DNA of 64,000 bases from Aneurinibacillus uraniidurans (GTDB taxonomy: Bacteria > Bacillota > Bacilli > Aneurinibacillales > Aneurinibacillaceae). This document shows positions 1 to 64,000 of this stretch, piece after piece. Made by a program: the position numbers and the translations under genes. The DNA lies in the NCBI RefSeq assembly GCF_028471905.1, contig NZ_CP116902.1:1338501-1402500 (forward strand). Direction: 5' to 3'. The notes under the pieces were generated by a model. That model saw only the letters and a program-made list of their open reading frames with translations, made no database searches and was not told the DNA's origin. The first letter of the stretch is position 1; every line of letters starts with the position of its first letter.

Positions 1-174
1 CGATCTACAGAAGAATTTCAGGCGGCGCCAGCGCCAGGAGCATTTGAAGTTCCAGATCTTGAGTATGCGGATAATGCGGAAGAGGCACTTGTGCGCAAGC
101 AGCTTGAGAAGTTGGCAGGTCAACGTCCAGAAGAGTTTGTTGGCTTGTTGCGATCCTGGTTAGCAGATGAATAA
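1..174 (+). CDS. fliF: FliF, flagellar MS-ring protein, 3' end only
   Basis: Only the last 57 codons are in the window, ending at the TAA at 172-174. FliF forms the membrane MS-ring; its C-terminal tail binds FliG. The visible tail has an acidic Ala/Pro-rich linker and then the typical ending (residues PEEFVGLLRSWLADE), which matches the FliG-binding tail of FliF proteins. The gene enters from the left and is followed 15 bases later by fliG. The identity rests on this tail motif and the position before fliG. Confidence 0.88.
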   Translation, partial: RSTEEFQAAPAPGAFEVPDLEYADNAEEALVRKQLEKLAGQRPEEFVGLLRSWLADE

Positions 175-189
175 AAATGGGGGATGTAC

Positions 190-1203
190 ATGGCACGTTC
201 GGCAAAGGAGCTAAGCGGGAGACAAAAAGCCGCAATTCTTTTGATCTCGCTTGGTCCGGAAGTCTCCGCGCAGGTGTTTAAACATCTGCGCGAAGAAGAA
301 ATCGAGCAACTCACGCTTGAGATTGCCAATGTGAGAAAAGTTGATATTTCAGAGAAAGAATCCGTTCTAACAGAATTCCATCAGATTTGTGTCGCTCAGG
401 AGTACATCTCGCAAGGTGGTATTAATTACGCAAAAGAAATTTTGGAGAAGGCGCTTGGGCAGCAAAAAGCATTTGATATTATCAACCGTCTGACCGCCCA
501 TCTTCAAGTTCGCCCGTTTGACTTTGCGCGAAAAGCAGATCCGGGTCAGATCCTTAACTTCATTCAAAATGAGCATCCACAAACGATCGCTCTTGTGCTT
601 TCCTATTTGGAGCCGGAACAGTCAGCCATCATTTTGTCCGCTCTTCCGCAGGAAAGTCAAGCGGAAGTAGCACGCCGGATTGCCTTAATGGAAAGTACTT
701 CCCCGGATGTTATCAGCCAGGTAGAAAATGTGCTGGAACAGAAGCTATCCTCAACGGTTGTTCAGGATTATACACAGGCTGGTGGTATCGAAGCGGTTGT
801 TAACATGCTAAATAATGTAGACCGCAGTACAGAGCGTATTATTCTCGATACGCTCGAAATCCAGGATCCGGAACTGGCCGAGGAAATCAAGAAGCGTATG
901 TTTGTATTCGAGGATATTGTTGTACTCGACGACCGCTCGATTCAGCGCGTAATTCGCGAGGTAGAAAATGCCGATCTTATGCTTGCGCTTAAAGTGGCAA
1001 ATGAAGAAGTACGAACTGTTGTATTCCGCAATATGTCCAAACGTATGGTGGATACATTTAAAGACGAAATGGAATTCATGGGACCTGTACGTTTGCGCGA
1101 TGTAGAGGAAGCGCAAACCCGTATTGTTGGCGTTATTCGCCGTTTAGAGGAAGCAGGTGAAATCATCATCGCCCGCGGTGGAGGAGATGAGATCATTGTC
1201 TAG
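190..1203 (+). CDS. fliG: FliG, flagellar rotor/switch protein
   Basis: FliG couples the MS-ring to the C-ring and takes torque from the stator. The protein is 337 residues, the family's usual length. The middle domain carries the NEHPQTIALVLSYLEP motif that contacts FliM, and the C-terminal domain has the charged torque helices (EDIVVLDDRSIQRVIREV, KRMVDTFKDEMEFMGPVR). An in-frame ATG at 184 directly abuts the GGGGG ribosome site (179-183), so the ATG at 190, six bases away, is preferred. The 3' end overlaps the start of fliH. Confidence 0.96.
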   Translation: MARSAKELSGRQKAAILLISLGPEVSAQVFKHLREEEIEQLTLEIANVRKVDISEKESVLTEFHQICVAQEYISQGGINYAKEILEKALGQQKAFDIINRLTAHLQVRPFDFARKADPGQILNFIQNEHPQTIALVLSYLEPEQSAIILSALPQESQAEVARRIALMESTSPDVISQVENVLEQKLSSTVVQDYTQAGGIEAVVNMLNNVDRSTERIILDTLEIQDPELAEEIKKRMFVFEDIVVLDDRSIQRVIREVENADLMLALKVANEEVRTVVFRNMSKRMVDTFKDEMEFMGPVRLRDVEEAQTRIVGVIRRLEEAGEIIIARGGGDEIIV

Positions 1204-1999
1204 AATTATCAAATCTTCCTTTTATTCTACGGTAGAAGATAAGCGGATTATTGAAGCAACCGTTCTTCCTTTTTTCGATCCTAGTCTTTCAGAAGATATG
1301 GATTTGATAGAAGAGGAAGACGAAGTGGTTCGATTGAAGCAGGAACAGCTGCGGCAGGCGGAAGAAGAGGCCCAATTGATTCTTGAGGAAGCACGTCAGC
1401 AAGCTAGACAGATGATAGAGGAAGCGCAGAGTGAGATGGATGCCTGGTGGGAAGCTCGACGCCAGGAAGACGAAATTGTGCGCGAGCAAGCATCAGAAGA
1501 AGGATTCAATTTTGGTGTTGAACAGGGGCGTGAACAAGGGCGCCAGGAAGCGCTGGCAGAATACTCGCAGGCGCTGGCAGAAGCTCATTCGATTTTGGAA
1601 GAGGCACCTGTTTGGAAGAGAAGAAAGATTGGAGAAGCCGAGCCGTTTGTGTTAGAGCTTACACTTGAGATTGCTCGCAAGGTCATTAAAGAACAGTTTG
1701 AATATGACCAGGAGCATCTCCTTGCACTCATTCGTCGAGCACTCTCTCATACTCAGGAGTACAAAACCATTACGGTTGCTGTAAGTCCAGATTCGTATAC
1801 ATATGTACAGGAGAACCGGGCACGGCTTATCGATGTTCTTGATAGTCAGGTGGAATTGATGGTAGTGCCGGATGAATCTGTTATAGATGGGGGTTGTATC
1901 ATTCGAACATCACTTGGTAATGTTGATGCGCGGGTAGATACTCAGCTTGCGGAGATAAAAAAGGCACTGCTTGAGATTCAGGCAGAAGAAAGTGAGTAA
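1187..1999 (+). CDS. fliH: FliH, flagellar export ATPase regulator
   Basis: FliH dimers bind the FliI ATPase and tether it to the C-ring during type III export. The protein (about 270 residues) begins RSLSRIIKSS, then has a long Glu/Gln/Ala coiled coil (roughly residues 40-150) and a compact C-terminal domain (ELTLEIARKVIKEQ onwards) of the kind found in FliH and V-ATPase E subunits. An ATG at 1157 lies deep inside fliG. The ATG at 1187 follows GGTGGAGG closely, and a TTG at 1196 has better spacing, so the exact start is uncertain. Confidence 0.9.
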   Translation: MRSLSRIIKSSFYSTVEDKRIIEATVLPFFDPSLSEDMDLIEEEDEVVRLKQEQLRQAEEEAQLILEEARQQARQMIEEAQSEMDAWWEARRQEDEIVREQASEEGFNFGVEQGREQGRQEALAEYSQALAEAHSILEEAPVWKRRKIGEAEPFVLELTLEIARKVIKEQFEYDQEHLLALIRRALSHTQEYKTITVAVSPDSYTYVQENRARLIDVLDSQVELMVVPDESVIDGGCIIRTSLGNVDARVDTQLAEIKKALLEIQAEESE

Positions 2000-2003
2000 G
2001 GGC

Positions 2004-3308
2004 ATGTTTACGCTTGAGAAATATATGTCTGTACTTCGAAATCTGAATCCCATTCGTGTGAATGGAAAAGTCTCGCAAGTAATTGGACTGACTGTAGAAT
2101 CGATGGGGCCAGATGTGCGTATCGGTGAGGTATGCCACATTTATCCGGCTAACGCTAGTACTCCTGTTCAAGCGGAAGTTGTAGGGTTTAAAGATAATAA
2201 GGTGTTACTTATGCCGCTTGGGGAGCTTGGATCTATCGGGCCTGGATGTGACGTAGTCGCTACCGGAAAACCATTAACGGTAAAAGTGGGTCCGGAACTA
2301 CTTGGCAAAGTGCTTGATGGAAACGGACGCTTGATGAGCGGAGGAGCCTTTCCTGATACATTGACAGAATATCCGGTTGATAATCAACCGCCGAATCCAC
2401 TGGCTCGTCCGCGCATTACAGAACCGCTTTCCGTAGGAGTACGGGCTATAGACGGACTGCTAACGGTTGGAAAAGGTCAGCGGATCGGGATTTTCGCCGG
2501 AAGCGGCGTTGGTAAAAGTACATTGTTAAGTATGATTGCTCGCAATACAGAAGCAGATGTGAATGTGATTGGTCTGATTGGAGAGCGGGGACGTGAGGTT
2601 GCGGACTTTATTGAACGTGATCTTGGGGAAGAAGGGCTGCGCCGATCCGTGGTAGTCGTCGCCACATCCGACCAGCCAGCACTTGTCCGCATTAAAGGCG
2701 CCCTTTTGACAACGGCGATTGCCGAATATTTTCGTGACCAGGGTTTAAACGTCATGATGATGATGGACTCTGTTACCCGGTTTGCGATGGCACAACGGGA
2801 AGTAGGGCTAGCAATTGGAGAACCGCCTGCTACTAGGGGGTATACGCCTTCTGTATTTGCTTTGCTACCACGGCTTCTTGAGCGGGCTGGTACATCACCA
2901 GCAGGATCGATTACTGCGTTTTATACGGTGCTTGTCGAGGGAGATGATATGAATGACCCGATTGCTGACTCCGTGCGCGGTATTCTGGATGGGCACATCG
3001 TACTAAGTCGCAAACTTGCCCATAGCGGTCATTATCCTGCCATTGATGTGCTGGCAAGTGTAAGCCGTGTCATGAAGGAGATTGTTACACCTGAACATCA
3101 GGCAGCTGCCAATGAGCTCAAACGATTGCTTGCTGTATATCGAGATGCTGAAGACTTAATTAATATTGGAGCATACAAGGCAGGAGCCAGTCGGGATATT
3201 GATATGGCCATTCAGTACAGAGATACGATTTTACAGTATGCTAATCAGCAGACAGATGAGGTATCCACACTTGAGGATGCCATTGCACAGCTGACCCGTA
3301 CGTTTTAA
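2004..3308 (+). CDS. fliI: FliI, flagellum-specific export ATPase
   Basis: FliI is the hexameric ATPase that readies substrates for flagellar type III export. The 434-residue protein has a beta-barrel N-terminal domain, a Walker A loop GSGVGKST near residue 166, the Walker B region (LNVMMMMDSVTRFAMAQREV) and the family stretch GEPPATRGYTPSVFALLPRL. The ATG at 2004 follows GAGTAAGGG and starts just after the fliH stop. A GTG at 1992 is an alternative that would overlap fliH slightly. FliH upstream and FliJ downstream complete the ATPase module. Confidence 0.96.
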   Translation: MFTLEKYMSVLRNLNPIRVNGKVSQVIGLTVESMGPDVRIGEVCHIYPANASTPVQAEVVGFKDNKVLLMPLGELGSIGPGCDVVATGKPLTVKVGPELLGKVLDGNGRLMSGGAFPDTLTEYPVDNQPPNPLARPRITEPLSVGVRAIDGLLTVGKGQRIGIFAGSGVGKSTLLSMIARNTEADVNVIGLIGERGREVADFIERDLGEEGLRRSVVVVATSDQPALVRIKGALLTTAIAEYFRDQGLNVMMMMDSVTRFAMAQREVGLAIGEPPATRGYTPSVFALLPRLLERAGTSPAGSITAFYTVLVEGDDMNDPIADSVRGILDGHIVLSRKLAHSGHYPAIDVLASVSRVMKEIVTPEHQAAANELKRLLAVYRDAEDLINIGAYKAGASRDIDMAIQYRDTILQYANQQTDEVSTLEDAIAQLTRTF

Positions 3309-3328
3309 AACGTAGACAGGAGGCATTC

Positions 3329-3775
3329 ATGTCATTTGTTTATTCGTTTCAAAAAATTCTCGATGTCAAAGCCAAGGAGAAGGAGCAAGCAGAGATGAGC
3401 TATAGCCACTCTGTTCAGGCACTTCGAATCGAAGAACAGAAGCTTATGCATCTAGAACAGAATAAGCAGGAGATGGAACAGAAGCTTCAGCAGGAGAATA
3501 GTATTTCTCTTGCTAAACTGCGAAGCAGCTATGAATATATCGGACATTTACAGCGAATGATCGTAGAGGCGGCATGTACAAAGCAGCAGGCAGAAAAAGA
3601 AGTAGAGTTCAAACAGGGGCTTTTAACAGAACGAGTTATGGATGAAAAAGTCTGGTTGAAGCTCAAAGAGAATGCACATGAACAGTACAGGGAGTTACAG
3701 AAACAAACGGAGCAGAAAGAGCTGGATGAAATCGCAGTAGCACGCTATTTCAGACAAAAAGTGAATTCGGTCTAG
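3329..3775 (+). CDS. fliJ: FliJ, flagellar export chaperone
   Basis: FliJ is the central stalk-like coiled-coil subunit of the FliHIJ export ATPase and an export chaperone escort. This 148-residue protein is almost entirely a charged Glu/Gln/Lys-rich coiled coil starting FVYSFQKILDVKAKEKEQAE, the typical FliJ beginning. An AGGAGG site lies just upstream of the ATG. Sequence conservation is low in this family, so the call leans on the opening motif, length, coiled coil and position after fliI. Confidence 0.92.
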   Translation: MSFVYSFQKILDVKAKEKEQAEMSYSHSVQALRIEEQKLMHLEQNKQEMEQKLQQENSISLAKLRSSYEYIGHLQRMIVEAACTKQQAEKEVEFKQGLLTERVMDEKVWLKLKENAHEQYRELQKQTEQKELDEIAVARYFRQKVNSV

Positions 3776-3786
3776 GGGTGTTTTCT

Positions 3787-4743
3787 ATGGAAGAAATAGC
3801 AGAGGAACAATCCTATAGTAAAATGGAATGGTTCTTTTATATTATTTTTATCCCTTTGCTATTTACGCTTGTGTTATCGGCGATTATTGCGCAGATGTTT
3901 GGCTATAACGTCGTAGGAATGCTGGCGAAGGGACTGAATCAAGTGCCGGTGGTTGAGAAGCTAATCCCGGATTCAGCTGTGCCAAATTCAAAGAAGACGA
4001 CGCAGACCGAGACTACAACCGCAAAACAAGATACGCGCGCGGATGATTTACAAAAGCAGATTGATTTAAAAAATAAAGAGATTGACAAATTAAAACAAGC
4101 ACAAGGAACAGAGAATAACACACAGGATCAGATGCAGAATCAGAATCAGGCGCAGGATCCTGCAGCTGCACAAGCGTTAAAGCAAAAGGCTGAAGAAGAG
4201 CGGCTGAAAAAAACAAAGCAGTTGGCTAAGATTTATACATCGATGTCAGCGGGTAAAGCAGCTCCGATCCTGGAAAAAATGCCGCCAGCAGAAGCAGCCA
4301 TTCTTCTCCAAGCTATGAAAGCAGAAGACCGTTCTGCCATTATGGCTAAGATGAATCCTAAAATAGCAGCGGATATGACGGTGCTTATGAAACAGATGAA
4401 TCAGATGCAGGTCTTAGATGCTATGCCGCAAGCAACGACGACAGCAGGGATGGCAGCACAGGAAGAAGAAAAGGCAAAAGCACAGGCAGCGATTCAGAAC
4501 CAGACTAAAATTGTAACAAATAATGCGTCTGCTGAAGAAGTAGCAGCTTCAATTGCTACGATGCCGCCAGCAAGTGCGGCTGTTCTGGTTGAAAACTTGT
4601 TCCGAACAGATGAGCAAAAAGCGCTTGCAGTCATGCGCAGCCTAGATCAGCAAAAGCGTGGCGACATTTTATCAAGCATTACAAATGACTTGAAAAAAGG
4701 TGCACTCGCAGCGAAAATTAGTCAGAAACTGATGGCGTACTAA
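3787..4743 (+). CDS. ylxF: MotE/YlxF-like flagellar membrane protein
   Basis: About 318 residues: a short cytoplasmic start, one membrane helix (about residues 14-38, FFYIIFIPLLFTLVLSAIIA), a Lys/Gln/Asp-rich coiled coil with NQNQ-type low-complexity sequence, and two helical repeats resembling the MgtE intracellular N domain (SMSAGKAAPILEKMPPAEAA; a second around ASIATMPPASAAVLVENL). YlxF occupies this slot in the Bacillus operon, and related MotE proteins act as chaperones for motor proteins; the role here is inferred. The GTG at 3778 lies in the AGGGGTG ribosome site, so ATG 3787 is preferred. Confidence 0.82.
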   Translation: MEEIAEEQSYSKMEWFFYIIFIPLLFTLVLSAIIAQMFGYNVVGMLAKGLNQVPVVEKLIPDSAVPNSKKTTQTETTTAKQDTRADDLQKQIDLKNKEIDKLKQAQGTENNTQDQMQNQNQAQDPAAAQALKQKAEEERLKKTKQLAKIYTSMSAGKAAPILEKMPPAEAAILLQAMKAEDRSAIMAKMNPKIAADMTVLMKQMNQMQVLDAMPQATTTAGMAAQEEEKAKAQAAIQNQTKIVTNNASAEEVAASIATMPPASAAVLVENLFRTDEQKALAVMRSLDQQKRGDILSSITNDLKKGALAAKISQKLMAY

Positions 4744-4777
4744 TGTGTTAAACAGATGGAGAAAGGAGGTGAAACAT

Positions 4778-6073
4778 ATGATACAGGGAGCAGGAAAACT
4801 GGATGTAATAATGCCAAAACCAGCTGTCACATCGAAATCCACGACGGCATCGCAAGCAATCGCTTCCTCTTCATTTGCTGATCGACTGGAGAAGGCAACA
4901 GCAGCACCGGTGAATGACAAAACGGAGGAAAGTAGTCCATCTCAAACAGAAAGTCCAAAGGAGCAGATGGAAAGCATTCTTGATGCAATCTTGCAGACAG
5001 TAAAGGAAGAGGGTCTGCCGGAGAAGCTTGAAGATAATCCAGAGTTGCAGACTTTGGTCCAGCAACTGTATGCCCTTATGAATGCTCAATCGCAGCAGAC
5101 AGAACCTGCCCTGAAGCAGTTAGACAAGGGGAATGAAGTTCAGTCTATACTACCGGATGCTTCCCCGGAAGAATGGATGAAAAAGATGTTTGACATGCTT
5201 GTTAGCATGCAGAAAGCAGCAGAAGTAAATCCAGCCAAGGGTATGCCGCAGGGACTTCAGGAAAAGTTCGAGCAGGTGCTTACAATGTTAAAGGGTGCAA
5301 GTATCCCGAACAACAATGCTGATACGATACATTCCGCAAAGCTGGAAATAAGTCCGGAACAAGTAGAAGATCAGCAGAGTGTGATACAGCCTGTAAAACC
5401 ACAGACTACTGCGGAGCAAGGAGCGTTTTCTCAGCAGCAATCTGCTAAAGAGCCAGATAAATCGGTATCTATGCAGACAGTTGAAACGGTTGATGAAACC
5501 GAAGCGGTTGTTCCAGGTGAAGGGAATGCTGTGAAGGTCATGCATCATCAGGTAAATGATATTACACCTGTTGGCAGTAAAGAGATGGCTTCAGCAGGAA
5601 AAACTCAAATCCCGCTTGTCCCATCCCGTTTCTTTGTAAATGAAATGGAAGCATTTGTTCTGAAACAGGTTCAGTTGAACCGAGGGACAGGAGCGATGGA
5701 AACGGTCATTCGTCTTTTTCCGGAAAACTTGGGTCGAGTTGATGTACGGATCAGTGCAGTAAATGGAAATATTATGGCGCAGTTCATTACAACGAACACC
5801 GCTGGGAAAGAAGCTGTCGAGCAGCATTTAAATCAGCTTCGTCAGGCACTTACGCAGCATGGCCTGAACGTAGAGAAGTTAGAAGTGACACAGCTTCAGA
5901 CATCCTCTACTAACAATTCTTCAACAAATCAAGATACGCTGAATGGACAGAACAAGGAGCAATCTCAGCGAGAAAAACAGCATGCTTCTAAAGAGGAAAA
6001 TGAACAGTCAGTATTTAATTTGGAAGATTTGTTGAATGAAGAAGGAATAGCTGAAGAAACTGAAGTGTTATAA
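4778..6073 (+). CDS. fliK: FliK, hook-length control protein
   Basis: FliK is secreted during hook growth, measures hook length and switches the export gate FlhB to late substrates. The 431-residue protein has a poorly conserved Gln/Glu/Ser/Thr-rich N-terminal two thirds and a C-terminal Flg_hook domain with the signature LFPENLGRVDVRISAVNGNI, ending in a Ser/Asn/Gln-rich tail. The start is fixed by a perfect AAAGGAGGTG seven bases upstream of ATG 4778; the GTG at 4745 is ignored. It is followed directly by flgD, as in other Firmicutes. Confidence 0.92.
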   Translation: MIQGAGKLDVIMPKPAVTSKSTTASQAIASSSFADRLEKATAAPVNDKTEESSPSQTESPKEQMESILDAILQTVKEEGLPEKLEDNPELQTLVQQLYALMNAQSQQTEPALKQLDKGNEVQSILPDASPEEWMKKMFDMLVSMQKAAEVNPAKGMPQGLQEKFEQVLTMLKGASIPNNNADTIHSAKLEISPEQVEDQQSVIQPVKPQTTAEQGAFSQQQSAKEPDKSVSMQTVETVDETEAVVPGEGNAVKVMHHQVNDITPVGSKEMASAGKTQIPLVPSRFFVNEMEAFVLKQVQLNRGTGAMETVIRLFPENLGRVDVRISAVNGNIMAQFITTNTAGKEAVEQHLNQLRQALTQHGLNVEKLEVTQLQTSSTNNSSTNQDTLNGQNKEQSQREKQHASKEENEQSVFNLEDLLNEEGIAEETEVL

Positions 6074-6103
6074 TCATGTTATAAAGAAAGGAGGAGCAGT
6101 CAC

Positions 6104-6592
6104 ATGCCTACGATTGATACCAAAATGTATAATAACTCTTTTCAGAATACAAATAAGACGGCAGAAGAAAGATCTACGCTTGGAAAAGACGACTTTTTAA
6201 AAATCCTTATAACTCAGCTGCAAAATCAGGACCCGACGCAACCGCTTCAGGATCGTGAATTTATTGCGCAAATGGCACAGTTCAGTTCACTTGAACAATT
6301 GACAAACTTAAACAAAACGATGAATACGGTAGCAGAATCTCAAACGCTTGGTGGTCTTTCTGGAATGATCGGCAAGCAGGTAACCTGGACAGAAAAAGCG
6401 AGAGAAGTAGATGATCAAGGAACAGTAACGTATAAAGACGTACCAAAACAGGGGATTGTGAAGTCGGTAAGTATGAAAGATGGAACAACTCAACTTATTA
6501 TGGAAGATGGCTCTAAAGCAGCAGTAGGATTAATTGAAACGATGACGAACCCAACTGCCCCTGCTGACGCGAATTCGGGGTCTACATCATGA
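6104..6592 (+). CDS. flgD: FlgD, hook cap / assembly protein
   Basis: FlgD caps the growing hook and is needed for FlgE polymerisation. The 162-residue protein carries the N-terminal FlgD signature LGKDDFLKILITQLQNQDP followed by an EFIAQMAQFSSLEQL helix and a short beta-rich C-terminal part. It is short like the Bacillus form and lacks most of the tudor and FnIII-like domains of enteric FlgD. A GGAGGAG site sits upstream, and its TGA overlaps the next start codon. Confidence 0.95.
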   Translation: MPTIDTKMYNNSFQNTNKTAEERSTLGKDDFLKILITQLQNQDPTQPLQDREFIAQMAQFSSLEQLTNLNKTMNTVAESQTLGGLSGMIGKQVTWTEKAREVDDQGTVTYKDVPKQGIVKSVSMKDGTTQLIMEDGSKAAVGLIETMTNPTAPADANSGSTS

Positions 6593-6966
6593 ATCACATA
6601 AAGGCCGGTCAGATTTTTTATCCTCAGCCTCAACCTGCTGTAAAACCTGTACCTTCTACTCGCAAGGGAGTCTCCTTTGACTCGATCTTGTCGCAGAAGA
6701 TTAAGGATCAGCAACCTATTGAATTTTCAAATCATGCGATTCAACGACTTGAAAAGCGGGGGATTGAGTTAAGTGAAGAGGATTTAAATCGTCTCTCATC
6801 AGCTGTGCAAAAGGTGAAAGCTAAAGGTGCTAATGAGTCGCTGATTTTGATGAATGATGTGGCTTATATTGTTAGTGTTCCGAATCAGAAGGTAATTACC
6901 GCAATGGACAGATCTTCTATGGGGGAAAATGTTTTTACAAACATTGATAGTGCTGTAATAGTATAA
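6589..6966 (+). CDS. Small flagellar-operon protein (TIGR02530 type)
   Basis: A 125-residue protein starting inside the flgD stop (ATGA overlap), so translation is probably coupled. The middle holds FSNHAIQRLEKRGIELSEEDL and then MNDVAYIVSVPNQKVITAMD, a pattern I recall from a conserved Firmicutes family simply named flagellar operon protein, found between flgD and flgE. No enzymatic motif is visible. It probably acts in hook assembly because it is always next to the hook cap and hook genes, but its molecular function is unknown to me. Confidence 0.85.
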   Translation: MNHIKAGQIFYPQPQPAVKPVPSTRKGVSFDSILSQKIKDQQPIEFSNHAIQRLEKRGIELSEEDLNRLSSAVQKVKAKGANESLILMNDVAYIVSVPNQKVITAMDRSSMGENVFTNIDSAVIV

Positions 6967-7055
6967 CGGAATTTAGGCTGGCCCTCATTGAGGAAGCCTC
7001 GTATCGCTGATTGACAGACGCGGTACAATACGAAAAAAATAGGGGGAAATAAAAC
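6967..7055 (+). other. Structured non-coding gap upstream of flgE
   Basis: An 89-base spacer within an otherwise tightly packed operon. It holds one nested hairpin (6975-6999, arms AGGCT/AGCCT and CCTC/GAGG) and a wider one (TCGTAT 6999-7004 with ATACGA 7028-7033). Neither has a U-tract, so they are not terminators. An AGGGGG ribosome site follows. RNA processing or stability control of the abundant hook mRNA is possible but unproven. Confidence 0.45.
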
Positions 7056-7871
7056 ATGTTACGTTCTATGTACTCAGGTATCGGTGGATTACGCGGTTTC
7101 CAGACGAAACTGGATGTTATCGGTAATAATATTGCTAACGTAAATACAACCGGCTTCAAGAAAAGCCGTGTGGAATTTCAAGATATTTTGAGTCAGACAA
7201 TGTCAGGAGGAAGTGCGCCTGGTGATCTGGGTGGAACGAATCCGAAACAGGTTGGGTTAGGATCTGCCATAGCTGCTATTGATGTCATTCATACACAAGG
7301 TGGATTTATGACAACGAGCGTTCCGACTGACCTCGCTATTGAGGGGAATGGATTTTTTATGGTAAAGGATGCAACTGATCAGGTTTTTGTGACGCGTGCA
7401 GGGAACTTCTCTTTTGACCGAGATGGTAATCTCGTAAACTCCAATGGTCTATTCGTTCTTGATAGTGGTGGTGCGAAAGTGACGTTAGGGACAACTATGG
7501 ATAAAATTAAATCCTATTCCATTGGTGCAGACGGTAAAATTACGTATACGGATGATGCCGGTAAAACTGATACAACAACTACTGGAGTCGGTATCGCTAT
7601 GGTTGAGAATCCGGCTGGATTAGAAAAAGTAGGAGCGAACCTCTACAAACTCACAGCATCCGCCACAGAAGATCCTGCTGCTCCTAAGTGGGGTGAAGCC
7701 AATAAAGAGGCTCGAGGAGCAATTCGTGCAGGTATTCTAGAAATGTCCAACGTGGATCTTTCTGAAGAATTTACCGAAATGATCGTCGCACAGCGTGGTT
7801 TCCAGGCGAACTCCCGGATTATCACCACATCTGACTCCATTCTTGAAGAACTTGTAAACTTAAAACGATAG
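7056..7871 (+). CDS. flgE: FlgE, flagellar hook protein (FlgG-like)
   Basis: The 271-residue protein is a flagellar axial protein: the N-terminal rod signature (MLRSMYSGIGGLRGFQTKLD, then NNIANVNTTGFKKSR), a central beta domain, and the C-terminal helix VDLSEEFTEMIVAQRGFQAN. In this operon slot the Bacillus counterpart was first called flgG and later shown to be the hook protein, so FlgE is preferred. The length is close to the short Bacillus hook protein. It is preceded by an AGGGGG site and followed by a terminator hairpin. Confidence 0.92.
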   Translation: MLRSMYSGIGGLRGFQTKLDVIGNNIANVNTTGFKKSRVEFQDILSQTMSGGSAPGDLGGTNPKQVGLGSAIAAIDVIHTQGGFMTTSVPTDLAIEGNGFFMVKDATDQVFVTRAGNFSFDRDGNLVNSNGLFVLDSGGAKVTLGTTMDKIKSYSIGADGKITYTDDAGKTDTTTTGVGIAMVENPAGLEKVGANLYKLTASATEDPAAPKWGEANKEARGAIRAGILEMSNVDLSEEFTEMIVAQRGFQANSRIITTSDSILEELVNLKR

Positions 7872-7896
7872 AATTCATAGTACTATAATATAAGAA

Positions 7897-7926
7897 GGGG
7901 AGGAATTCACTCCTCCCCCGTTTTTT
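7897..7926 (+). terminator. Intrinsic terminator between flgE and flbD
   Basis: An 8-bp perfect stem GGGGAGGA (7897-7904) with TCCTCCCC (7911-7918), a six-base loop, then CG and six T. It lies inside the fla/che operon; the flbD ribosome site (GGAGGG) starts only a few bases later and no promoter fits between. Partial termination would raise hook over downstream C-ring and export products. Confidence 0.85.
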
Positions 7927-7941
7927 ACTGGAGGGAGATAG

Positions 7942-8181
7942 ATGATCCGCCTGACCCGATTGAATGGAAAAGAATACGTTGTAAATGGATTGCTGATCGA
8001 AAGTGTAGAAGCGACACCAGACACGATGATTACATTGGTCAACGGAAAAAAGTTTGTCATCCGAGAATCTATTCCCGAGGTTCTTTCAGCCCTGACCAAT
8101 TTTTATAGAGAGATTAATGTGATTAAAACAATGCAGTTACAGGAACGAGACCGTAAAGCGGAGGGGTTGAAAGATGCTTAA
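7942..8181 (+). CDS. flbD: FlbD/SwrD family protein
   Basis: A 79-residue protein of the FlbD family: it starts MIRLTRLNGKEYVVN, then VNGKKFVIRESIPEVLSAL. In Bacillus subtilis the equivalent (YlzI/SwrD) raises flagellar power and swarming by affecting stator abundance or engagement. It is preceded by a GGAGGGAG site directly after a terminator hairpin, and its end overlaps fliL by eight bases. The family is clear; the swarming role is by homology only. Confidence 0.9.
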   Translation: MIRLTRLNGKEYVVNGLLIESVEATPDTMITLVNGKKFVIRESIPEVLSALTNFYREINVIKTMQLQERDRKAEGLKDA

Positions 8182-8644
8182 AGGGTTATTCAAAAACAAA
8201 TTGATCGCTATTATGCTAATTTTGCTTATTGCTGTAACACTTCTTGGTTTTGTAGCGTTTGTTCTCTGGAAAACGTATGTCGCCAATCCAGCGCCAGCAG
8301 CAAAGTCTGACCAGCAAGAAATCCAGCAGATGAGTGCAGAGGAATTTCAAAAAGTCACATTTGAAACAGATGAGATCCGAACAAATCTTATCGATGGTAA
8401 ACTCATCCTAGCTAAGTTTGCTATTCAGGCTGAGAATGAGAAGACAAAGCAAGAGCTAGAGTTACGTAAGCCTCAAGTTATACATATTATTATTACAACT
8501 TTATCTTCGATGAAACCGGAAGAGATTCAGGGTGCCGGTGGAATTGCGAAAATGGAAGACGCGATAAAAAAAGAGCTGAATCCGCTTCTCAAAGAAGGTA
8601 AAGTTCTGAAGGTTATTACAACACATAAAATTATTGATATGTAA
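8174..8644 (+). CDS. fliL: FliL, flagellar basal-body-associated protein
   Basis: FliL sits around the stator and supports torque. This 156-residue protein has a short basic N-terminus, one membrane helix (about residues 9-32, LIAIMLILLIAVTLLGFVAF) and an extracytoplasmic stomatin/SPFH-like domain (FETDEIRTNLIDGKLILAKF, then ELRKPQVIHIIITTLSSM). It overlaps flbD and precedes fliM as in other Bacillales. Confidence 0.93.
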   Translation: MLKGLFKNKLIAIMLILLIAVTLLGFVAFVLWKTYVANPAPAAKSDQQEIQQMSAEEFQKVTFETDEIRTNLIDGKLILAKFAIQAENEKTKQELELRKPQVIHIIITTLSSMKPEEIQGAGGIAKMEDAIKKELNPLLKEGKVLKVITTHKIIDM

Positions 8645-8682
8645 GTGCAGGTTATTATGACGCAGAGAAGGGGGTGACACTT

Positions 8683-9681
8683 ATGAGTGAAGTTTTGTCC
8701 CAATCAGAAATTGATGCGCTGCTTGCGGCAATTTCATCCGGGGAAATGAACGCGGAAGAGCTGAAAAAAGAAGAGTTGGAGAAGAAAGTAAAAGTATATG
8801 ATTTTAAGCGGGCGCTACGGTTTTCTAAAGACCAGATTCGTACGTTAACACGTATCCACGAGAATTATGCGCGTTTGCTTACCACTTATTTTTCAGCACA
8901 ACTCCGAACGTTTGTGCAAATAAGTGTTGCATCTGTTGATCAGCTTCCTTACGAGGAGTTTATTCGTTCGATACCAAAGATGACCATTCTGAATATATTT
9001 GAAGCGGAGCCGCTAGAAGGTCGTATGGTGATGGAGGTAAATCCGAATGTTGCTTATGCGATGCTCGAGCGTCTTTTAGGAGGAGCAGGCACAACATCAA
9101 ACAAAACAGGTGCGCTTACAGAAATTGAAACTACTATTATGGAGCGGATTTTCAGTCGAGCTTTGTACAGCTTTGCGGAAGCGTGGAAAAACGTGGTCGA
9201 CATGGAGCCGGAACTCGAGTTGCTAGAAGTAAATCCTCAGTTTATGCAGATTGTGTCGCCGAATGAAACGGTTGCTGTAATCTCATTTAGTACAAAAATC
9301 GGAGAGACAACAGGCATGATTAACCTCTGTCTGCCGCATGTAGTGCTTGAACCGTTAATGGTAAAACTTTCCGCCCATTACTGGTTATCAACACAAAAGA
9401 AGACACGGAATGAGCGTGAAATCGAAATTCTTCAGGAACGAGTGCGAACCGCAAAGCTTCCTCTAATTGCGGAGCTTGGAATATCCACCATTTCTGTTAG
9501 CGAGTTTTTAAATCTAGCTCCAGGAGACGTCATCCAGCTTGATCAGCGGACAGAAGATAAAGTAAGAGTGATGGTTGGGCGGAAGGCGAAATATTTGGCC
9601 ACGCCGGGAACTTCCAGAGGTCGCTCCGCGGTATTGATTGAAAAAGTTTTGGAGGAAGAAGGGGTGGAAGAAGATGAGTAG
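8683..9681 (+). CDS. fliM: FliM, flagellar motor switch protein
   Basis: FliM builds the C-ring wall and binds CheY-P. The 332-residue protein starts MSEVLSQSEIDALL, the conserved CheY-P-binding peptide, followed by the FliM middle domain (RTLTRIHENYARLLTTYFS) and a C-terminal FliN-like SpoA domain. The GTG at 8674 lies within the AAGGGGGTG ribosome site, so ATG 8683 is preferred. Its stop overlaps the start of fliY. Confidence 0.97.
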   Translation: MSEVLSQSEIDALLAAISSGEMNAEELKKEELEKKVKVYDFKRALRFSKDQIRTLTRIHENYARLLTTYFSAQLRTFVQISVASVDQLPYEEFIRSIPKMTILNIFEAEPLEGRMVMEVNPNVAYAMLERLLGGAGTTSNKTGALTEIETTIMERIFSRALYSFAEAWKNVVDMEPELELLEVNPQFMQIVSPNETVAVISFSTKIGETTGMINLCLPHVVLEPLMVKLSAHYWLSTQKKTRNEREIEILQERVRTAKLPLIAELGISTISVSEFLNLAPGDVIQLDQRTEDKVRVMVGRKAKYLATPGTSRGRSAVLIEKVLEEEGVEEDE

Positions 9682-10963
9682 GGAAATGCTTTCCCAGGAT
9701 GAAATCGATGCTTTGTTAACGCAAAACAATCTAGAGGATGAAGAGGAAGAGGCAGGAAGTCAGCAGGATCTTAATATTGATGATATCTTATCTCCACTTG
9801 AGCAGGATGCACTCGGCGAGATTGGAAACATCACATTTGGCAGCGCAGCTACAGCACTTTCCAGTCTTCTTGGTCAGATGACGGATATTACCACACCAAA
9901 AGTTGGTGCGATTCGTCGTGAAGATGTACAGAGTCAGTTTCCACAGCCGTATGTGGCTGTACATGTAGAGTATACGGAAGGTTTTCAGGGGATTAATCTG
10001 CTTGTGATCCGGACCCAGGATGCGCAAATTATTGCTGACTTAATGATGGGAGGCGATGGTACAAGTCCGCCAGAGGAACTGAGTGAGATTCACCTGAGTG
10101 CTGTACAAGAAGCGATGAACCAGATGATGGGCTCAGCTGCTACATCCATGTCAACAATTTTCAATAAATTGGTTAATATTTCTCCGCCAGGAATTGATAT
10201 GATGGATTTGGCGCATGGAAAAGGAACAGAGAACATTCCACAAGAGGATATTCTCATTAAAGTTTCGTTCCGCTTGAAGATCGGCACACTTATTGATTCG
10301 AATATCATGCAGCTTATACCAATTCCGTTCGCTAAATCAATGGTCAACATGCTCATTGGCGGCATGGGAGAAGAACCGGCAGCACCGATGCCCGATTCGA
10401 CTCCGGCTCCGGTTGTACAGGAAATGCCACCGGCGATTCCACAGTCTATCCCACAACAACAGCCAGTTGCTGCAGGGATGGGGCAGGACTATGGACAGCC
10501 GCCGCAGCAACCACCAGCTGCTTATCCGCCACCGTATGCGGATCCGAATCTGTATCAGCAGCCGCCGGCCTATCCACCATATCCGCAGTATCCACCACAA
10601 GGATATGCAGCGTATCCGCCACAGCCACCACAACAGCCACAGGCAAATGTACAGCCTGTACAGTTCTCGGCATTTGGAAATGCTGCTGCTCCACAGGGAT
10701 TACCGCAAAATATAGATATGTTGCTCGATATACCGCTTAAAGTGACCGTTGAACTTGGCCGCACTAAAAAACTAATTAAAGATATTTTAGATTTTTCACC
10801 AGGTTCAATTATCGAATTGGATAAACTGGCAGGTGAGCCGGTTGATATTCTAGTAAATAACAAGCTTGTTGCCAAAGGAGAAGTTGTTGTTATTGATGAG
10901 AACTTTGGTGTGCGTGTAACGGATATCATTAGTCAGTTGGAGCGCATGCAGAAATTACAATAA
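9674..10963 (+). CDS. fliY: FliY, C-ring protein with CheC-like phosphatase and FliN domains
   Basis: FliY combines a CheY-P phosphatase with the FliN part of the C-ring. The order is: N-terminal REMLSQDEIDALL peptide; CheC-like domain with two phosphatase motifs (LGEIGNITFGSA, VQEAMNQMMGSA); a Pro/Gln/Tyr-rich linker at about residues 233-343 with repeated PPYP, QQP and PQ steps; and a C-terminal FliN/SpoA domain (VTVELGRTKKLIKDILDFSP). At 430 residues it is longer than the Bacillus protein because of this linker. The start at 9674 overlaps the fliM stop by eight bases; a TTG at 9638 is less likely. Confidence 0.96.
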   Translation: MSREMLSQDEIDALLTQNNLEDEEEEAGSQQDLNIDDILSPLEQDALGEIGNITFGSAATALSSLLGQMTDITTPKVGAIRREDVQSQFPQPYVAVHVEYTEGFQGINLLVIRTQDAQIIADLMMGGDGTSPPEELSEIHLSAVQEAMNQMMGSAATSMSTIFNKLVNISPPGIDMMDLAHGKGTENIPQEDILIKVSFRLKIGTLIDSNIMQLIPIPFAKSMVNMLIGGMGEEPAAPMPDSTPAPVVQEMPPAIPQSIPQQQPVAAGMGQDYGQPPQQPPAAYPPPYADPNLYQQPPAYPPYPQYPPQGYAAYPPQPPQQPQANVQPVQFSAFGNAAAPQGLPQNIDMLLDIPLKVTVELGRTKKLIKDILDFSPGSIIELDKLAGEPVDILVNNKLVAKGEVVVIDENFGVRVTDIISQLERMQKLQ

Positions 10964-10993
10964 CGGCAGATGTGAGTAAGGAGGATATAAGAT

Positions 10994-11356
10994 ATGAGCA
11001 ATAAAGTATTAATTGTAGATGACGCTGCCTTCATGCGTATGATGATCAAAGAAATTCTGACAAAGAATGGATTTAATGTGGTAGGGGAAGCTAGCGATGG
11101 TGCCCAGGCCGTCGAAAAATTTAAAGAGTTGTCCCCGGATCTTGTCACAATGGATATTACCATGCCGGAAATGGATGGCATTACAGCGCTGAAAGAAATT
11201 CGCAAACTTGATTCAAGTGCTAAGGTTATCATGTGTTCTGCAATGGGCCAGCAGGCTATGGTTATTGATGCCATTCAAGCTGGGGCAAAAGATTTTATTG
11301 TAAAACCGTTTCAGGCAGATCGTGTAATCGAAGCAATTAAAAAGACGCTAGGCTAG
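10994..11356 (+). CDS. cheY: CheY, chemotaxis response regulator
   Basis: A single receiver domain of 120 residues: acidic pair D9-D10, phosphorylation site D54 in VTMDITMPEMDG, and conserved K104 in FIVKPFQ. CheA phosphorylates it; CheY-P binds FliM/FliY and is dephosphorylated by FliY and CheC. It lies between fliY and fliO with a strong AAGGAGG site, as in Bacillus. Confidence 0.97.
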   Translation: MSNKVLIVDDAAFMRMMIKEILTKNGFNVVGEASDGAQAVEKFKELSPDLVTMDITMPEMDGITALKEIRKLDSSAKVIMCSAMGQQAMVIDAIQAGAKDFIVKPFQADRVIEAIKKTLG

Positions 11357-11372
11357 AAAAGAGCTATCTGAT

Positions 11373-11984
11373 ATGAGATGTAGAATACACGTGAAGGTAT
11401 GTAGCTTTCTTACAGGTATATGGTGGGCAGCGGGAGCGGGGCAAACGTATGCGAGCGTCTCGCTTCCGACTAAGCCTGCTCTTAATGAACCAGAAGTAGT
11501 TTCGAATTCATCGACAAGTATGTCTATGCTATTGCTCCAGACTATGTTAGCTCTTGCTTTGATTATAGGACTTATTTACATACTGTTTCGCTTTTTAGGA
11601 AAGAGAACGAACCTCTTTTTTGGAAGAACAGCGATTCGATCTTTGGGTGGTTGTTCTTTGGGGCCACAGAAATCCGTACAAATTATTCAGGTGGGGTCTT
11701 CCCTTTACCTGGTCGGTGTGGGAGAAAATATTAATCTGTTACGCCATATTGAAGGGGAGGAAGCAGATGAGATTGTTTCTTTGCTTGAATCACAGGGACA
11801 GCCATCTAATCCTTCTATCCCAAGCCTTCAAGCCTTAGTAGGCCGAATATCTAAGAAACAGATCGATAAAGAGCAACCAGCGAATCAAAACTTTCAAGCA
11901 CTGTTTCAGTCTAAGGTAGAAGAGGCAAAGCAGAGGCGTAAGCGTGTAGAGGAAGAATTGTTTAATGGTGAGGAGAAGGAGTAA
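11373..11984 (+). CDS. fliO: FliO/FliZ, flagellar export apparatus membrane protein
   Basis: The 203-residue protein has a hydrophobic N-terminal segment ending in a signal-like AAGAGQTYAS stretch, a short exported loop, one clear membrane helix (about residues 49-72, MLLLQTMLALALIIGLIYIL) and a cytoplasmic FliO domain (SLGPQKSVQIIQVGSSLYLV) with a basic Gln-rich tail. FliO helps assemble the FliP ring. ATG 11373 has a weak ribosome site (AAAAGAG); a GTG at 11391 is possible. Position before fliPQR supports the call. Confidence 0.9.
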   Translation: MRCRIHVKVCSFLTGIWWAAGAGQTYASVSLPTKPALNEPEVVSNSSTSMSMLLLQTMLALALIIGLIYILFRFLGKRTNLFFGRTAIRSLGGCSLGPQKSVQIIQVGSSLYLVGVGENINLLRHIEGEEADEIVSLLESQGQPSNPSIPSLQALVGRISKKQIDKEQPANQNFQALFQSKVEEAKQRRKRVEEELFNGEEKE

Positions 11985-11989
11985 GAAAT

Positions 11990-12748
11990 ATGAAACGTTT
12001 GCACATAATGGCGTCAGTATTGCTGGTCGTACTTTTTCTCTTCATACCAGAAACCGGTCATGCGGCGTCTGTGCCGATCCCAGGAGTCGATATTAAGCTA
12101 GGAACGTCTAATAATCCAGAAGATGTATCAGTAACACTGCAAATTTTACTGTTGTTTACGGTTCTTTCGCTGGCACCTTCTATTTTGATTATGATGACGT
12201 GCTTTACGCGTATTGTTATCGTTCTATCGTTTACGAGAACGGCACTGTCCACGCAGCAGGCACCTCCTACACAAGTTTTGATAGGTCTTGCATTGTTTCT
12301 TACGTTTTTCATTATGGCACCTACGTTTTCGCAGGTAAACACACAGGCGGTTCAGCCATATTTGAATAAGCAGATTACACAGGAACAGGCATTGGAGAGA
12401 GCGGTTGATCCGTTTAAGAACTTTATGGTAAAACATACGCGTGGGAAAGATTTGAACTTGTTTTTGGATTATACAAAAACACCAAAACCAAAGACAGTAA
12501 AAGATATACCGTTGACAGCCCTCGTTCCAGCATATGCCATTAGTGAATTGAAAACAGCGATGCAGATGGGATTTATGATTTTTATCCCATTCATTGTAAT
12601 TGACATGGTAGTAGCCAGTGTTTTGATGGCAATGGGGATGATGATGCTTCCACCGGTAATGATCTCGCTACCATTTAAAATTTTGCTGTTTATTTTAGTA
12701 GATGGCTGGTATCTTGTGGTTAAGTCTTTGCTGTTAAGTTATCAATAG
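11990..12748 (+). CDS. fliP: FliP, flagellar export gate protein
   Basis: FliP forms the pentameric core of the FliPQR export gate. This 252-residue protein starts with a cleavable-type signal peptide (LHIMASVLLVVLFLFIPETGHAA) and has membrane helices and the FliP signatures MMTCFTRIVIVLSFTR and FMIFIPFIVIDMVVASVLM. A GGAGAAGGAG site precedes the ATG. fliQ follows after 15 bases. Confidence 0.97.
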   Translation: MKRLHIMASVLLVVLFLFIPETGHAASVPIPGVDIKLGTSNNPEDVSVTLQILLLFTVLSLAPSILIMMTCFTRIVIVLSFTRTALSTQQAPPTQVLIGLALFLTFFIMAPTFSQVNTQAVQPYLNKQITQEQALERAVDPFKNFMVKHTRGKDLNLFLDYTKTPKPKTVKDIPLTALVPAYAISELKTAMQMGFMIFIPFIVIDMVVASVLMAMGMMMLPPVMISLPFKILLFILVDGWYLVVKSLLLSYQ

Positions 12749-12763
12749 GAGTGAGAGTGGAGA

Positions 12764-13033
12764 ATGTCACAGGAATTTATTATCTCACTTGCCCAAAAAG
12801 CAGTGTTTACCCTGCTGCTTACCAGTGCGCCTCTAGTAGGGATTGCGCTTATCGTCGGCCTTTTGGTTAGTATTTTTCAGGCAACAACATCCATTCAAGA
12901 AGCAACTCTTGCTTTTGTACCAAAGATTGTAGCTACGATGGTAGCTCTAGTTATATTTGGACCGTGGATGCTTAATCACTTGCTTGATTTTACTTCTACT
13001 ATTTTAGCTAATTTATACAAATTTATAGGGTAG
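12764..13033 (+). CDS. fliQ: FliQ, flagellar export gate protein
   Basis: An 89-residue protein with two membrane helices (TLLLTSAPLVGIALIVGLLV and IVATMVALVIFGPWMLNHLL) separated by the conserved loop SIFQATTSIQEATLAFVPK. It wraps the FliP-FliR core of the export gate. Length and loop are diagnostic, and it sits directly between fliP and fliR. Confidence 0.97.
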   Translation: MSQEFIISLAQKAVFTLLLTSAPLVGIALIVGLLVSIFQATTSIQEATLAFVPKIVATMVALVIFGPWMLNHLLDFTSTILANLYKFIG

Positions 13034-13036
13034 CCT

Positions 13037-13816
13037 ATGATTCAATTAGTAGAATTACTACCAGCCTTTTTACTTGTGTTTATTCGAATTACGGCGTTTT
13101 TTGTGGTAGCACCTGTTTTTTCTGCACGAAACGTACCGGCCATGTATAAAGTAGGACTTTCTTTTTTTCTGGCGCTCATTGCATTTCCGCTTGTTAAAGC
13201 GAGTGGTATGATTGAATTGAATTGGGCGTATGTATATCTTGCTTTGAAAGAAGTACTGGTAGGACTCCTGCTTGGATTTATTGGTTTGCTGCTTCTGTCA
13301 GCCATTCAGACTGCCGGTTCTTTTATTGATATGATGCTAGGTTTGGCTATGGCATCAGTTATCGATCCGTTAACGGGTATGAACTCTCCATTAATGGGGA
13401 ATTTCAAATACGTTTTGACATTGCTCTTTATTTTATCGGTCAATGGGCACCATTTATTAATCGAAGGGATACTGTCTAGTTACCAGGCTATTCCACTTGA
13501 TAAATGGATGAGTGGATGGGGAGACGGCTCTATTGCCGGATTTTTGCTCGAGAAGTTTTCCTATATGTTTATGTCTGGAATGTTGCTTGCTGCACCACTT
13601 GTTAGTTCTTTATTTGTAATGGACGTGGCACTTGGGATTGTAGCTAAGACGGTACCACAGATGAACATTTTTGTTGTGGGTATGCCAGCTAAGCTTCTGG
13701 GTGGTTTTCTCGTGTTGATTATTGTTTTTCCGGCGTACTTTTTCGTAATCGGCCATCTGCTGGAAGTGGTTTTCTCTTCTATGGCCCAGATGATTAAGAT
13801 AATGGGGGCCGTTTAA
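13037..13816 (+). CDS. fliR: FliR, flagellar export gate protein
   Basis: A 259-residue polytopic membrane protein, single copy in the export gate. Family features include the N-terminal LLPAFLLVFIRITAFFVVAPVF, the loop MLGLAMASVIDPLTGMNSPLM and PQMNIFVVGMPAKLLGG near the C-terminal third. It begins three bases after fliQ, and its TAA is followed immediately by the flhB ATG (TAATG), which suggests coupled translation. Confidence 0.97.
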   Translation: MIQLVELLPAFLLVFIRITAFFVVAPVFSARNVPAMYKVGLSFFLALIAFPLVKASGMIELNWAYVYLALKEVLVGLLLGFIGLLLLSAIQTAGSFIDMMLGLAMASVIDPLTGMNSPLMGNFKYVLTLLFILSVNGHHLLIEGILSSYQAIPLDKWMSGWGDGSIAGFLLEKFSYMFMSGMLLAAPLVSSLFVMDVALGIVAKTVPQMNIFVVGMPAKLLGGFLVLIIVFPAYFFVIGHLLEVVFSSMAQMIKIMGAV

Positions 13817-14904
13817 TGTACATGCTTCAAATCCAGATGGATCTGCAGTTTTTTGCTGGAGAAAAAACAGAAAAAGCAACTCCAAAGAAAAAACAGAAGG
13901 CACGAGAAGAAGGACAGGTAGCTAAAAGTCAGGATATTCCTGCTGCATCGCTTTTGTTGGCTATATTCCTGTTGCTTTTTTTTGCAGGAAAAAGCATGGG
14001 AGAGCAGATGAAGCAGTTTTTTCTCAGCTTCTTCAATCGTTATTTGCTAATGGAACTTACACCGGAAAATATACGGGATTTAATGATTGAAATGTGCTAT
14101 CAGAGCTTCTTGATTGTTTGGCCTTTTTTGCTTGTCGCGCTTGTCATTTCTTATTTCGCCAACTATGTTCAGGTTGGGATGCTGTTTACTACTGAGCCGC
14201 TTAAGTTTAAATTAAGTGCGCTTGACCCGATTAAAGGTGCAAAAAAAATTTTTTCGATGCAGGCCGTTGTAAATTTATTAAAATCAATCCTTAAGACAGT
14301 AGTAGTTGGTCTCGCTGCCTGGCTAGTGTTATGGAATGGAAAGAACGACCTTCTAACACTAGCAACTAAGACAATTGGAGATATGATTACGGTTATCGGA
14401 AAGCTGATTATACAGCTTGGCTTTGCAATCGCTATTTTGCTTATTGTGCTGGCTATTCTAGACTACATGTATCAAAAGTTCCAGCATGAAAAGCAGCTTC
14501 GTATGTCTAAGCAGGATATAAAAGATGAGTATAAGATGATGGAAGGGGACCCGCAGATTAAAGGGAAAATTAAGCAGAAGCAGCGCGAAATGGCGATGCG
14601 CCGCATGATGCAGGAAGTTCCCAATGCTGACGTAGTCATCACGAACCCGACGCATTTTGCCGTGGCGATTAAATATGATGGTGCGACTATGCAGGCTCCT
14701 ATTGTAATTGCCAAAGGACAGGACTTTGTTGCCCTTAAAATACGGCAAATTGCTAAAGAAAATAGCATCATCACAATGGAAAATAAATTACTTGCACGTA
14801 CGCTGTATGCACAGGTAGAGATTCACCAACCGATTCCGGAAGATCTATTCCAGGCGGTAGCGGAAGTTCTCGCTTACGTATATAGATTAAAAGGAAAAAT
14901 CTAA
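13816..14904 (+). CDS. flhB: FlhB, export gate substrate-specificity switch
   Basis: FlhB has four membrane helices after a basic N-terminus (GEKTEKATPKKKQKAREEGQ) and a cytoplasmic domain that self-cleaves in the NPTH motif, here at residues 277-280 (ITNPTHFAVAIKY). Cleavage, with FliK, switches export from hook to filament substrates. The 362-residue length is normal. The start overlaps the fliR stop. Confidence 0.97.
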   Translation: MYMLQIQMDLQFFAGEKTEKATPKKKQKAREEGQVAKSQDIPAASLLLAIFLLLFFAGKSMGEQMKQFFLSFFNRYLLMELTPENIRDLMIEMCYQSFLIVWPFLLVALVISYFANYVQVGMLFTTEPLKFKLSALDPIKGAKKIFSMQAVVNLLKSILKTVVVGLAAWLVLWNGKNDLLTLATKTIGDMITVIGKLIIQLGFAIAILLIVLAILDYMYQKFQHEKQLRMSKQDIKDEYKMMEGDPQIKGKIKQKQREMAMRRMMQEVPNADVVITNPTHFAVAIKYDGATMQAPIVIAKGQDFVALKIRQIAKENSIITMENKLLARTLYAQVEIHQPIPEDLFQAVAEVLAYVYRLKGKI

Positions 14905-14929
14905 GAAATAGGTGGAAGGAGGAGAAACG

Positions 14930-16963
14930 ATGAGTCGTAGAGATTTAGCTGTCATGGGGTTTGTCATTGCTATTGTTGTCATGCTTGTTATTCCCATGCC
15001 GAATCCCCTCCTCGATTTTCTTTTAATTATAAATATCTCTATCTCACTTACTGTTTTGCTTGTGGCGATGAATACGAATGATCCATCGCAGTTTTCGATC
15101 TTCCCATCGATCCTGCTTATTACGACGATTTTTCGTCTGGCACTTAACGTTTCCTCGACACGAAACATTCTCTCACATGCTGAGGCAGGAAAAGTTATTG
15201 AGGCGTTTGGCTCGTTTGTAATCGGGGGAAATGCGGTTGTCGGTTTTGTTGTCTTTTTAATTCTGACACTGATTAATTTCATGGTTATTACGAAAGGTTC
15301 CGAGCGCGTAGCGGAAGTAGCGGCACGTTTTGCACTCGATGCGATGCCAGGAAAACAGATGGCGATTGATGCTGATTTGAATGCGGGTGCTATCTCGGAT
15401 GCAGAAGCACAGCAGCGTCGTCAAAAAATTAGTCAGGAATCTGAGTTTTACGGAGCGATGGATGGGGCAACGAAGTTTGTCAAAGGGGATGCCATCGCGG
15501 GGATTGTCATCTTCATTATTAATATCATTGGCGGTCTTATCATCGGGATGGTCATTCATGGCAAAGGATTTACCGACTCTGCTACAACATTTACCTTGTT
15601 ATCTGTTGGTGATGGTCTTGTTAGCCAGATACCAGCCCTTCTTCTTTCTACTGCGACAGGTATTATTGTAACGCGGGCGGCTTCTGATGGAAATATTGGT
15701 GACGATTTGGCCAAACAGATCCTTGCGTATCCGCGATTGCTCTATATTGTGGCAGCTACGATATTATTGATGGGAGTGCTTACGCCGATCGGTCCGCTGA
15801 GGACAGTACCAGTAGCCGGAGTGATGGCTTTCCTTGCCTTCCGCCTGCAGCGAAATATGGGATCACAGCCAGATTCGTTTGAGGCATCTGGAGAGGAAGC
15901 GGAGATGGATGAGGTACGCAGTCCAGAAAGTGTAGTGAGTCTGTTACATATTGATCCAATTGAATTTGAATTTGGATATGGATTGATTCCACTGGCAGAT
16001 ACCAATCAGGGCGGCGACTTACTTGATCGAGTTATTATGATTCGTCGCCAGTGTGCAATTGAACTTGGGGTCGTCGTGCCAGTTATTCGTATCCGTGATA
16101 ACATTCAACTTCGTCCAAATGAATATGTTATTAAAATTAAAGGAAATCAGGTTGCACATGGCGAAATTATGCTAGACCATTATCTGGCAATGAGTCCGGG
16201 TATTGAGGATGACTCTGTTATCGGGATTGAAACGGTAGAGCCTGCTTTTGGTCTACCAGCTCTTTGGGTGACAGAAGAAGTGAAAGAGCGTGCAGAAATG
16301 GCTGGTTACACGGTAGTAGACCCACCTTCTGTTGTAGCTACACACCTAACAGAAATTATTAAGCGTTATGGACATGAGCTGTTGAATCGGCAGGAAACAA
16401 AGGCACTCATTGACAATGTGCGTGAGACATCGCCTGCACTTGTTGAGGAGCTTATTCCAAACGTCATGTCTATTGGGGATGTACAGAAGGTGCTGCAGAA
16501 ACTGCTGCGTGAGAAAATCTCGATTCGTAATTTGCCAACGATTCTGGAGACGCTTGCTGACTATGGACCGTACACGAAAGATACTGACTTGCTTACAGAG
16601 TACGTGCGTCAGTCACTTTCTCGCCAGATTACATTGCATTATGCGGTACCAGGTGAACCGTTGCGCGTGATTACAGCAGGGCCAGCATTAGAGAAGAGAA
16701 TTGCGGACGCTGTACAGCAAACTGAGCAAGGAGCATATCTGGCGATTGACCCGGAAACATCGCAGCGTATTTTCAACTCACTGTCGGAACAGGTGAACCA
16801 TATGCTGCAGACAGGGCAGCAGCCGCTGATCCTTACATCGCCTTCTATTCGGATGTATTTGCGTCAGCTTGTTGAACGCATGATGCCTGAAATTCCTGTT
16901 CTTTCGTATAATGAGCTGGAACCAGACGTTGAGATCCAGAGCATAGGGGTGGTGAGCGTATAA
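14930..16963 (+). CDS. flhA: FlhA, major export gate protein
   Basis: A 677-residue protein with eight predicted N-terminal membrane helices and a large cytoplasmic ring domain that docks chaperones and substrates. The FlhA signature RVAEVAARFALDAMPGKQMA is present. The ATG at 14930 follows GGAAGGAGGAG; the upstream ATG at 14912 lies before this site and is rejected. Its TAA overlaps the flhF ATG (TAATG). Confidence 0.97.
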   Translation: MSRRDLAVMGFVIAIVVMLVIPMPNPLLDFLLIINISISLTVLLVAMNTNDPSQFSIFPSILLITTIFRLALNVSSTRNILSHAEAGKVIEAFGSFVIGGNAVVGFVVFLILTLINFMVITKGSERVAEVAARFALDAMPGKQMAIDADLNAGAISDAEAQQRRQKISQESEFYGAMDGATKFVKGDAIAGIVIFIINIIGGLIIGMVIHGKGFTDSATTFTLLSVGDGLVSQIPALLLSTATGIIVTRAASDGNIGDDLAKQILAYPRLLYIVAATILLMGVLTPIGPLRTVPVAGVMAFLAFRLQRNMGSQPDSFEASGEEAEMDEVRSPESVVSLLHIDPIEFEFGYGLIPLADTNQGGDLLDRVIMIRRQCAIELGVVVPVIRIRDNIQLRPNEYVIKIKGNQVAHGEIMLDHYLAMSPGIEDDSVIGIETVEPAFGLPALWVTEEVKERAEMAGYTVVDPPSVVATHLTEIIKRYGHELLNRQETKALIDNVRETSPALVEELIPNVMSIGDVQKVLQKLLREKISIRNLPTILETLADYGPYTKDTDLLTEYVRQSLSRQITLHYAVPGEPLRVITAGPALEKRIADAVQQTEQGAYLAIDPETSQRIFNSLSEQVNHMLQTGQQPLILTSPSIRMYLRQLVERMMPEIPVLSYNELEPDVEIQSIGVVSV

Positions 16964-18219
16964 TGCGCGTCAAAAAATACATCGTGGATTCTATGTCGGA
17001 TGCGTTGGAACAAATACGCTCCGAATTAGGAAAAGATGCGATTATTTTAAATACAAAGCCAGTAAAGACCGGTGGATTTCTGGGGATGTTTCGAAAAAAA
17101 CAAATTGAAGTGATTGCTGCAATAGATCCGAATTCCGAAAAACAGCGCCCGCGTCGGGTAGACGCGGCAAGGACAATGCCATCACCATCACTTGTACCAG
17201 CTGTCTCTCCTCCGATCGAGGTTGTGCCTGTATCGACAGTAGACTCCGGTAAGAAAGACAGTGGGGCAGTCGATTTTTCTTCTATCCTCCAGCAAAAAGC
17301 TGTGCAGGAAAATATCGCGCCGGTACCAGAAGTAAACGTTCAGGTACTGACAAAAGAGATCGGCGATATGAGAACCATGCTTTGGAAGTTGATGATGACA
17401 GATGAGAAAGCATCTGCCATGCCACCGGTTTTTATGACCATTCGTCAGCGCCTGCAAAAGCAGGAAGTAGAAGATGACATTATTGTTTCCTTGTTTGAGA
17501 GAGTAATGAAGCATTTATCACCGGAAGAATTAGGCCAGGAAACAAAGGTGTGGGCAGAAGTTAGCAAACAACTTACTGCTTGGATGGATGAATCCCAGTC
17601 CGCACAAGGACCATTGAGTCAGCAGGCGACGTTTGTCAGTTTTGTGGGACCGACTGGTGTAGGAAAAACAACGACGCTTGCCAAGTTAGCAGCTGCTAGT
17701 GTATTGCAGCATAAGCGGAAAGTTGGAATGATTACATCTGATACATATCGAATTGCGGCTGTTGAACAGTTAAAAACATATGCTAATATTTTGAATGTTC
17801 CACTGAAAGTTATATATGCGGCAGAAGAGCTCCCACAGACAATTGAGCGTTTGACTGGTTGTGATCTGATTTTTATGGATACAGCTGGCCGGAATTATCG
17901 CAACAAAGAATATGTGGAAGAGGTTAATAATCTACTTGTAGCTCATCAGCCGATTGAAACGTTTCTTGTAGTAAGCTTGACTGCAAAGTATGAAGACATT
18001 CAAGCGGTGGCTGAAAGCTTTAGACATGTACCCATCCAGAAAGTCATTTTTACAAAGGTAGATGAGACACGTTCATATGGAGCTATTGTGAATCTTGTGC
18101 TGAAGCGGAAGCTTTCTCTTTCATACTTTGCAAACGGACAAAACGTTCCAGATGATATTGAACAGGCAACATCTGAACGGGTTGTTTCTCTGGTGTTAGG
18201 GGATCGTGAACATGAATGA
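16963..18219 (+). CDS. flhF: FlhF, SRP-type GTPase for flagellar placement
   Basis: A signal-recognition-type GTPase that sets number and position of flagella with FlhG. The 418-residue protein has an N-terminal basic domain (MRVKKYIVDSMSDALEQIRS), a variable linker, and an NG domain with P-loop GPTGVGKTTTLAKLAA near residue 228, DTAGRNYRN and FTKVDE. Its end overlaps flhG by eight bases, consistent with coupled synthesis of the GTPase and its activator. Confidence 0.97.
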   Translation: MRVKKYIVDSMSDALEQIRSELGKDAIILNTKPVKTGGFLGMFRKKQIEVIAAIDPNSEKQRPRRVDAARTMPSPSLVPAVSPPIEVVPVSTVDSGKKDSGAVDFSSILQQKAVQENIAPVPEVNVQVLTKEIGDMRTMLWKLMMTDEKASAMPPVFMTIRQRLQKQEVEDDIIVSLFERVMKHLSPEELGQETKVWAEVSKQLTAWMDESQSAQGPLSQQATFVSFVGPTGVGKTTTLAKLAAASVLQHKRKVGMITSDTYRIAAVEQLKTYANILNVPLKVIYAAEELPQTIERLTGCDLIFMDTAGRNYRNKEYVEEVNNLLVAHQPIETFLVVSLTAKYEDIQAVAESFRHVPIQKVIFTKVDETRSYGAIVNLVLKRKLSLSYFANGQNVPDDIEQATSERVVSLVLGDREHE

Positions 18220-19096
18220 CCAAGCACAGCAGCTTCGTGAAAAATTGCTTCGGCAATCATCTGCCCCATCTGTTTTGCAGCATGGTAGCCGCAAAACAAA
18301 AGTAGTGGCAGTGGCAAGTGGAAAAGGCGGAGTAGGAAAATCAAACGTTGCCCTTAACTTTGCACTAGGCTTATTACAAGAAGGACAACGTGTTGTTGTG
18401 ATGGATTTAGACGTTGGGTTTGGAAATATTGATGTTCTTTTAGGTATTTCTTCACAAAAAAATATTGTTGATCTCATAGACAAAGGTCTCTCTATCTGGG
18501 ATATTATTGAGAAGGGGCCGAATGGACTACAGTTTATAGCTGGTGGGTCTGGGCTGTCGCAAATTTTTCAGTTGGATGAGAAGAAGCTGCAGTATTTTTT
18601 TGAACAGCTAGCCTTGCTCCAGGGCTATGCAGATGTCATCATTTTAGACATAGGGGCGGGGATATCAGAGAAGTCGCTGCGTTTTTTGCTGGCGGCTGAT
18701 GAGATTCTGATTGTAACAACCCCAGAACCGACTGCACTAACGGACGCATATGCCTTAATTAAAATGACGCATAGTCGTAAACCAGGTGTATGTTTTCGAG
18801 TTGTTGTCAATCGGGCAGCTAGTGCAAAAGAAGGGAAGTTTGTGGCGGATAAACTTTCTCTTGTTTCTCGACAGTTCCTTGGTTTGGAAGTTTTCTCGCT
18901 GGGATTTATGTTTGATGATGTTCATGTTACGAGAGCTGTGAAAAAACAGCAGCCATTCTCTCTAGCGTATCCTTCTAGTAAAGCCGCCCATAGTATGCGG
19001 GACCTGGTTCGCTCTTATTTACAGCAAGAAAACGAACAGAAAAAAGAAGCAGGTATGAAAGGGTTTATTTCACGTTTGCGCTCGTTTTGGAAATAA
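18212..19096 (+). CDS. flhG: FlhG (YlxH), MinD-like ATPase
   Basis: A MinD/ParA-family ATPase that activates FlhF and controls flagellar pattern and C-ring assembly. The deviant Walker A SGKGGVGKSNVALN lies near residues 35-48, with VMDLDVGFGNIDVLLG and VILDIGAGIS for the other nucleotide-site motifs. The N-terminal DQAQQLREKL resembles the FlhF-activating helix of FlhG proteins. The ATG at 18212 is preferred over the GTG at 18206 on spacing from AGGGGA. Confidence 0.95.
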   Translation: MNDQAQQLREKLLRQSSAPSVLQHGSRKTKVVAVASGKGGVGKSNVALNFALGLLQEGQRVVVMDLDVGFGNIDVLLGISSQKNIVDLIDKGLSIWDIIEKGPNGLQFIAGGSGLSQIFQLDEKKLQYFFEQLALLQGYADVIILDIGAGISEKSLRFLLAADEILIVTTPEPTALTDAYALIKMTHSRKPGVCFRVVVNRAASAKEGKFVADKLSLVSRQFLGLEVFSLGFMFDDVHVTRAVKKQQPFSLAYPSSKAAHSMRDLVRSYLQQENEQKKEAGMKGFISRLRSFWK

Positions 19097-19114
19097 GACG
19101 AGAGGAGGGGGAGT

Positions 19115-20275
19115 GTGTTGCGTCCAATCCGAGTAGTTGTTATTGATGATTCGGCTTTTATGCGAAAGATTATTGGAGATATTTTAGCAAGTGACCCTGA
19201 AATTGAAGTCATTGCGAAAGGGCGTAACGGTAAGGATGCGATTGAGCTTGTGGATAAATTCAACCCTGATGTAGTTACGCTTGATATCGAGATGCCGATT
19301 ATGAATGGGTTAGATGCGTTATCTGCAATTATGAAGACACATCCGCTGCCAGTGCTCATGCTTAGTAGTTTGACCAAACAGGGAGCGATTGAGACGATCC
19401 GGGCGCTTGAAATTGGAGCCGTTGATTTTATTTCAAAACCATCCGGTGCAATCTCGCTTGATCTTCATAAAGTTGGAGCCGATATTATAAAAAAAGTAAA
19501 AGCGGCAGCACAGGTAAATGTAACTCACCTGCGCAAAGGAAGTGAGCTGTTGTCTCGTATTCATCAGCGCTCTATGACAAGTAGGGGAGCACAACATCAG
19601 CGACTCATGTCTGCAATTGATGCATCGTCAAATGAAAAAGTGATGAGCATCCCTGTGGTAGAAACAAAAAAGGCAGGCTTTTCTACCCCGGTGAATGTCG
19701 GTCATTTAATTGCGGTAGGTACGTCAACCGGTGGCCCTAAAGCGCTTCAGGTACTTTTAAGTGGACTGCCAGCTAACCTCAATGGAGCGCTTGTTATTGT
19801 GCAGCATATGCCGGCAGGGTTTACACGGTCATTGGCCCAGCGTCTTGACTCGTTGTGCGAAATTAGTGTGATGGAAGCGGAAGATAATCAACCGATTCGT
19901 AGGGGATGCGCTTATATTGCCCCGGGCAATTATCATATGGAAGTGTGTCAGAAGCGGGACGGTACGCTATATCTTTCGCTTAATCAAAAAGAGCTACGAG
20001 CCGGACACAGACCCTCGGTCGATATATTGTTTGAATCGATAGCGCGGCTTTCCTACTCTCCCAAGCATGCAGTTATTATGACTGGCATGGGGAATGATGG
20101 AACAGCCGGAGTTAAGGCGATGAAAGAAACGGGAGTTCAGACAGTCATTGCTGAAGACGAGTCAACCTGTATTGTGTTTGGAATGCCACGTGCAGCCATT
20201 CAGGCAGGAGTTGTCGATAAAGTTGTGCCTTTGCATGAAATTTCATACCAGCTTGTTCGTTGTTTGAATTGTTAA
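19115..20275 (+). CDS. cheB: CheB, receptor methylesterase
   Basis: A receiver domain (D11-D12, phospho-acceptor D57 in VTLDIEMPIMNG) joined by a linker to a methylesterase domain with the Ser-His-Asp catalytic groups in GTSTGGPKALQ, VQHMPAGFT and TGMGNDGTAG. It removes methyl groups from, and deamidates, chemoreceptors. It is 386 residues with a GTG (19115) or TTG (19118) start after GAGGAGGGGGAG. No cheR is present in the window; that gene must lie elsewhere. Confidence 0.96.
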   Translation: MLRPIRVVVIDDSAFMRKIIGDILASDPEIEVIAKGRNGKDAIELVDKFNPDVVTLDIEMPIMNGLDALSAIMKTHPLPVLMLSSLTKQGAIETIRALEIGAVDFISKPSGAISLDLHKVGADIIKKVKAAAQVNVTHLRKGSELLSRIHQRSMTSRGAQHQRLMSAIDASSNEKVMSIPVVETKKAGFSTPVNVGHLIAVGTSTGGPKALQVLLSGLPANLNGALVIVQHMPAGFTRSLAQRLDSLCEISVMEAEDNQPIRRGCAYIAPGNYHMEVCQKRDGTLYLSLNQKELRAGHRPSVDILFESIARLSYSPKHAVIMTGMGNDGTAGVKAMKETGVQTVIAEDESTCIVFGMPRAAIQAGVVDKVVPLHEISYQLVRCLNC

Positions 20276-20289
20276 GGAGGTGGATGGTT

Positions 20290-22347
20290 ATGGAAATGAA
20301 TCAATACTTAGATATGTTTATCGAAGAGTCGAAAGAGCACATTCAAGCCATCAATGATAACCTGCTTGTGCTGGAGAATGACCCGGAAAGTGTAGATTTA
20401 ATTAATGAAATTTTCCGTTCCGCACATACGCTAAAAGGAATGGCGGCAACCATGGGTTTTGAAGATATGGCCGCGCTTACGCACGAAATGGAAAACGTGC
20501 TCGATCAAGCACGGAATCATAAGCTTGTCATCAACTCAGATATTATGGATGTCATTTTTAAATGCGTAGATTTGCTTGAAACGATGCTGTATTCGATTGC
20601 AGGTGGCGGAGATGGCAAAGAAAATGTTAGCCATGTCGTTGCGATGTTACAGGCGATTTTAAGCGGTGACTTTTCTCCGTCAGCAGAAGAGGAAGTGTCA
20701 GAAGTTGCGGTGGAAGCTGTCTCTGTCCCTGAAGCGGAGGAACAGCAAAAAGTGGGCAGTCTTGATGAATATGAATTGACTGTAGTCGAGCAGTCACAGC
20801 AGACGGGTTTTTATGCATACTGGATTAAAACCTCGGTTCAAGATAACTGTGTTCTGAAAGCCGCACGCGCCTATATGGTGTATGACAACTTGGACTCACT
20901 TGGCGAAATTATTAAAACAACACCGAGCGTAGAAGAGATTGAAGAAGAAAAGTTTGAAAAATCGTTTGAGATTGTGCTCCTGACAAAGGAAACAATCGAA
21001 AAAGTCGAAAAGACGGTGCTTAACGTCTCAGAGATCGAATCGGTAGAAGTCATTGTCATTGATCCAAAGCAATATAAAACACAGCAGGCACCAGCGAAAG
21101 CTCCAGAAGCAAAGCCGATTGCTGCGAAGCCGGTAGCAGTGAAAGAAGGAGCAGCGAAAGAGGAGAAGGCTGCTACTGTAAATAAAAAGCCGGCAGCAAG
21201 CAAAACGATTCGGGTCGATATTGAACGCCTTGATGTATTGATGAATCTATTTAGTGAACTTGTCATTGATCGTGGACGTCTTGAGCAGCTGGCGCGTGAG
21301 TCCGGACAGAGCGAGCTTATGGAGACGGTTGAACACATGAGTCGTATTAGCGGGGACTTACAGAGCATTATTCTTACGATGCGCATGGTTCCGGTTGAAC
21401 AGGTATTTAATCGTTTCCCACGTATGGTACGTGACCTTGCGAAAGACTTGAATAAAAAGATCAATCTAGAGATTATTGGCGCAGAAACAGAGCTTGACCG
21501 TACTGTTATTGATGAAATTGGAGACCCACTGGTTCACCTGTTGCGCAACTCGCTTGACCATGGGGTAGAATCAGCAGAAGCACGTATCGCCGCAGGGAAG
21601 CCAGAGGAAGGACTTGTTCAACTGAAGGCTTACCATGGTGGTAACCACGTCTTTATCGAAGTAAAAGACGATGGTGCTGGTATTAATCGCGAAAAAGTGC
21701 TAGCGAAATCAATCGAACGAGGGATTGTCACGGAGCAAGGCGCTGCGAATCTTTCCAACAAGCAGATTGACGAACTTTTATTCGCTTCAGGTCTGAGTAC
21801 AGCTGATAAAATTTCAGACGTATCTGGCAGGGGAGTCGGGCTGGATGTTGTAAAAACAAAGATTGAATCCCTTGGGGGGGCAGTCGGCATTGATTCCACT
21901 CCAGGCGCTGGAACGACATTCTTGATTCAGCTTCCACTTACACTGTCTATCATTTCTGCAATGCTTGTACAGGTGGAAGACGAGAAGTTTGCTGTACCGC
22001 TTAGCTCCATTATCGAAACAGCGGTGTTTACACCGGATGAAATTATGCATGCCCACCAACAGGATGTGATTGACTTCCGCGGTCGAATTGTACCGCTTGT
22101 ATCTTTGAAATCAATCTTCAATATTCCAGATACTGAAAAGCCGAAGGAAAGCGATATCTCTGTTGTAATTGTACGCAAGGGAGATAAAATGGCTGGTCTC
22201 GTTGTCGATTCCTTTATTGGACAGCAGGAAATTGTATTAAAATCCTTAGGGAAATATTTGGTTAATGTGTTTGCGATCTCAGGAGCTACCATTCTTGGTG
22301 ATGGCCAGGTAGCGCTTATTATTGACTGCAACGCATTAATTAAATAA
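20290..22347 (+). CDS. cheA: CheA, chemotaxis histidine kinase
   Basis: The full CheA domain order is visible in about 685 residues: P1 HPt domain with phospho-acceptor H46 (RSAHTLKGMAATMG), a P2 CheY/CheB-binding domain, an Ala/Lys/Pro-rich linker, P3 dimerisation (RVDIERLDVLMNLFSELVID), P4 kinase with N-box (HLLRNSLDHGVE) and G boxes, and a P5 CheW-like domain. An AAGGAGGTGG site ends two bases before ATG 20284, so ATG 20290 is better spaced. cheW follows at once. Confidence 0.96.
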   Translation: MEMNQYLDMFIEESKEHIQAINDNLLVLENDPESVDLINEIFRSAHTLKGMAATMGFEDMAALTHEMENVLDQARNHKLVINSDIMDVIFKCVDLLETMLYSIAGGGDGKENVSHVVAMLQAILSGDFSPSAEEEVSEVAVEAVSVPEAEEQQKVGSLDEYELTVVEQSQQTGFYAYWIKTSVQDNCVLKAARAYMVYDNLDSLGEIIKTTPSVEEIEEEKFEKSFEIVLLTKETIEKVEKTVLNVSEIESVEVIVIDPKQYKTQQAPAKAPEAKPIAAKPVAVKEGAAKEEKAATVNKKPAASKTIRVDIERLDVLMNLFSELVIDRGRLEQLARESGQSELMETVEHMSRISGDLQSIILTMRMVPVEQVFNRFPRMVRDLAKDLNKKINLEIIGAETELDRTVIDEIGDPLVHLLRNSLDHGVESAEARIAAGKPEEGLVQLKAYHGGNHVFIEVKDDGAGINREKVLAKSIERGIVTEQGAANLSNKQIDELLFASGLSTADKISDVSGRGVGLDVVKTKIESLGGAVGIDSTPGAGTTFLIQLPLTLSIISAMLVQVEDEKFAVPLSSIIETAVFTPDEIMHAHQQDVIDFRGRIVPLVSLKSIFNIPDTEKPKESDISVVIVRKGDKMAGLVVDSFIGQQEIVLKSLGKYLVNVFAISGATILGDGQVALIIDCNALIK

Positions 22348-22362
22348 AGGAGGGTAACAATC

Positions 22363-22839
22363 GTGTTGGATCATAAAGATATCGTTGAAGAAATCAAAGT
22401 GATTGTGTTCCGCCTGAAAGATGAAGAATACGGAGTAGAAGTTAACCAAGTAAAATCAATTGAACGTCTAGAACACATTACACGAGTTCCACGCACCCCC
22501 TATTTTGTAAAAGGGGTCATCAATATGCGTGGGATTGTAACCCCGATTGTTGATCTTCGTCGTCGTTTTGGCCTTGAAGAAGCAGTGTATAGTGAAACGA
22601 CGCGTGTCATCATTGTTGCCGTTGGTGAAATTGAAGTTGGACTTATTGTTGATTCGGCTAACGATGTCATTGACATCCCGATTAATGCAATCGAACCACC
22701 GCCTGAAGTAGTAGGCGGTATCGAGGCCGTATACTTGCGGGGGGTTGCGAAGTTGAATCGTCGTTTGCTTATTCTTTTGAATCTTGACAAAGTATTGAAT
22801 ACAGACGAAATTAAACAATTAGAAAATATTGAGGCGTAA
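22363..22839 (+). CDS. cheW: CheW, chemotaxis coupling protein
   Basis: A 158-residue single CheW domain (FRLKDEEYGVEVNQVKSIER; GVINMRGIVTPIVDLRRRFG) that links receptors to CheA. The start is a GTG at 22363 behind an AAAGGAGGG site. Between cheA and cheC as in Bacillus. Confidence 0.97.
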   Translation: MLDHKDIVEEIKVIVFRLKDEEYGVEVNQVKSIERLEHITRVPRTPYFVKGVINMRGIVTPIVDLRRRFGLEEAVYSETTRVIIVAVGEIEVGLIVDSANDVIDIPINAIEPPPEVVGGIEAVYLRGVAKLNRRLLILLNLDKVLNTDEIKQLENIEA

Positions 22840-22840
22840 T

Positions 22841-23458
22841 ATGAAATTTGATCAGTTCGGTGATTTTCAACTTGATGTGCTGCGTGAAGTCGGAAACATT
22901 GGGGCTGGCAACGCAGCCACCGCACTGTCACGATTAATCTCTAAAGAGATTGATATGAAAGTGCCACAAGTGAAAATAATTTCGTTTGATGAAATTGCAG
23001 ATTTTGTAGGAGGGAATGAGTCACTTGTTGTATGTGTATTTTTGCAGGTGAAGGGTGACATTCCCGGAAATATGTTTTTTATCATTTCTCTTCCATCTGC
23101 CAAGAAGTTACTGCGTGAACTAATGGGAATTGAGACAGATGACGATGAATGGTTTGATGAAATGGAATTATCTGCTCTCAATGAGATTGGAAATATTTTA
23201 ACAGGCTCTTATTTGTCATCGCTTGCAGATTTTACTAAATTGAACATGCAACCTTCTCCTCCAGCAGTTGCGATTGATATGGCAGGAGCAATCTTGTCAT
23301 ATGGGTTGCTGGAGATTGGTCATACTGGAGATTTTGCCCTGACAATTGATACTGCATTTTTTCAAGGAAATGAAGAGTTGGAAGGTCATTTCTTCCTGGT
23401 GCCGGACCCGACAGCTCTTCCGCAATTATTCCGCGCGCTGGGAGTGCCGCTTGAATGA
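22841..23458 (+). CDS. cheC: CheC, CheY-P phosphatase / adaptation protein
   Basis: A 205-residue CheC with both phosphatase helices (VLREVGNIGAGNAATALS and ALNEIGNILTGSYLSSLA). It dephosphorylates CheY-P and binds CheD, linking CheY-P level to receptor adaptation. The ATG at 22841 follows directly after the cheW stop; an upstream TTG at 22829 would lie inside cheW. Its end overlaps the cheD start codon. Confidence 0.96.
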   Translation: MKFDQFGDFQLDVLREVGNIGAGNAATALSRLISKEIDMKVPQVKIISFDEIADFVGGNESLVVCVFLQVKGDIPGNMFFIISLPSAKKLLRELMGIETDDDEWFDEMELSALNEIGNILTGSYLSSLADFTKLNMQPSPPAVAIDMAGAILSYGLLEIGHTGDFALTIDTAFFQGNEELEGHFFLVPDPTALPQLFRALGVPLE

Positions 23459-23937
23459 ACATTGTAAAAGTTGGAATGGCTGATTTAAATATCGCAAAAT
23501 CTCCAGATCATATCCGTACTACAGGTTTGGGCTCTTGTGTAGGGGTTGTATTATTCGATAGTCACAGCAAAATTTCGGGGATGGCACATGTAATGCTTCC
23601 TGATTCTTCATTGAGTAAAGGGTTGCTAAATGTTGCTAAATATGCAAATACGGCTATCCCGAAGCTCATTGAAGAGATGGAACGAGCAGGGGCGAATACG
23701 CGTCGTATTGTTGCCAAACTAGCAGGTGGAGCGCAAATGTTTGCTTTTACATCGACAAGTGATACGATGCGTATTGGACCTCGTAATGTAGAAGCTTGTC
23801 GTATGGCGCTTCAAGAAGCAAGAATTCCAATTGTAGCAGAAGATACAGGAGGAAATTGCGGTCGTACAATTGAATTAGATAGCTGTACAGGCATGTTAAA
23901 CATTCGTACAGTAAATCAAGGTGTAAAGGAAATTTAA
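23455..23937 (+). CDS. cheD: CheD, receptor glutamine deamidase
   Basis: A 160-residue protein with the CheD signature: catalytic Cys in TTGLGSCVGVVL, His in GMAHVMLPDSS and the downstream KLAGGAQMF block. It deamidates chemoreceptor glutamines and is regulated by CheC. The ATG overlaps the cheC stop (ATGA), matching the physical CheC-CheD partnership. Confidence 0.97.
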   Translation: MNIVKVGMADLNIAKSPDHIRTTGLGSCVGVVLFDSHSKISGMAHVMLPDSSLSKGLLNVAKYANTAIPKLIEEMERAGANTRRIVAKLAGGAQMFAFTSTSDTMRIGPRNVEACRMALQEARIPIVAEDTGGNCGRTIELDSCTGMLNIRTVNQGVKEI

Positions 23938-23938
23938 C

Positions 23939-24352
23939 ATGACGACTGGTACATTGAAGTGGAATTTTATATTATCCGGTATCGTAAGCGTGCTTACTTT
24001 TATGTTTTCGTTTCTCAATAATCTGCTTGTGGAGAGCTTAATCCGATCTTTGGTTGTTTTTGGAGTTTTCTTTTTTATCATCATAGTTGCTCAGGTTGTA
24101 ATACGTCAGACGTTAGGAACCGTTCTTCTGCCGCATGAAGAAGGAGTTGGACCTGGGCAACATATCAATCTTGTGACACCTGAAGAGACATCTATGTCAC
24201 CTGTGGAAACAGGAACAGATCAGCAACGTCGTGCAGAGGGAGATTTTGCAGGATTTTCTCCGAATGATTTCCCTCGTGTTGCACGCAATGAATCATCAGC
24301 CCTTGATCCTGAAGAAATTGCACAGGCTTTGCGGGTATTCTCCGATGAATAG
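23939..24352 (+). CDS. Small two-helix membrane protein of the fla/che operon
   Basis: A 137-residue protein I do not recognise by name. It has two membrane segments (about residues 9-25 and 33-58, SLVVFGVFFFIIIVAQVVI) and a soluble, acidic, Ser/Glu-rich tail ending FSPNDFPRVARNESSALDPEEIAQALRVFSDE. It starts one base after the cheD stop and ends just before sigD, so it is surely co-transcribed. The conserved-looking tail NDFPRV..DPEEIAQALRV may be a protein-binding peptide. A motility role is inferred from position only. Confidence 0.75.
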   Translation: MTTGTLKWNFILSGIVSVLTFMFSFLNNLLVESLIRSLVVFGVFFFIIIVAQVVIRQTLGTVLLPHEEGVGPGQHINLVTPEETSMSPVETGTDQQRRAEGDFAGFSPNDFPRVARNESSALDPEEIAQALRVFSDE

Positions 24353-24368
24353 AAAGGGGTAACCTACG

Positions 24369-25157
24369 GTGGCGCGAAAAGCAAAGAAGCAAGTAGATAT
24401 TGAAAAATGGAAGCGCTGGCGTGAACAGGGAGACCGACAGGCTGAATTTGAGCTAATTGAGCAATACCTCCCTCTTGTGAATTACGTGGCGACACGTCTT
24501 TCTATGGGTCTCCCTGACACAGTGGAAAAAGACGATCTTATCAGCTTCGGAAGATTTGGCCTACTTGATGCTCTAAAAAAGTTTGATTATATGCGTGGTC
24601 TTCAATTTGAAACGTATGGAATGTGGCGGATTCGTGGTTCGATGATTGATGGCTTGCGGGAGAATGATACGATTCCACGCTCTGTTCGTGATAAAGCAAA
24701 AAAGATTGAAGAAGCATACACAATTCTTGAACAGCAGCACCTGCGTGCGGTGACAGATGAAGAGGTCAGCGAATATTTAAATGTATCAACAGCCGAATTG
24801 AACCAGACGCTTCTTGATGTGTCTTTTGCCTCCGTTCTTTCGCTGGATGAGCCGATTCAAGATGATGAGGATCATAAACAAGCCCGGCAGACAATCCTTA
24901 CAGATGAAAATGCTGAGAAGCCGGAAACAGCGCTTCATAAAGAACAGCGAAAACATATTTTGGCGGAAGCGATTGATAAATTGCCCCCTAAAGAAAAGAC
25001 AGTAGTTTCGCTTTTCTATTATGAAGAATGCTCCCTTACTGAAATTGCAGAAATTATGGGGTTATCTGCTTCGCGCATTTCACAACTTCATTCTAAAGCG
25101 GTCTTTCGGATGAGAGGTGCATTGCAGCGGGCAAAGGAATATCTATTAAATGAATAA
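24369..25157 (+). CDS. sigD: SigD/FliA, motility sigma factor
   Basis: The sigma-28 factor for late flagellar, chemotaxis and autolysin genes. The 262-residue protein has region 2 (LISFGRFGLLDALKKFDYMRGLQFETYGMWRIRG, split here as the conserved core around FETYGMWRIRG), region 3, and the region 4 HTH (YEECSLTEIAEIMGLSASRI). The start is GTG 24369 after AAAGGGG. Its late position in the operon makes its level sensitive to upstream read-through, a known switch in Bacillus. Confidence 0.97.
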   Translation: MARKAKKQVDIEKWKRWREQGDRQAEFELIEQYLPLVNYVATRLSMGLPDTVEKDDLISFGRFGLLDALKKFDYMRGLQFETYGMWRIRGSMIDGLRENDTIPRSVRDKAKKIEEAYTILEQQHLRAVTDEEVSEYLNVSTAELNQTLLDVSFASVLSLDEPIQDDEDHKQARQTILTDENAEKPETALHKEQRKHILAEAIDKLPPKEKTVVSLFYYEECSLTEIAEIMGLSASRISQLHSKAVFRMRGALQRAKEYLLNE

Positions 25158-25172
25158 ATAGGGAAGAAGAGG

Positions 25173-26612
25173 ATGAATATGGAGGAATTTGAAAACAAGG
25201 GGAAAGAGACGCCGCCTGCGAAAAAGTTTGTGGATGTAGCGAAAGTCCAAATTGCCAAAGATAAGCTTACTGCCGTCATGGAGTTTGAGATGGAAGACGG
25301 AATGACTCTCACATATGATGAGATTATTTCTGTACTAGAAAAAAATAAAGTGCGCTTCGGTCGAGATGAGGAATTGCTTCGCAAAGTAGCAGCAAGTCCG
25401 CGTAGCTATTCACATGAGAAATTAATCGTTGCACATGGAGTTGCTCCTGTACATGGTATTGATGGAAAGATTGAATATATGATTCGTTCTTCTGCTGGGA
25501 AAACAGGCCCGCAAGAGAAGGAAGATGGTAGTGTCGATTATTACAATGTCCTTACTTTACTTAATGTCTCTAAAGGACAGATGCTTGCTAAAAAAATTCC
25601 ATCTATAAAAGGCACACCAGGCAAATCAGTAACAGGTGACGAGATCGCAGCAAAGGATGGGAAAGAAGCGCGCTACCAGGTCGGAAAAAATGTGCTTCTT
25701 GACCAGGAGAAAGTGCATGCATATGCAGCGATTGATGGGCAGGTTTCTGTCACAGATAAGGGAAAGCTGAATGTCCTTTCTGTTTATGAAGTGAAGGGAG
25801 ACCTTGACTTCAGTGTCGGGAATATTGATTTTGTCGGAAGCGTTGTTATACGCGGGAATGTACATCCTGGATTTACCATTAAAGCTGGAGGAGATATTCG
25901 GATTGCCGGCAGTGTAGAAGGTGCTACACTTGAAGCGAATGGAACAATTGAAATCGTTCAGGGAGTCATTGGCCAGAATAAAGGACATGTGAAAGCTGGG
26001 CATGATGTGAAAGCAGGCTTTATCCAGGATGCAGTTGTGACGGCGGAGAATGATGTGATTATTTCGCAAGTTATTATGCACAGCAACGTGAGCGCAGGCC
26101 ACCAGGTAATTTGTCGGGCTACAAAAGGGCTGATTGTTGGTGGTTCAATTAAAGCAGGGGAAGGTGTGCTGGCGAAAATTATTGGCAATGCAGCTAACAC
26201 ACCGACTAGTATAGAGGTAGGAGTCAAACCACAGTTGCGCGAAGAATTACAAAATTTAAAAAAGGAAGTAAAAGAACATACAGCTGCTGTGCTGAAGGCT
26301 GATCAGGGCTTGCGTTTTCTTGATCAGTTGGCTATGCAGGGGCAACTTACGGCTGATAAAAAAGCCATGCAGATTAAATTTACGAATTCCAAGCTTTTAT
26401 CAGAGAAAAAACTGGCACAGTCTAAAGAGCGCCTTGGTGAAATTGAAGAAGTGCTGAATGGTATGCAGGGTGCGCGAGTTGAATGTTCTGGTATTATGTA
26501 CAGTGGCACCAAGCTCGTATTCGGAAGCGCCGTACGGTTTATTAAGGAGAACTACAGTCGTTCCGCGTTTTATCTAGGAGAAGATGGCCAAGTAACCTCA
26601 ACCATTTTATAG
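25173..26612 (+). CDS. FapA-family (DUF342) protein
   Basis: A 479-residue FapA/DUF342-type protein. It has an N-terminal alpha/beta part, then a beta-helix-like run of short repeats (GDLDFSVGNIDFVGSVVIRG, VHPGFTIKAGGDIRIAGSVE, GTIEIVQGVIG), a helical coiled coil (about residues 350-430) and a short C-terminal beta part. Relatives in Gammaproteobacteria affect polar flagellar assembly; no enzymatic residues are evident. In Bacillus subtilis no such gene lies between sigD and rpsB, so this is a lineage-specific addition. The function here is inferred. Confidence 0.82.
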   Translation: MNMEEFENKGKETPPAKKFVDVAKVQIAKDKLTAVMEFEMEDGMTLTYDEIISVLEKNKVRFGRDEELLRKVAASPRSYSHEKLIVAHGVAPVHGIDGKIEYMIRSSAGKTGPQEKEDGSVDYYNVLTLLNVSKGQMLAKKIPSIKGTPGKSVTGDEIAAKDGKEARYQVGKNVLLDQEKVHAYAAIDGQVSVTDKGKLNVLSVYEVKGDLDFSVGNIDFVGSVVIRGNVHPGFTIKAGGDIRIAGSVEGATLEANGTIEIVQGVIGQNKGHVKAGHDVKAGFIQDAVVTAENDVIISQVIMHSNVSAGHQVICRATKGLIVGGSIKAGEGVLAKIIGNAANTPTSIEVGVKPQLREELQNLKKEVKEHTAAVLKADQGLRFLDQLAMQGQLTADKKAMQIKFTNSKLLSEKKLAQSKERLGEIEEVLNGMQGARVECSGIMYSGTKLVFGSAVRFIKENYSRSAFYLGEDGQVTSTIL

Positions 26613-26630
26613 GTAACGGAGGGGAAGAAG

Positions 26631-26951
26631 ATGACGTTGCGAGCACTTGAACTGCAGATTGCAATTCCACGTATGCAGGACATAGGGAAAATAGCGGAAC
26701 AGCTCCAAGAACGTCCACAGCAAGAGCAGGCATCTCTAGCACTTGAACAGCAGCAGGAAGATGAACGAAATAGTTCGCGTACCATTCGAGCGGAGCATGT
26801 CGAACAAGGAACGATTGATCAGCATCAGAAAGAAAAGCAAGATGGACACAAAGGACACGGAAAAAGTCGGCGAGCTAAAGCACCGAACGATGAGGAGCAT
26901 GATGAGAGTCTTCATCCGTATGTTGGTCATAAGCTCGATATTTCACTTTGA
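26631..26951 (+). CDS. Uncharacterised charged protein, sigD-rpsB interval
   Basis: A 106-residue hydrophilic protein with GGAGGGGAAG upstream. The N-terminus (LRALELQIAIPRMQDIGKI) looks conserved and amphipathic, the middle is Gln/Glu/Arg/His-rich and likely disordered, and the C-terminus (LHPYVGHKLDISL) again looks like a conserved peptide. No known domain. I infer an adaptor-like role in motility from its place between the FapA-like gene and the SwrB-like gene; nothing in the sequence proves it. Confidence 0.68.
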   Translation: MTLRALELQIAIPRMQDIGKIAEQLQERPQQEQASLALEQQQEDERNSSRTIRAEHVEQGTIDQHQKEKQDGHKGHGKSRRAKAPNDEEHDESLHPYVGHKLDISL

Positions 26952-26973
26952 GATATACAACTAAAATGAAGGA

Positions 26974-27005
26974 GAGAAAACGAGGCAGATCTGCCTCGTT
27001 TTCTC
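26974..27005 (+). terminator. Terminator-like perfect 32-bp palindrome
   Basis: Perfect palindrome with 16-base arms centred between 26989 and 26990. The GC-rich core (GAGGCAGATCTGCCTC) is followed by TTTTCTCC, and the A-run on the left pairs with the T-run, so it could end transcription in both directions. It separates the last fla/che-type genes from the SwrB-like gene, whose GTG lies about 20 bases on. Confidence 0.7.
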
Positions 27006-27025
27006 CTGTACGGTAGGTGGAACAA

Positions 27026-27517
27026 GTGACAACAGTATGGTTAGCAGGACTAACTGTCGGACTGCTGCTTCTAGCATTGTGGATGCTTCAGACAGGGAGA
27101 CGAACAACGGAAGGGAGCACGATGGAAGAAACTCTTGCTACAGTTATGCAGGAATTCGATCAGGAGAATAAGGAATTACTTCGTTCCATTACCCAATTGA
27201 AACGGACGCATGATAGTGAGATGACAGGAATCAAGGCAGAGCTTGCTTCTTTACGGGAACAAGTACATATGCTTCAGGAACAGAAGGACGAGCTCATGCA
27301 GAAACTTGCCAATCCGATACCACATGCTCCAGGTCAGGCGGATCGGCTTTCCCCTTCTGTGCAGCCGATGCTCTATTTAAAAGAGGACTACAGAGAAGTT
27401 CCAGCCTTATATGCAGATGGGATGTCGCCACACGAAATCGCACGCAAACTGGGCATTGGGGATGGGGAAGTTGCGATGGTCATTCAGATGCTAAAAAAAC
27501 AGGGATTCTTTTCATAA
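27026..27517 (+). CDS. SwrB/YlxL-like membrane-anchored protein
   Basis: About 163 residues: an N-terminal membrane helix (VWLAGLTVGLLLLALWML), a basic stop-transfer segment, a coiled coil (about residues 35-100) and a C-terminal HTH-like module (VPALYADGMSPHEIARKLGI, then EVAMVIQMLKKQGF). This architecture and the slot just before rpsB match YlxL/SwrB of Bacillus, which activates flagellar export-gate/C-ring completion; sequence identity is not obvious, so no symbol is given. GTG 27026 is better spaced from TAGGTGG than GTG 27017. Confidence 0.7.
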   Translation: MTTVWLAGLTVGLLLLALWMLQTGRRTTEGSTMEETLATVMQEFDQENKELLRSITQLKRTHDSEMTGIKAELASLREQVHMLQEQKDELMQKLANPIPHAPGQADRLSPSVQPMLYLKEDYREVPALYADGMSPHEIARKLGIGDGEVAMVIQMLKKQGFFS

Positions 27518-27526
27518 AGTAGTGAG

Positions 27527-27555
27527 TTGCATTTTTTTAGCACCTATGGTATATT
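27527..27555 (+). promoter_or_regulatory. SigmaA-type promoter of rpsB
   Basis: TTGCAT (27527-27532), a 17-base spacer, and TATATT (27550-27555). It lies in the only sizeable gap after the motility operon and fits the expected independent start of the rpsB-tsf operon. Transcription would begin near 27562. Confidence 0.72.
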
Positions 27556-27561
27556 TACTAG

Positions 27562-27694
27562 CGGTGTAAAAATACACACGTTCTTCAATCCGGGTGACGG
27601 TGCTTGAAGCGGGAAGACTGCTGCAAGTTTCAACTGGAGATGCGAGGAGCGGAGGCATTACAAAAAAACCATTTTAGAGGAGGTGTCGTTGGAG
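27562..27694 (+). promoter_or_regulatory. rpsB 5' leader with hairpins
   Basis: About 130 bases of untranslated leader. Visible pairings are GTGTA (27564-27568) with TACAC (27573-27577) at the very 5' end, and CTTCAA (27583-27588) with TTGAAG (27604-27609), then a purine-rich stretch and a strong AGAGGAGGTG ribosome site. S2 autoregulation through the leader is known in other bacteria; that this leader does so is inference. Confidence 0.4.
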
Positions 27695-28411
27695 ATGGCA
27701 GTAATTTCTATGAAACAATTACTCGAAGCAGGTGTTCATTTCGGTCACCAAACACGTCGTTGGAACCCGAAAATGTCCCGCTATATCTTCACCGAACGTA
27801 ACGGTATTTACATTATTGATCTGCAAAAAACAGTGAAAAAAGTTGACGAAGCTTACAACTTCATCCGTGAAGTTGCAGCAAACGGCGGCAAAATCTTGTT
27901 TGTAGGTACGAAAAAACAAGCTCAGGAATCTGTAGCAGAAGAAGCAGCTCGCTGCGGCATGTACTACATTAACCAACGTTGGTTGGGTGGTACGCTGACT
28001 AACTTCAGCACAATTCAAAAACGAGTATCTCGTCTGCACCAGCTTGAAAAAATGGAAGTAGACGGCACATTCGAACTTCTTCCGAAAAAAGAAGTTATCA
28101 TTCTCCGTAAAGAGAAAGAGCGCCTGGAAAAATTCCTCGGCGGTATCAAAAACATGAAGGGTCTTCCGGATGCGATTTTCGTAATCGATCCACGCAAAGA
28201 GCGCATTGCTGTTGCGGAAGCTCACAAACTTGGTATCCCGCTCGTAGGTATCGTTGATACAAACTGTGATCCGGATGAAATCGATTATGTAATTCCGGGT
28301 AATGATGACGCTATCCGCGCTGTTAAACTGTTAACCGGTAAAATGGCAGATGCAATCCTTGAAGCTAACCAAGGTCAAGGGGAAGAAGCGGCACCAGCTG
28401 CTACTGTATAA
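27695..28411 (+). CDS. rpsB: Ribosomal protein S2
   Basis: The 238-residue S2 begins [27 protein letters not shown] (family start around GVHFGHQ) and contains [10 protein letters not shown] and the [21 protein letters not shown] region. It joins the 30S head last. ATG 27695 is nine bases from AGAGGAGGTG; in-frame GTG 27683 overlaps the ribosome site. Codon use is strongly biased, as expected for a highly expressed gene. Confidence 0.98.
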
Positions 28412-28423
28412 GTTCCACAAAGC

Positions 28424-28465
28424 AAGGGTGGGCGGAGGGTATCGTACCCCTTCCCACCCTTTTCT
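28424..28465 (+). terminator. Intrinsic terminator between rpsB and tsf
   Basis: Stem AAGGGTGGG (28424-28432) with CCCACCCTT (28453-28461), extended inward by GGGTA/TACCC, then TTTTC. Only about 38 bases separate it from the tsf ATG, without a promoter, so tsf must be read through it. It would set S2 above EF-Ts. Confidence 0.82.
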
Positions 28466-28503
28466 TACAAAAAAGCACATACAATTATTAGGAGGATTTT
28501 CCC

Positions 28504-29388
28504 ATGGCAATTAGTGCAAGCATGGTAAAAGAACTGCGTGAGCGCACAGGCGCTGGTATGATGGATTGCAAAAAAGCGCTGCAAGAAACAGATGGAGATA
28601 TGGAAAAAGCAGTTGACCTGCTCCGTGAAAAAGGTATCGCAAAAGCTGCGAAAAAATCTGATCGCGTTGCGGCAGAAGGTCTTGCTGCAGTTGCAGCAGC
28701 AGGCAATGTTGCTTGCATCGTAGAAGTTAACTCTGAGACTGACTTCGTAGCGAAAAACGAGAACTTCCAAAACTTCGTAAAAGAAATCACAGATCACCTG
28801 TTAAGCCAGCGTCCAGCTTCTGTTGAAGAAGCAATGGGTCAAGCTTTCAAAGGTGAAGGTGCTCCTCTGCAAGAAGTACTGAACGAAAAAATCGCAACAA
28901 TTGGCGAGAACATGAACCTCCGCCGCTTTGAAATTATTGAAAAGCCAGAAGGCAACGTATTCGGTTCTTACATTCATATGGGTGGCCGAATTGCAGTTCT
29001 GATCGAACTTGTTGGCGGCAATGAAGAACTTGCAAGAGATTTGGCAATGCAAATTGCAGCTGCTCGCCCTACATACGTGAAGCGCGAAGAAGTTGACACA
29101 ACTGAACTTGATCGTGAACGTGAAGTTCTGACTGCACAGGCGCTGAACGAAGGCAAGCCAGAAAATATCGTACAAAAAATGGTTGAAGGCCGTTTGAACA
29201 AATACTACGAAGAAGTTTGCCTTGTTGAACAAGTATTCGTAAAAGATTCCGACAAGAAAGTGAAAAACCTCTTGAAAGAAAACAACGCGGATGTTGTTCG
29301 TTTCGTACGCTATGAAGTGGGCGAAGGTATTGAGAAAAAAGTCGATAACTTCGTAGAAGAAGTTATGGCACAGACTAAAAAACAATAA
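28504..29388 (+). CDS. tsf: Elongation factor Ts
   Basis: EF-Ts recycles EF-Tu. The 294-residue protein has the N-terminal UBA-like domain ([19 protein letters not shown]) and the core motif [13 protein letters not shown] that contacts EF-Tu. Strong AGGAGG site. Co-transcribed with rpsB through a terminator hairpin. Confidence 0.98.
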
Positions 29389-29404
29389 GAGCGGGTAACC
29401 GAAG

Positions 29405-29436
29405 AAAATAGGGGACACATTGTGTTCCCTATTTTT
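29405..29436 (+). terminator. Intrinsic terminator between tsf and pyrH
   Basis: Long near-perfect hairpin: AAAATAGGGGACACA (29405-29419) with TGTGTTCCCTATTTT (29421-29435), one G-U pair, ending in five T. pyrH starts 41 bases later without a recognisable promoter. Confidence 0.82.
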
Positions 29437-29438
29437 AA

Positions 29439-30200
<762 letters not shown>

Positions 30201-30203
30201 AAC

Positions 30204-30761
30204 ATGCCACAGCAAATTATTAAAGAAGCCGAAGAGCGTATGGAAAAAGCGATTGCGGCTTTGAAACGCGAATTAACAACGCTTCGTGCTGGACGTGCAA
30301 CACCTGCTCTTCTGGACCGTGTTATGGTCGATTATTATGGATCTCCCGTTCCGGTGAATCAGGCAGCTAACATTAACACACCGGAACCGCGCCTGATTCT
30401 TATCCAACCATGGGAAAAAACGATGCTTGGTCCGATTGAGAAAGCGATTTTAAAATCCGATCTTGGATTGACACCGACAAACGATGGTAGTGTGGTACGT
30501 ATCTCGATTCCAGCTCTTACAGAAGAGCGCCGGAAAGAACTTGTGAAGCTTGCGAAAAAAGAAGGCGAAGAAGCGAAAGTTGCAGTCCGTAATATTCGTC
30601 GTGATGCAAATGAAAGCATCAAAAAGCTTGAGAAAAACGGAGATATCACGGAAGATGATATGAAGCATCATCAAGAGCTCGTGCAGAAATCAACGGATAA
30701 GTATGTAGCTCTCGTTGATAAAACCGTAGCGGATAAAGAGAAAGAAGTTATGGAAGTGTAA
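30204..30761 (+). CDS. frr: Ribosome recycling factor
   Basis: A 185-residue RRF that splits post-termination ribosomes with EF-G. It has the typical helical domain I ([33 protein letters not shown]) and the domain II loop [13 protein letters not shown]. Follows pyrH by three bases. Confidence 0.98.
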
Positions 30762-30769
30762 GACGTATG

Positions 30770-30793
30770 CCCCCTCCGTAAAGAGGGGGTTTA
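30770..30793 (+). terminator. Weak terminator-like hairpin between frr and uppS
   Basis: CCCCCTC (30770-30776) pairs with GAGGGGG (30783-30789) over a six-base loop; only TTTAT follows, so termination is probably partial. It lies about 30 bases before the uppS start, with no promoter between. Confidence 0.6.
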
Positions 30794-30822
30794 TGACATT
30801 TGTTTGCACGGGGGAACTACGT

Positions 30823-31596
30823 ATGCTTGATAAACTGACCAGGTGGATGCAGAAAAATGGGGGAAGTACGCTGCCGGAAGGGATGACACTTGACCCGGAC
30901 AACATTCCACAGCATGTGGCCATTATTATGGATGGAAACGGTCGTTGGGCTCGGCAGCGTGCCCTGCCTCGTGTTCTGGGCCACCGGGCTGGCATGAAAA
31001 CAGTGAAAGAAATTACAAAAGCTGCGGATGAGATTGGTGTTAAGGTGCTGACCCTGTACGCATTTTCCACAGAAAACTGGAAGCGTCCTACAGATGAAGT
31101 GGAGTTTCTTATGAAGTTACCACAGGAATTCCTTACAATGGAGTTGGGCGAGTTAATCGAGCGCAACGTACAGGTGCGAATGATGGGAGACCAAACGAAG
31201 CTTCCAGCGCATACCCTTCAGGCTATCATGGAGGCACAAGAAAAAACAAAAACAAATACAGGGCTCATTTTGAACTTTGCGCTGAACTACGGAAGTCGCG
31301 CTGAAATGCTCGATGCAGTACGGCACATTGCAGCGGATGTACGGAATGGTACGCTAGCAGAAGCGGATATCACAGAGGATGTGTTCAGTTCGTATTTGGA
31401 AACAAGAGGACTTCCTGATCCGGATATGTTGATTCGTACGAGCGGTGAATTGCGGTTGAGTAATTTTCTGTTGTGGCAGCTTGCGTATAGTGAGTTTATT
31501 TTTCATGATGGCTTCTGGCCTGATTTTTCGCAGCAGGATTTTTATAACGCGATTCAGGAATACCAGCGGCGCAGTAGACGATATGGAGCGCTGTAA
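30823..31596 (+). CDS. uppS: Undecaprenyl diphosphate synthase
   Basis: UppS makes the C55 lipid carrier for cell-wall precursors by cis-prenyl transfer. The 257-residue protein has the catalytic-Asp motif HVAIIMDGNGRWA, YAFSTENWKRP, LNYGSRAEM and DMLIRTSGELRLSNFLLWQ. ATG 30823 lies eight bases from a GGGGGA site and is preferred over ATG 30793, which sits in the terminator tail. Confidence 0.97.
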   Translation: MLDKLTRWMQKNGGSTLPEGMTLDPDNIPQHVAIIMDGNGRWARQRALPRVLGHRAGMKTVKEITKAADEIGVKVLTLYAFSTENWKRPTDEVEFLMKLPQEFLTMELGELIERNVQVRMMGDQTKLPAHTLQAIMEAQEKTKTNTGLILNFALNYGSRAEMLDAVRHIAADVRNGTLAEADITEDVFSSYLETRGLPDPDMLIRTSGELRLSNFLLWQLAYSEFIFHDGFWPDFSQQDFYNAIQEYQRRSRRYGAL

Positions 31597-31616
31597 CAAT
31601 AATAGAGGTGGAGTGC

Positions 31617-32390
31617 TTGAAAACTCGTATTATAACGGGAATTGTGGGGGCGGCCGGGTTTCTTCTGCTTTTGTATATGGGAAGTGTCTGGTATACTGCC
31701 CTTGTTTTTTTTCTGGCAACCCTGGCTTATTTTGAATTGATGCGGATGAAGCAGATTGCGATTACTGATATACACGGAATCGCAGGTCTTTTGTTTACAT
31801 GGCTAATCGTGCTACCGAATTGGGCGTGGAACGAAGGTTTGCTTCGGACAGATTATTTGTTTTTATTTGTACTGCTGTTGCTTTTTATAACGGTGGTCTC
31901 GAAAAATCGTATTGAATATCCTGATATCGCTTATGTGCTGTTAGGTTGTTTGTATGTTGGGTTCGGTTTTCATTACATAAACGCGACCCGGATCGAAAAT
32001 GGTCTAGCTGTGACGCTGGCGGTACTGTTTAGTATTTGGGCGACGGATTCTGGTGCTTATTTTGTTGGAAAAGCGATCGGAAAAACAAAACTATGGCCAG
32101 CGATTAGCCCGAATAAAACGGTGGAAGGATCAATGGGCGGCATTGTGCTTGCAGTGCTGGTCATGGTGGTGTTTGCTGCCTGTGGCGTAGTAACGCTGCT
32201 GCAAGCACTTTTAATGGGGCTCGTGATTGCGATTAGCGGACAGATTGGGGACTTGATTGAATCGGCTGTGAAGCGTACATTTAATGTGAAAGATTCCGGT
32301 ACGCTTCTTCCGGGACATGGTGGGGTACTTGACCGCTGTGACAGCTGGATTATTGTATTCCCTGTTCTGCATGTACTCCATTTATTATAA
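31617..32390 (+). CDS. cdsA: Phosphatidate cytidylyltransferase
   Basis: CdsA makes CDP-diacylglycerol for phospholipid synthesis. A 257-residue polytopic membrane protein carrying the CDS signature (SAVKRTFNVKDSGTLLPGHG, then GVLDRCDS). The start is TTG 31617 (MKTRIITGIVG) after AGAGGTGGAG; an upstream GTG at 31608 overlaps that site. Located between uppS and dxr as usual. Confidence 0.95.
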   Translation: MKTRIITGIVGAAGFLLLLYMGSVWYTALVFFLATLAYFELMRMKQIAITDIHGIAGLLFTWLIVLPNWAWNEGLLRTDYLFLFVLLLLFITVVSKNRIEYPDIAYVLLGCLYVGFGFHYINATRIENGLAVTLAVLFSIWATDSGAYFVGKAIGKTKLWPAISPNKTVEGSMGGIVLAVLVMVVFAACGVVTLLQALLMGLVIAISGQIGDLIESAVKRTFNVKDSGTLLPGHGGVLDRCDSWIIVFPVLHVLHLL

Positions 32391-32408
32391 AATGAAAGAA
32401 GAGGAACC

Positions 32409-33557
32409 ATGAAGAAACTAGCTATTCTCGGTTCAACTGGATCAATCGGAACACAGACACTGGATGTAGTGCGTCAGCATCCTGATGAATTCGCCGTTAC
32501 TGCACTTGCGGCGGGACGTAATGTTGATCTTCTAGCGAAACAGGCATGTGAATTTGTGCCGAAGCTTGTATCTGTACAGACGAAAGAGCTAGCAGAACAA
32601 CTGCGTGGTCGAATTCCGCACTCCATCCGCATCTTATGGGGGGACGAGGGTGCGCTAGAGGTTGCTACACATGCAGATGCCTCATTTCTTGTTGCTGCTA
32701 TGGTCGGTAGTGCAGGGCTGGCGCCGACACTAGCGGCGATTGAAGCAGGCAAGACAATCGGACTTGCTAACAAGGAAACGCTTGTGACAGCCGGGCATTT
32801 GGTAACCGAGCTTGTGCAGAAACACGGCGTCTCGCTGCTCCCAATCGATAGTGAGCATTCAGCGATTTTTCAATGCTTGCAGGGCGAGAATAGGGAGCGG
32901 GTTCGCCGCCTGATTCTAACGGCATCGGGAGGCTCATTCCGTGATAAAACACGGGATGAACTAGCAGGTGTTACCGTGGAAGCAGCCTTGTCTCATCCGA
33001 ACTGGAGCATGGGGGCTAAAATTACGATTGATTCGGCAACAATGATGAACAAAGGATTAGAAATTATTGAGGCGCACTGGCTATTTGGGATGCCATATGA
33101 CAAAATTGAAACCGTTCTGCATAAAGAAAGCATCATCCATTCCATGGTGGAGTTTACAGACCGCGCCGTAATGGCACAGCTTGGCACGCCAGATATGCGG
33201 ATTCCGATTCAATACGCGCTGACGTACCCGGATCGACTTCCGCTGGAATCAGAGCCGCTTGATTTGATCAAAATGGGGACACTGCATTTTGCAGCTCCAG
33301 ATTTTGATCGGTATCCGTGTCTTGGATTTGCTTATGAGGCAGGGAGAAAAGGCGGAACAATGCCGACTGTGCTCAATGCTGCGAATGAAGTGGCCGTTTC
33401 TCGCTTCCTTGCGGGAGAGATTCCATTTTTAGCGATTGAAGACATTATCGCTTCTGTCATGGCGAAGCATCAGGCTCTGGCCGCTCCAAGTCTGGATGAG
33501 ATTGTGGCGGCAGATGCGTGGGCACGCCGTACAGCAGAACAGGAGCAGCGGGCCTAA
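32409..33557 (+). CDS. dxr: 1-deoxy-D-xylulose-5-phosphate reductoisomerase
   Basis: Dxr catalyses the second step of the MEP isoprenoid route (DXP to MEP, NADPH). The 382-residue protein has the NADPH loop [26 protein letters not shown], the metal site [19 protein letters not shown] and NAANEVAV. It supplies isoprenoid precursors for UppS, encoded upstream. Confidence 0.98.
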
Positions 33558-33591
33558 TGAAGGCCGAACAACCAGGAAAGGTGGAACCCCA

Positions 33592-34830
33592 TTGACAAAG
33601 GTTTTAGCCATTGTTCTTGTGTTTGGATTGCTAGTGTTTATTCATGAACTTGGTCATTTGCTGCTTGCGAAGCGAGCGGGTATTTTATGTCGGGAATTCG
33701 CGATCGGGATGGGACCGAAAGTGTTCTCTTTCGTGCGTGGGGAAACGCGCTATACGCTGCGTCTGCTTCCGATTGGCGGTTTTGTCCGCATGGCCGGAGA
33801 AGACCCGGAAGTAATCGAGATTCAGCGCGGTCAAGATGTTGGATTGGAATTTGACCAAGCCGGTCTTGTGACGCGTATCGTCCTGACTGACATTCTTCAT
33901 CATCCACATGCAGCAATTGTAACGGTGGAAGAAACTGATCTTGAACATGGTCTCTTTGTTCGCGGTACGGAAGACGGAGAGCCCGTGCGCTATGCTGTGC
34001 ATCCACAGGCAAAAATTTTGTACAAAAACGAAGAAACACAGATTGCACCGTACGACCGCCAGTTCGGAAGCAAAACAGTCGGACAGCGGGCAGCGGCGAT
34101 TTTTGCCGGGCCGGTGGCGAATTTCCTGCTGGCATTTGTACTGCTGACAGGGCTTGGTCTTGCATATGGCATTCCGGCAAATGACCCGGTCATGGGGCAG
34201 GTTCTTCCGGGGCAGGCTGCACAAAAAGCCGGGCTGCAACAAGGCGATAAAGTCATCTCGATTGACGGAAAAGCGACCCATACATGGAAAGACATTGTAC
34301 AGGTTGTAAGTGCATCGCCGAATAAAAAGCTGAATTTTGTCATTGAACGTGACGGTGGGCAGTTTGCTTTGCCAGTAACACCAGGCACGGATGGGAAAGT
34401 CGGCAAAATTGGTGTATATGCACCTACGTCCAAGTCAGTCGTTGGAGCAGCCAAGTACGGGGCTGTTACGACATACGAATTTTCGAAGTTAATTTATACG
34501 ATGCTTGGCCAACTATTTACCGGACAGGTTCCGGTTCAGGATCTATCTGGTCCGGTTGGTATCTTTAAATACACAGGGGATGCGGTCGAGAAAGGCATGA
34601 TGATTCTCATCCAGTGGACAGCAGCACTCAGTGTGAACCTTGGCATTATGAACCTGCTTCCGCTGCCGGCGCTTGACGGTGGACGTCTTGTATTTATCGG
34701 GATTGAAGCGGTGCGTGGGCGCCCGATTGATCCAAAGAAGGAAGGGGTCGTTCATTTCCTTGGGTTTGCCTTTTTGATGGTATTAATTCTTGTCGTGACA
34801 TGGAACGACATTCAGCGTTTTTTTAGTTAA
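33592..34830 (+). CDS. rseP: RseP/RasP, site-2 intramembrane protease
   Basis: A membrane zinc protease that trims anti-sigma factors and signal peptides. The 412-residue protein has HELGH in the first membrane helix (VFIHELGHLLLAKRAG), a PDZ domain (GQVLPGQAAQKAGLQQGDKV) and the LDG motif NLLPLPALDGGRL. The start is TTG 33592 behind AAAGGTGG; a much longer open frame running back into dxr is not used. Confidence 0.95.
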   Translation: MTKVLAIVLVFGLLVFIHELGHLLLAKRAGILCREFAIGMGPKVFSFVRGETRYTLRLLPIGGFVRMAGEDPEVIEIQRGQDVGLEFDQAGLVTRIVLTDILHHPHAAIVTVEETDLEHGLFVRGTEDGEPVRYAVHPQAKILYKNEETQIAPYDRQFGSKTVGQRAAAIFAGPVANFLLAFVLLTGLGLAYGIPANDPVMGQVLPGQAAQKAGLQQGDKVISIDGKATHTWKDIVQVVSASPNKKLNFVIERDGGQFALPVTPGTDGKVGKIGVYAPTSKSVVGAAKYGAVTTYEFSKLIYTMLGQLFTGQVPVQDLSGPVGIFKYTGDAVEKGMMILIQWTAALSVNLGIMNLLPLPALDGGRLVFIGIEAVRGRPIDPKKEGVVHFLGFAFLMVLILVVTWNDIQRFFS

Positions 34831-34866
34831 AGAAGCAAGGGAAGTCGAGTCTGGAGGTCGAATGAG

Positions 34867-36576
34867 TTGAAACAGTCTACATTATTACTCCCAACATTGC
34901 GGGAAGTGCCGGCAGAAGCGGAAATCATCAGCCACAAGCTGATGGTACGTGCCGGCTTACTCCGCCAGCTTGTATCCGGCGTATATACATACTTGCCGCT
35001 CGGATACCGCGCGCTGCGCAATGTGCAGCAAATTGTACGTGAAGAGATGGACCGTGCAGGTGCGCAGGAAATCTCAATGCCAGCGATTCAGCCGGCTGAA
35101 TTGTGGAAGGAAACCGGGCGCTGGGAAGCGTACGGTCCGGAATTGATGCGGTTGAAAGACCGTCATGATCGCGATTTTGTACTGGGTCCAACGCATGAGG
35201 AAGTCGTGACAAGTCTTGTGCGTGATAACTTGAATTCATATAAGAAGCTGCCGATCAATCTGTATCAGATTCAGACAAAGTACCGTGATGAAGTACGCCC
35301 GCGTTTTGGTGTGATTCGTTCCCGTGAATTTGTGATGAAAGATGCGTATAGCTTTGATACAAGTCGAGAAGGCCTGGATGCAAGCTATGAAAGCATGTAT
35401 AATGCGTACTCCCGTATCTTTACACGTGCGGGCTTGAAATTCCGTCCGGTTGAAGCTGATGCTGGTGCAATCGGTGGTAAGGGCACGCATGAATTCATGG
35501 CGCTGTCCGAGATCGGAGAAGATACAATTGCGTATTGCACATCTTGTGATTACGCAGCGAACCTTGAAAAAGCGGAAGTCGTGTATAAGCAGGGAGAACG
35601 TGCGGCATCAGCAGGTGAGTTGGAAAAAGTACCGACACCAGATGTAAAAACGATTGAGCAGTTAATGAACCATTTTAATATTGAAGCACGCAGTTGCATT
35701 AAGGCGCTCGTATTTAAAGCGGATGATCGTTTTGTGATCGGGCTTGTACGTGGGGATCACGAATTGAACGATGTGAAGCTGAAAAATGTTGTGGATGCAA
35801 ATGTACTGGAAATGGCATCAGAAGCAGAAATTGCCGAGCTTGGCCTACATCTTGGCTTCATCGGACCGATTAACCTGCCGACTGAGATCGAAGTATATGC
35901 TGATTCGCTCGTACAGGATATGGTTGATGTCATTGCGGGTGCAAACGAAGTCGATACACACTATCGTAACGTTGTGCCGGGGCGTGACTTTGAAGTGAAG
36001 GCATATGCGGATCTTCGTAACATCGTAGAAGGAGATGAATGCCCGCGCTGTGGTGGGCATATCGCTTTTGCGCGTGGAATCGAAGTCGGTCATGTCTTTA
36101 AACTGGGCACACGCTACAGTGAGAAGATGGGTGCGAAGTTCCTTGATGTGAATGGGAAAGAGCAGCTGATGGTTATGGGTTGCTATGGAATTGGTGTCTC
36201 TCGTACAGTAGCTGCATGCGTAGAGCAGAATAATGATGAGAACGGGATTATCTGGCCATGGGAGATGGCACCGTTCCATGTTCATGTTGTACCGGTTAAT
36301 GTAAAGAACGAAGAACAAAAACAGCTGGCCGAAGACATTTATAGCAAGCTGCGTGAAGCTGGCTATGATGTTCTACTCGATGATCGGGCCGAGCGTGCTG
36401 GTGTGAAATTTAAAGATGCGGATCTGATCGGTCTGCCAATCCGAATTACGGTTGGCGCGAAAGCGGGCGAAGGCATTGTTGAATGCAAGCTGCGCCGTGG
36501 CGGAGAAGGTCAGGAAGTTCATATGGACGGGCTGTTGGCGCACGTTGCACAACTTGCAGGCGAACTGCAGGCATAA
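34867..36576 (+). CDS. proS: Prolyl-tRNA synthetase
   Basis: A 569-residue class II bacterial-type ProRS. Motif 2 ([20 protein letters not shown]), motif 3 near [14 protein letters not shown], an inserted editing domain at about residues 230-390, and a C-terminal anticodon domain. The TTG start at 34867 follows GGAGG; the nearby ATG at 34862 is out of frame and meets a stop at once. Confidence 0.97.
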
Positions 36577-36596
36577 AGGCAGCCACAGGCATCATG

Positions 36597-36636
36597 CGCA
36601 GGTACCCCCGGTTGGGTGCCTGCGTTTACTTTTTTA
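36597..36636 (+). terminator. Intrinsic terminator between proS and polC
   Basis: CGCAGGTACCC (36597-36607) pairs with GGGTGCCTGCG (36614-36624), one G-U pair, followed by a T-rich tail with a six-T run. The polC ribosome site begins immediately after, so no promoter fits and polC depends on read-through or on an upstream start within proS. Confidence 0.82.
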
Positions 36637-36654
36637 AGGGAGGTGTGGATCAGT

Positions 36655-39600
36655 ATGGCGACAACGAACGAATCTGTTCAGCGTGAGCGATTCAACATGC
36701 TGCTTACCCAGCTGGCGATTCCACCTGAATTTATTGATCAATATTTTTCTGGTGGGTTGTTAGAGAAGGTGGACGTATATCGCAAGGAGAAAAAATGGCA
36801 CTTCTCATTTCGGCTTCCAGCCTGGCTTCCGATGAATGTGTATCAGGCGTTTCAGACGAAGCTCATCCAGACGTTTCAAGACATTGCAACAGTAGATTGC
36901 AGCTTACGCTATGAGGAGCCGGTGCCGTTGCCAGAGTTTGTCGCGGAGTATTGGAAGGTGCTAGTGGACCGAATTGCCCCGCATATTAATTCAACAGCTG
37001 CACAGTTGTATACCGCTCCACATGAGGTGCGCGACCAGATGATTCAGATTGGGGCACCGAATGAAGTGATCCTGGAGCGGATGAAACAGCGTCGGGTAGA
37101 AGAGTGGCTTGCGGGTGCAGTCGAGCAGCTCGGCGGCATTCGTCCGTCAATCGGCTATCATGTTGTACAAAACGAGGAGACACGCCAGCAGTTCGTAGAG
37201 CAGCGGGAAGAAGAAGATCGCTCCCGAGCGCTCGAAGCGCTCCTCGAAAAGCAGAAGGAAAAAGATCAGCTGCAAACAGCAGAAGCGTCTGCGGCAGCTT
37301 CGACGGAAATGCTGCAGCTTGGCTATGAAATTAAAGATGATCCGGTACCGATCAGCGAGATTACAGAGGAGCAGGGTCGGACCTGCATTCAAGGTCTTGT
37401 ATTCGGCGTTGATATACGGGAGCTGCGCAGTGGGCGTACGCTTTGTACGTTTAACATCACCGACTATACAGATTCACTCCAAGTGAAGATGTTTGCCGGG
37501 GATAAAGAAGATGTGCCAAAGCTCAATCTCTTGAAAAACGGCATGTGGATTCGAGTGCGCGGTCCGGTACAGGAAGATACGTATGCGCGAGAGCTTGTGA
37601 TGACCGCCCGTGACTTAAAACAAGTGAAGCCTGCTGCGTCCCGCATGGATACAGCAGAAGAGAAGCGGGTAGAATTCCATGCACATACGAATATGAGTGC
37701 AATGGATGGTATTGCATCCGCTGATCGTCTGGTGAAGCAGGCGGCAGAGTGGGGGCATAAGGCGATTGCGATTACGGACCATGCGGTGGCGCAGGCATTT
37801 CCGGAAGCATTCTCAGCTGGGAAGAAGCATGGAATCAAAGTGTTGTATGGTATCGAAGCAAATGTGGTGCCGGATACGGCTGTAATTGTACATCAGCCGC
37901 AGGAGCGAGAGCTAGCAAATGATACGTATGTTGTATTTGACGTAGAAACGACTGGTCTCTCGGTTGTGAACAATACGATTATTGAGCTTGCTGGCGTGAA
38001 GATGAAAAATGGAGAAATTATCGATCGGTATGAGACATTCGTTAATCCACATGAGCCGATTCCGCTAAACATTCAGCAGCTTACTAACATTACCGATGAT
38101 ATGGTGAAAGATGCCCCGGAGCTTGATCAGGTCATTCGGGAATTTGTCGAATTCGTAGGAGATGCTGTATTGGTTGCGCATAACGCAAAGTTTGATATGG
38201 GCTTCCTGCAGGCTAGCTGCAAGCAGAGCGGACTTCCGCCTGTGAATAATCCGTTCCTTGATACGCTGGAACTGGCGCGCTTCCTCTATCCGACGATGCG
38301 TAATCACCGGTTGAATACACTGGCAGATAAGTTTAATGTCAGTCTCGAAAGCCATCACCGGGCCGTAGATGACTCGGAAGCGACCGGCTATGTGTTTTTT
38401 GCGCTATTAAAAGAAGTGCTGGAACGAGACATTACCAATCTAGCCGATTTGAACAATCATGTCGGTCTGGATTTACACAATTCTAGACCATTCCATTGTA
38501 ATATTTATGCGCTAAATGAAATCGGAAAGAAAAACTTGTATAAGATCATTTCGTTGTCTCATACAGAGTTCTTGTATAAAACACCGCGCATTCCACGGGC
38601 GAAGATCAATCAGTATCGGGAAGGGCTGCTTGTCGTATCAGGGTGTGAGAAAGGCGAGTTGTTTGAAACGGTGCTGAATAAAAGTCCGGAAGAAGCGGAA
38701 GAAGTGGCAAAGTTTTATGATGTGCTAGAGATACAGCCGATTGAAATTAACCGCCATCTGATTATGAAACAGCTTGTTGCCAATGAAGCAGCGTTAATGG
38801 ATGCGAATCGTCGTATTGTCGAACTCGGAGAAAAGCTTGATAAGCCTGTCATTGCGACCGGGAATGTGCACTACATTCATCCGCTCGAGAAAGACTACCG
38901 CGAGATTCTCATTTATGGGATTACAGGATTCAGTCCACTCAAAGAACAGTATAAGCCGGATGCACATTTCCGCACGACAAGTGAAATGCTAGAGGAGTTT
39001 GCGTATTTAGGGGAAGAAAAAGCGCGAGAAGTTGTCATTACGAATCCAAATGCACTTGTCGATCGTTTTGAAGAATTACAAATCATCCCGAAAGACTTGT
39101 ACACGCCGAAGATCGAAGGGGCGGACGAAGAAATTCGGTCGATGAGTTACAACAAGGCACGCGAGCTGTATGGTGAGGAAATACCGGAAATTGTCGAGAA
39201 GCGGCTTGAAAAAGAGCTGAACAGCATCATCACGCATGGATTCGCAGTTATTTATCTGATCTCACACAAACTTGTAAAGAAATCAATTGATGATGGGTAT
39301 CTCGTCGGAAGTCGGGGATCTGTTGGGTCGTCATTTGTGGCGACGATGACCGAGATTACCGAGGTTAATCCATTGCCGCCGCATTATCGTTGCCCGAGCT
39401 GTAAGCATAATGAATGGTTCCTCAAAGGGGAGTATGGTTCTGGGTTTGATCTGCCACCGAAAGTTTGTCCGGAATGTGGAACGGCTATGCTCGGTGATGG
39501 ACATGATATTCCATTTGAAACCTTCCTTGGATTTAAAGGGGATAAAGTTCCGGATATTGATTTGAACTTCTCCGGAGAATATCAGCCGCATGCGCATAAC

Positions 39601-40971
39601 TATACGAAAGTACTGTTTGGTGAGGAGTACGTCTATCGTGCGGGAACGATTGGTACCGTTGCTGAAAAGACTGCCTACGGTTTTGTACGGAAATATGCGG
39701 AAGAAAAAGGACGACAGTGGCGAAATGCCGAGATGGGACGCTTAGCCGCTGGCTGTACGGGTGTGAAGCGAACAACCGGCCAGCATCCGGGTGGTATTAT
39801 TGTAGTGCCTGATTATATGGAGATTTACGATTTTTGCCCGATTCAGTTCCCGGCAGACGATCGTGAGGCGGAGTGGAAAACGACGCACTATGATTTTCAT
39901 TCCATTCATGATAATTTGCTAAAACTTGATATTCTCGGCCACGACGATCCGACCGTTATCCGTATGCTGCAAGATTTGACGGGCCTTGACCCGAAAACAA
40001 TTCCGGTCGGGGATCCGGAAGTAATGAAAATTTTTAGCAGTACCGAGGTGTTAGGTATTACACCCGAGCAGATTGACAGTAAAATCGGCACGCTTGGTAT
40101 TCCAGAGTTCGGGACAAAATTCGTCCGTCAGATGCTTGAGGATACTCGCCCATCGACGTTTGCTGAGCTGGTGCAAATCTCAGGCTTGTCACATGGTACA
40201 GACGTATGGCTTAATAATGCACAAGAGCTTATTCGCAATGGCACGTGTACACTGAAAGACGTAATCGGTTGTCGGGATGACATTATGGTGTATTTGATGT
40301 ATAAGGGACTAGATCCATCTTATGCATTTAAGATTATGGAGTCTGTGCGGAAAGGGAAAGGCCTTACGCCAGAGATGGAAGAAGAGATGAAAAATAACAA
40401 TGTGCCGGACTGGTACATCTGGTCGTGCAAGCAGATTAAGTACATGTTCCCGAAGGCACATGCGACCGCGTACGTATTGATGGCGGTGAGGATTGCGTAC
40501 TTTAAGGTTCATCATCCTATCCATTTCTATGCGACATATTTTACAGTGCGTGCGGATGATTTCGATGTTGAGCTTGCTGCACAGGGATCAGCGGCTATTC
40601 GCGCCCGCATGAAAGAAATCGCTGAAAAAGGAAATGACGCACAGCCAAAAGAAAAGACGCTGTATACCGTGCTTGAGATGTGTCTTGAGATGTGTGAGCG
40701 CGGCTTCACGTTTAAAAACATTGATTTGTATCGTTCACATGCGAGTCAGTTTATCATTGACGGGGACAGCTTGATCCCACCGTTCAATGCGCTTGCGGGG
40801 GTTGGGACGAGTGCTGCCATCAACATCGTGAACGCACGGGAGAATGGGGAGTTTCTTTCGGTTGAAGATCTCCAGCAGCGTGCTCGCTGCTCCCGCTCAG
40901 TGATTGAATTGTTGCAGCAGCAGGGCTGCTTAAGCAATCTGCCGGAGACGAATCAACTGTCTTTATTTTAG
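36655..40971 (+). CDS. polC: DNA polymerase III PolC, replicative polymerase
   Basis: The low-GC Gram-positive replicative polymerase with built-in proofreading. In 1438 residues: N-terminal domain, OB fold (about 235-320), PHP domain (FHAHTNMSAMDG near 340), DnaQ-type exonuclease inserted in it (VVFDVETTGLS near 425), zinc site (CPSC...CPEC, about 912-940) and the palm catalytic region with DIDLNFSGE near 966. ATG 36655 is nine bases from AAGGGAGGTG; an upstream ATG at 36616 lies inside the terminator. Confidence 0.98.
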   Translation: MATTNESVQRERFNMLLTQLAIPPEFIDQYFSGGLLEKVDVYRKEKKWHFSFRLPAWLPMNVYQAFQTKLIQTFQDIATVDCSLRYEEPVPLPEFVAEYWKVLVDRIAPHINSTAAQLYTAPHEVRDQMIQIGAPNEVILERMKQRRVEEWLAGAVEQLGGIRPSIGYHVVQNEETRQQFVEQREEEDRSRALEALLEKQKEKDQLQTAEASAAASTEMLQLGYEIKDDPVPISEITEEQGRTCIQGLVFGVDIRELRSGRTLCTFNITDYTDSLQVKMFAGDKEDVPKLNLLKNGMWIRVRGPVQEDTYARELVMTARDLKQVKPAASRMDTAEEKRVEFHAHTNMSAMDGIASADRLVKQAAEWGHKAIAITDHAVAQAFPEAFSAGKKHGIKVLYGIEANVVPDTAVIVHQPQERELANDTYVVFDVETTGLSVVNNTIIELAGVKMKNGEIIDRYETFVNPHEPIPLNIQQLTNITDDMVKDAPELDQVIREFVEFVGDAVLVAHNAKFDMGFLQASCKQSGLPPVNNPFLDTLELARFLYPTMRNHRLNTLADKFNVSLESHHRAVDDSEATGYVFFALLKEVLERDITNLADLNNHVGLDLHNSRPFHCNIYALNEIGKKNLYKIISLSHTEFLYKTPRIPRAKINQYREGLLVVSGCEKGELFETVLNKSPEEAEEVAKFYDVLEIQPIEINRHLIMKQLVANEAALMDANRRIVELGEKLDKPVIATGNVHYIHPLEKDYREILIYGITGFSPLKEQYKPDAHFRTTSEMLEEFAYLGEEKAREVVITNPNALVDRFEELQIIPKDLYTPKIEGADEEIRSMSYNKARELYGEEIPEIVEKRLEKELNSIITHGFAVIYLISHKLVKKSIDDGYLVGSRGSVGSSFVATMTEITEVNPLPPHYRCPSCKHNEWFLKGEYGSGFDLPPKVCPECGTAMLGDGHDIPFETFLGFKGDKVPDIDLNFSGEYQPHAHNYTKVLFGEEYVYRAGTIGTVAEKTAYGFVRKYAEEKGRQWRNAEMGRLAAGCTGVKRTTGQHPGGIIVVPDYMEIYDFCPIQFPADDREAEWKTTHYDFHSIHDNLLKLDILGHDDPTVIRMLQDLTGLDPKTIPVGDPEVMKIFSSTEVLGITPEQIDSKIGTLGIPEFGTKFVRQMLEDTRPSTFAELVQISGLSHGTDVWLNNAQELIRNGTCTLKDVIGCRDDIMVYLMYKGLDPSYAFKIMESVRKGKGLTPEMEEEMKNNNVPDWYIWSCKQIKYMFPKAHATAYVLMAVRIAYFKVHHPIHFYATYFTVRADDFDVELAAQGSAAIRARMKEIAEKGNDAQPKEKTLYTVLEMCLEMCERGFTFKNIDLYRSHASQFIIDGDSLIPPFNALAGVGTSAAINIVNARENGEFLSVEDLQQRARCSRSVIELLQQQGCLSNLPETNQLSLF

Positions 40972-40998
40972 TTAAATGTGGAAGCTTTGGCAGGGCGG

Positions 40999-41027
40999 TT
41001 GCCTGGGGCAATCGCATATGCTATAAT
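40999..41027 (+). promoter_or_regulatory. SigmaA-type promoter of the rimP-nusA-infB operon
   Basis: TTGCCT (40999-41004), a 17-base spacer and a perfect TATAAT (41022-41027). It lies just after the polC stop and drives the rimP-nusA operon. Confidence 0.75.
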
Positions 41028-41066
41028 ATTTTTTGGTAATACTAAGCATACGTATTCGAACGACGC

Positions 41067-41096
41067 AAAGAGTGGGGCAACCCACTCTTTCGTTTT
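41067..41096 (+). terminator. Leader attenuator hairpin upstream of rimP
   Basis: Perfect 10-bp stem AAAGAGTGGG (41067-41076) with CCCACTCTTT (41081-41090), loop GCAA, then CGTTTT. It lies between the promoter and rimP, so early termination in the leader would control the whole nusA-infB operon. Feedback by NusA is an attractive but unproven explanation. Confidence 0.75.
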
Positions 41097-41123
41097 AGCT
41101 AACATACTAGGAGGTTTATTTTC

Positions 41124-41582
41124 TTGAGCCAGGATGTCATCGCCGTGACAGAACAGCTTGTCACACCGATTGTTGAAGCAGAAAATCTTGAACTTGTCGA
41201 TATCGAGTATGTGAAAGAAGGCAGCAACTGGTTTCTGCGCGTGTATATCGATAAGGAAGACGGCGTGGACATTGAGGATTGCGGCCGCGTGAGTGAGCAA
41301 CTCAGCAAAAAACTCGATGAGGTGGACCCGATTCAGGTGGCGTATTTCCTTGAAGTATCCTCTCCGGGAGCAGAACGACCACTGAAACAAGAGAAAGATT
41401 TTGAACGGGCGGTTGGCAAGCATGTTCACGTGACGACAACCGAGCCGGTAAACGGCGACACCGTATTTGAAGGTGAATTGATCGCGTATGACGGGATTCA
41501 GCTTACCATTAAAGAAGCAAGGGCAACTGCGGAAGTTCCGAAAGAGAAAATCGCAAGCGCCCGTTTGGCGATTGTGTTTTAA
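41124..41582 (+). CDS. rimP: Ribosome maturation factor RimP
   Basis: RimP assists 30S assembly. The 152-residue protein has the conserved [34 protein letters not shown] and [12 protein letters not shown] motifs. The TTG start (41124) follows AGGAGG. First gene of the nusA operon, as widely conserved. Confidence 0.97.
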
Positions 41583-41610
41583 GAAGAAGTAAGGAGGATT
41601 AGGGATTACA

Positions 41611-42765
41611 ATGAATGCTGAGTTTATTGAAGCATTGAGTGAGATTGAACGGGAAAAGGGGATTGGCAAAGAGGTGCTGATCGAAGCGATTGAAGCGGCC
41701 CTTGTCTCCGGTTATAAGCGGAATTTTAATTCCGCACAAAATGTACGTGTCGATATTAACCGTGAACTGGGAAACGTTCGCGTATTTGCACGTAAAACCG
41801 TTGTGGATCAAGTTACTGACCCGCGTTCGCAAATCTCGCTGGATGAAGCGCTTGAGATTGATCAGAACTATGTAGTCGATGATATTATCGACATGGAGGT
41901 TACGCCACGCGACTTTGGACGCATCGCAGCACAGACAGCCAAGCAGGTTGTTACACAGCGTATTCGTGAAGCCGAGCGTGGAATTATCTATAGCGAGTTT
42001 ATCGACCGCGAACAAGATATCGTAACCGGTATTGTGCAGCGTCAGGATGGCCGTTTCTATTATATTGATCTTGGTAAAATAGAAGCTTTGATGCCGGTTA
42101 ATGAAAAAATGCCCAACGAGACGTTCCAGCAGGGCGATCGCGTGAAGGCATTTATCACAAAAGTTGAAAAAACAACAAAAGGGCCGCAAATTTTTGTGTC
42201 TCGCACGCATCCGGGTCTCTTAAAGCGTCTGTTTGAGCTAGAAGTGCCTGAGATTTTTGAAGGAGTAGTCGAGATCAAATCGGTAGCGCGTGAAGCGGGC
42301 GATCGTTCCAAAATCGCGGTTTACTCCGCTGATCCGAATGTTGATCCGGTTGGCGCCTGTGTAGGTCCAAAAGGCATGCGGGTGCAGACAATCGTACAGG
42401 AGCTGCGCGGCGAGAAAATCGACATCATGCGCTGGTCAGAAGAGACGGCCGATTATGTGGCGAATGCACTGAGTCCGTCGAAAGTTGTTCACGTAACAGT
42501 ATATGAAGACGAGAAAGTGACACGCGTTATTGTACCGGACTACCAGCTTTCGTTAGCGATTGGTAAGAAGGGACAAAATGCCCGTCTGGCAGCGAAACTG
42601 ACAGGCTGGAAAATCGATATTAAGAGTGAGACACAAGCGGCGGAAGAAGGGTTTGTCTATGACGAGCCGGTTTCCATCGTAAAAGCTAACAAGCAGGTAG
42701 AAGAAGCACCTGTGGCAGATGCACCGGAGATGGACATCACAGCAGATGAGGATGAAAGGGAGTAA
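41611..42765 (+). CDS. nusA: Transcription factor NusA
   Basis: NusA modulates pausing and termination. In 384 residues: N-terminal RNAP-binding domain ([17 protein letters not shown]), S1 domain (about 133-200, [16 protein letters not shown]), KH1 and KH2 ([36 protein letters not shown]) and an acidic tail. No C-terminal acidic repeats, as usual in Gram-positives. Confidence 0.98.
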
Positions 42766-42771
42766 CAAATC

Positions 42772-43047
42772 GTGAAAACGAGGAAAACTCCACAGCGCAA
42801 ATGCATCGCGACACAAGAGATGTTTGATAAGCGAGATCTAATCCGGGTTGTTCGCACACCGGAAGGAGACGTAAAACTCGACCTTACCGGCAAGGCATCT
42901 GGGCGTGGCGCCTATATCTCTCGTTCACTTGCAGCATTTGACATTGTGAAAAAGAAAAAAATGCTCGGCCGCACCTTGAAGACAGAAGTCACCGATGACA
43001 TGTACGAGCAGCTCGAACAAGAATTTGCGAGGCATGTAAGACGATGA
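42772..43047 (+). CDS. rnpM: RnpM (YlxR), RNase P modulator
   Basis: A 91-residue YlxR-family RNA-binding protein: RKTPQRKCIATQEMFDKRDL, the GRGAYISRS signature and a basic C-terminus. YlxR has recently been tied to RNase P control. GTG start at 42772 after AAAGGGAG. It overlaps ylxQ by four bases. Confidence 0.95.
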   Translation: MKTRKTPQRKCIATQEMFDKRDLIRVVRTPEGDVKLDLTGKASGRGAYISRSLAAFDIVKKKKMLGRTLKTEVTDDMYEQLEQEFARHVRR

Positions 43048-43343
43048 ATAAAATAAACCAAATGCTGGGACTTGCTCAGCGGGCGCGCAAAATTATTACA
43101 GGCGAAGAGCTTGTCGTAAAAGCAGTGCGCCAAGGCGGCGTTCATCTAGTGATTCTAGCCGAAGATGCCGCAGCGAATACCCGCAAGAAACTAACAGACA
43201 AATGCACAAGCTATGGTGTGCCGTGTGAAACATACGGAGATCGTGGAACGCTTGGGCAGGCGTTAGGAAAGGAGCAGCGGGTGGTCGTAGGCGTGACTGA
43301 TGCAGGGTTTGCCGCGAAGCTGACGCAGTTACTTCATCAATAA
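43044..43343 (+). CDS. ylxQ: YlxQ, L7Ae-family RNA-binding protein
   Basis: A 99-residue member of the L7Ae/L30e/S12e fold: LGLAQRARKIITGEELVVKA, VHLVILAEDAAANT. Likely binds kink-turn RNA. Start codon overlaps the rnpM stop; infB follows after 17 bases. Confidence 0.93.
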   Translation: MNKINQMLGLAQRARKIITGEELVVKAVRQGGVHLVILAEDAAANTRKKLTDKCTSYGVPCETYGDRGTLGQALGKEQRVVVGVTDAGFAAKLTQLLHQ

Positions 43344-43360
43344 CTGTCGGGGGTGGATGA

Positions 43361-45889
43361 ATGAGCAAACTGAGAGTGTATGAATATGCCAAAACACTTG
43401 GTTTAAGCAGCAAGCAGCTCTTAAATCTGTTAGGCAAATTAAGCTTATCAGTGAACAATCATATGAGCACACTGGAAGACAGCATGATTACGAAAGTAGA
43501 GCAGCACTTCAAGGACATCAAACAACGTGCAAACAGTCAGCACCAACAAAAGCGAGATACGGAAAAGAGTGGGAATATGGATCAAAAAAACCAGGAACAA
43601 GTAAAACATAATTCAAATAGCCAAGGCGGTAGTCGTCCATCAGGAAACGGCGGTAGTGGTCGTCCATCCGGTGGTGGCTCAGGCCGTCCATCAGGTCAAG
43701 GTGGCGGTGGAAATCGCCAAGGTCAAGGCGGCGGTGGTCGTCCATCCGGCGGTGGCTCAGGCCGTCCATCAGGTCAAGGTGGCGGTGGAAATCGCCAAGG
43801 TCAAGGCGGAAGCGGTCGTCCATCCGGTGGTGGCTCAGGTCGTCCATCAGGTCAAGGTGGCGGTGGAAATCGCCAAGGTCAAGGCGGAAGCGGTCGTCCA
43901 TCCGGCGGTGGCTCAGGTCGTCCGTCCGGTCAAGGTGGCGGTACAGGCAGTGCTGCAGGTAGCAGTCGTTCGGCTAGTGGAAATAACGGCAATCGCCGTG
44001 GGGGACAGAAACCCCCGCAAAAGCAAAATAATCGTGATAAAGATAAACGATTCGATGATAACCCGATGAAGCGTCAGGGTGGAAATCGTCGCGGCGGCCA
44101 GAAGCCAGCTCAGCAGCAGCCACCTAAACCGGAAGTGAAAGTGGATAAAATCACAGTAACTGGATCAATGACGGTAGGGGAACTCGGCAAGAAGACGAAA
44201 AAAGCACCATCCGAAATCATTAAAAAACTGTTCGGTCTCGGTGTAATGGCCACTATCAATCAGGAGCTTGATCTCGATACGATTCACTTGATCTGTGCTG
44301 ATTACGAGATTGAAGTAGAAGAAAAAATTGCGCTTGATTACAACGACTTTGAAAACATCGAAGAAGTTGATGAACCAGATACATTAAAAGAACGCCCGCC
44401 GGTTGTAACAATCATGGGTCACGTTGACCACGGTAAAACAACCCTCCTCGATGCGATTCGTGAAACGAACGTTATTTCAACGGAGGCAGGTGGTATCACC
44501 CAGCATATCGGGGCATACCAGGTTGAAAAGCAAGGTAAGAAAATTACCTTCCTTGATACGCCAGGTCACGCTGCGTTTACAACCATGCGTGCACGTGGTG
44601 CACAAGTAACGGATATTGCGATTATCGTAGTCGCAGCAGATGACGGTGTTATGCCGCAGACAGTAGAAGCCATCAGCCATGCGAAAGCGGCAAATGTGCC
44701 GATCATCGTTGCGGTGAATAAAGTCGACAAACCGACTGCTAATCCAGACCGTGTGAAACAAGAACTTACAGAGCATGGCCTTGTGCCGGAAGACTGGGGC
44801 GGTGAAACGATCTTCGTTCACGTATCTGCGCTGAAGCGTGAGGGTCTTGATGACATTCTGGAGATGATCCTGCTCGTATCAGAAGTACAGGAATTAAAAG
44901 CAAATCCAGATAAGCGTGCTCGTGGTACCGTAATCGAAGCAGAACTTGACCGTGGTCGCGGTCCGGTTGCAACTGTGCTTGTACAATCCGGTACGTTAAA
45001 AGTCGGCGATCCAATCGTTGTCGGTGCGTCATTTGGCCGTATTCGTGCCATGGTTAATGACAAAGGCCGTCGCATCAAGGAAGCACCGCCGTCAACTCCA
45101 ATCGAAATTACCGGTCTGAACGATGTGCCGCAAGCGGGCGATCAGTTCATGGTATTTGAAGATGAGAAAACAGCTCGTCAGGTTGGGGAACGTCGTGCAG
45201 CAGGTCGTCGTGAGAATGAACTGCGTGCATCTGCTCGCGTATCGCTTGACGATCTGTTCAGTCAGATTAAAGAAGGTGACGTTAAGGAGATTAACGTTAT
45301 TATTAAAGGGGATGTTCAAGGTTCAGTTGAAGCCCTGCGTGGTTCCCTTGAAAAAATTGATGTTGAAGGCGTACGTGTGAAAATCATTCACACAGGCGTC
45401 GGCGCGATTACAGAATCCGATGTTATTCTTGCTTCGGCATCGAATGCAATTGTAATCGGCTTTAACGTACGACCAGAGCCGAATGCGCGTATTACAGCTG
45501 AACAGGAAAAAGTAGACATTCGCTTGCACCGTATTATTTATAAAGTAATGGAAGAAATCGAAGCGGCGATGAAAGGTATGCTTGAACCAGTGTACCAGGA
45601 AAAAATTATCGGCCAGGCAGAAGTGCGTCAAACGTTCAAAGTATCCCGCGTTGGTACGATTGCGGGCTGCTATGTAACAGATGGCAAAATCCAACGCGAC
45701 GCTGGCGTTCGTGTAATTCGTGACAGCATCGTAATTTACGAAGGCAAAGTGGACGCTCTCAAGCGTTTTAAAGATGATGCGAAAGAAGTAGCGCAAGGAT
45801 ATGAGTGCGGAATTACAATCGAGAAATTCAACGATATTAAAGAGGGGGATATTCTCGAAGCGTACATCATGGAGGAAATCGCCCAATAA
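43361..45889 (+). CDS. infB: Translation initiation factor IF-2
   Basis: IF-2 brings fMet-tRNA to the 30S and promotes subunit joining. The 842-residue protein has an N-terminal IF2N domain, a Gly/Arg/Ser/Pro/Gln-rich disordered region (about 88-205) of 26-residue repeats, a second IF2N domain, and the GTPase with GHVDHGKTT near residue 352, DTPGH and NKVDK, followed by domains II-IV. The repeat region is unusual; the rest is standard. Confidence 0.98.
43658..43945 (+). repeat. 78-bp in-frame tandem repeat in infB
   Basis: Units start at 43658, 43736 and 43814, with a partial fourth at 43892. Each encodes 26 residues built of [14 protein letters not shown] and [11 protein letters not shown]. 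The copies are nearly identical at the DNA level, differing mainly at single third positions and at a GGC/AGC change, which points to recent amplification. The unit length is a multiple of three, so the frame is kept. Confidence 0.92.
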
Positions 45890-45919
45890 GTTGGAGCGAA
45901 AGAGCGAGGTGATACACAC

Positions 45920-46282
45920 ATGGGCAACATTCGCACAAACCGTGTAGGCGAACAAATTCGCAAAGAATTGAGCCAGATCATCCAGCGTGAGATCAAAGAT
46001 CCGCGCATCGGTTTTGTTACGATTACCGGCGTGGAAGTAACCGGCGACCTGTCGCAGGCGAAAGTGTACTTGAGCATTTTCGGAAGTGAGGAGCAACAGA
46101 AAGACTCACTTCGCGCACTTGAAAAAGCAAAAGGCTTTATGCGCACAGAAATCGGACGCCGCGTCCGCCTGCGCCATACGCCAGAGCTTCTGTTCAAGAT
46201 CGACGAATCTGTCGAGTATGGCAGCCGCATTGAATCGCTGCTGACGAAAATTCATAAAGAAGAAGGGGACCAGGACGAATGA
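45920..46282 (+). CDS. rbfA: Ribosome-binding factor A
   Basis: RbfA matures the 16S rRNA 5' end and aids cold adaptation. The 120-residue KH-type protein has [35 protein letters not shown] and [13 protein letters not shown]. Its stop overlaps the nrnA start. Confidence 0.97.
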
Positions 46283-47274
46283 GTACGTACGAAGCATCCC
46301 TTGCCTCAGCTGCTGCCTTTATTGAGCAGCATGAGCGTTTTCTCGTGATTAACCATGTGAATCCAGATGGGGATGCGACAGGTTCACTGCTTGGCACAGG
46401 CTGGCTTTTACGTCAGCTTGGCAAGCAGGCCGTGCTTGTGAACGAAGGGTCGACCCCGAAAAAGTTCGGATTTTTGCCAGGCGCAGAACAGATTATGAAT
46501 GCGTCTTGCCAGGAAAAGCCGGAGTTTGATGCTGTCATTACGTGTGACTGCGCAGACTTCGCGCGTATTGGTGATGTGAAAGAGTGGCTGCCTGCGGGTA
46601 TGCCGCTCTTAAACATTGATCACCATCCGACGAATGATTTATTTGGTACATATAATCTTGTACGTACAGATGCGGCGGCAACCGCAGAAGTATTGTATGA
46701 CTTGATTACTCATATGAAACAACCAATTCCGCAGGAGATGGCAGTATGTCTGTATACCGGCCTGCTTACGGATACGGGTGGTTTTCGTTATTCCAATACG
46801 ACACCGCATGTGATGGAGACTGCATCTGCGCTGCTCGCCTGTGGTGTAGAACCGGCTCCAATTGCAGAGCGGATGCTAGAGACAATCACGAAAGCGCACG
46901 TTCGTCTTTTACAGCGTGCCTTACAGACACTCATATTACGCGATGGCGATCAGGCAGCCTATCTCACGATTACAGCGGCTGATATGGAAGCGTGCGGCGC
47001 ACAAAACGACGATACAGAAGGACTTGTCAACTACGCTCGTAACATTGAAGGGGTGGAAGTTGGCGTTTTGTATAAGGAAGTAGCGCCGGATAAAGTGAAA
47101 GTGAGTCTTCGCTCCGCCCGTATTGTTGATGTGGCCGCTATTGCACAGTCAATTGGTGGTGGCGGGCATGTTCGGGCAGCGGGCTGCACGGTGCATGGGT
47201 CGCTTGCCGCTGCGAAGCAGATTGTAGAGCAGAAGGTGAGTGCAGCGCTGGCTGGTCAGGAGGCATCATCATGA
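46279..47274 (+). CDS. nrnA: NrnA, DHH-family nanoRNase / pAp phosphatase
   Basis: Degrades short oligoribonucleotides and 3'-phosphoadenosine 5'-phosphate. The 331-residue DHH/DHHA1 protein has [24 protein letters not shown], the DHH motif IDHHPTND and the C-terminal [14 protein letters not shown] overlap with rbfA, and its own stop overlaps truB. Confidence 0.95.
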
Positions 47275-48215
47275 CGGCACCATCCGGTATTTTGCCGCTG
47301 TTCAAACCAGCAGGCATGACTTCTCATGATTGCGTGATGAAAATGCGCCGTCTCGCTCGTACAAAAAAAGTTGGGCATACAGGTACGCTTGATCCAGATG
47401 TGACAGGCGTGCTTCCGATCTGTATTGGACAAGCAACCAAAGTGGCTGATTATTTACATGAAGCGCCCAAGGTGTATCGGGCGGTGATGCAGATTGGCAC
47501 ATCGACGGACACGCAAGATGCTTCTGGAACTGTAATCGAGACGAAGCCGGTAGAGCCATCGCTTACAGAGACAGATATTCGCCGTACGGTTGACCGATTT
47601 ATTGGGGAGATTGAGCAGGTGCCGCCGATGTATTCGGCCGTGAAGGTGGACGGCAAGCGCCTGCACGAACTTGCCCGCGCCGGGCAGGAAGTGGAGCGTA
47701 AAGCAAGGCGTGTGACGATTTATGCGATTGAGATCGAGAGCCTGGATCTAGAAGCAGTAGAACCTCGGATTACGTTTACGGTAACGTGTTCGAAGGGGAC
47801 CTATGTGCGCACGCTTTGCGTCGATATGGGCGCTTCACTTGGTTATCCGGCTCATATGGTTGGCCTACAACGCATTAGCAGCGGTCCGTTTCGGATTGAA
47901 GAGTGCTGCACATTCGAGCAGATTGAACAGGCTGTTGAAGCGGGAACGTTCGCTGACTTACTGCGTCCACTTGATCTTGGACTGACCCAGTATCCGGCTG
48001 TGACTGTTCCGGCAGGCCGTGTACAGGCGATTCGTAATGGGCTATCCCAGCGGTTTCTTTCTCTTCCAGACGGCAACTGGCACATCGGAGATAAAATGCG
48101 CGTGTATGCACCGGACGGCGCTTTTCTTGCGCTCCATGAAGTGGTATATATAGAAGAGAAGAACAAGGGAATGGAATCGAAACCTGTGAGAGTGTTTCCG
48201 GAGGGAGAGTCATAA
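47271..48215 (+). CDS. truB: tRNA pseudouridine(55) synthase
   Basis: Makes pseudouridine 55 in tRNA T-loops. The 314-residue protein has the catalytic Asp in HTGTLDPDVTGVLPI (D41), YRAVMQIGTSTDTQD, and a C-terminal PUA-like part. CAGGAGG ribosome site within the end of nrnA. Confidence 0.97.
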   Translation: MTAPSGILPLFKPAGMTSHDCVMKMRRLARTKKVGHTGTLDPDVTGVLPICIGQATKVADYLHEAPKVYRAVMQIGTSTDTQDASGTVIETKPVEPSLTETDIRRTVDRFIGEIEQVPPMYSAVKVDGKRLHELARAGQEVERKARRVTIYAIEIESLDLEAVEPRITFTVTCSKGTYVRTLCVDMGASLGYPAHMVGLQRISSGPFRIEECCTFEQIEQAVEAGTFADLLRPLDLGLTQYPAVTVPAGRVQAIRNGLSQRFLSLPDGNWHIGDKMRVYAPDGAFLALHEVVYIEEKNKGMESKPVRVFPEGES

Positions 48216-48217
48216 AA

Positions 48218-49162
48218 ATGGAAGTTCGACGTTTGCAATATCCGCTACCACCTGATTTTGAAGCGCCACCGTGCGTGCTGGCGATGGGCTATTTTGACGG
48301 GGTACACCTCGGACACCGCCGTGTGATTCAAAAAGCGATTGATGAAGCGAAAGTACAAGGCGTGGCATCTGCTGTTATGACCTTTTACCCGCACCCACGT
48401 GAAGTACTTGGGAAGAGTGGATATACACAGTACTTGTCACCGCTTGATGAAAAGCTGCGTCTGTTTGAAGCAGCCGGGGTAGATATTGCTTATGTTGTCC
48501 ATTTTGACATTGCATTTGCGGCGATTTATCCAGAAGACTTCATTGACGAGTTTATGATGGCACTCGAGCCTCGCCATGTGGTGGTTGGATTCGATTATAC
48601 ATTCGGGCATCGGGGCAAGGGAACGGTGTTGACGCTTAAGGAGCAGGCCAATGGTCGTTATGATATTGATGTGATCGCTCCGGTCAATAAGTTCGGGGAG
48701 AAAATCAGCAGTACGCTTGTCCGGGAGTATTTGTATCAGGGTAATATAATCGAAGCGACTCAGTTTCTCGGTCGACCGTATCGGGTGCATGGTACAGTCG
48801 TGCACGGAGAGAAGCGCGGGCGCACGATTGGATTTCCGACCGCGAACGTACAGCTTGCCGCTCCGTACATTGTGCCGCGCAATGGTGTGTACGGTGTACG
48901 GGTATGGCTTGATGGAACACCGTATCATGGTGTGATGAATGTCGGCATCAAGCCGACATTTGAGAATGAACGCAAAGAAAAATCACTCGAAGCACATCTG
49001 TTTGAGTTCAATGATGACATATACGGACGCACGCTGGATGTAGAATTTTTATTCTTCATTCGCGAGGAGCAGAAGTTTTCCGGAATTGACGCACTGGTCG
49101 CTCGCATTCAGCAGGATGTAGCGGAAGCGAAAAAACAATTTGCGGTTCATTCTATTGTGTGA
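48218..49162 (+). CDS. ribF: Bifunctional riboflavin kinase / FAD synthetase
   Basis: Converts riboflavin to FMN and FAD. The 314-residue protein has the N-terminal adenylyltransferase nucleotide site GYFDGVHLGHRRVI, VGFDYTFGHRGKG and the C-terminal kinase motif GRTIGFPTANVQ. It starts three bases after truB. Confidence 0.97.
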   Translation: MEVRRLQYPLPPDFEAPPCVLAMGYFDGVHLGHRRVIQKAIDEAKVQGVASAVMTFYPHPREVLGKSGYTQYLSPLDEKLRLFEAAGVDIAYVVHFDIAFAAIYPEDFIDEFMMALEPRHVVVGFDYTFGHRGKGTVLTLKEQANGRYDIDVIAPVNKFGEKISSTLVREYLYQGNIIEATQFLGRPYRVHGTVVHGEKRGRTIGFPTANVQLAAPYIVPRNGVYGVRVWLDGTPYHGVMNVGIKPTFENERKEKSLEAHLFEFNDDIYGRTLDVEFLFFIREEQKFSGIDALVARIQQDVAEAKKQFAVHSIV

Positions 49163-49176
49163 TATAGTATTGGATG

Positions 49177-49204
49177 TTGGATGATAAACCATAGCTTGGA
49201 TAAT
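49177..49204 (+). promoter_or_regulatory. Possible rpsO promoter
   Basis: TTGGAT (49177-49182), 16-base spacer, GATAAT (49199-49204) just after ribF. A small hairpin follows in the leader (AATCG 49202-49206 with CGATT 49216-49220). Moderate match only. Confidence 0.4.
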
Positions 49205-49259
49205 CGACTCACCGACGATTGTCTAGGGTATTGGGGATATATTAAAGGAGGTGACAAGG

Positions 49260-49529
49260 ATGGCTTTGACACAAGAACGCAAAAACCAGCTGATCGAAGA
49301 GTACCGTACTCACGAATCCGATACAGGATCACCGGAAGTACAGATTGCTATCCTTACGGAGAAAATCAATTACTTAAACGATCATCTGCGTACGCACAAG
49401 AAAGACCACCATTCCCGTCGTGGGCTTCTGAAAATGGTTGGTCAACGTCGTAACCTGCTCGGTTATCTGAAAGATAAAGACGTAGCACGTTACCGTGAAC
49501 TGATTACTAAATTAGGCTTACGTCGATAA
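49260..49529 (+). CDS. rpsO: Ribosomal protein S15
   Basis: The 89-residue S15 contains [20 protein letters not shown] and [16 protein letters not shown]. It binds 16S rRNA early in platform assembly. The ATG at 49260 follows AAAGGAGGTGAC; the GTG at 49251 is part of that site. Confidence 0.98.
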
Positions 49530-49530
49530 G

Positions 49531-49556
49531 AAAAAGCGGGGTTTCCCCGCTTTTTT
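49531..49556 (+). terminator. Intrinsic terminator after rpsO
   Basis: AAAAAGCGGGG (49531-49541), loop TTT, CCCCGCTTTTTT (49545-49556). A strong classical terminator separating rpsO from pnp. Confidence 0.93.
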
Positions 49557-49672
49557 CATGTTCATTATTCTTACTAATAATTTCTTTTATTTCTATGCAT
49601 TGCAGGAAATACTAGAAATATGACGAAAAATATTTTTTGATGATGAGTCAAGAGAGGAGGCCCCATTCGTTT

Positions 49673-51793
49673 ATGGAAGAAGTAAAAGTGTTTGAATTTG
49701 ACCTTGCAGGACGAAAAATGTCCATTGAGTACGGCAAACTTGCCAAACAAGCTAGTGGCGCTGTTCTGGTGCGTTATGGTGATTCTGCTGTGCTGAGCAC
49801 GGTAACGGTATCTAAGAAGCCGTCTCCGCTCAGCTTTTTTCCGTTAACTGTTAATTATGAAGAGAAGCTGTATGCTGTCGGTAAAATCCCGGGTGGCTTC
49901 ATTAAACGGGAAGGACGCCCAAGTGAGAAGGCAACGCTGACAAGCCGTCTGATCGACCGTCCGATTCGTCCGCTATTCCCGGAAGGCTTCCGCAATGAGG
50001 TTCAGATCGTGAATACGGTACTGTCTGTAGATCAGGATTGTTCGACAGAAGTAGCGGCAATGATCGGAACATCGGCAGCACTTTCGATTTCAGACGTTCC
50101 GTTTAATGGACCGATTGGTGGCGTAATTGTAGGCCGTGTTGACGGTGAACTGATTATCAATCCGACAGTCGAACAAATGGAAAAAAGCGATATCAACCTG
50201 ACGGTAGCCGGTACATACGATGCCATTAACATGGTTGAAGCAGGAGCGAAGGAAGTACCAGAAGAAGTCATGCTCGAAGCGATTATGCGCGGTCATGACG
50301 AAATCCGTAAAATTGTGGAGAAAATCCGCGAGATTGCCGCTGAAGTTGGCAAAGAGAAGATGGAAGTGGAACTGCAAGTAGTCGATCCTGAAATCGAGGC
50401 TGCGGTGAAAGAATACGCACAGGCTCGTCTGATCGAAGCGGTTCGCATTGAAGAGAAGCAAGCACGCTATGATGCAATTGATGCGATCAACGATGAAGCA
50501 AAAGAACATTTCGCGGAGATTTACCCAGAGCAAGAGGGCGTAGTAGATGAAGTGCTGCATGACATCGTAAAAGATGAAGTGCGTCGTCTCATTACACATG
50601 ATAAAGTGCGTCCGGATGGCCGTAAGCTGGATGAGATTCGTCCGATTTCATGTGAAGTGGAACTGTTGCCGCGCACACACGGCTCTGGCCTGTTTACACG
50701 TGGACAAACGCAAGTGTTGAGCGTATGTACGCTTGGTGCACTTGGAGATGTACAGATTCTTGATGGTCTCGGTCTTGAAGAATCGAAACGCTTCATGCAT
50801 CATTATAACTTCCCGCCGTACAGCGTAGGCGAAGCTCGTCCGATGCGTGCACCGGGTCGTCGTGAGATCGGTCACGGAGCATTGGGAGAGCGGGCGCTTG
50901 AGCCAGTTATTCCAGGTGATGATGTATTCCCGTATACGATTCGTCTTGTATCAGAAGTACTTGAGTCAAATGGTTCTAGTTCGCAGGCAAGCATTTGCGC
51001 CAGCACACTGGCGATGATGCAGGCAGGTGTTCCAATTAAAGCTCCGGTAGCCGGGATTGCAATGGGTCTCGTGAAAGATGGCGAGCACATGACCATTCTG
51101 ACAGACATTCAGGGCATGGAAGATCATCTTGGCGATATGGACTTCAAAGTTGCTGGTACTCGTGAAGGGGTAACGGCACTGCAGATGGACATGAAAATCG
51201 AAGGGATCAACCGTGAAGTGCTTGAGCAGGCGCTGAATCAAGCGCGGGACGGCCGCCTTTTCATTTTGGACAAGATGGAAGCTGCTATTCCAGCACCGCG
51301 TGAAGAACTGTCGACGTTCGCACCGAAAATTACGATCATGCGTATCAATCCAGACAAAATCCGTGACGTAATCGGGCCAAGTGGCCGTATTATCAACAAA
51401 ATCATTGAAGAGACTGGTGTTAAAATCGACATCGAACAAGATGGTCGTGTTTACATTGCATCTCCAGATGCGGCTGCGAATACAAAAGCGAAGAAAATTA
51501 TTGAAGACATCGTACGTGAAGTCGAAGTCGGTCAAGTGTACGAAGGTACTGTTAAGCGCATTGAAAAATTCGGCGCATTCGTGGAACTGTTCGCAGGCAA
51601 AGACGGTCTTGTGCACATTTCTCAGCTTGCGGAAGAGCGTGTTGGGAAAGTGGAAGACGTTGTTGCGATCGGGGACAAGCTGCGTGTAAAAGTAACCGAA
51701 ATCGACAACCAGGGCCGCGTGAATTTGTCGCATAAAGTTCTTTTGAAAGAAGAAAAAGAACAAGCGGCAGCAGAAGCAGGCAAAACTGAATAA
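49673..51793 (+). CDS. pnp: Polynucleotide phosphorylase
   Basis: The phosphorolytic 3' exoribonuclease of the RNA degradosome. About 706 residues: two RNase PH domains ([34 protein letters not shown]), a helical linker, KH domain ([17 protein letters not shown]) and S1 domain ([19 protein letters not shown]). An in-frame ATG at 49637 lies upstream of the GAGAGGAGG site and is rejected; ATG 49673 gives the usual start. Confidence 0.97.
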
Positions 51794-51801
51794 ATCGAAG
51801 G

Positions 51802-51834
51802 ATAGCGACTGACTGATTCAGGTCGCTATTTTTT
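51802..51834 (+). terminator. Intrinsic terminator after pnp
   Basis: ATAGCGAC (51802-51809) pairs with GTCGCTAT (51822-51829), followed by six T. Confidence 0.85.
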
Positions 51835-51854
51835 ATTATGAAGAGACAAACTGT

Positions 51855-51883
51855 GTATGTTCACACCCGTATCTGCATACCAT
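51855..51883 (+). promoter_or_regulatory. Possible sigmaE (sporulation) promoter of ylxY
   Basis: GTATGTT (51855-51861), exactly 14 bases, then CATACCAT (51876-51883). The -10 differs at one position from the sigmaE consensus and the spacing is ideal; the -35 is weaker. It lies between the pnp terminator and ylxY, a gene of a sporulation-associated family. Confidence 0.42.
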
Positions 51884-51923
51884 GATGGTACAAACTTTGT
51901 AATTGTGTACGGGAGTGAATGAG

Positions 51924-52886
51924 ATGAAAAGATGGATGGTAGCAGCTGGTGTGAGCTTTTTATTATATGGGGTAGTGATGTACAGCCCGGTTGATTCCTT
52001 CATTACATCACGCAAGCTCACCCAGACTACGCTGCAGACGCAGGTAGCAGACTGGGAAGCACGTCTGGCACAGATTGAGTCCGAGAAAGGCGTTGCTCCA
52101 CAGAATGCACGGCTTGACTCAATATGGAAGGCGATTCCGGGTTATAATGGCCTCGTGGTAGACCGTGAGGCAACGATTGCCCGTATGACCAAGGCTGGGC
52201 GGTGGGATGAGAATCAGATTGTATACCGGGAAGTGGCACCAACTGTGCAACTTGACCAACTTGCTCCCGCTCCCATTTATCGCGGGAATCCACAGAAGCC
52301 TGTTGTCGGGTTGATGATTAATGTCGCATGGGGCAATGAGTACTTGCCAGCTATTCTGGATACACTCGCTCGTCATAAAGTAAAGGCGACGTTTTTCCTG
52401 GATGGAAGCTGGACAAAAAAATATCCGGACGAAGCAAAAAAAATCGTGGCTGCAGGTCATGAAATTGGCAGTCATGCGTATTCTCATCCAGATATGAGCA
52501 AGTTGTCCTTAACTCGCATGCAGCAGGAGATCACGCGGACAAATGAGGTGATTCAGGAAGCGACGGGGATCACCCCGACCTTGTTTGCGCCACCATCGGG
52601 AGATTTTGACCAGCGGGTTGTTGAGATGGCAGCGCGTTATAAGATGAAGACAATTCTTTGGACAGCCGATACGATTGATTGGCGTAAACCATCCCCGGAG
52701 CAGTGGTTCCGTACGGTATCTCCTAAGATTAATAATGGTGTACTCGTGCTGATGCATCCAACTTCACCAACAGCTGAGTCGCTGTCCCGCCTCATTGAAT
52801 ATGTACAAAGCAAAGGCCTTACACCCGGTACAGTTAGCGATACAATTTCCTCAAAGCGCATTCCGGCTCCACAAATAGGCAAATAG
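51924..52886 (+). CDS. ylxY: YlxY, sporulation-type polysaccharide deacetylase-like protein
   Basis: A 320-residue NodB-fold protein with an N-terminal membrane/signal segment (WMVAAGVSFLLYGVVMYSP). The NodB domain starts around residue 120: motif 1, normally TFDDG, reads MINVAWGNEY; motif 2 is kept (GHEIGSHAYSHPD), motif 3 is FAPPSGDFD, and ILWTADTIDW and VLMHPT follow. Loss of the catalytic/metal Asp in motif 1 suggests altered or lost deacetylase activity; I recall this substitution as typical of the YlxY family. ATG 51924 follows GGGAGTGA. Confidence 0.9.
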   Translation: MKRWMVAAGVSFLLYGVVMYSPVDSFITSRKLTQTTLQTQVADWEARLAQIESEKGVAPQNARLDSIWKAIPGYNGLVVDREATIARMTKAGRWDENQIVYREVAPTVQLDQLAPAPIYRGNPQKPVVGLMINVAWGNEYLPAILDTLARHKVKATFFLDGSWTKKYPDEAKKIVAAGHEIGSHAYSHPDMSKLSLTRMQQEITRTNEVIQEATGITPTLFAPPSGDFDQRVVEMAARYKMKTILWTADTIDWRKPSPEQWFRTVSPKINNGVLVLMHPTSPTAESLSRLIEYVQSKGLTPGTVSDTISSKRIPAPQIGK

Positions 52887-52969
52887 ACAAATTTTTACTT
52901 GTGTTCTTCGTGCCTCTTTTTATACACTAAGAACATCTGACACAATTGTGTGCTGAGGAGGAAGGCATA

Positions 52970-54217
52970 GTGATCGAAACGTTTACGCTAGACAACGGCG
53001 TACGTATTATTATGGAAAAAATCCCGACAGTTCGCTCGGTAGCACTTGGCGTATGGATTGGTACGGGTTCAAAGTTTGAAAATCCAGAATGGAACGGGAT
53101 CTCCCATTTTATTGAGCACATGCTGTTCAAAGGTACAACGACGCGTTCAGCGAAGCAAATTGCGGAATCATTCGATGAGATTGGCGGCAATGTGAACGCT
53201 TTTACGTCCAAAGAATATACGTGCTACTATGCGCGTGTGCTTGATGAACATGCGTCGGTAGCGCTTGATATTCTTGCAGATATGTATTTTAATTCTGTGT
53301 TTGATGAACAGGAACTGGAAAAAGAGAAAAAAGTCGTCATCGAAGAGATTCGGATGTATGATGATACACCGGATGATCTCGTGCATGATCTGGTTGCAAA
53401 AGCTTGTTACGAAGGTCATCCACTCGGTGCGAGCATTCTTGGCACAGAAGATGTGCTGAACAGCTTGACACGGGATGATCTAAACCGCTACATAGATGCT
53501 CGCTATACGCCAGAGCAGACGGTTATCACAGTCGCTGGAAATTTTGATGACACATTGCGTGATGCGATTGCCAAGCATTTCTGTGGGTATGCGCGTACAA
53601 TGGCTGAGTTGACACCGAATGTTACCCCGACATTTAACGGCGGTACTGTATGGCGCAAGAAAGAAACCGAGCAGGCACATCTTTGCCTGTCGTATCCAGG
53701 GTTTCAAGTCGGGCATCCCGATATTTATTCGCTCATTTTGATGAACAATGTGCTCGGCGGCAGCATGAGCTCACGCCTATTCCAGGAAGTGCGGGAAGAG
53801 CGCGGCCTCGCGTATTCGGTATTCTCGTATCATTCTTCGTTCCAGAATACAGGTACGTTTACCTTGTATGCGGGCACGGCGACCAAGCAATTGGAAGAAG
53901 TGTATACGGTCATGCTGAATACCGTAGCGAAACTGCGCGACGGGGGCATTACAGAAGATGAGCTGCGCAAAGGGAAAGAGCAACTCAAAGGAAGTTTGAT
54001 GCTAAGCCTTGAGAGCACGAATAGTCGGATGAGTCGTCTTGGTAAAAATGAATTATTACTTCGCCGCCATTTGACGCTTGATCAAATTATTGAGCAGGTG
54101 GAAGCGGTGACAACAGACAGCGTGAAGCGGGTGGCTTCTGCGATTTTTGCAGGTCCAATGGCCACTGCGCTTGTGAGTCCACTGGCTGAATTACCAGCGT
54201 ATATGAAGGGGAAATAA
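52970..54217 (+). CDS. mlpA: MlpA (YmxG), M16-family zinc peptidase
   Basis: A 415-residue single-unit insulinase/processing-peptidase homologue with the inverted zinc motif HFIEH (GISHFIEHMLFKGT) and the downstream Glu in the KKVVIEEIRMYDD helix. The C-terminal half has the RGLAYSVFSYHSSF region of this family. GTG 52970 follows GAGGAGGAAGG; an upstream GTG at 52946 lies before that site. dut starts one base after its stop. Confidence 0.93.
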   Translation: MIETFTLDNGVRIIMEKIPTVRSVALGVWIGTGSKFENPEWNGISHFIEHMLFKGTTTRSAKQIAESFDEIGGNVNAFTSKEYTCYYARVLDEHASVALDILADMYFNSVFDEQELEKEKKVVIEEIRMYDDTPDDLVHDLVAKACYEGHPLGASILGTEDVLNSLTRDDLNRYIDARYTPEQTVITVAGNFDDTLRDAIAKHFCGYARTMAELTPNVTPTFNGGTVWRKKETEQAHLCLSYPGFQVGHPDIYSLILMNNVLGGSMSSRLFQEVREERGLAYSVFSYHSSFQNTGTFTLYAGTATKQLEEVYTVMLNTVAKLRDGGITEDELRKGKEQLKGSLMLSLESTNSRMSRLGKNELLLRRHLTLDQIIEQVEAVTTDSVKRVASAIFAGPMATALVSPLAELPAYMKGK

Positions 54218-54218
54218 G

Positions 54219-54668
54219 ATGACAGACGTAACCGTACACATCAACGTACTACCGGGGAACGAAGATATCGGGATCCCGCGTAAAATGACAGACTTAGCAA
54301 GCGGATTTGACCTGTGCGCTGCCGTTCGGGAAACTGTAACACTGGCACCGGGTGAGCGTGGATTGATTCCTGCCGGGTTCGCATTGGCAATGCCTGCGAC
54401 ACTGGAAGCACAAGTGCGCCCGCGCAGTGGTCTGGCGTACAAGAAAGGGATAACGACACTGAATGCGCCGGGTACGATTGATGCAGATTACCGCGGGGAA
54501 GTGGGCGTGATTCTGATTAATCACGGGCAGGAGCCGTTTGTAATTGAGCGAGGCGATCGTATTGCTCAGATGGTGTTTCAATGGGTGCCGCAAGTTACTT
54601 TAGTAGAAGTCGATAATCTCGATGATACGGAGCGCGGTAGCGGTGGTTTTGGGCATACGGGCGTATAA
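54219..54668 (+). CDS. dut: dUTP diphosphatase, trimeric
   Basis: Hydrolyses dUTP to dUMP, keeping uracil out of DNA. The 149-residue protein shows all five motifs: SGFDLCAAV, RPRSGLAYKKG, LNAPGTIDADYRGEV, GDRIAQMVF and the C-terminal RGSGGFGHTG arm. It begins one base after mlpA and likely depends on the same transcript; a terminator follows. Confidence 0.96.
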   Translation: MTDVTVHINVLPGNEDIGIPRKMTDLASGFDLCAAVRETVTLAPGERGLIPAGFALAMPATLEAQVRPRSGLAYKKGITTLNAPGTIDADYRGEVGVILINHGQEPFVIERGDRIAQMVFQWVPQVTLVEVDNLDDTERGSGGFGHTGV

Positions 54669-54678
54669 AAATATGACA

Positions 54679-54711
54679 GGCGAGACCGAATCAATCGGTT
54701 TCGCCTTTTTT
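54679..54711. terminator. Terminator between convergent dut and metallophosphatase genes
   Basis: GGCGAGACCGA (54679-54689) pairs with TCGGTTTCGCC (54695-54705) with one G-U, then six T on the + strand. The - strand gene ends two bases away, so the hairpin probably serves both directions, although only the + side has a T run. Confidence 0.85.
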
Positions 54712-54712
54712 G

Positions 54713-55402
54713 TTAGTTACACGATATAGAAGAGACGTGGTACGTTCCATCTGATTCAATGATGAGTGCATTCAGCTGGCGGCTATGACCCGCACCGCCA
54801 TCAATGCCGATCTTATCGCCGCCGAACCAGACCTCATCTTTGTCATGCAGTTTAAATCCAGGTGTATGGCCAAATACGACGGTTTTGGACAGTCTGGTTG
54901 GGTGCTTGAAAAATTTCTTGCGGATGGAGACAAGTGTTTCCGGTGGGGTATGGTACCAGTCGTCCTGTGCGGGGTCAATGCCCGCATGAACAAAAATGTG
55001 GGCGGAGTTTTCAAAAAAATATGGAAGAGACTGTATCCATGTGATATGACTACTATAGTGCTCACAGATACGTGAGCGGGCAGCAGGTTCCTGCTCCGGT
55101 GTATATGGATGACCGAGATAGCCGGACAGTGTTCCGAATGCGCGGTAGTCGTCTGGATACTCGAGAAGCTCACCGGCAAGCCAGGCGAGGAAGGCATCCT
55201 CATGATTGCCGCGAATGGCGATGGCACCTTCTGTTGTGAGCTGCATGATTTTTTCGATGACGTCTTTGCCACGAGGTCCACTGTCGATGTAGTCACCAAG
55301 TAGAATGAGCTGGTCGATTGTAGGTGTGTAGTTTACAGCGGCGAGCAGGTGGCAGAAAGCATCGTAGTGCCCGTGAATGTCAGAAATACAGATTGTGCGC
55401 AT
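54713..55402 (-). CDS. Calcineurin-type metallophosphatase (PPP/ApaH-like)
   Basis: A 229-residue phosphoprotein-phosphatase-fold enzyme with the full metal-site set: ISDIHGHYDAF, LGDYIDSGPRG, IRGNHED, IFVHAGIDP and VVFGHTPG. Related proteins hydrolyse Ap4A symmetrically or remove phosphate from proteins; the sequence does not decide between them. AAAGGAG precedes the ATG. It is the only - strand gene among dozens of + genes and shares a divergent 100-base gap with the ketosynthase operon. Confidence 0.9.
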   Translation of the reverse strand: MRTICISDIHGHYDAFCHLLAAVNYTPTIDQLILLGDYIDSGPRGKDVIEKIMQLTTEGAIAIRGNHEDAFLAWLAGELLEYPDDYRAFGTLSGYLGHPYTPEQEPAARSRICEHYSSHITWIQSLPYFFENSAHIFVHAGIDPAQDDWYHTPPETLVSIRKKFFKHPTRLSKTVVFGHTPGFKLHDKDEVWFGGDKIGIDGGAGHSRQLNALIIESDGTYHVSSISCN

Positions 55403-55502
55403 ACAAGACTCCTTTATTTTATATATCGTGGTTTATTTTACCTTACCTTATAGAAAAAGACCGTAGACTACTAGGTTCGTGGAAGAGGAGATACAGGTTT
55501 AT

Positions 55503-56498
55503 ATGGAAAGACAGATTAAAGTGCTTGGAACGGGGGCTTATCTTCCCAAGCGCCGGATAATGGCGGAAGAACTGGATCGGAAGCTTGGGATGCGAGATGG
55601 ATGGACTGTGAAGAAATCAGGTGTGGCAGTTCGGCATTATGTGGATGGGGAAACAGCTTCGCAAATGGGAGCGGCGGCTGTCCGGGAGGCGCTGGCGGTA
55701 GCTGGATTAACATTTGCTGATCTGGACTGTCTTGTGTGTGCGAGTGGTACAGCACAGCAGGAAATTCCGTGCACGGCCGCTTTAATTCAGGAACAGTTGG
55801 GAGAAGGCATGTCTGGTGTGCCGTGCTTTGATGTGAATTCTACCTGCTTAAGTTTTGTCACAGCACTTGATACGATGTCCTATCTTGTGCATGCAGGACG
55901 ATATGAACGAATGGTGATTGTCTCAACGGAGATTGCTTCAGTCGGGTTGAACTGGTCCCATAAGGAAAGCTGTGTGTTGTTTGGTGATGGTGCGGTGGCT
56001 GTAGTGATCGGGCGAACGCCAGCAGGAGAGAGCTCGCGTGTGCTCACTTCCCATATGGAAACGTATAGCAAAGGAGCGCATTTGTCTGAAATACGCGGTG
56101 GTGGTTCCATGATTCATCCGCGTGAATATGTACAGGGGCGAGAAGAAGACTTTGCGTTTGATATGGATGGCCGGGCGATTTTTCGTTTAACGTCAAAGCT
56201 GATTGATGGGTATGTAGAGCGTTTGTTTGCCGGGACCGGACTTACGATGAGCACATTTGATCTGGTGATTCCGCATCAAGCAAGCGGTATGGCGATGCGA
56301 ATTATGCGGGAGAAGCTGGGTATTCCCAGGGAGCGGTTCATGGATGTGATCGGGCAGTACGGAAATGTAATCGCAGCTTCGATTCCTCTTGCCCTGCATG
56401 AAGCGATTCAGCAGAAGCGCATGCAGCGCGGCGATACGGTACTGCTGATCGGTACATCTGCCGGGCTGTCGCTCGGAGGTGTAGCTTTTGTCTACTAG
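55503..56498 (+). CDS. Ketoacyl synthase III-like condensing enzyme
   Basis: First gene of an uncharacterised six-gene operon. A 332-residue thiolase-fold enzyme with the complete Cys-His-Asn triad: C115 in VNSTCLSFVTALD, H258 in VIPHQASGMAM, N288 in YGNVIAASIPLAL, and the GDGAVAVVIG loop. It would make a C-C bond by decarboxylative or head-to-head Claisen condensation of acyl thioesters. It is unlikely to be the housekeeping FabH, which normally sits with fabF or other fatty-acid genes. ATG 55503 is preferred; GTG 55479 lies before GAGGAG. Confidence 0.9.
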   Translation: MERQIKVLGTGAYLPKRRIMAEELDRKLGMRDGWTVKKSGVAVRHYVDGETASQMGAAAVREALAVAGLTFADLDCLVCASGTAQQEIPCTAALIQEQLGEGMSGVPCFDVNSTCLSFVTALDTMSYLVHAGRYERMVIVSTEIASVGLNWSHKESCVLFGDGAVAVVIGRTPAGESSRVLTSHMETYSKGAHLSEIRGGGSMIHPREYVQGREEDFAFDMDGRAIFRLTSKLIDGYVERLFAGTGLTMSTFDLVIPHQASGMAMRIMREKLGIPRERFMDVIGQYGNVIAASIPLALHEAIQQKRMQRGDTVLLIGTSAGLSLGGVAFVY

Positions 56499-57663
56499 TC
56501 GGACGGTATTATTAACAGGTGGGCGTGCTCCTGCCACACTGGAACTTGCCCGGATATTGCATCTAGCCGGGCATCGGGTCTTGATGGCGGAGAGTTTTCG
56601 GGCGCATCTATCGCGTCGCTCGCGCAGTATCGCTCGTTCGTATGATGTGCCCTCACCGCGCTATGAAACAGAGGCGTATATGGAACGCCTGTTAGATATC
56701 ATTCGACAGGAAGATGTGGGTGTGCTTGTTCCGACGTGTGAAGAAACGTTCTACATTGCCTTGCATCGGGAGAAGCTTGCGCTGCATTGTGAGGTGTTCA
56801 CAGCGGACAAAAATATGCTGCTGGAGCTGCACGACAAATATGCGTTCATCCAGAAAGCAGCCCACCACGGTTTTCGTACGCCGCGTACTTACCTGGTGGA
56901 ATCACCGTCTGCGCTGAAGATGCTGCAGAAGGAATGGAACTCGACACAGCCGCTGATCGCCAAGCCAGTGTACTCTCGCTTCTCGGCTCATGTTCGCCTA
57001 TGCGAAAACCCCAGTCAACTGCTGGCGCTATCAGAGGAAGTATCGCCATCTGTCCCGTGGGTTGTGCAGGAGTATATTCCAGGTGTGCAGATGTGTACGT
57101 ATACAGTTGCGCACAAAGGACGTGTCGTATTGCATGCCGCCTATCGCAGTGTGTACACAGCCGGGCAGGGGGCGACGATTTATTTTCGTCCAGCGTTTGT
57201 GCCAGAACTTGCGGAACAGGTGGAGCGGTTTGTACAGGAGACGGGATTTCACGGGCAGCTCGCATTTGATTTTATAGAAGAGGAAGGCAGCGGAGAGTTC
57301 GTGGTACTGGAGTGCAATCCGCGCCTGACAAGCGGGATTCATCTGTTCAGCGGACGTCCGGAAGTGGCCTGTGCATGGCTTGGGCTGACCGATCAGATGC
57401 TCGTGCCGCATGCGGATGCGGCGGCGATGCTCGGGCTGGCGATGGTATTGTACGGCCTGCCGCATGTGCGGTCCCGTTCGCAGTGGCGGGCCTGGCGTAC
57501 GGCTGTTGCCGAAGCGCAGGATGTGATCTGGCGAGTCGATGACCCACATCCATTCGGGCAGCAGTTTGTGTCGTATGCCGCACTTGCTGTACGTGCGTGG
57601 CGGTTGGGTACAAGTATGATGGCGGCTTCGACAGATGATATTGAATGGAGTGTGAGACCATGA
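56488..57663 (+). CDS. ATP-grasp ligase
   Basis: A 391-residue CarB-like ATP-grasp protein. N-terminal Rossmann-like domain (VLLTGGRAPATLELARILHL), central ATP-binding lobe (PLIAKPVYSRFSAHV; VPWVVQEYIPG), and metal ligands E275 and N277 in VVLECNPRLTSGIH. Such enzymes activate a carboxylate as acyl phosphate and join it to an amine or thiol; the substrate is unknown. The TTG start (56488) follows CGGAGGTG and overlaps the ketosynthase stop by 11 bases. Confidence 0.87.
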   Translation: MSTSRTVLLTGGRAPATLELARILHLAGHRVLMAESFRAHLSRRSRSIARSYDVPSPRYETEAYMERLLDIIRQEDVGVLVPTCEETFYIALHREKLALHCEVFTADKNMLLELHDKYAFIQKAAHHGFRTPRTYLVESPSALKMLQKEWNSTQPLIAKPVYSRFSAHVRLCENPSQLLALSEEVSPSVPWVVQEYIPGVQMCTYTVAHKGRVVLHAAYRSVYTAGQGATIYFRPAFVPELAEQVERFVQETGFHGQLAFDFIEEEGSGEFVVLECNPRLTSGIHLFSGRPEVACAWLGLTDQMLVPHADAAAMLGLAMVLYGLPHVRSRSQWRAWRTAVAEAQDVIWRVDDPHPFGQQFVSYAALAVRAWRLGTSMMAASTDDIEWSVRP

Positions 57664-58679
57664 AACCGGATGTACTGGTAACCGGAGCGACTGGCTTTCT
57701 CGGGCAGCGGCTGGCTCGATGCCTGCATGCGGACGGATACCGTGTGACAGCGACTGGGCGAAACAGCATAGTAGGAGAGAAGCTGGCGGGTGTAGGAATC
57801 GGATTCATTCCGGCTGATCTGGCGGATAGCGAGGCAGTGGCGGCGCTCTGTAAGGGAAAGACGTATGTGTTTCACAGCGCGGCTCTCTCTTCTCCGTGGG
57901 GGAAGTATCGGGATTTTTATCAGGCAAATGTAGTGGGGACGAAAAACATCATCGCAGGGTGTCAGACGCACGACGTAAGCAGATTGATCCATGTCTCCAC
58001 ACCGAGCGTGTATTTCGCCTATGAAGATCGGTTGAACATTCGGGAGGATGAGCCGCTCCCGCAGCGGTTCGTAAATCACTATGCGGCAACGAAGTTTTTG
58101 GCGGAGCAGGAAGTGGAGCGAGCGGTAAAGAGCGGTCTGCCTGCTGTTATGATTCGGCCGCGTGCTTTGTTCGGACCGGGGGATACGACCATTCTGCCGC
58201 GTCTAATTCGGGCGAATGAGAAAAAATTCGTGCCGCTTATTAACGGCGGACAGGCGCTCGTGGATGTGACGTATGTGGATAATGTAGTAGACGCATTGCG
58301 GCTGGCTGCGGTTGCACCGGAAACAGCGCTCGGTCAGGTATACAACATTACGAACGGGGAACCGCTTAGGCTGATCGATCTGCTTACGATGCTATTCGCT
58401 CGGCTTGAACAGCCGTTTCGCCAGAAGCACTTGTCATTTACTGCGGCGTATCGTCTCGCCTGGCTGATGGAGATGGCATCCCGTACAGTGTTATTTGGTC
58501 GGGAGCCGATATTGACCCGATATTCGGTCGGTGTGCTGGCAAAAAGCCAGACGCTTGATATTTCGCGTGCGCGGGTAGAGCTTGGATATGAACCACGTGT
58601 TTCGATTGAAGAGGGGCTGAATCTTTTTGTGGATGGGTGGCGAAAACAGCATGACTGCAATTACGCTCACGATATTTGA
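57660..58679 (+). CDS. Extended SDR, NAD(P)-dependent epimerase/reductase
   Basis: A 339-residue extended short-chain dehydrogenase with TGATGFLGQRLAR at residues 8-20 (cofactor loop), the Ser region HVSTPSVYF, and Y141-K145 in HYAATK. The overall pattern is closer to 3-beta-hydroxysteroid-dehydrogenase/OleD-like reductases than to sugar-nucleotide epimerases. It probably reduces the keto group made by the ketosynthase. ATGA overlap with the ATP-grasp gene; GGAG upstream. Confidence 0.9.
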   Translation: MKPDVLVTGATGFLGQRLARCLHADGYRVTATGRNSIVGEKLAGVGIGFIPADLADSEAVAALCKGKTYVFHSAALSSPWGKYRDFYQANVVGTKNIIAGCQTHDVSRLIHVSTPSVYFAYEDRLNIREDEPLPQRFVNHYAATKFLAEQEVERAVKSGLPAVMIRPRALFGPGDTTILPRLIRANEKKFVPLINGGQALVDVTYVDNVVDALRLAAVAPETALGQVYNITNGEPLRLIDLLTMLFARLEQPFRQKHLSFTAAYRLAWLMEMASRTVLFGREPILTRYSVGVLAKSQTLDISRARVELGYEPRVSIEEGLNLFVDGWRKQHDCNYAHDI

Positions 58680-59496
58680 TACGGGGTACTGCCGCCAGCT
58701 TGAAGCGATCTCGCTGCGCGGCGGGGAATGGAGAATGGTTCCGTTTCATGCGCTGGCTTTTGGGATCAGCCACCCAGAGCGCGGCCTGGTGTTGTTTGAT
58801 ACAGGATATACGGGACATTTTTTCGATGCCTGCCGCACGTTTCCGCTGTCGCTATACAGTAAAGTGACGCCAGTGTGTACGCACCCTGCGCAAAGTGTCG
58901 CTGCGCAGCTTCAAAACCAGGGATTGGACCCGGCATCTGTGCGAACGGTGCTGCTGTCTCATTTTCACGCGGATCATATTGGCGGGGTGCGGGATTTTGG
59001 GCAGGCAGAGTTTGTTTGTATGAAAGAAGCGTATGAACATGTGCGAGAGCGGCGCGGGTTTGCCGCTGTTCGGCACGGGTTTTTGCCACCGCTTCTACCG
59101 GATGATTTTGCGGAGAGAGTACGATTTGTAGATGAGCGAGAAAAAGTGTTGCTATCGGATAAGTGCTGTCCATTCACGGAAGCGTATGATGTGTTCGGGG
59201 ACGGGAGTGTACTGGCTGTCGAATTGCCGGGACATGCGGTTGGGCAGTATGGCGTGTTTCTGACTGATGAGAATGGGCAGGATATCTTCTTATGTGCGGA
59301 TGCGGCCTGGTCGAGTCGGGCGTACCGGGAGAACATGCTTCCGCATCCGCTTGCCTCTTTGATTATGTCAGATGTGTACGCATATCGGGAGACGCTTGGG
59401 AAGCTGCACGAGCTTCATCGAAGGAACCCAACACTCCGCATCTATCCGACACACTGTGCGGACGTGTGGCGTCTCAGTCAGGAGGGACAAGCATGA
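58651..59496 (+). CDS. Metallo-beta-lactamase-fold hydrolase
   Basis: A 281-residue MBL-fold enzyme with the dinuclear metal set: H104-H106-D108-H109 in SHFHADHIGG, H195 in LPGHAVGQ, D217 in LCADAAW and H268 in YPTHCADV. The length and pattern resemble lactonases and MBL thioesterases; in this operon it could release a thioester or open or close a lactone. It starts 29 bases inside the SDR gene and overlaps the next gene by ATGA. Confidence 0.9.
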   Translation: MTAITLTIFDTGYCRQLEAISLRGGEWRMVPFHALAFGISHPERGLVLFDTGYTGHFFDACRTFPLSLYSKVTPVCTHPAQSVAAQLQNQGLDPASVRTVLLSHFHADHIGGVRDFGQAEFVCMKEAYEHVRERRGFAAVRHGFLPPLLPDDFAERVRFVDEREKVLLSDKCCPFTEAYDVFGDGSVLAVELPGHAVGQYGVFLTDENGQDIFLCADAAWSSRAYRENMLPHPLASLIMSDVYAYRETLGKLHELHRRNPTLRIYPTHCADVWRLSQEGQA

Positions 59497-60812
59497 ACAA
59501 ATGGACCGTACTGGCACAGTACATCCGCACTACCTCTCGCATGCGTCGCTTTCGAACCCGCGAGGCGCTTATGGATTGGCAGGAGCGGCAGGTTCAGCAG
59601 CTGCTTGCGTATGTGCTACCGCGTTCGTCCTTTTACCGCGAGGCGTTTGCCGGGCGTAGGATGGAGGAGTGGCGCCTGCTTCCACCTGTGGAGAAGGCGG
59701 AGATGATGGCGGAGTTTGATCGGTGGAACACGGTGGGAGTGACGCGGGAAGAGGCGTTTTCTACTGCGTGGGAAGCGGAACAATCACGGGATTTTACACC
59801 GGTCGTTCGGGGGATTACGGTCGGGTTATCATCCGGCACGTCAGGCAATCGTGGTCTGTTTCTTGTGAGCTCGGATGAGCGGGCACGCTGGGCGGGAACA
59901 GTGCTTGCCAAGCTTTTGCCTGGACCGCTCTGGCAGCGGCATGCCGTGGCGTTTTTCTTGCGGGCGAATAGCAATTTGTACACGAGTGTAGGAGGACGGC
60001 TGATTCGATTTGAGTTTTTTGACCTGCTTGATCCCTTGACGGTCCATATCAAACGGCTGGAAACGTATCAGCCGACGATTCTAGTTGCTCCGCCATCGAT
60101 GCTGCGTTTGCTGGCAGAAGCGTACCGTGCTGGCACGCTTGCCATGCCTGTTCCACGCAAAATTATCTCCGTAGCGGAAGTGTTAGAGCCGCTGGACGAC
60201 CTATACATACAAGAAACATTCGGGCAGCAGGTGCATCAGGTGTATCAATGTACCGAAGGGCTGCTGGCGGCGACGTGTTCACATGGGACGCTACATGTGA
60301 ATGAAGATGTGCTGCTGCTGGAAAAAGAATACCTCGATGACAAACGGTTCACGCCGATTATTACCGATTTTTCGCGGCTGAGTCAGCCCATCATTCGCTA
60401 CCGGCTAAATGATATTCTGGTCGAAAAAACGGAGCGATGTCCGTGCGGCTCAGTGTTTATGGCATTAGAGCGAATAGAAGGGCGGTGTGATGATGTGTTT
60501 TATTTGCCGTCTATTCAGTGTGCGGATGAGATGATCTCGGTATTTCCTGACTTTATTCGGCGCGAACTGATTGCCGCATCTCCGTTGATTCTCGAATACA
60601 GAGCTGTGCAGCATGCGCCGGATTGCATCCAGCTGTCGCTAAAAACAGAAGGACCGCTGGAAGTGATAGAACCGCTCGTACGCCGTCGATTTGCTGCACT
60701 ATTTGCTTCGCTTGGCTGTTGTATGCCTGAGCTTGTGGTCGGGTCATATGAGTGGGTGGGCGGCGACCGAAAACTGCGGCGGGTAGAAAGGAAGCAGTTC
60801 TCTCATGATTGA
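59493..60812 (+). CDS. F390-synthetase/PaaK-like adenylate-forming enzyme
   Basis: A 439-residue AMP-forming enzyme. Signature loop SSGTSGNRG at 113-121, A5-like YQCTEG at 251-256, IITDFSRLSQPIIRYRLNDI, and a Cys-x-Cys pair at 316 and 318 (RCPCG), as in phenylacetate-CoA ligases. It resembles proteins usually named F390 synthetase-related. It should activate a carboxylic acid as acyl adenylate for transfer to CoA, carrier or amine. ATG 59493 follows AGGAGGGAC and overlaps the MBL stop. Confidence 0.85.
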   Translation: MNKWTVLAQYIRTTSRMRRFRTREALMDWQERQVQQLLAYVLPRSSFYREAFAGRRMEEWRLLPPVEKAEMMAEFDRWNTVGVTREEAFSTAWEAEQSRDFTPVVRGITVGLSSGTSGNRGLFLVSSDERARWAGTVLAKLLPGPLWQRHAVAFFLRANSNLYTSVGGRLIRFEFFDLLDPLTVHIKRLETYQPTILVAPPSMLRLLAEAYRAGTLAMPVPRKIISVAEVLEPLDDLYIQETFGQQVHQVYQCTEGLLAATCSHGTLHVNEDVLLLEKEYLDDKRFTPIITDFSRLSQPIIRYRLNDILVEKTERCPCGSVFMALERIEGRCDDVFYLPSIQCADEMISVFPDFIRRELIAASPLILEYRAVQHAPDCIQLSLKTEGPLEVIEPLVRRRFAALFASLGCCMPELVVGSYEWVGGDRKLRRVERKQFSHD

Positions 60813-61959
60813 ATCGATCCGCTTGTATGATTGTACGAACATTCAGGAGCTACCGTGGGAAAGGATGCGGGATGGGGCATATGCAAAAGCGTATATGCTT
60901 CCGCTTATGAAAAACGGAGCTTGTACGTACATATCGAATGTGCAGACGACCGTGCTGGCGCTTACGGTAGGAGATATCGTCATGCCGGTAACGGTTAATG
61001 GAGCAGAGTACGACAATTCGTATGTATGCTCGCCGTATACGCATTATGTGTCTTACGCGGAGGAAGAGCTTGCGATGCTGAAGTCTCCGCTGCTCGAAAA
61101 AACACTTAGGCTTCTGCTGCGCGGTGTAGGTAGTGCGATGCGGACGAGCCGGGTAAACAAGATTGTATATGTGAACAATTGGTTGCTATCGACGAATCTG
61201 TACGAAGCGGAAAGCGCGCGGTATGCTTCCGAGATTGTAGAGTTTTTAGGCAAGCGTTTCCCAAATCATATCATTGCCTTCCGTTCGCTTAATCGTAAGC
61301 TTTATGCGGATTGGTGTGAAAAATTAGAAGCGTGTGGATGTTTGCTGGTGGGGAGTCGGTATGTATATGTATTTGACCCACAAACGATATCGATCATGCC
61401 ATCGCGTGTTCGTAATACGCTGCGCCGGGATGCGAAGCAACGGGTGCGGCACGGGTATGAAGTGGTACGAAGCGATGAGATGACGATAGAAAATATGGAG
61501 CGGTTGGTCGAGTTATACCGGGAATTGTATATTGATAAATATTCGGTGCACAATCCGCAGTTCACCTCTGATTTTCTGGAGCAAGCGCGGCGTACGGGGA
61601 TTTTGACATTGATTGGGCTGCGCCGTGCTGGACAGATCGATGGGGTGCTGGGCTATTTTCAGCGCGGTGGAGTTATGACGACTCCGGTGTTCGGGTATAA
61701 CATGTTGTTACCAAAAGAAACAGGGCTGTATCGCATGCTTTCAAGTGTATTGGTGGAGGAAGCGGTAGCAAATGGACTTTTGCTTCATCAAAGTGCTGGA
61801 GTCGGGGCGTTTAAAGCAGACCGAGGAGCAGATGGGGTGCGGGAATATACGGCTGTTTATGTGAATCACTTGCCGCGTTCCCATAGGTTCATCTGGTATA
61901 TTCTTGCGATGCTGATTGAGCGTATTGGATTTCCGCTTGTGGAGAAATACAAGCTGTGA
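60805..61959 (+). CDS. GNAT/FemAB-like acyltransferase
   Basis: A 384-residue protein with the look of a duplicated GNAT fold (FemAB/BioF2-like). The C-terminal half has SRVRNTLRRDAKQRVRHGYE, MERLVELYRELYIDKYSVHN, LTLIGLRRAGQIDGVLGYF and HQSAGVGAFKADRGA; a hydrophobic stretch near the C-terminus (FIWYILAMLIERIGFPL) may touch the membrane. It may acylate the product of the preceding enzymes. Last gene of the operon, starting eight bases inside the ligase gene. Confidence 0.75.
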   Translation: MIESIRLYDCTNIQELPWERMRDGAYAKAYMLPLMKNGACTYISNVQTTVLALTVGDIVMPVTVNGAEYDNSYVCSPYTHYVSYAEEELAMLKSPLLEKTLRLLLRGVGSAMRTSRVNKIVYVNNWLLSTNLYEAESARYASEIVEFLGKRFPNHIIAFRSLNRKLYADWCEKLEACGCLLVGSRYVYVFDPQTISIMPSRVRNTLRRDAKQRVRHGYEVVRSDEMTIENMERLVELYRELYIDKYSVHNPQFTSDFLEQARRTGILTLIGLRRAGQIDGVLGYFQRGGVMTTPVFGYNMLLPKETGLYRMLSSVLVEEAVANGLLLHQSAGVGAFKADRGADGVREYTAVYVNHLPRSHRFIWYILAMLIERIGFPLVEKYKL

Positions 61960-62086
61960 TCGCAATTTACGGAGCTATATTAAAAGAGATGATTGACAGG
62001 TTTAGACTTTTCCAACATGTAGTGGAGAAGGAAGGAACCCGTTGTGTAGAAATAATAAAGTCGTTCAATTTTGATATGATAAAATG

Positions 62087-62123
62087 AACAACCTTCCATT
62101 CATCTAATAAATGGAAGGTTGTT
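62087..62123. terminator. Perfect 14-bp hairpin between convergent genes
   Basis: AACAACCTTCCATT (62087-62100) and its exact complement (62110-62123) with a nine-base loop. It lies between the end of the six-gene operon and the convergent SUMF1-domain gene. No long T run follows on either strand (AAAGTTGTTT on +, CATTTTATC on -), so its strength is uncertain. The rest of 61960-62150 shows nothing else I can name. Confidence 0.6.
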
Positions 62124-62150
62124 AAAGTTGTTTAATTCGTAATTTTATAA

Positions 62151-62900
62151 TTATAAAGTGATTGATCTAGCAATTCTAAATCCGATATCATCTATATAAA
62201 AATCAGGCATACTCTTACGGCGGCAAGTAGCTCCACAGCCACGTTCTTCTTCCGCCCAACTTCCTCCGCGAATTATTCTGTAAGTACCAAAGGTTTCTGC
62301 ATCGTATAAGTCCCAGCACCACTCCCAAATATTACCGATCATATCATACAAGCCCCATTCATTAGGCATTTTCTCACCAACTTCGTGTACCCGTTCGTTA
62401 GAATTATCTTTATACCAAGCAATTTCATCAATTTCACCATACCGATATCCTTTTGATTTTGCCTTACATGCATATTGCCATTCAGCATCTGTCGGTAAAC
62501 GAAAACCATTAGTACCATAATTGCAAACAACTTCTTTACTTTCATTATCAAAATCATAAAACTTGTCATAACCCAGCGTATCAGACAGTAAATTACAAAA
62601 ATTCACTGCATCTATCCATGAAACATTAACAACTGGTTTTCGAGCCTCAGTCGTTGTTACTAATTTCTTTCCCATAATAATCGCATAAAGTTCTTCTGTC
62701 ACTGTATATTTGGCAAGATAAAATGGCTCTATCTCAACATCCCAAATAACTTCCTTTAAATTTTTTCTAATACCCGGCATTCCAAATTTATAGTTTGAAC
62801 TAATCCATTTTTGCTCGTTTCGGAAATCTCGTAGGTGGGTTTCTCCTTCAGGAATATACACCATTAAATCTTTTACGTAGTCATTTAAGTTAGCTAACAT
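62151..62900 (-). CDS. SUMF1/FGE-domain protein
   Basis: A 249-residue formylglycine-generating-enzyme-fold protein: FYLAKYTVTEELYAIIMG, PVVNVSWIDAVNFCNLLS, NGFRLPTDAEWQYACKA, MIGNIWEWCWD, IIRGGSW and DIGFRIARS. No sulfatase is nearby, and the paired active-site cysteines of true FGE are not evident (a single C in GATCRRKS), so activation of a sulfatase is not claimed. The gene is visibly AT-rich against its neighbours, on the opposite strand, and flanked by hairpins: likely a transferred cassette. AGGAGAGGG precedes the ATG. Confidence 0.85.
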   Translation of the reverse strand: MLANLNDYVKDLMVYIPEGETHLRDFRNEQKWISSNYKFGMPGIRKNLKEVIWDVEIEPFYLAKYTVTEELYAIIMGKKLVTTTEARKPVVNVSWIDAVNFCNLLSDTLGYDKFYDFDNESKEVVCNYGTNGFRLPTDAEWQYACKAKSKGYRYGEIDEIAWYKDNSNERVHEVGEKMPNEWGLYDMIGNIWEWCWDLYDAETFGTYRIIRGGSWAEEERGCGATCRRKSMPDFYIDDIGFRIARSITL

Positions 62901-63034
62901 TGCCCTCTCCTAGTCTTGAATTAATGTTTTTAGATACATTATGGTGTTTTATTCGGATTTATCTTGAATAAAGGTGCCCGTTTATTGAAGATTCGATTGC
63001 TGAATTTTCTATACGATTATTATAAACAATATCT

Positions 63035-63065
63035 AAAAAAGCCGACACTAGATTCAAGTATCGGC
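63035..63065 (-). terminator. Terminator oriented to the - strand
   Basis: On the - strand GCCGATACT pairs with AGTGTCGGC through one G-U pair (63041-63049 with 63057-63065), followed by six T (63035-63040). On the + strand the same site has an A-C mismatch, so the - orientation is favoured. It would stop leftward transcripts from reaching the SUMF1 gene. No promoter for that gene was identified in 62901-63034. Confidence 0.65.
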
Positions 63066-63177
63066 TTCTCTCTTCTCTACTCCCACCACCAAAGTTGCTC
63101 TATTTTCTAGCCAAAGTGCATTTCTCCACCTGAATACCAATATATATGAAGAAAGGTGTACAGGGGGAGGCATGTAA

Positions 63178-63429
63178 ATGCGCTATAGTGAATTAGGTGG
63201 CAAGGAGATCATCAATCTTGATAATGGAGAACGGATGGGAGTTGTCGGGCAGTCCGATCTGGTCATTGACTCGAAAACCGGCTCTATTGAATCGATTATC
63301 GTGCCGCATACAGGCATGCTCAAAATCGGACGTAAAAAAGACGATGTGATGATTCCGTGGAAATCAATTCGGAAGATCGGCAGTGAAATGATTATTGTCG
63401 AGCAGATGGAGGAAGGGGAGGAGCGATAG
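63178..63429 (+). CDS. ymxH: YmxH/YlmC family PRC-barrel protein
   Basis: An 83-residue PRC-barrel protein (YSELGGKEIINLDNGERMG, then the GQSDLVIDSKTGSIESIIVP strand pair, WKSIRKIGSEMIIVE). The family is common in endospore formers; in Bacillus ymxH follows mlpA. Its exact role is unknown. GGGGGAGG lies seven bases before the ATG. Its stop codon lies within the left arm of a large palindrome. Confidence 0.92.
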   Translation: MRYSELGGKEIINLDNGERMGVVGQSDLVIDSKTGSIESIIVPHTGMLKIGRKKDDVMIPWKSIRKIGSEMIIVEQMEEGEER

Positions 63430-63667
63430 GAAAAGTGTGGTGGTGGAGACGGGAAGAGAGAGGTTTGGAGCTGTTTTATGCGCTTCGGGGGAGTGATGAC
63501 TGTCCGCTCCAGAATCCCGGCGGACTCGCCTGCAAAGCGCTTCCGGAGACGAAGCTATAGGAGCAATTGCAGGCAAAAGCCCGTCCGTCGGTCTTCTTCC
63601 GCTAGGCAGGCACATAAAAAGGCTTCCGCACCTTCTCTCTTCCCGTCTCCAACCGCATTTTGCTATC
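63425..63667. repeat. 243-bp imperfect palindrome with 17-bp perfect core arms
   Basis: Arms extend from GATAG (63425-63429, within the ymxH stop) to CTATC (63663-63667). The best part is GGAGACGGGAAGAGAGA (63445-63461) matched exactly by 63634-63650. Similarity runs on inward through the TTTTATGCGC and GCACATAAAAA segments. The centre holds its own nested stem: GCCTGCAA (63528-63535) with TTGCAGGC (63567-63574) and CGGAC (63521-63525) with GTCCG (63583-63587). No transposase is present; it looks like a MITE or other dispersed intergenic repeat. Confidence 0.75.
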
Positions 63668-63708
63668 CTCCCACTTTATAAAGAGAAAAACATAAAAGAC
63701 AAGTCTTG

Positions 63709-63755
63709 AAGTGCCTCGGGTGCCGCAAAGCGGCAGTGGGGCACTTTTCTTTTTT
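63709..63755 (+). terminator. Terminator hairpin downstream of ymxH
   Basis: Stacked stems AAGTGC (63709-63714) with GCACTT (63741-63746), and TGCCG (63721-63725) with CGGCA (63731-63735), then TTTTCTTTTTTG. It is the first T-run terminator after ymxH, beyond the palindrome. Confidence 0.7.
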
Positions 63756-63807
63756 GTTTTTCATCGAAGTGATACGTGAAAGTCTGTTTTATTGTGTAAG
63801 TAACAAA

Positions 63808-64000
63808 GTATGTTGGGAGCCTAGCGGAGAAAAGCAGCGGAACGCTTTTACGCGACAAGCTTAGCGGAAGGCGTTCAGCAGACGCATTTTTGCCCGCAAG
63901 CTTCCATGAATAATCCTCTTCGCTCCCCATTTGCGGGCGCGTCTGCCGGACGTCTGGAGCGGACAGTCATTGCTCCTAGCGGAGCGTAACGCAGTGACGA
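63808..64000 (-). repeat. Second, inverted and diverged copy of the repeat core, cut by the window edge
   Basis: TCTGGAGCGGACAGTCAT (63953-63970) is the exact reverse complement of 63496-63513. Similarity continues: a stem of GCAGACGC (63878-63885) plus GCCCGCAA (63892-63899) with TTGCGGGC (63931-63938) plus GCGTCTGC (63939-63946) sits where the first copy has its central stem, and a CCGCTAGGC motif lies at the matching far end of both. No gene was recognised in 63430-64000; short open frames there lie in these repeats. Confidence 0.7.

Follow-up and report, generated by a model that had tools for sequence, protein, structure and literature searches.

Among described systems, MxnB and CorB, known from myxopyronin and corallopyronin synthesis, are ketosynthases that join two acyl chains, according to passages of PMC5724707 and PMC4578411, and the latter passages include both enzymes in the FabH clade. 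Clusters of the OleA-OleC-OleD type yield beta-lactones, one of them carrying an extra glycosyltransferase, as reported in part of PMC7064751, and the pqsA-pqsD-pqsE genes provide a ligase, a FabH-type ketosynthase and a thioesterase, as set out in sections of PMC6204780. The window, a stretch of 64,000 nucleotides from the genome of Aneurinibacillus uraniidurans, contains a six-gene operon that recalls each of these systems in part. A search of the open-access literature returned nothing on this operon or on its four-gene core, and the statement of the sequence-only reading that no characterised cluster has such a combination held both there and in PDB sequence searches.

Layout and genomic site of the operon

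The operon (55503-61959) consists of six plus-strand ORFs, all of them open, whose successive ends overlap by 11, 4, 29, 4 and 8 bases; the same arrangement had been read from the sequence, and the coordinates agree with it (Table 1). The operon had also been placed between dut and ymxH, in a gene block that it was said to break. It does lie inside this interval, although it adjoins neither gene: a phosphatase-like gene (54713-55402, minus strand) separates it from one flank and an FGE-like gene (62151-62900, minus strand) from the other. The break in the block is real, the dut-ymxH interval being free of the operon in five of seven genomes of the same genus.

Table 1. Features of the operon and its upstream region, with family matches (scores in bits).
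Feature	Coordinates	Strand	Family match and motifs
Ketosynthase III (KS), core 1	55503..56498	+	NF005541/PRK07204, 517.5; MxnB/CorB-like; Cys-His-Asn triad
ATP-grasp ligase, tailoring	56488..57663 (TTG start)	+	PRK06849-like, 401.8 (cut-off 406)
Extended SDR, core 2	57660..58679	+	Top family OleD 2-alkyl-3-oxoalkanoate reductase, 257.6 (cut-off 580)
MBL-fold hydrolase, core 3	58651..59496	+	AttM/AiiA-like, 102.4 (cut-off 390); full two-metal ligand set
Adenylate-forming enzyme, core 4	59493..60812	+	F390 synthetase-related TIGR02304, 500.5 (cut-off 251.9); PaaK superfamily
Tandem-GNAT transferase, tailoring	60805..61959	+	Acetyltransf_6, 26.8 (cut-off 22); FemX/MprF/Sbb17-like fold
Intergenic region upstream of operon	55403..55502	.	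Common to operon and divergent phosphatase-like gene

The upstream intergenic region contains no sigma-70-like promoter match, and an RNA element is unsupported, Rfam giving no match across 54000-64000. Sporulation control was considered and is unsupported: patterns in 76 sequences upstream of the ketosynthase gene occur near shuffled levels (sigK 19 vs 12.2 shuffled, sigA 2 vs 1.1, and zero for sigE, sigG, sigH and sigB). A role in anti-phage defence was likewise rejected, PADLOC being blank for all six proteins and the adenylating enzyme being absent from 50,697 phage records (E 1e-10).

Families and active sites of the encoded proteins

The catalytic motifs had already been described as intact from the sequence alone, and their key residues vary little or not at all in related proteins. 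The ketosynthase exceeds the curated NF005541/PRK07204 cut-off of 402 bits, which the Streptococcus-like and E. coli ketosynthases miss (296.2 and 333.4 bits), and the Cys-His-Asn triad is kept in 89/89 ketosynthases of the family. Among PDB sequences it matches MxnB (4v2p) at 247.8 bits and CorB at 221.9 bits, followed by an entry at 182.1 bits, a value that no FabH entry exceeds; 3h76 ('PQS biosynthetic enzyme'), which we take to be PqsD, scores 98.8 bits. The position of the catalytic Glu (E117 in OleA, E105 in PpyS) is occupied by I or L in all 89 family ketosynthases and by V in MxnB and CorB, and the protein falls outside the family of PRK09258, a model of OleA type (103.7 bits, cut-off 285). 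By its nearest kin of solved structure, its triad and the missing Glu base, the ketosynthase is predicted to be of the MxnB/CorB type. Malonyl extension by FabH-type enzymes relies on the same triad, so an MxnB-like sequence is no proof of chain fusion. A tree of 34 family rows, MxnB, CorB and three FabH proteins of this genome is illustrative only, because of a long-branch warning between MxnB/CorB and FabH.

For the SDR, MBL-fold, adenylating and ATP-grasp proteins, residues were counted over relatives that cover at least 90% of the window protein. OleD-type models are the top family for the SDR in the window, the Streptococcus-like locus and E. coli, in each case below the cut-off and for the window protein far below it, and the catalytic Tyr and Lys are conserved in 89/89 relatives. 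The MBL-fold hydrolase misses the lactonase cut-off with its metal ligands present: HxHxDH, the next His and the Asp ligand are each found in 83/83 relatives, and the last His in 82/83. PqsE is absent from its matches among PDB sequences down to E 0.001. The adenylating enzyme, which passes the TIGR02304 cut-off and has phenylacetate-CoA ligases as its solved relatives, belongs to a group in which each residue of SSGTSG is kept in at least 91 of 92 relatives.

The two remaining proteins belong to families of tailoring type. The ATP-grasp ligase, narrowly under the cut-off of NF005315/PRK06849, shares the ExN motif with 77/77 relatives and has a fold closest to 2pn1, GAR synthetase, PylC and PurK; in a survey of 398 Bacilli genomes, 8 of 62 ATP-grasp loci lie more than 10 kb from any ketosynthase gene, and the family therefore has other uses. 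The sixth protein had been taken for a GNAT-like acyltransferase. It has the GNAT fold, but in tandem, and is nearest in fold to aminoacyl-tRNA-dependent transferases rather than being a plain acetyltransferase: Sbb17 matches at Z 17.8 (rmsd 3.5, 264 aligned), FemX at 16.7 and MprF at 16.2, and Sbb17, Sba18, FemX and MprF together span Z 16.2-17.8, rmsd 3.5-4.2 and 261-289 aligned residues, a likeness at the level of the fold only. Because this last protein is FemX/MprF-like, putative aminoacyl transfer is as likely as acyl transfer.

The four-gene core and its tailoring genes

The sequence-only reading had proposed a dedicated pathway of six genes. Its dedicated and co-inherited character is borne out by linkage counts, a locus survey and correlated distances of the core proteins, but the true unit is a core of four genes (ketosynthase, OleD-like SDR, MBL-fold hydrolase and F390-like enzyme) accompanied by interchangeable tailoring genes. 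Across the 398 Bacilli genomes, the adenylating gene lies within 10 kb of the ketosynthase gene in 54/54 ketosynthase loci, and a ketosynthase gene is near the adenylating gene in 66/67 loci (54 recognised by the family model within 10 kb and 12 divergent ones by tblastn). When the pairwise distances between 35 chosen loci are compared protein by protein, the four core members correlate at 0.82-0.89, against a maximum of 0.34 in 999 permutations.

Gene order was surveyed in the best 80 of 543 confirmed loci from a scan of named genomes, a sample whose proportions are biased to close relatives. Within these best 80 of 543, all six genes occur in order in 44 loci, which exceeds chance, and the condition named as refuting the original proposal, that the genes are rarely together, fails; the core SDR is present in 75, four-gene loci included. 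Two Brevibacillus loci (L091, L100) have a different SDR in place of the core one, and the cyanobacterial locus L105 has all six genes. Within the stretches examined, cyanobacterial loci L118, L119 and L125 have the SDR and no ketosynthase gene, and L081 and L097 have neither; L125 and L097 end at a contig end. Further carriers of the core are Streptococcus-like Bacilli, Fusobacterium and alpha-, beta- and gammaproteobacteria, and in E. coli it is found in 672 of 5,426 complete genomes, about one in eight. In distant phyla the order SDR-MBL-F390 is kept, with the ketosynthase gene either first or last. Twelve of 25 plasmid records were examined, and ten of the twelve hold all four core genes, the exceptions being pMPPla107 and pBASL58; on two Pseudomonas megaplasmids the adenylating gene is present with no ketosynthase gene within the stretch examined. 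Some 'plasmid' records are chromosome-like in size or genes, such as a Fusobacterium record of 2.1 Mb and an E. coli record with nar genes.

The tailoring genes change with the lineage: the ATP-grasp ligase and FemX/MprF-like transferase in the source organism, a glycosyltransferase-like gene in Streptococcus-like genomes, a sulfotransferase in Rhodobacterales, a PAP2 phosphatase, an OlsE-like hydroxylase (66.6 bits, cut-off 475) and an acyl-CoA desaturase in E. coli, and a Rieske oxygenase in another variant. Judged by their families, those of E. coli, Rhodobacterales and the Streptococcus-like genomes would be suited to a lipid or hydroxyl substrate. In a tally of flanking ORFs of at least 90 aa, with ten families annotated, the one common plus-strand family is a classical SDR (PRK06914-like), found in 40 of the best 80 of 543 loci, behind the GNAT or F390 gene in 39 of them and between the MBL and F390 genes in one; it is absent from the operon at 55503-61959. 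No carrier protein is encoded inside the operon, whose genes overlap, and no small ORF with a carrier-type Ser motif recurs near the best 80 of 543 loci, ten of which have such ORFs at scattered positions and mostly on the opposite strand. The lack of a carrier gene in the operon and of a recurrent one nearby fits CoA thioesters, or ACP thioesters of primary metabolism, as substrates.

Candidate pathways and comparison with known systems

The reading that we tentatively prefer, and which may be correct, is a dedicated pathway whose conserved core builds a hydroxylated, lipid-like acyl scaffold that each lineage decorates in its own way. The ketosynthase would take one acyl thioester on its Cys and fuse a second acyl chain to it, and the MBL-fold enzyme would cleave the resulting beta-keto thioester to the free acid; the OleD-like SDR would reduce the beta-ketone to a beta-hydroxyl, and the F390-like enzyme would adenylate the carboxylate in readiness for transfer. 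In the source organism, the ATP-grasp and FemX/MprF-like enzymes may then attach a group that bears an amine or a carboxyl and could be an amino acid. We infer all of these reactions and their order, the class of the product, and that the condensation is head to head and not based on malonyl. The linkage of the core, the kinship of the ketosynthase to MxnB and CorB and the families of the tailoring genes speak for this reading; the triad shared with FabH, the low OleD score of the SDR, the loci that lack the core SDR or a ketosynthase gene, and the ATP-grasp loci remote from any ketosynthase gene speak against it. A more specific proposal is possible but somewhat unlikely as it stands: across phyla the core would make one scaffold, either a beta-hydroxy acid fused head to head or the corresponding beta-lactone, and the lineages would aminoacylate or ligate it, glycosylate it, sulfate it, or hydroxylate and desaturate its chain.

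A linear, PQS-like logic is an unlikely but serious alternative, in which a starter acid is activated by the F390/PaaK-like enzyme and extended by the ketosynthase with a malonyl thioester, after which the MBL-fold enzyme frees the beta-keto acid for reduction by the SDR; the product would be a small amide or glycoside of a beta-hydroxy acid, perhaps a signal. The enzyme types of pqsA-pqsD-pqsE, the phenylacetate-CoA ligases related to the adenylating enzyme and the retained triad for decarboxylative condensation all speak for it, whereas the ketosynthase is closer to MxnB and CorB than to any FabH or to 3h76, the MBL-fold protein lacks a PqsE match down to E 0.001, and we know of no OleD-like SDR in PQS synthesis. 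It is improbable that the operon follows a beta-lactone route like those of Ole or lipstatin with different families, in which the ketosynthase condenses head to head, the SDR reduces, the F390-like enzyme closes the beta-lactone via an acyl-AMP in the manner of OleC, and the MBL-fold enzyme opens the ring ahead of transfer to a partner. The SDR is best matched by OleD-type models, the hydrolase is lactonase-like, and one Ole-type cluster has a glycosyltransferase added to it, as the Streptococcus-like variant does; against this, the ketosynthase lacks the OleA Glu, and the families matched are those of PaaK and MBL, whereas OleC is of a ligase type and OleB of an alpha/beta hydrolase type. 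To our knowledge, no beta-lactone synthetase belongs to the PaaK group. Least probable of all is an alpha-pyrone formed by the ketosynthase alone, as by MxnB, CorB and PpyS, and modified by the remaining genes: MxnB and CorB are its nearest PDB relatives and share the hydrophobic residue in place of Glu, but the core SDR, so widely retained, would have no part in pyrone formation and the hydrolase would be idle too.

The core is a compact set of four enzymes whose composition, and largely whose order, is kept across phyla, with a product unassigned in the open-access literature searched. If the preferred pathway of one decorated acyl scaffold is correct, the decorating genes would reveal how bacteria diversify a single structure, the product would be accessible in an easy host, and TIGR02304 and PRK07204, whose names rest on resemblance alone, would gain a function. 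On the more specific and somewhat unlikely proposal, Paenibacillus, Streptococcus-like species, Fusobacterium, Paracoccus and E. coli would have in common a chemically diversified family of lipids or signals, and an F390/PaaK-type enzyme would take a new activating role.

With MxnB and CorB the operon shares the Cys-His-Asn triad, the missing catalytic Glu and related 'CLSF' and 'HQxS' motifs; MxnB, however, draws its chains from PKS carrier proteins, as passages of PMC5724707 describe, whereas the best 80 of 543 loci of the operon family have neither a PKS nor a recurrent carrier-type ORF. Like pqsABCDE (described in sections of PMC6204780), it places a putative acid-activating ligase, a FabH-type ketosynthase and a putative pathway hydrolase within one operon, but it has an additional reductase, other tailoring genes and no PqsE match to E 0.001. 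The sixth protein differs from FemX, MprF and Sbb17 in sequence (10-15% identity in structural alignments, with no match in the PDB sequence search), and shares their two-GNAT fold. The ketosynthase without the OleA Glu sets the operon apart, and the PaaK-group and MBL-fold family matches of its adenylating enzyme and hydrolase would do so too, from OleABCD and OleACD, with which it has in common one each of a thiolase-fold ketosynthase, a hydrolase, an AMP-forming enzyme and an OleD-like SDR.

The operon and its site in the genus

The six adjacent, overlapping plus-strand genes described by the sequence-only reading were borne out as an operon in which all genes are open, encoding in order a ketosynthase III (KS), an ATP-grasp protein, an OleD-like reductase (SDR), a metallo-beta-lactamase-fold hydrolase (MBL), an F390-synthetase-like adenylating enzyme (F390) and a GNAT protein. 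In NCBIfam, KS belongs to PRK07204 (NF005541; 517.5 bits, cut-off 402) and F390 to TIGR02304, 'F390 synthetase-related' (500.5, cut-off 251.9), while the ATP-grasp protein matches PRK06849 (NF005315) slightly below cut-off (401.8 against 406). The top matches of SDR (OleD, 257.6, cut-off 580) and MBL (AttM lactonase, 102.4, cut-off 390) lie far under theirs; GNAT has no NCBIfam match and is matched weakly by Acetyltransf_6 of Pfam. Searches of the operon against PADLOC and Rfam gave no match.

The operon occupies the dut-ymxH site proposed earlier, not directly between these genes: a minus-strand phosphatase-like gene separates it from dut and an FGE-like gene from ymxH. That it interrupts a local block was confirmed, as dut and ymxH lie near each other without the operon in 5/7 genus genomes (the window's counted); the window's genome and G004 carry it at the identical site. 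The FGE-like gene was unmatched in the equivalent stretch of six same-genus genomes, G004 included. In 1-kb windows, G+C is 0.54-0.57 across ~56500-60500, 0.48-0.53 at the operon ends and 0.44-0.51 in the flank 48000-55500, and the closest ketosynthases in a 39-row tree, from Brevibacillus, are up to 67% identical. The simplest reading is acquisition by transfer into a pre-existing dut-ymxH gap; alternatively, the operon may have been lost from the other genus genomes. Downstream of ymxH, inverted repeats at 63444-63976 have no Rfam match.

Coordinates of the operon, neighbouring features and the E. coli locus (window positions unless a record is named)
Feature	Position	Strand	Details
Six-gene operon	55503-61959	+	successive overlaps 11, 4, 29, 4, 8 bases
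FGE-sulfatase-like gene (PF03781)	62151-62900	-	G+C-poor stretch, 0.35-0.42
Inverted repeat arms	63490-63536 / 63930-63976		47 nt, 83% complementary
Inverted repeat arms	63567-63607 / 63859-63899		41 nt, 71%
Inverted repeat arms	63444-63461 / 63634-63651		18 nt, 100%
E. coli core and the three genes behind it	L156:6137-13018 (NZ_CP141085.1)		between narGHJI and purU

A four-gene core and its distribution

Across 398 Bacilli genomes, F390 (TIGR02304) is above cut-off in 66 (67 loci), KS (NF005541) above cut-off in 53 (54 loci), and ATP-grasp (NF005315 at E 1e-50) present in 58 (62 loci). The sequence-only reading proposed a check for co-occurrence within 10 kb, and this was found for these families: F390 lies within that distance at 54/54 KS loci and ATP-grasp at 53/54. 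KS by NF005541 is present at 54/67 F390 loci, and 8/62 ATP-grasp loci have no KS within 10 kb. Among the remaining 13 F390 loci, 12 have a divergent KS, an MBL and an SDR adjoining F390 (tblastn), and the last is a decayed copy. In this decayed operon (L132; G127, genus g28), F390 is almost intact, remnants of SDR, MBL, GNAT and an extra SDR persist, and KS was unmatched by blastp.

A scan of named genomes, taken as the best 80 of 543 confirmed loci, recovered F390 in 80, MBL in 78, SDR and KS in 75 each, ATP-grasp in 69, GNAT in 51 and an extra SDR in 40, counts obtained by blastp, which misses cut or divergent genes. The six genes had been taken as one pathway unit; their full order does recur, in 44 of these best 80 (25, plus 19 with an additional SDR downstream), and the unit is instead KS, SDR, MBL and F390, which stand alone in five (L063, a short contig cut close to either end, L083, L092, L102 and L114). 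This core is nearly certainly one pathway. Over 35 chosen loci in which the core is complete, the matrices of pairwise distances for its four proteins correlate at 0.82-0.89 (maximum 0.34 in 999 label permutations); the permutation takes no account of shared ancestry, so the correlation shows travelling together, not interaction. Two second copies in Brevibacillus (L091, L100) lack the OleD-like SDR and have a classical PRK06914-like SDR behind GNAT, as if one reductase had been replaced by the other.

In a genus with ~2-Mb genomes, which resembles Streptococcus in its synteny, with adjoining genes recognised by eye as ffh- and guaA-like, TIGR02304 occurs in 33/118 genomes. The core order of this variant is SDR-MBL-F390-KS (L128-L131), with ATP-grasp and GNAT unmatched at these loci. 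A macrolide-type glycosyltransferase-like gene, scoring under the family cut-off, adjoins SDR in 3/3 stretches tested (L128, L129 and L131; two Streptococcus-like, one from another genome, G100). TIGR02304 is above cut-off in 1/14 control genomes, Deinobacterium chartae. Of 25 matched plasmid records, 12 were examined and 10 have all four core genes: two from Paracoccus and one each from Pontibacillus, Paenibacillus, E. coli, Pseudomonas FeN3W, Ketogulonicigenium, Paraburkholderia, Shinella and Fusobacterium. Pseudomonas megaplasmids pMPPla107 (L157) and pBASL58 (L164) carry the adenylating gene, with KS absent from the examined stretch; weak ATP-grasp matches lie 1-3 kb from that gene, among mostly hypothetical neighbours.

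Additional genes vary: a divergent TetR regulator and a sulfotransferase in Rhodobacterales; ATP-grasp and GNAT after the core in Paraburkholderia; GNAT and Rieske genes after it in Shinella, with ATP-grasp on the opposite strand; and a Rieske oxygenase at cyanobacterial loci L105 and L118, the former also with an ABC transporter. Three genes follow the core in E. coli, encoding a PAP2 phosphatase, a sterol-desaturase-family protein with weak likeness to OlsE (an ornithine-lipid hydroxylase) and an acyl-CoA desaturase. This seven-gene stretch is matched in 672/5,426 complete genomes (671 at no less than 80% of its length; 568/672 matches 95-99% identical to the query), and 671/673 places are chromosomal, CFT073 included.

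That no characterised cluster had been recognised agrees with a search of one open-access library, in which no description of the gene combination was found. That library turned up no paper naming TIGR02304, PRK06849 or PRK07204, none linking F390 synthetase with ketosynthase plus ATP-grasp or with 3-oxoacyl-ACP synthase III, and none on the streptococcal cluster; 'Coenzyme F390 synthetase' was absent among the open-access matches listed, and the family combination gave one unrelated paper. A description elsewhere, in subscription journals or preprints, is possible.

Enzymes and proposed chemistry

The catalytic motifs reported as intact are kept in all or nearly all family rows: KS Cys, His and Asn each in 89/89, SDR Tyr and Lys in 89/89, MBL HxHxDH and Asp in 83/83, ATP-grasp Lys and ExN in 77/77, and Asp307 (92/92) and the C-terminal Lys (91/92) of the adenylating enzyme; these counts use rows with at least 90% coverage, which leaves a single Streptococcus-like row for MBL and no such row for ATP-grasp or GNAT. 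The modelled GNAT structure (pLDDT 92.4) aligns best with the aminoacyl-tRNA-dependent peptide synthases Sbb17/Sba18 (Z 17.4-17.8), then FemX (16.7) and MprF (16.2), with mycothiol synthase (13.7) and N-myristoyltransferases (12-13) behind. For the modelled ATP-grasp protein (pLDDT 95.3), structural alignments at Z 24-26 were obtained with 2pn1, GAR synthetase, PylC and PurK. Such matches of fold leave the substrate of either enzyme unfixed.

The enzymes kept in almost every variant would be able to join two acyl units, after which the core would release an acid, reduce the beta-ketone and activate the carboxylate; genes that vary between lineages belong to types suited to glycosylation, sulfation, hydroxylation, desaturation, ligation or aminoacylation, and no recurrent carrier protein was found near the loci. 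Together these points suggest an economical model, tentatively proposed and held at somewhat under even confidence, in which the core makes a hydroxylated acyl scaffold that each lineage decorates differently. Among solved structures, the top sequence match of KS is 4v2p (247.8 bits), followed by CorB (221.9) and, behind both, FabH enzymes (182.1 and lower); 3h76 (PqsD) scores 98.8 bits, and 3s21/3s23 score 55.4. A PQS-like malonyl extension by the core (cf. PMC6204780) is a less likely alternative. An Ole-like beta-lactone (cf. PMC7064751) is less likely still; the SDR does resemble OleD, and the KS family has I or L where OleA and PpyS have Glu.

Within the acyl-scaffold model, head-to-head fusion by KS is favoured because of its sequence kinship with MxnB and CorB. 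According to PMC5724707, 4v2p is MxnB and 3s21/3s23 are OleA, and MxnB joins two carrier-bound chains, with Cys121 where two tunnels cross. PMC4578411 places MxnB and CorB in the FabH clade and describes a Glu supplied by the partner subunit in OleA and PpyS, where MxnB and CorB have V94. When residues of the 4v2p alignment are numbered from its Cys, C121, V94 falls on the V of 'QQAVP', and its column in the KS family holds I in 68/89 rows and L in 21/89. The pattern is retained in further KS, among them those of E. coli, Pseudomonas, Ketogulonicigenium and Fusobacterium.
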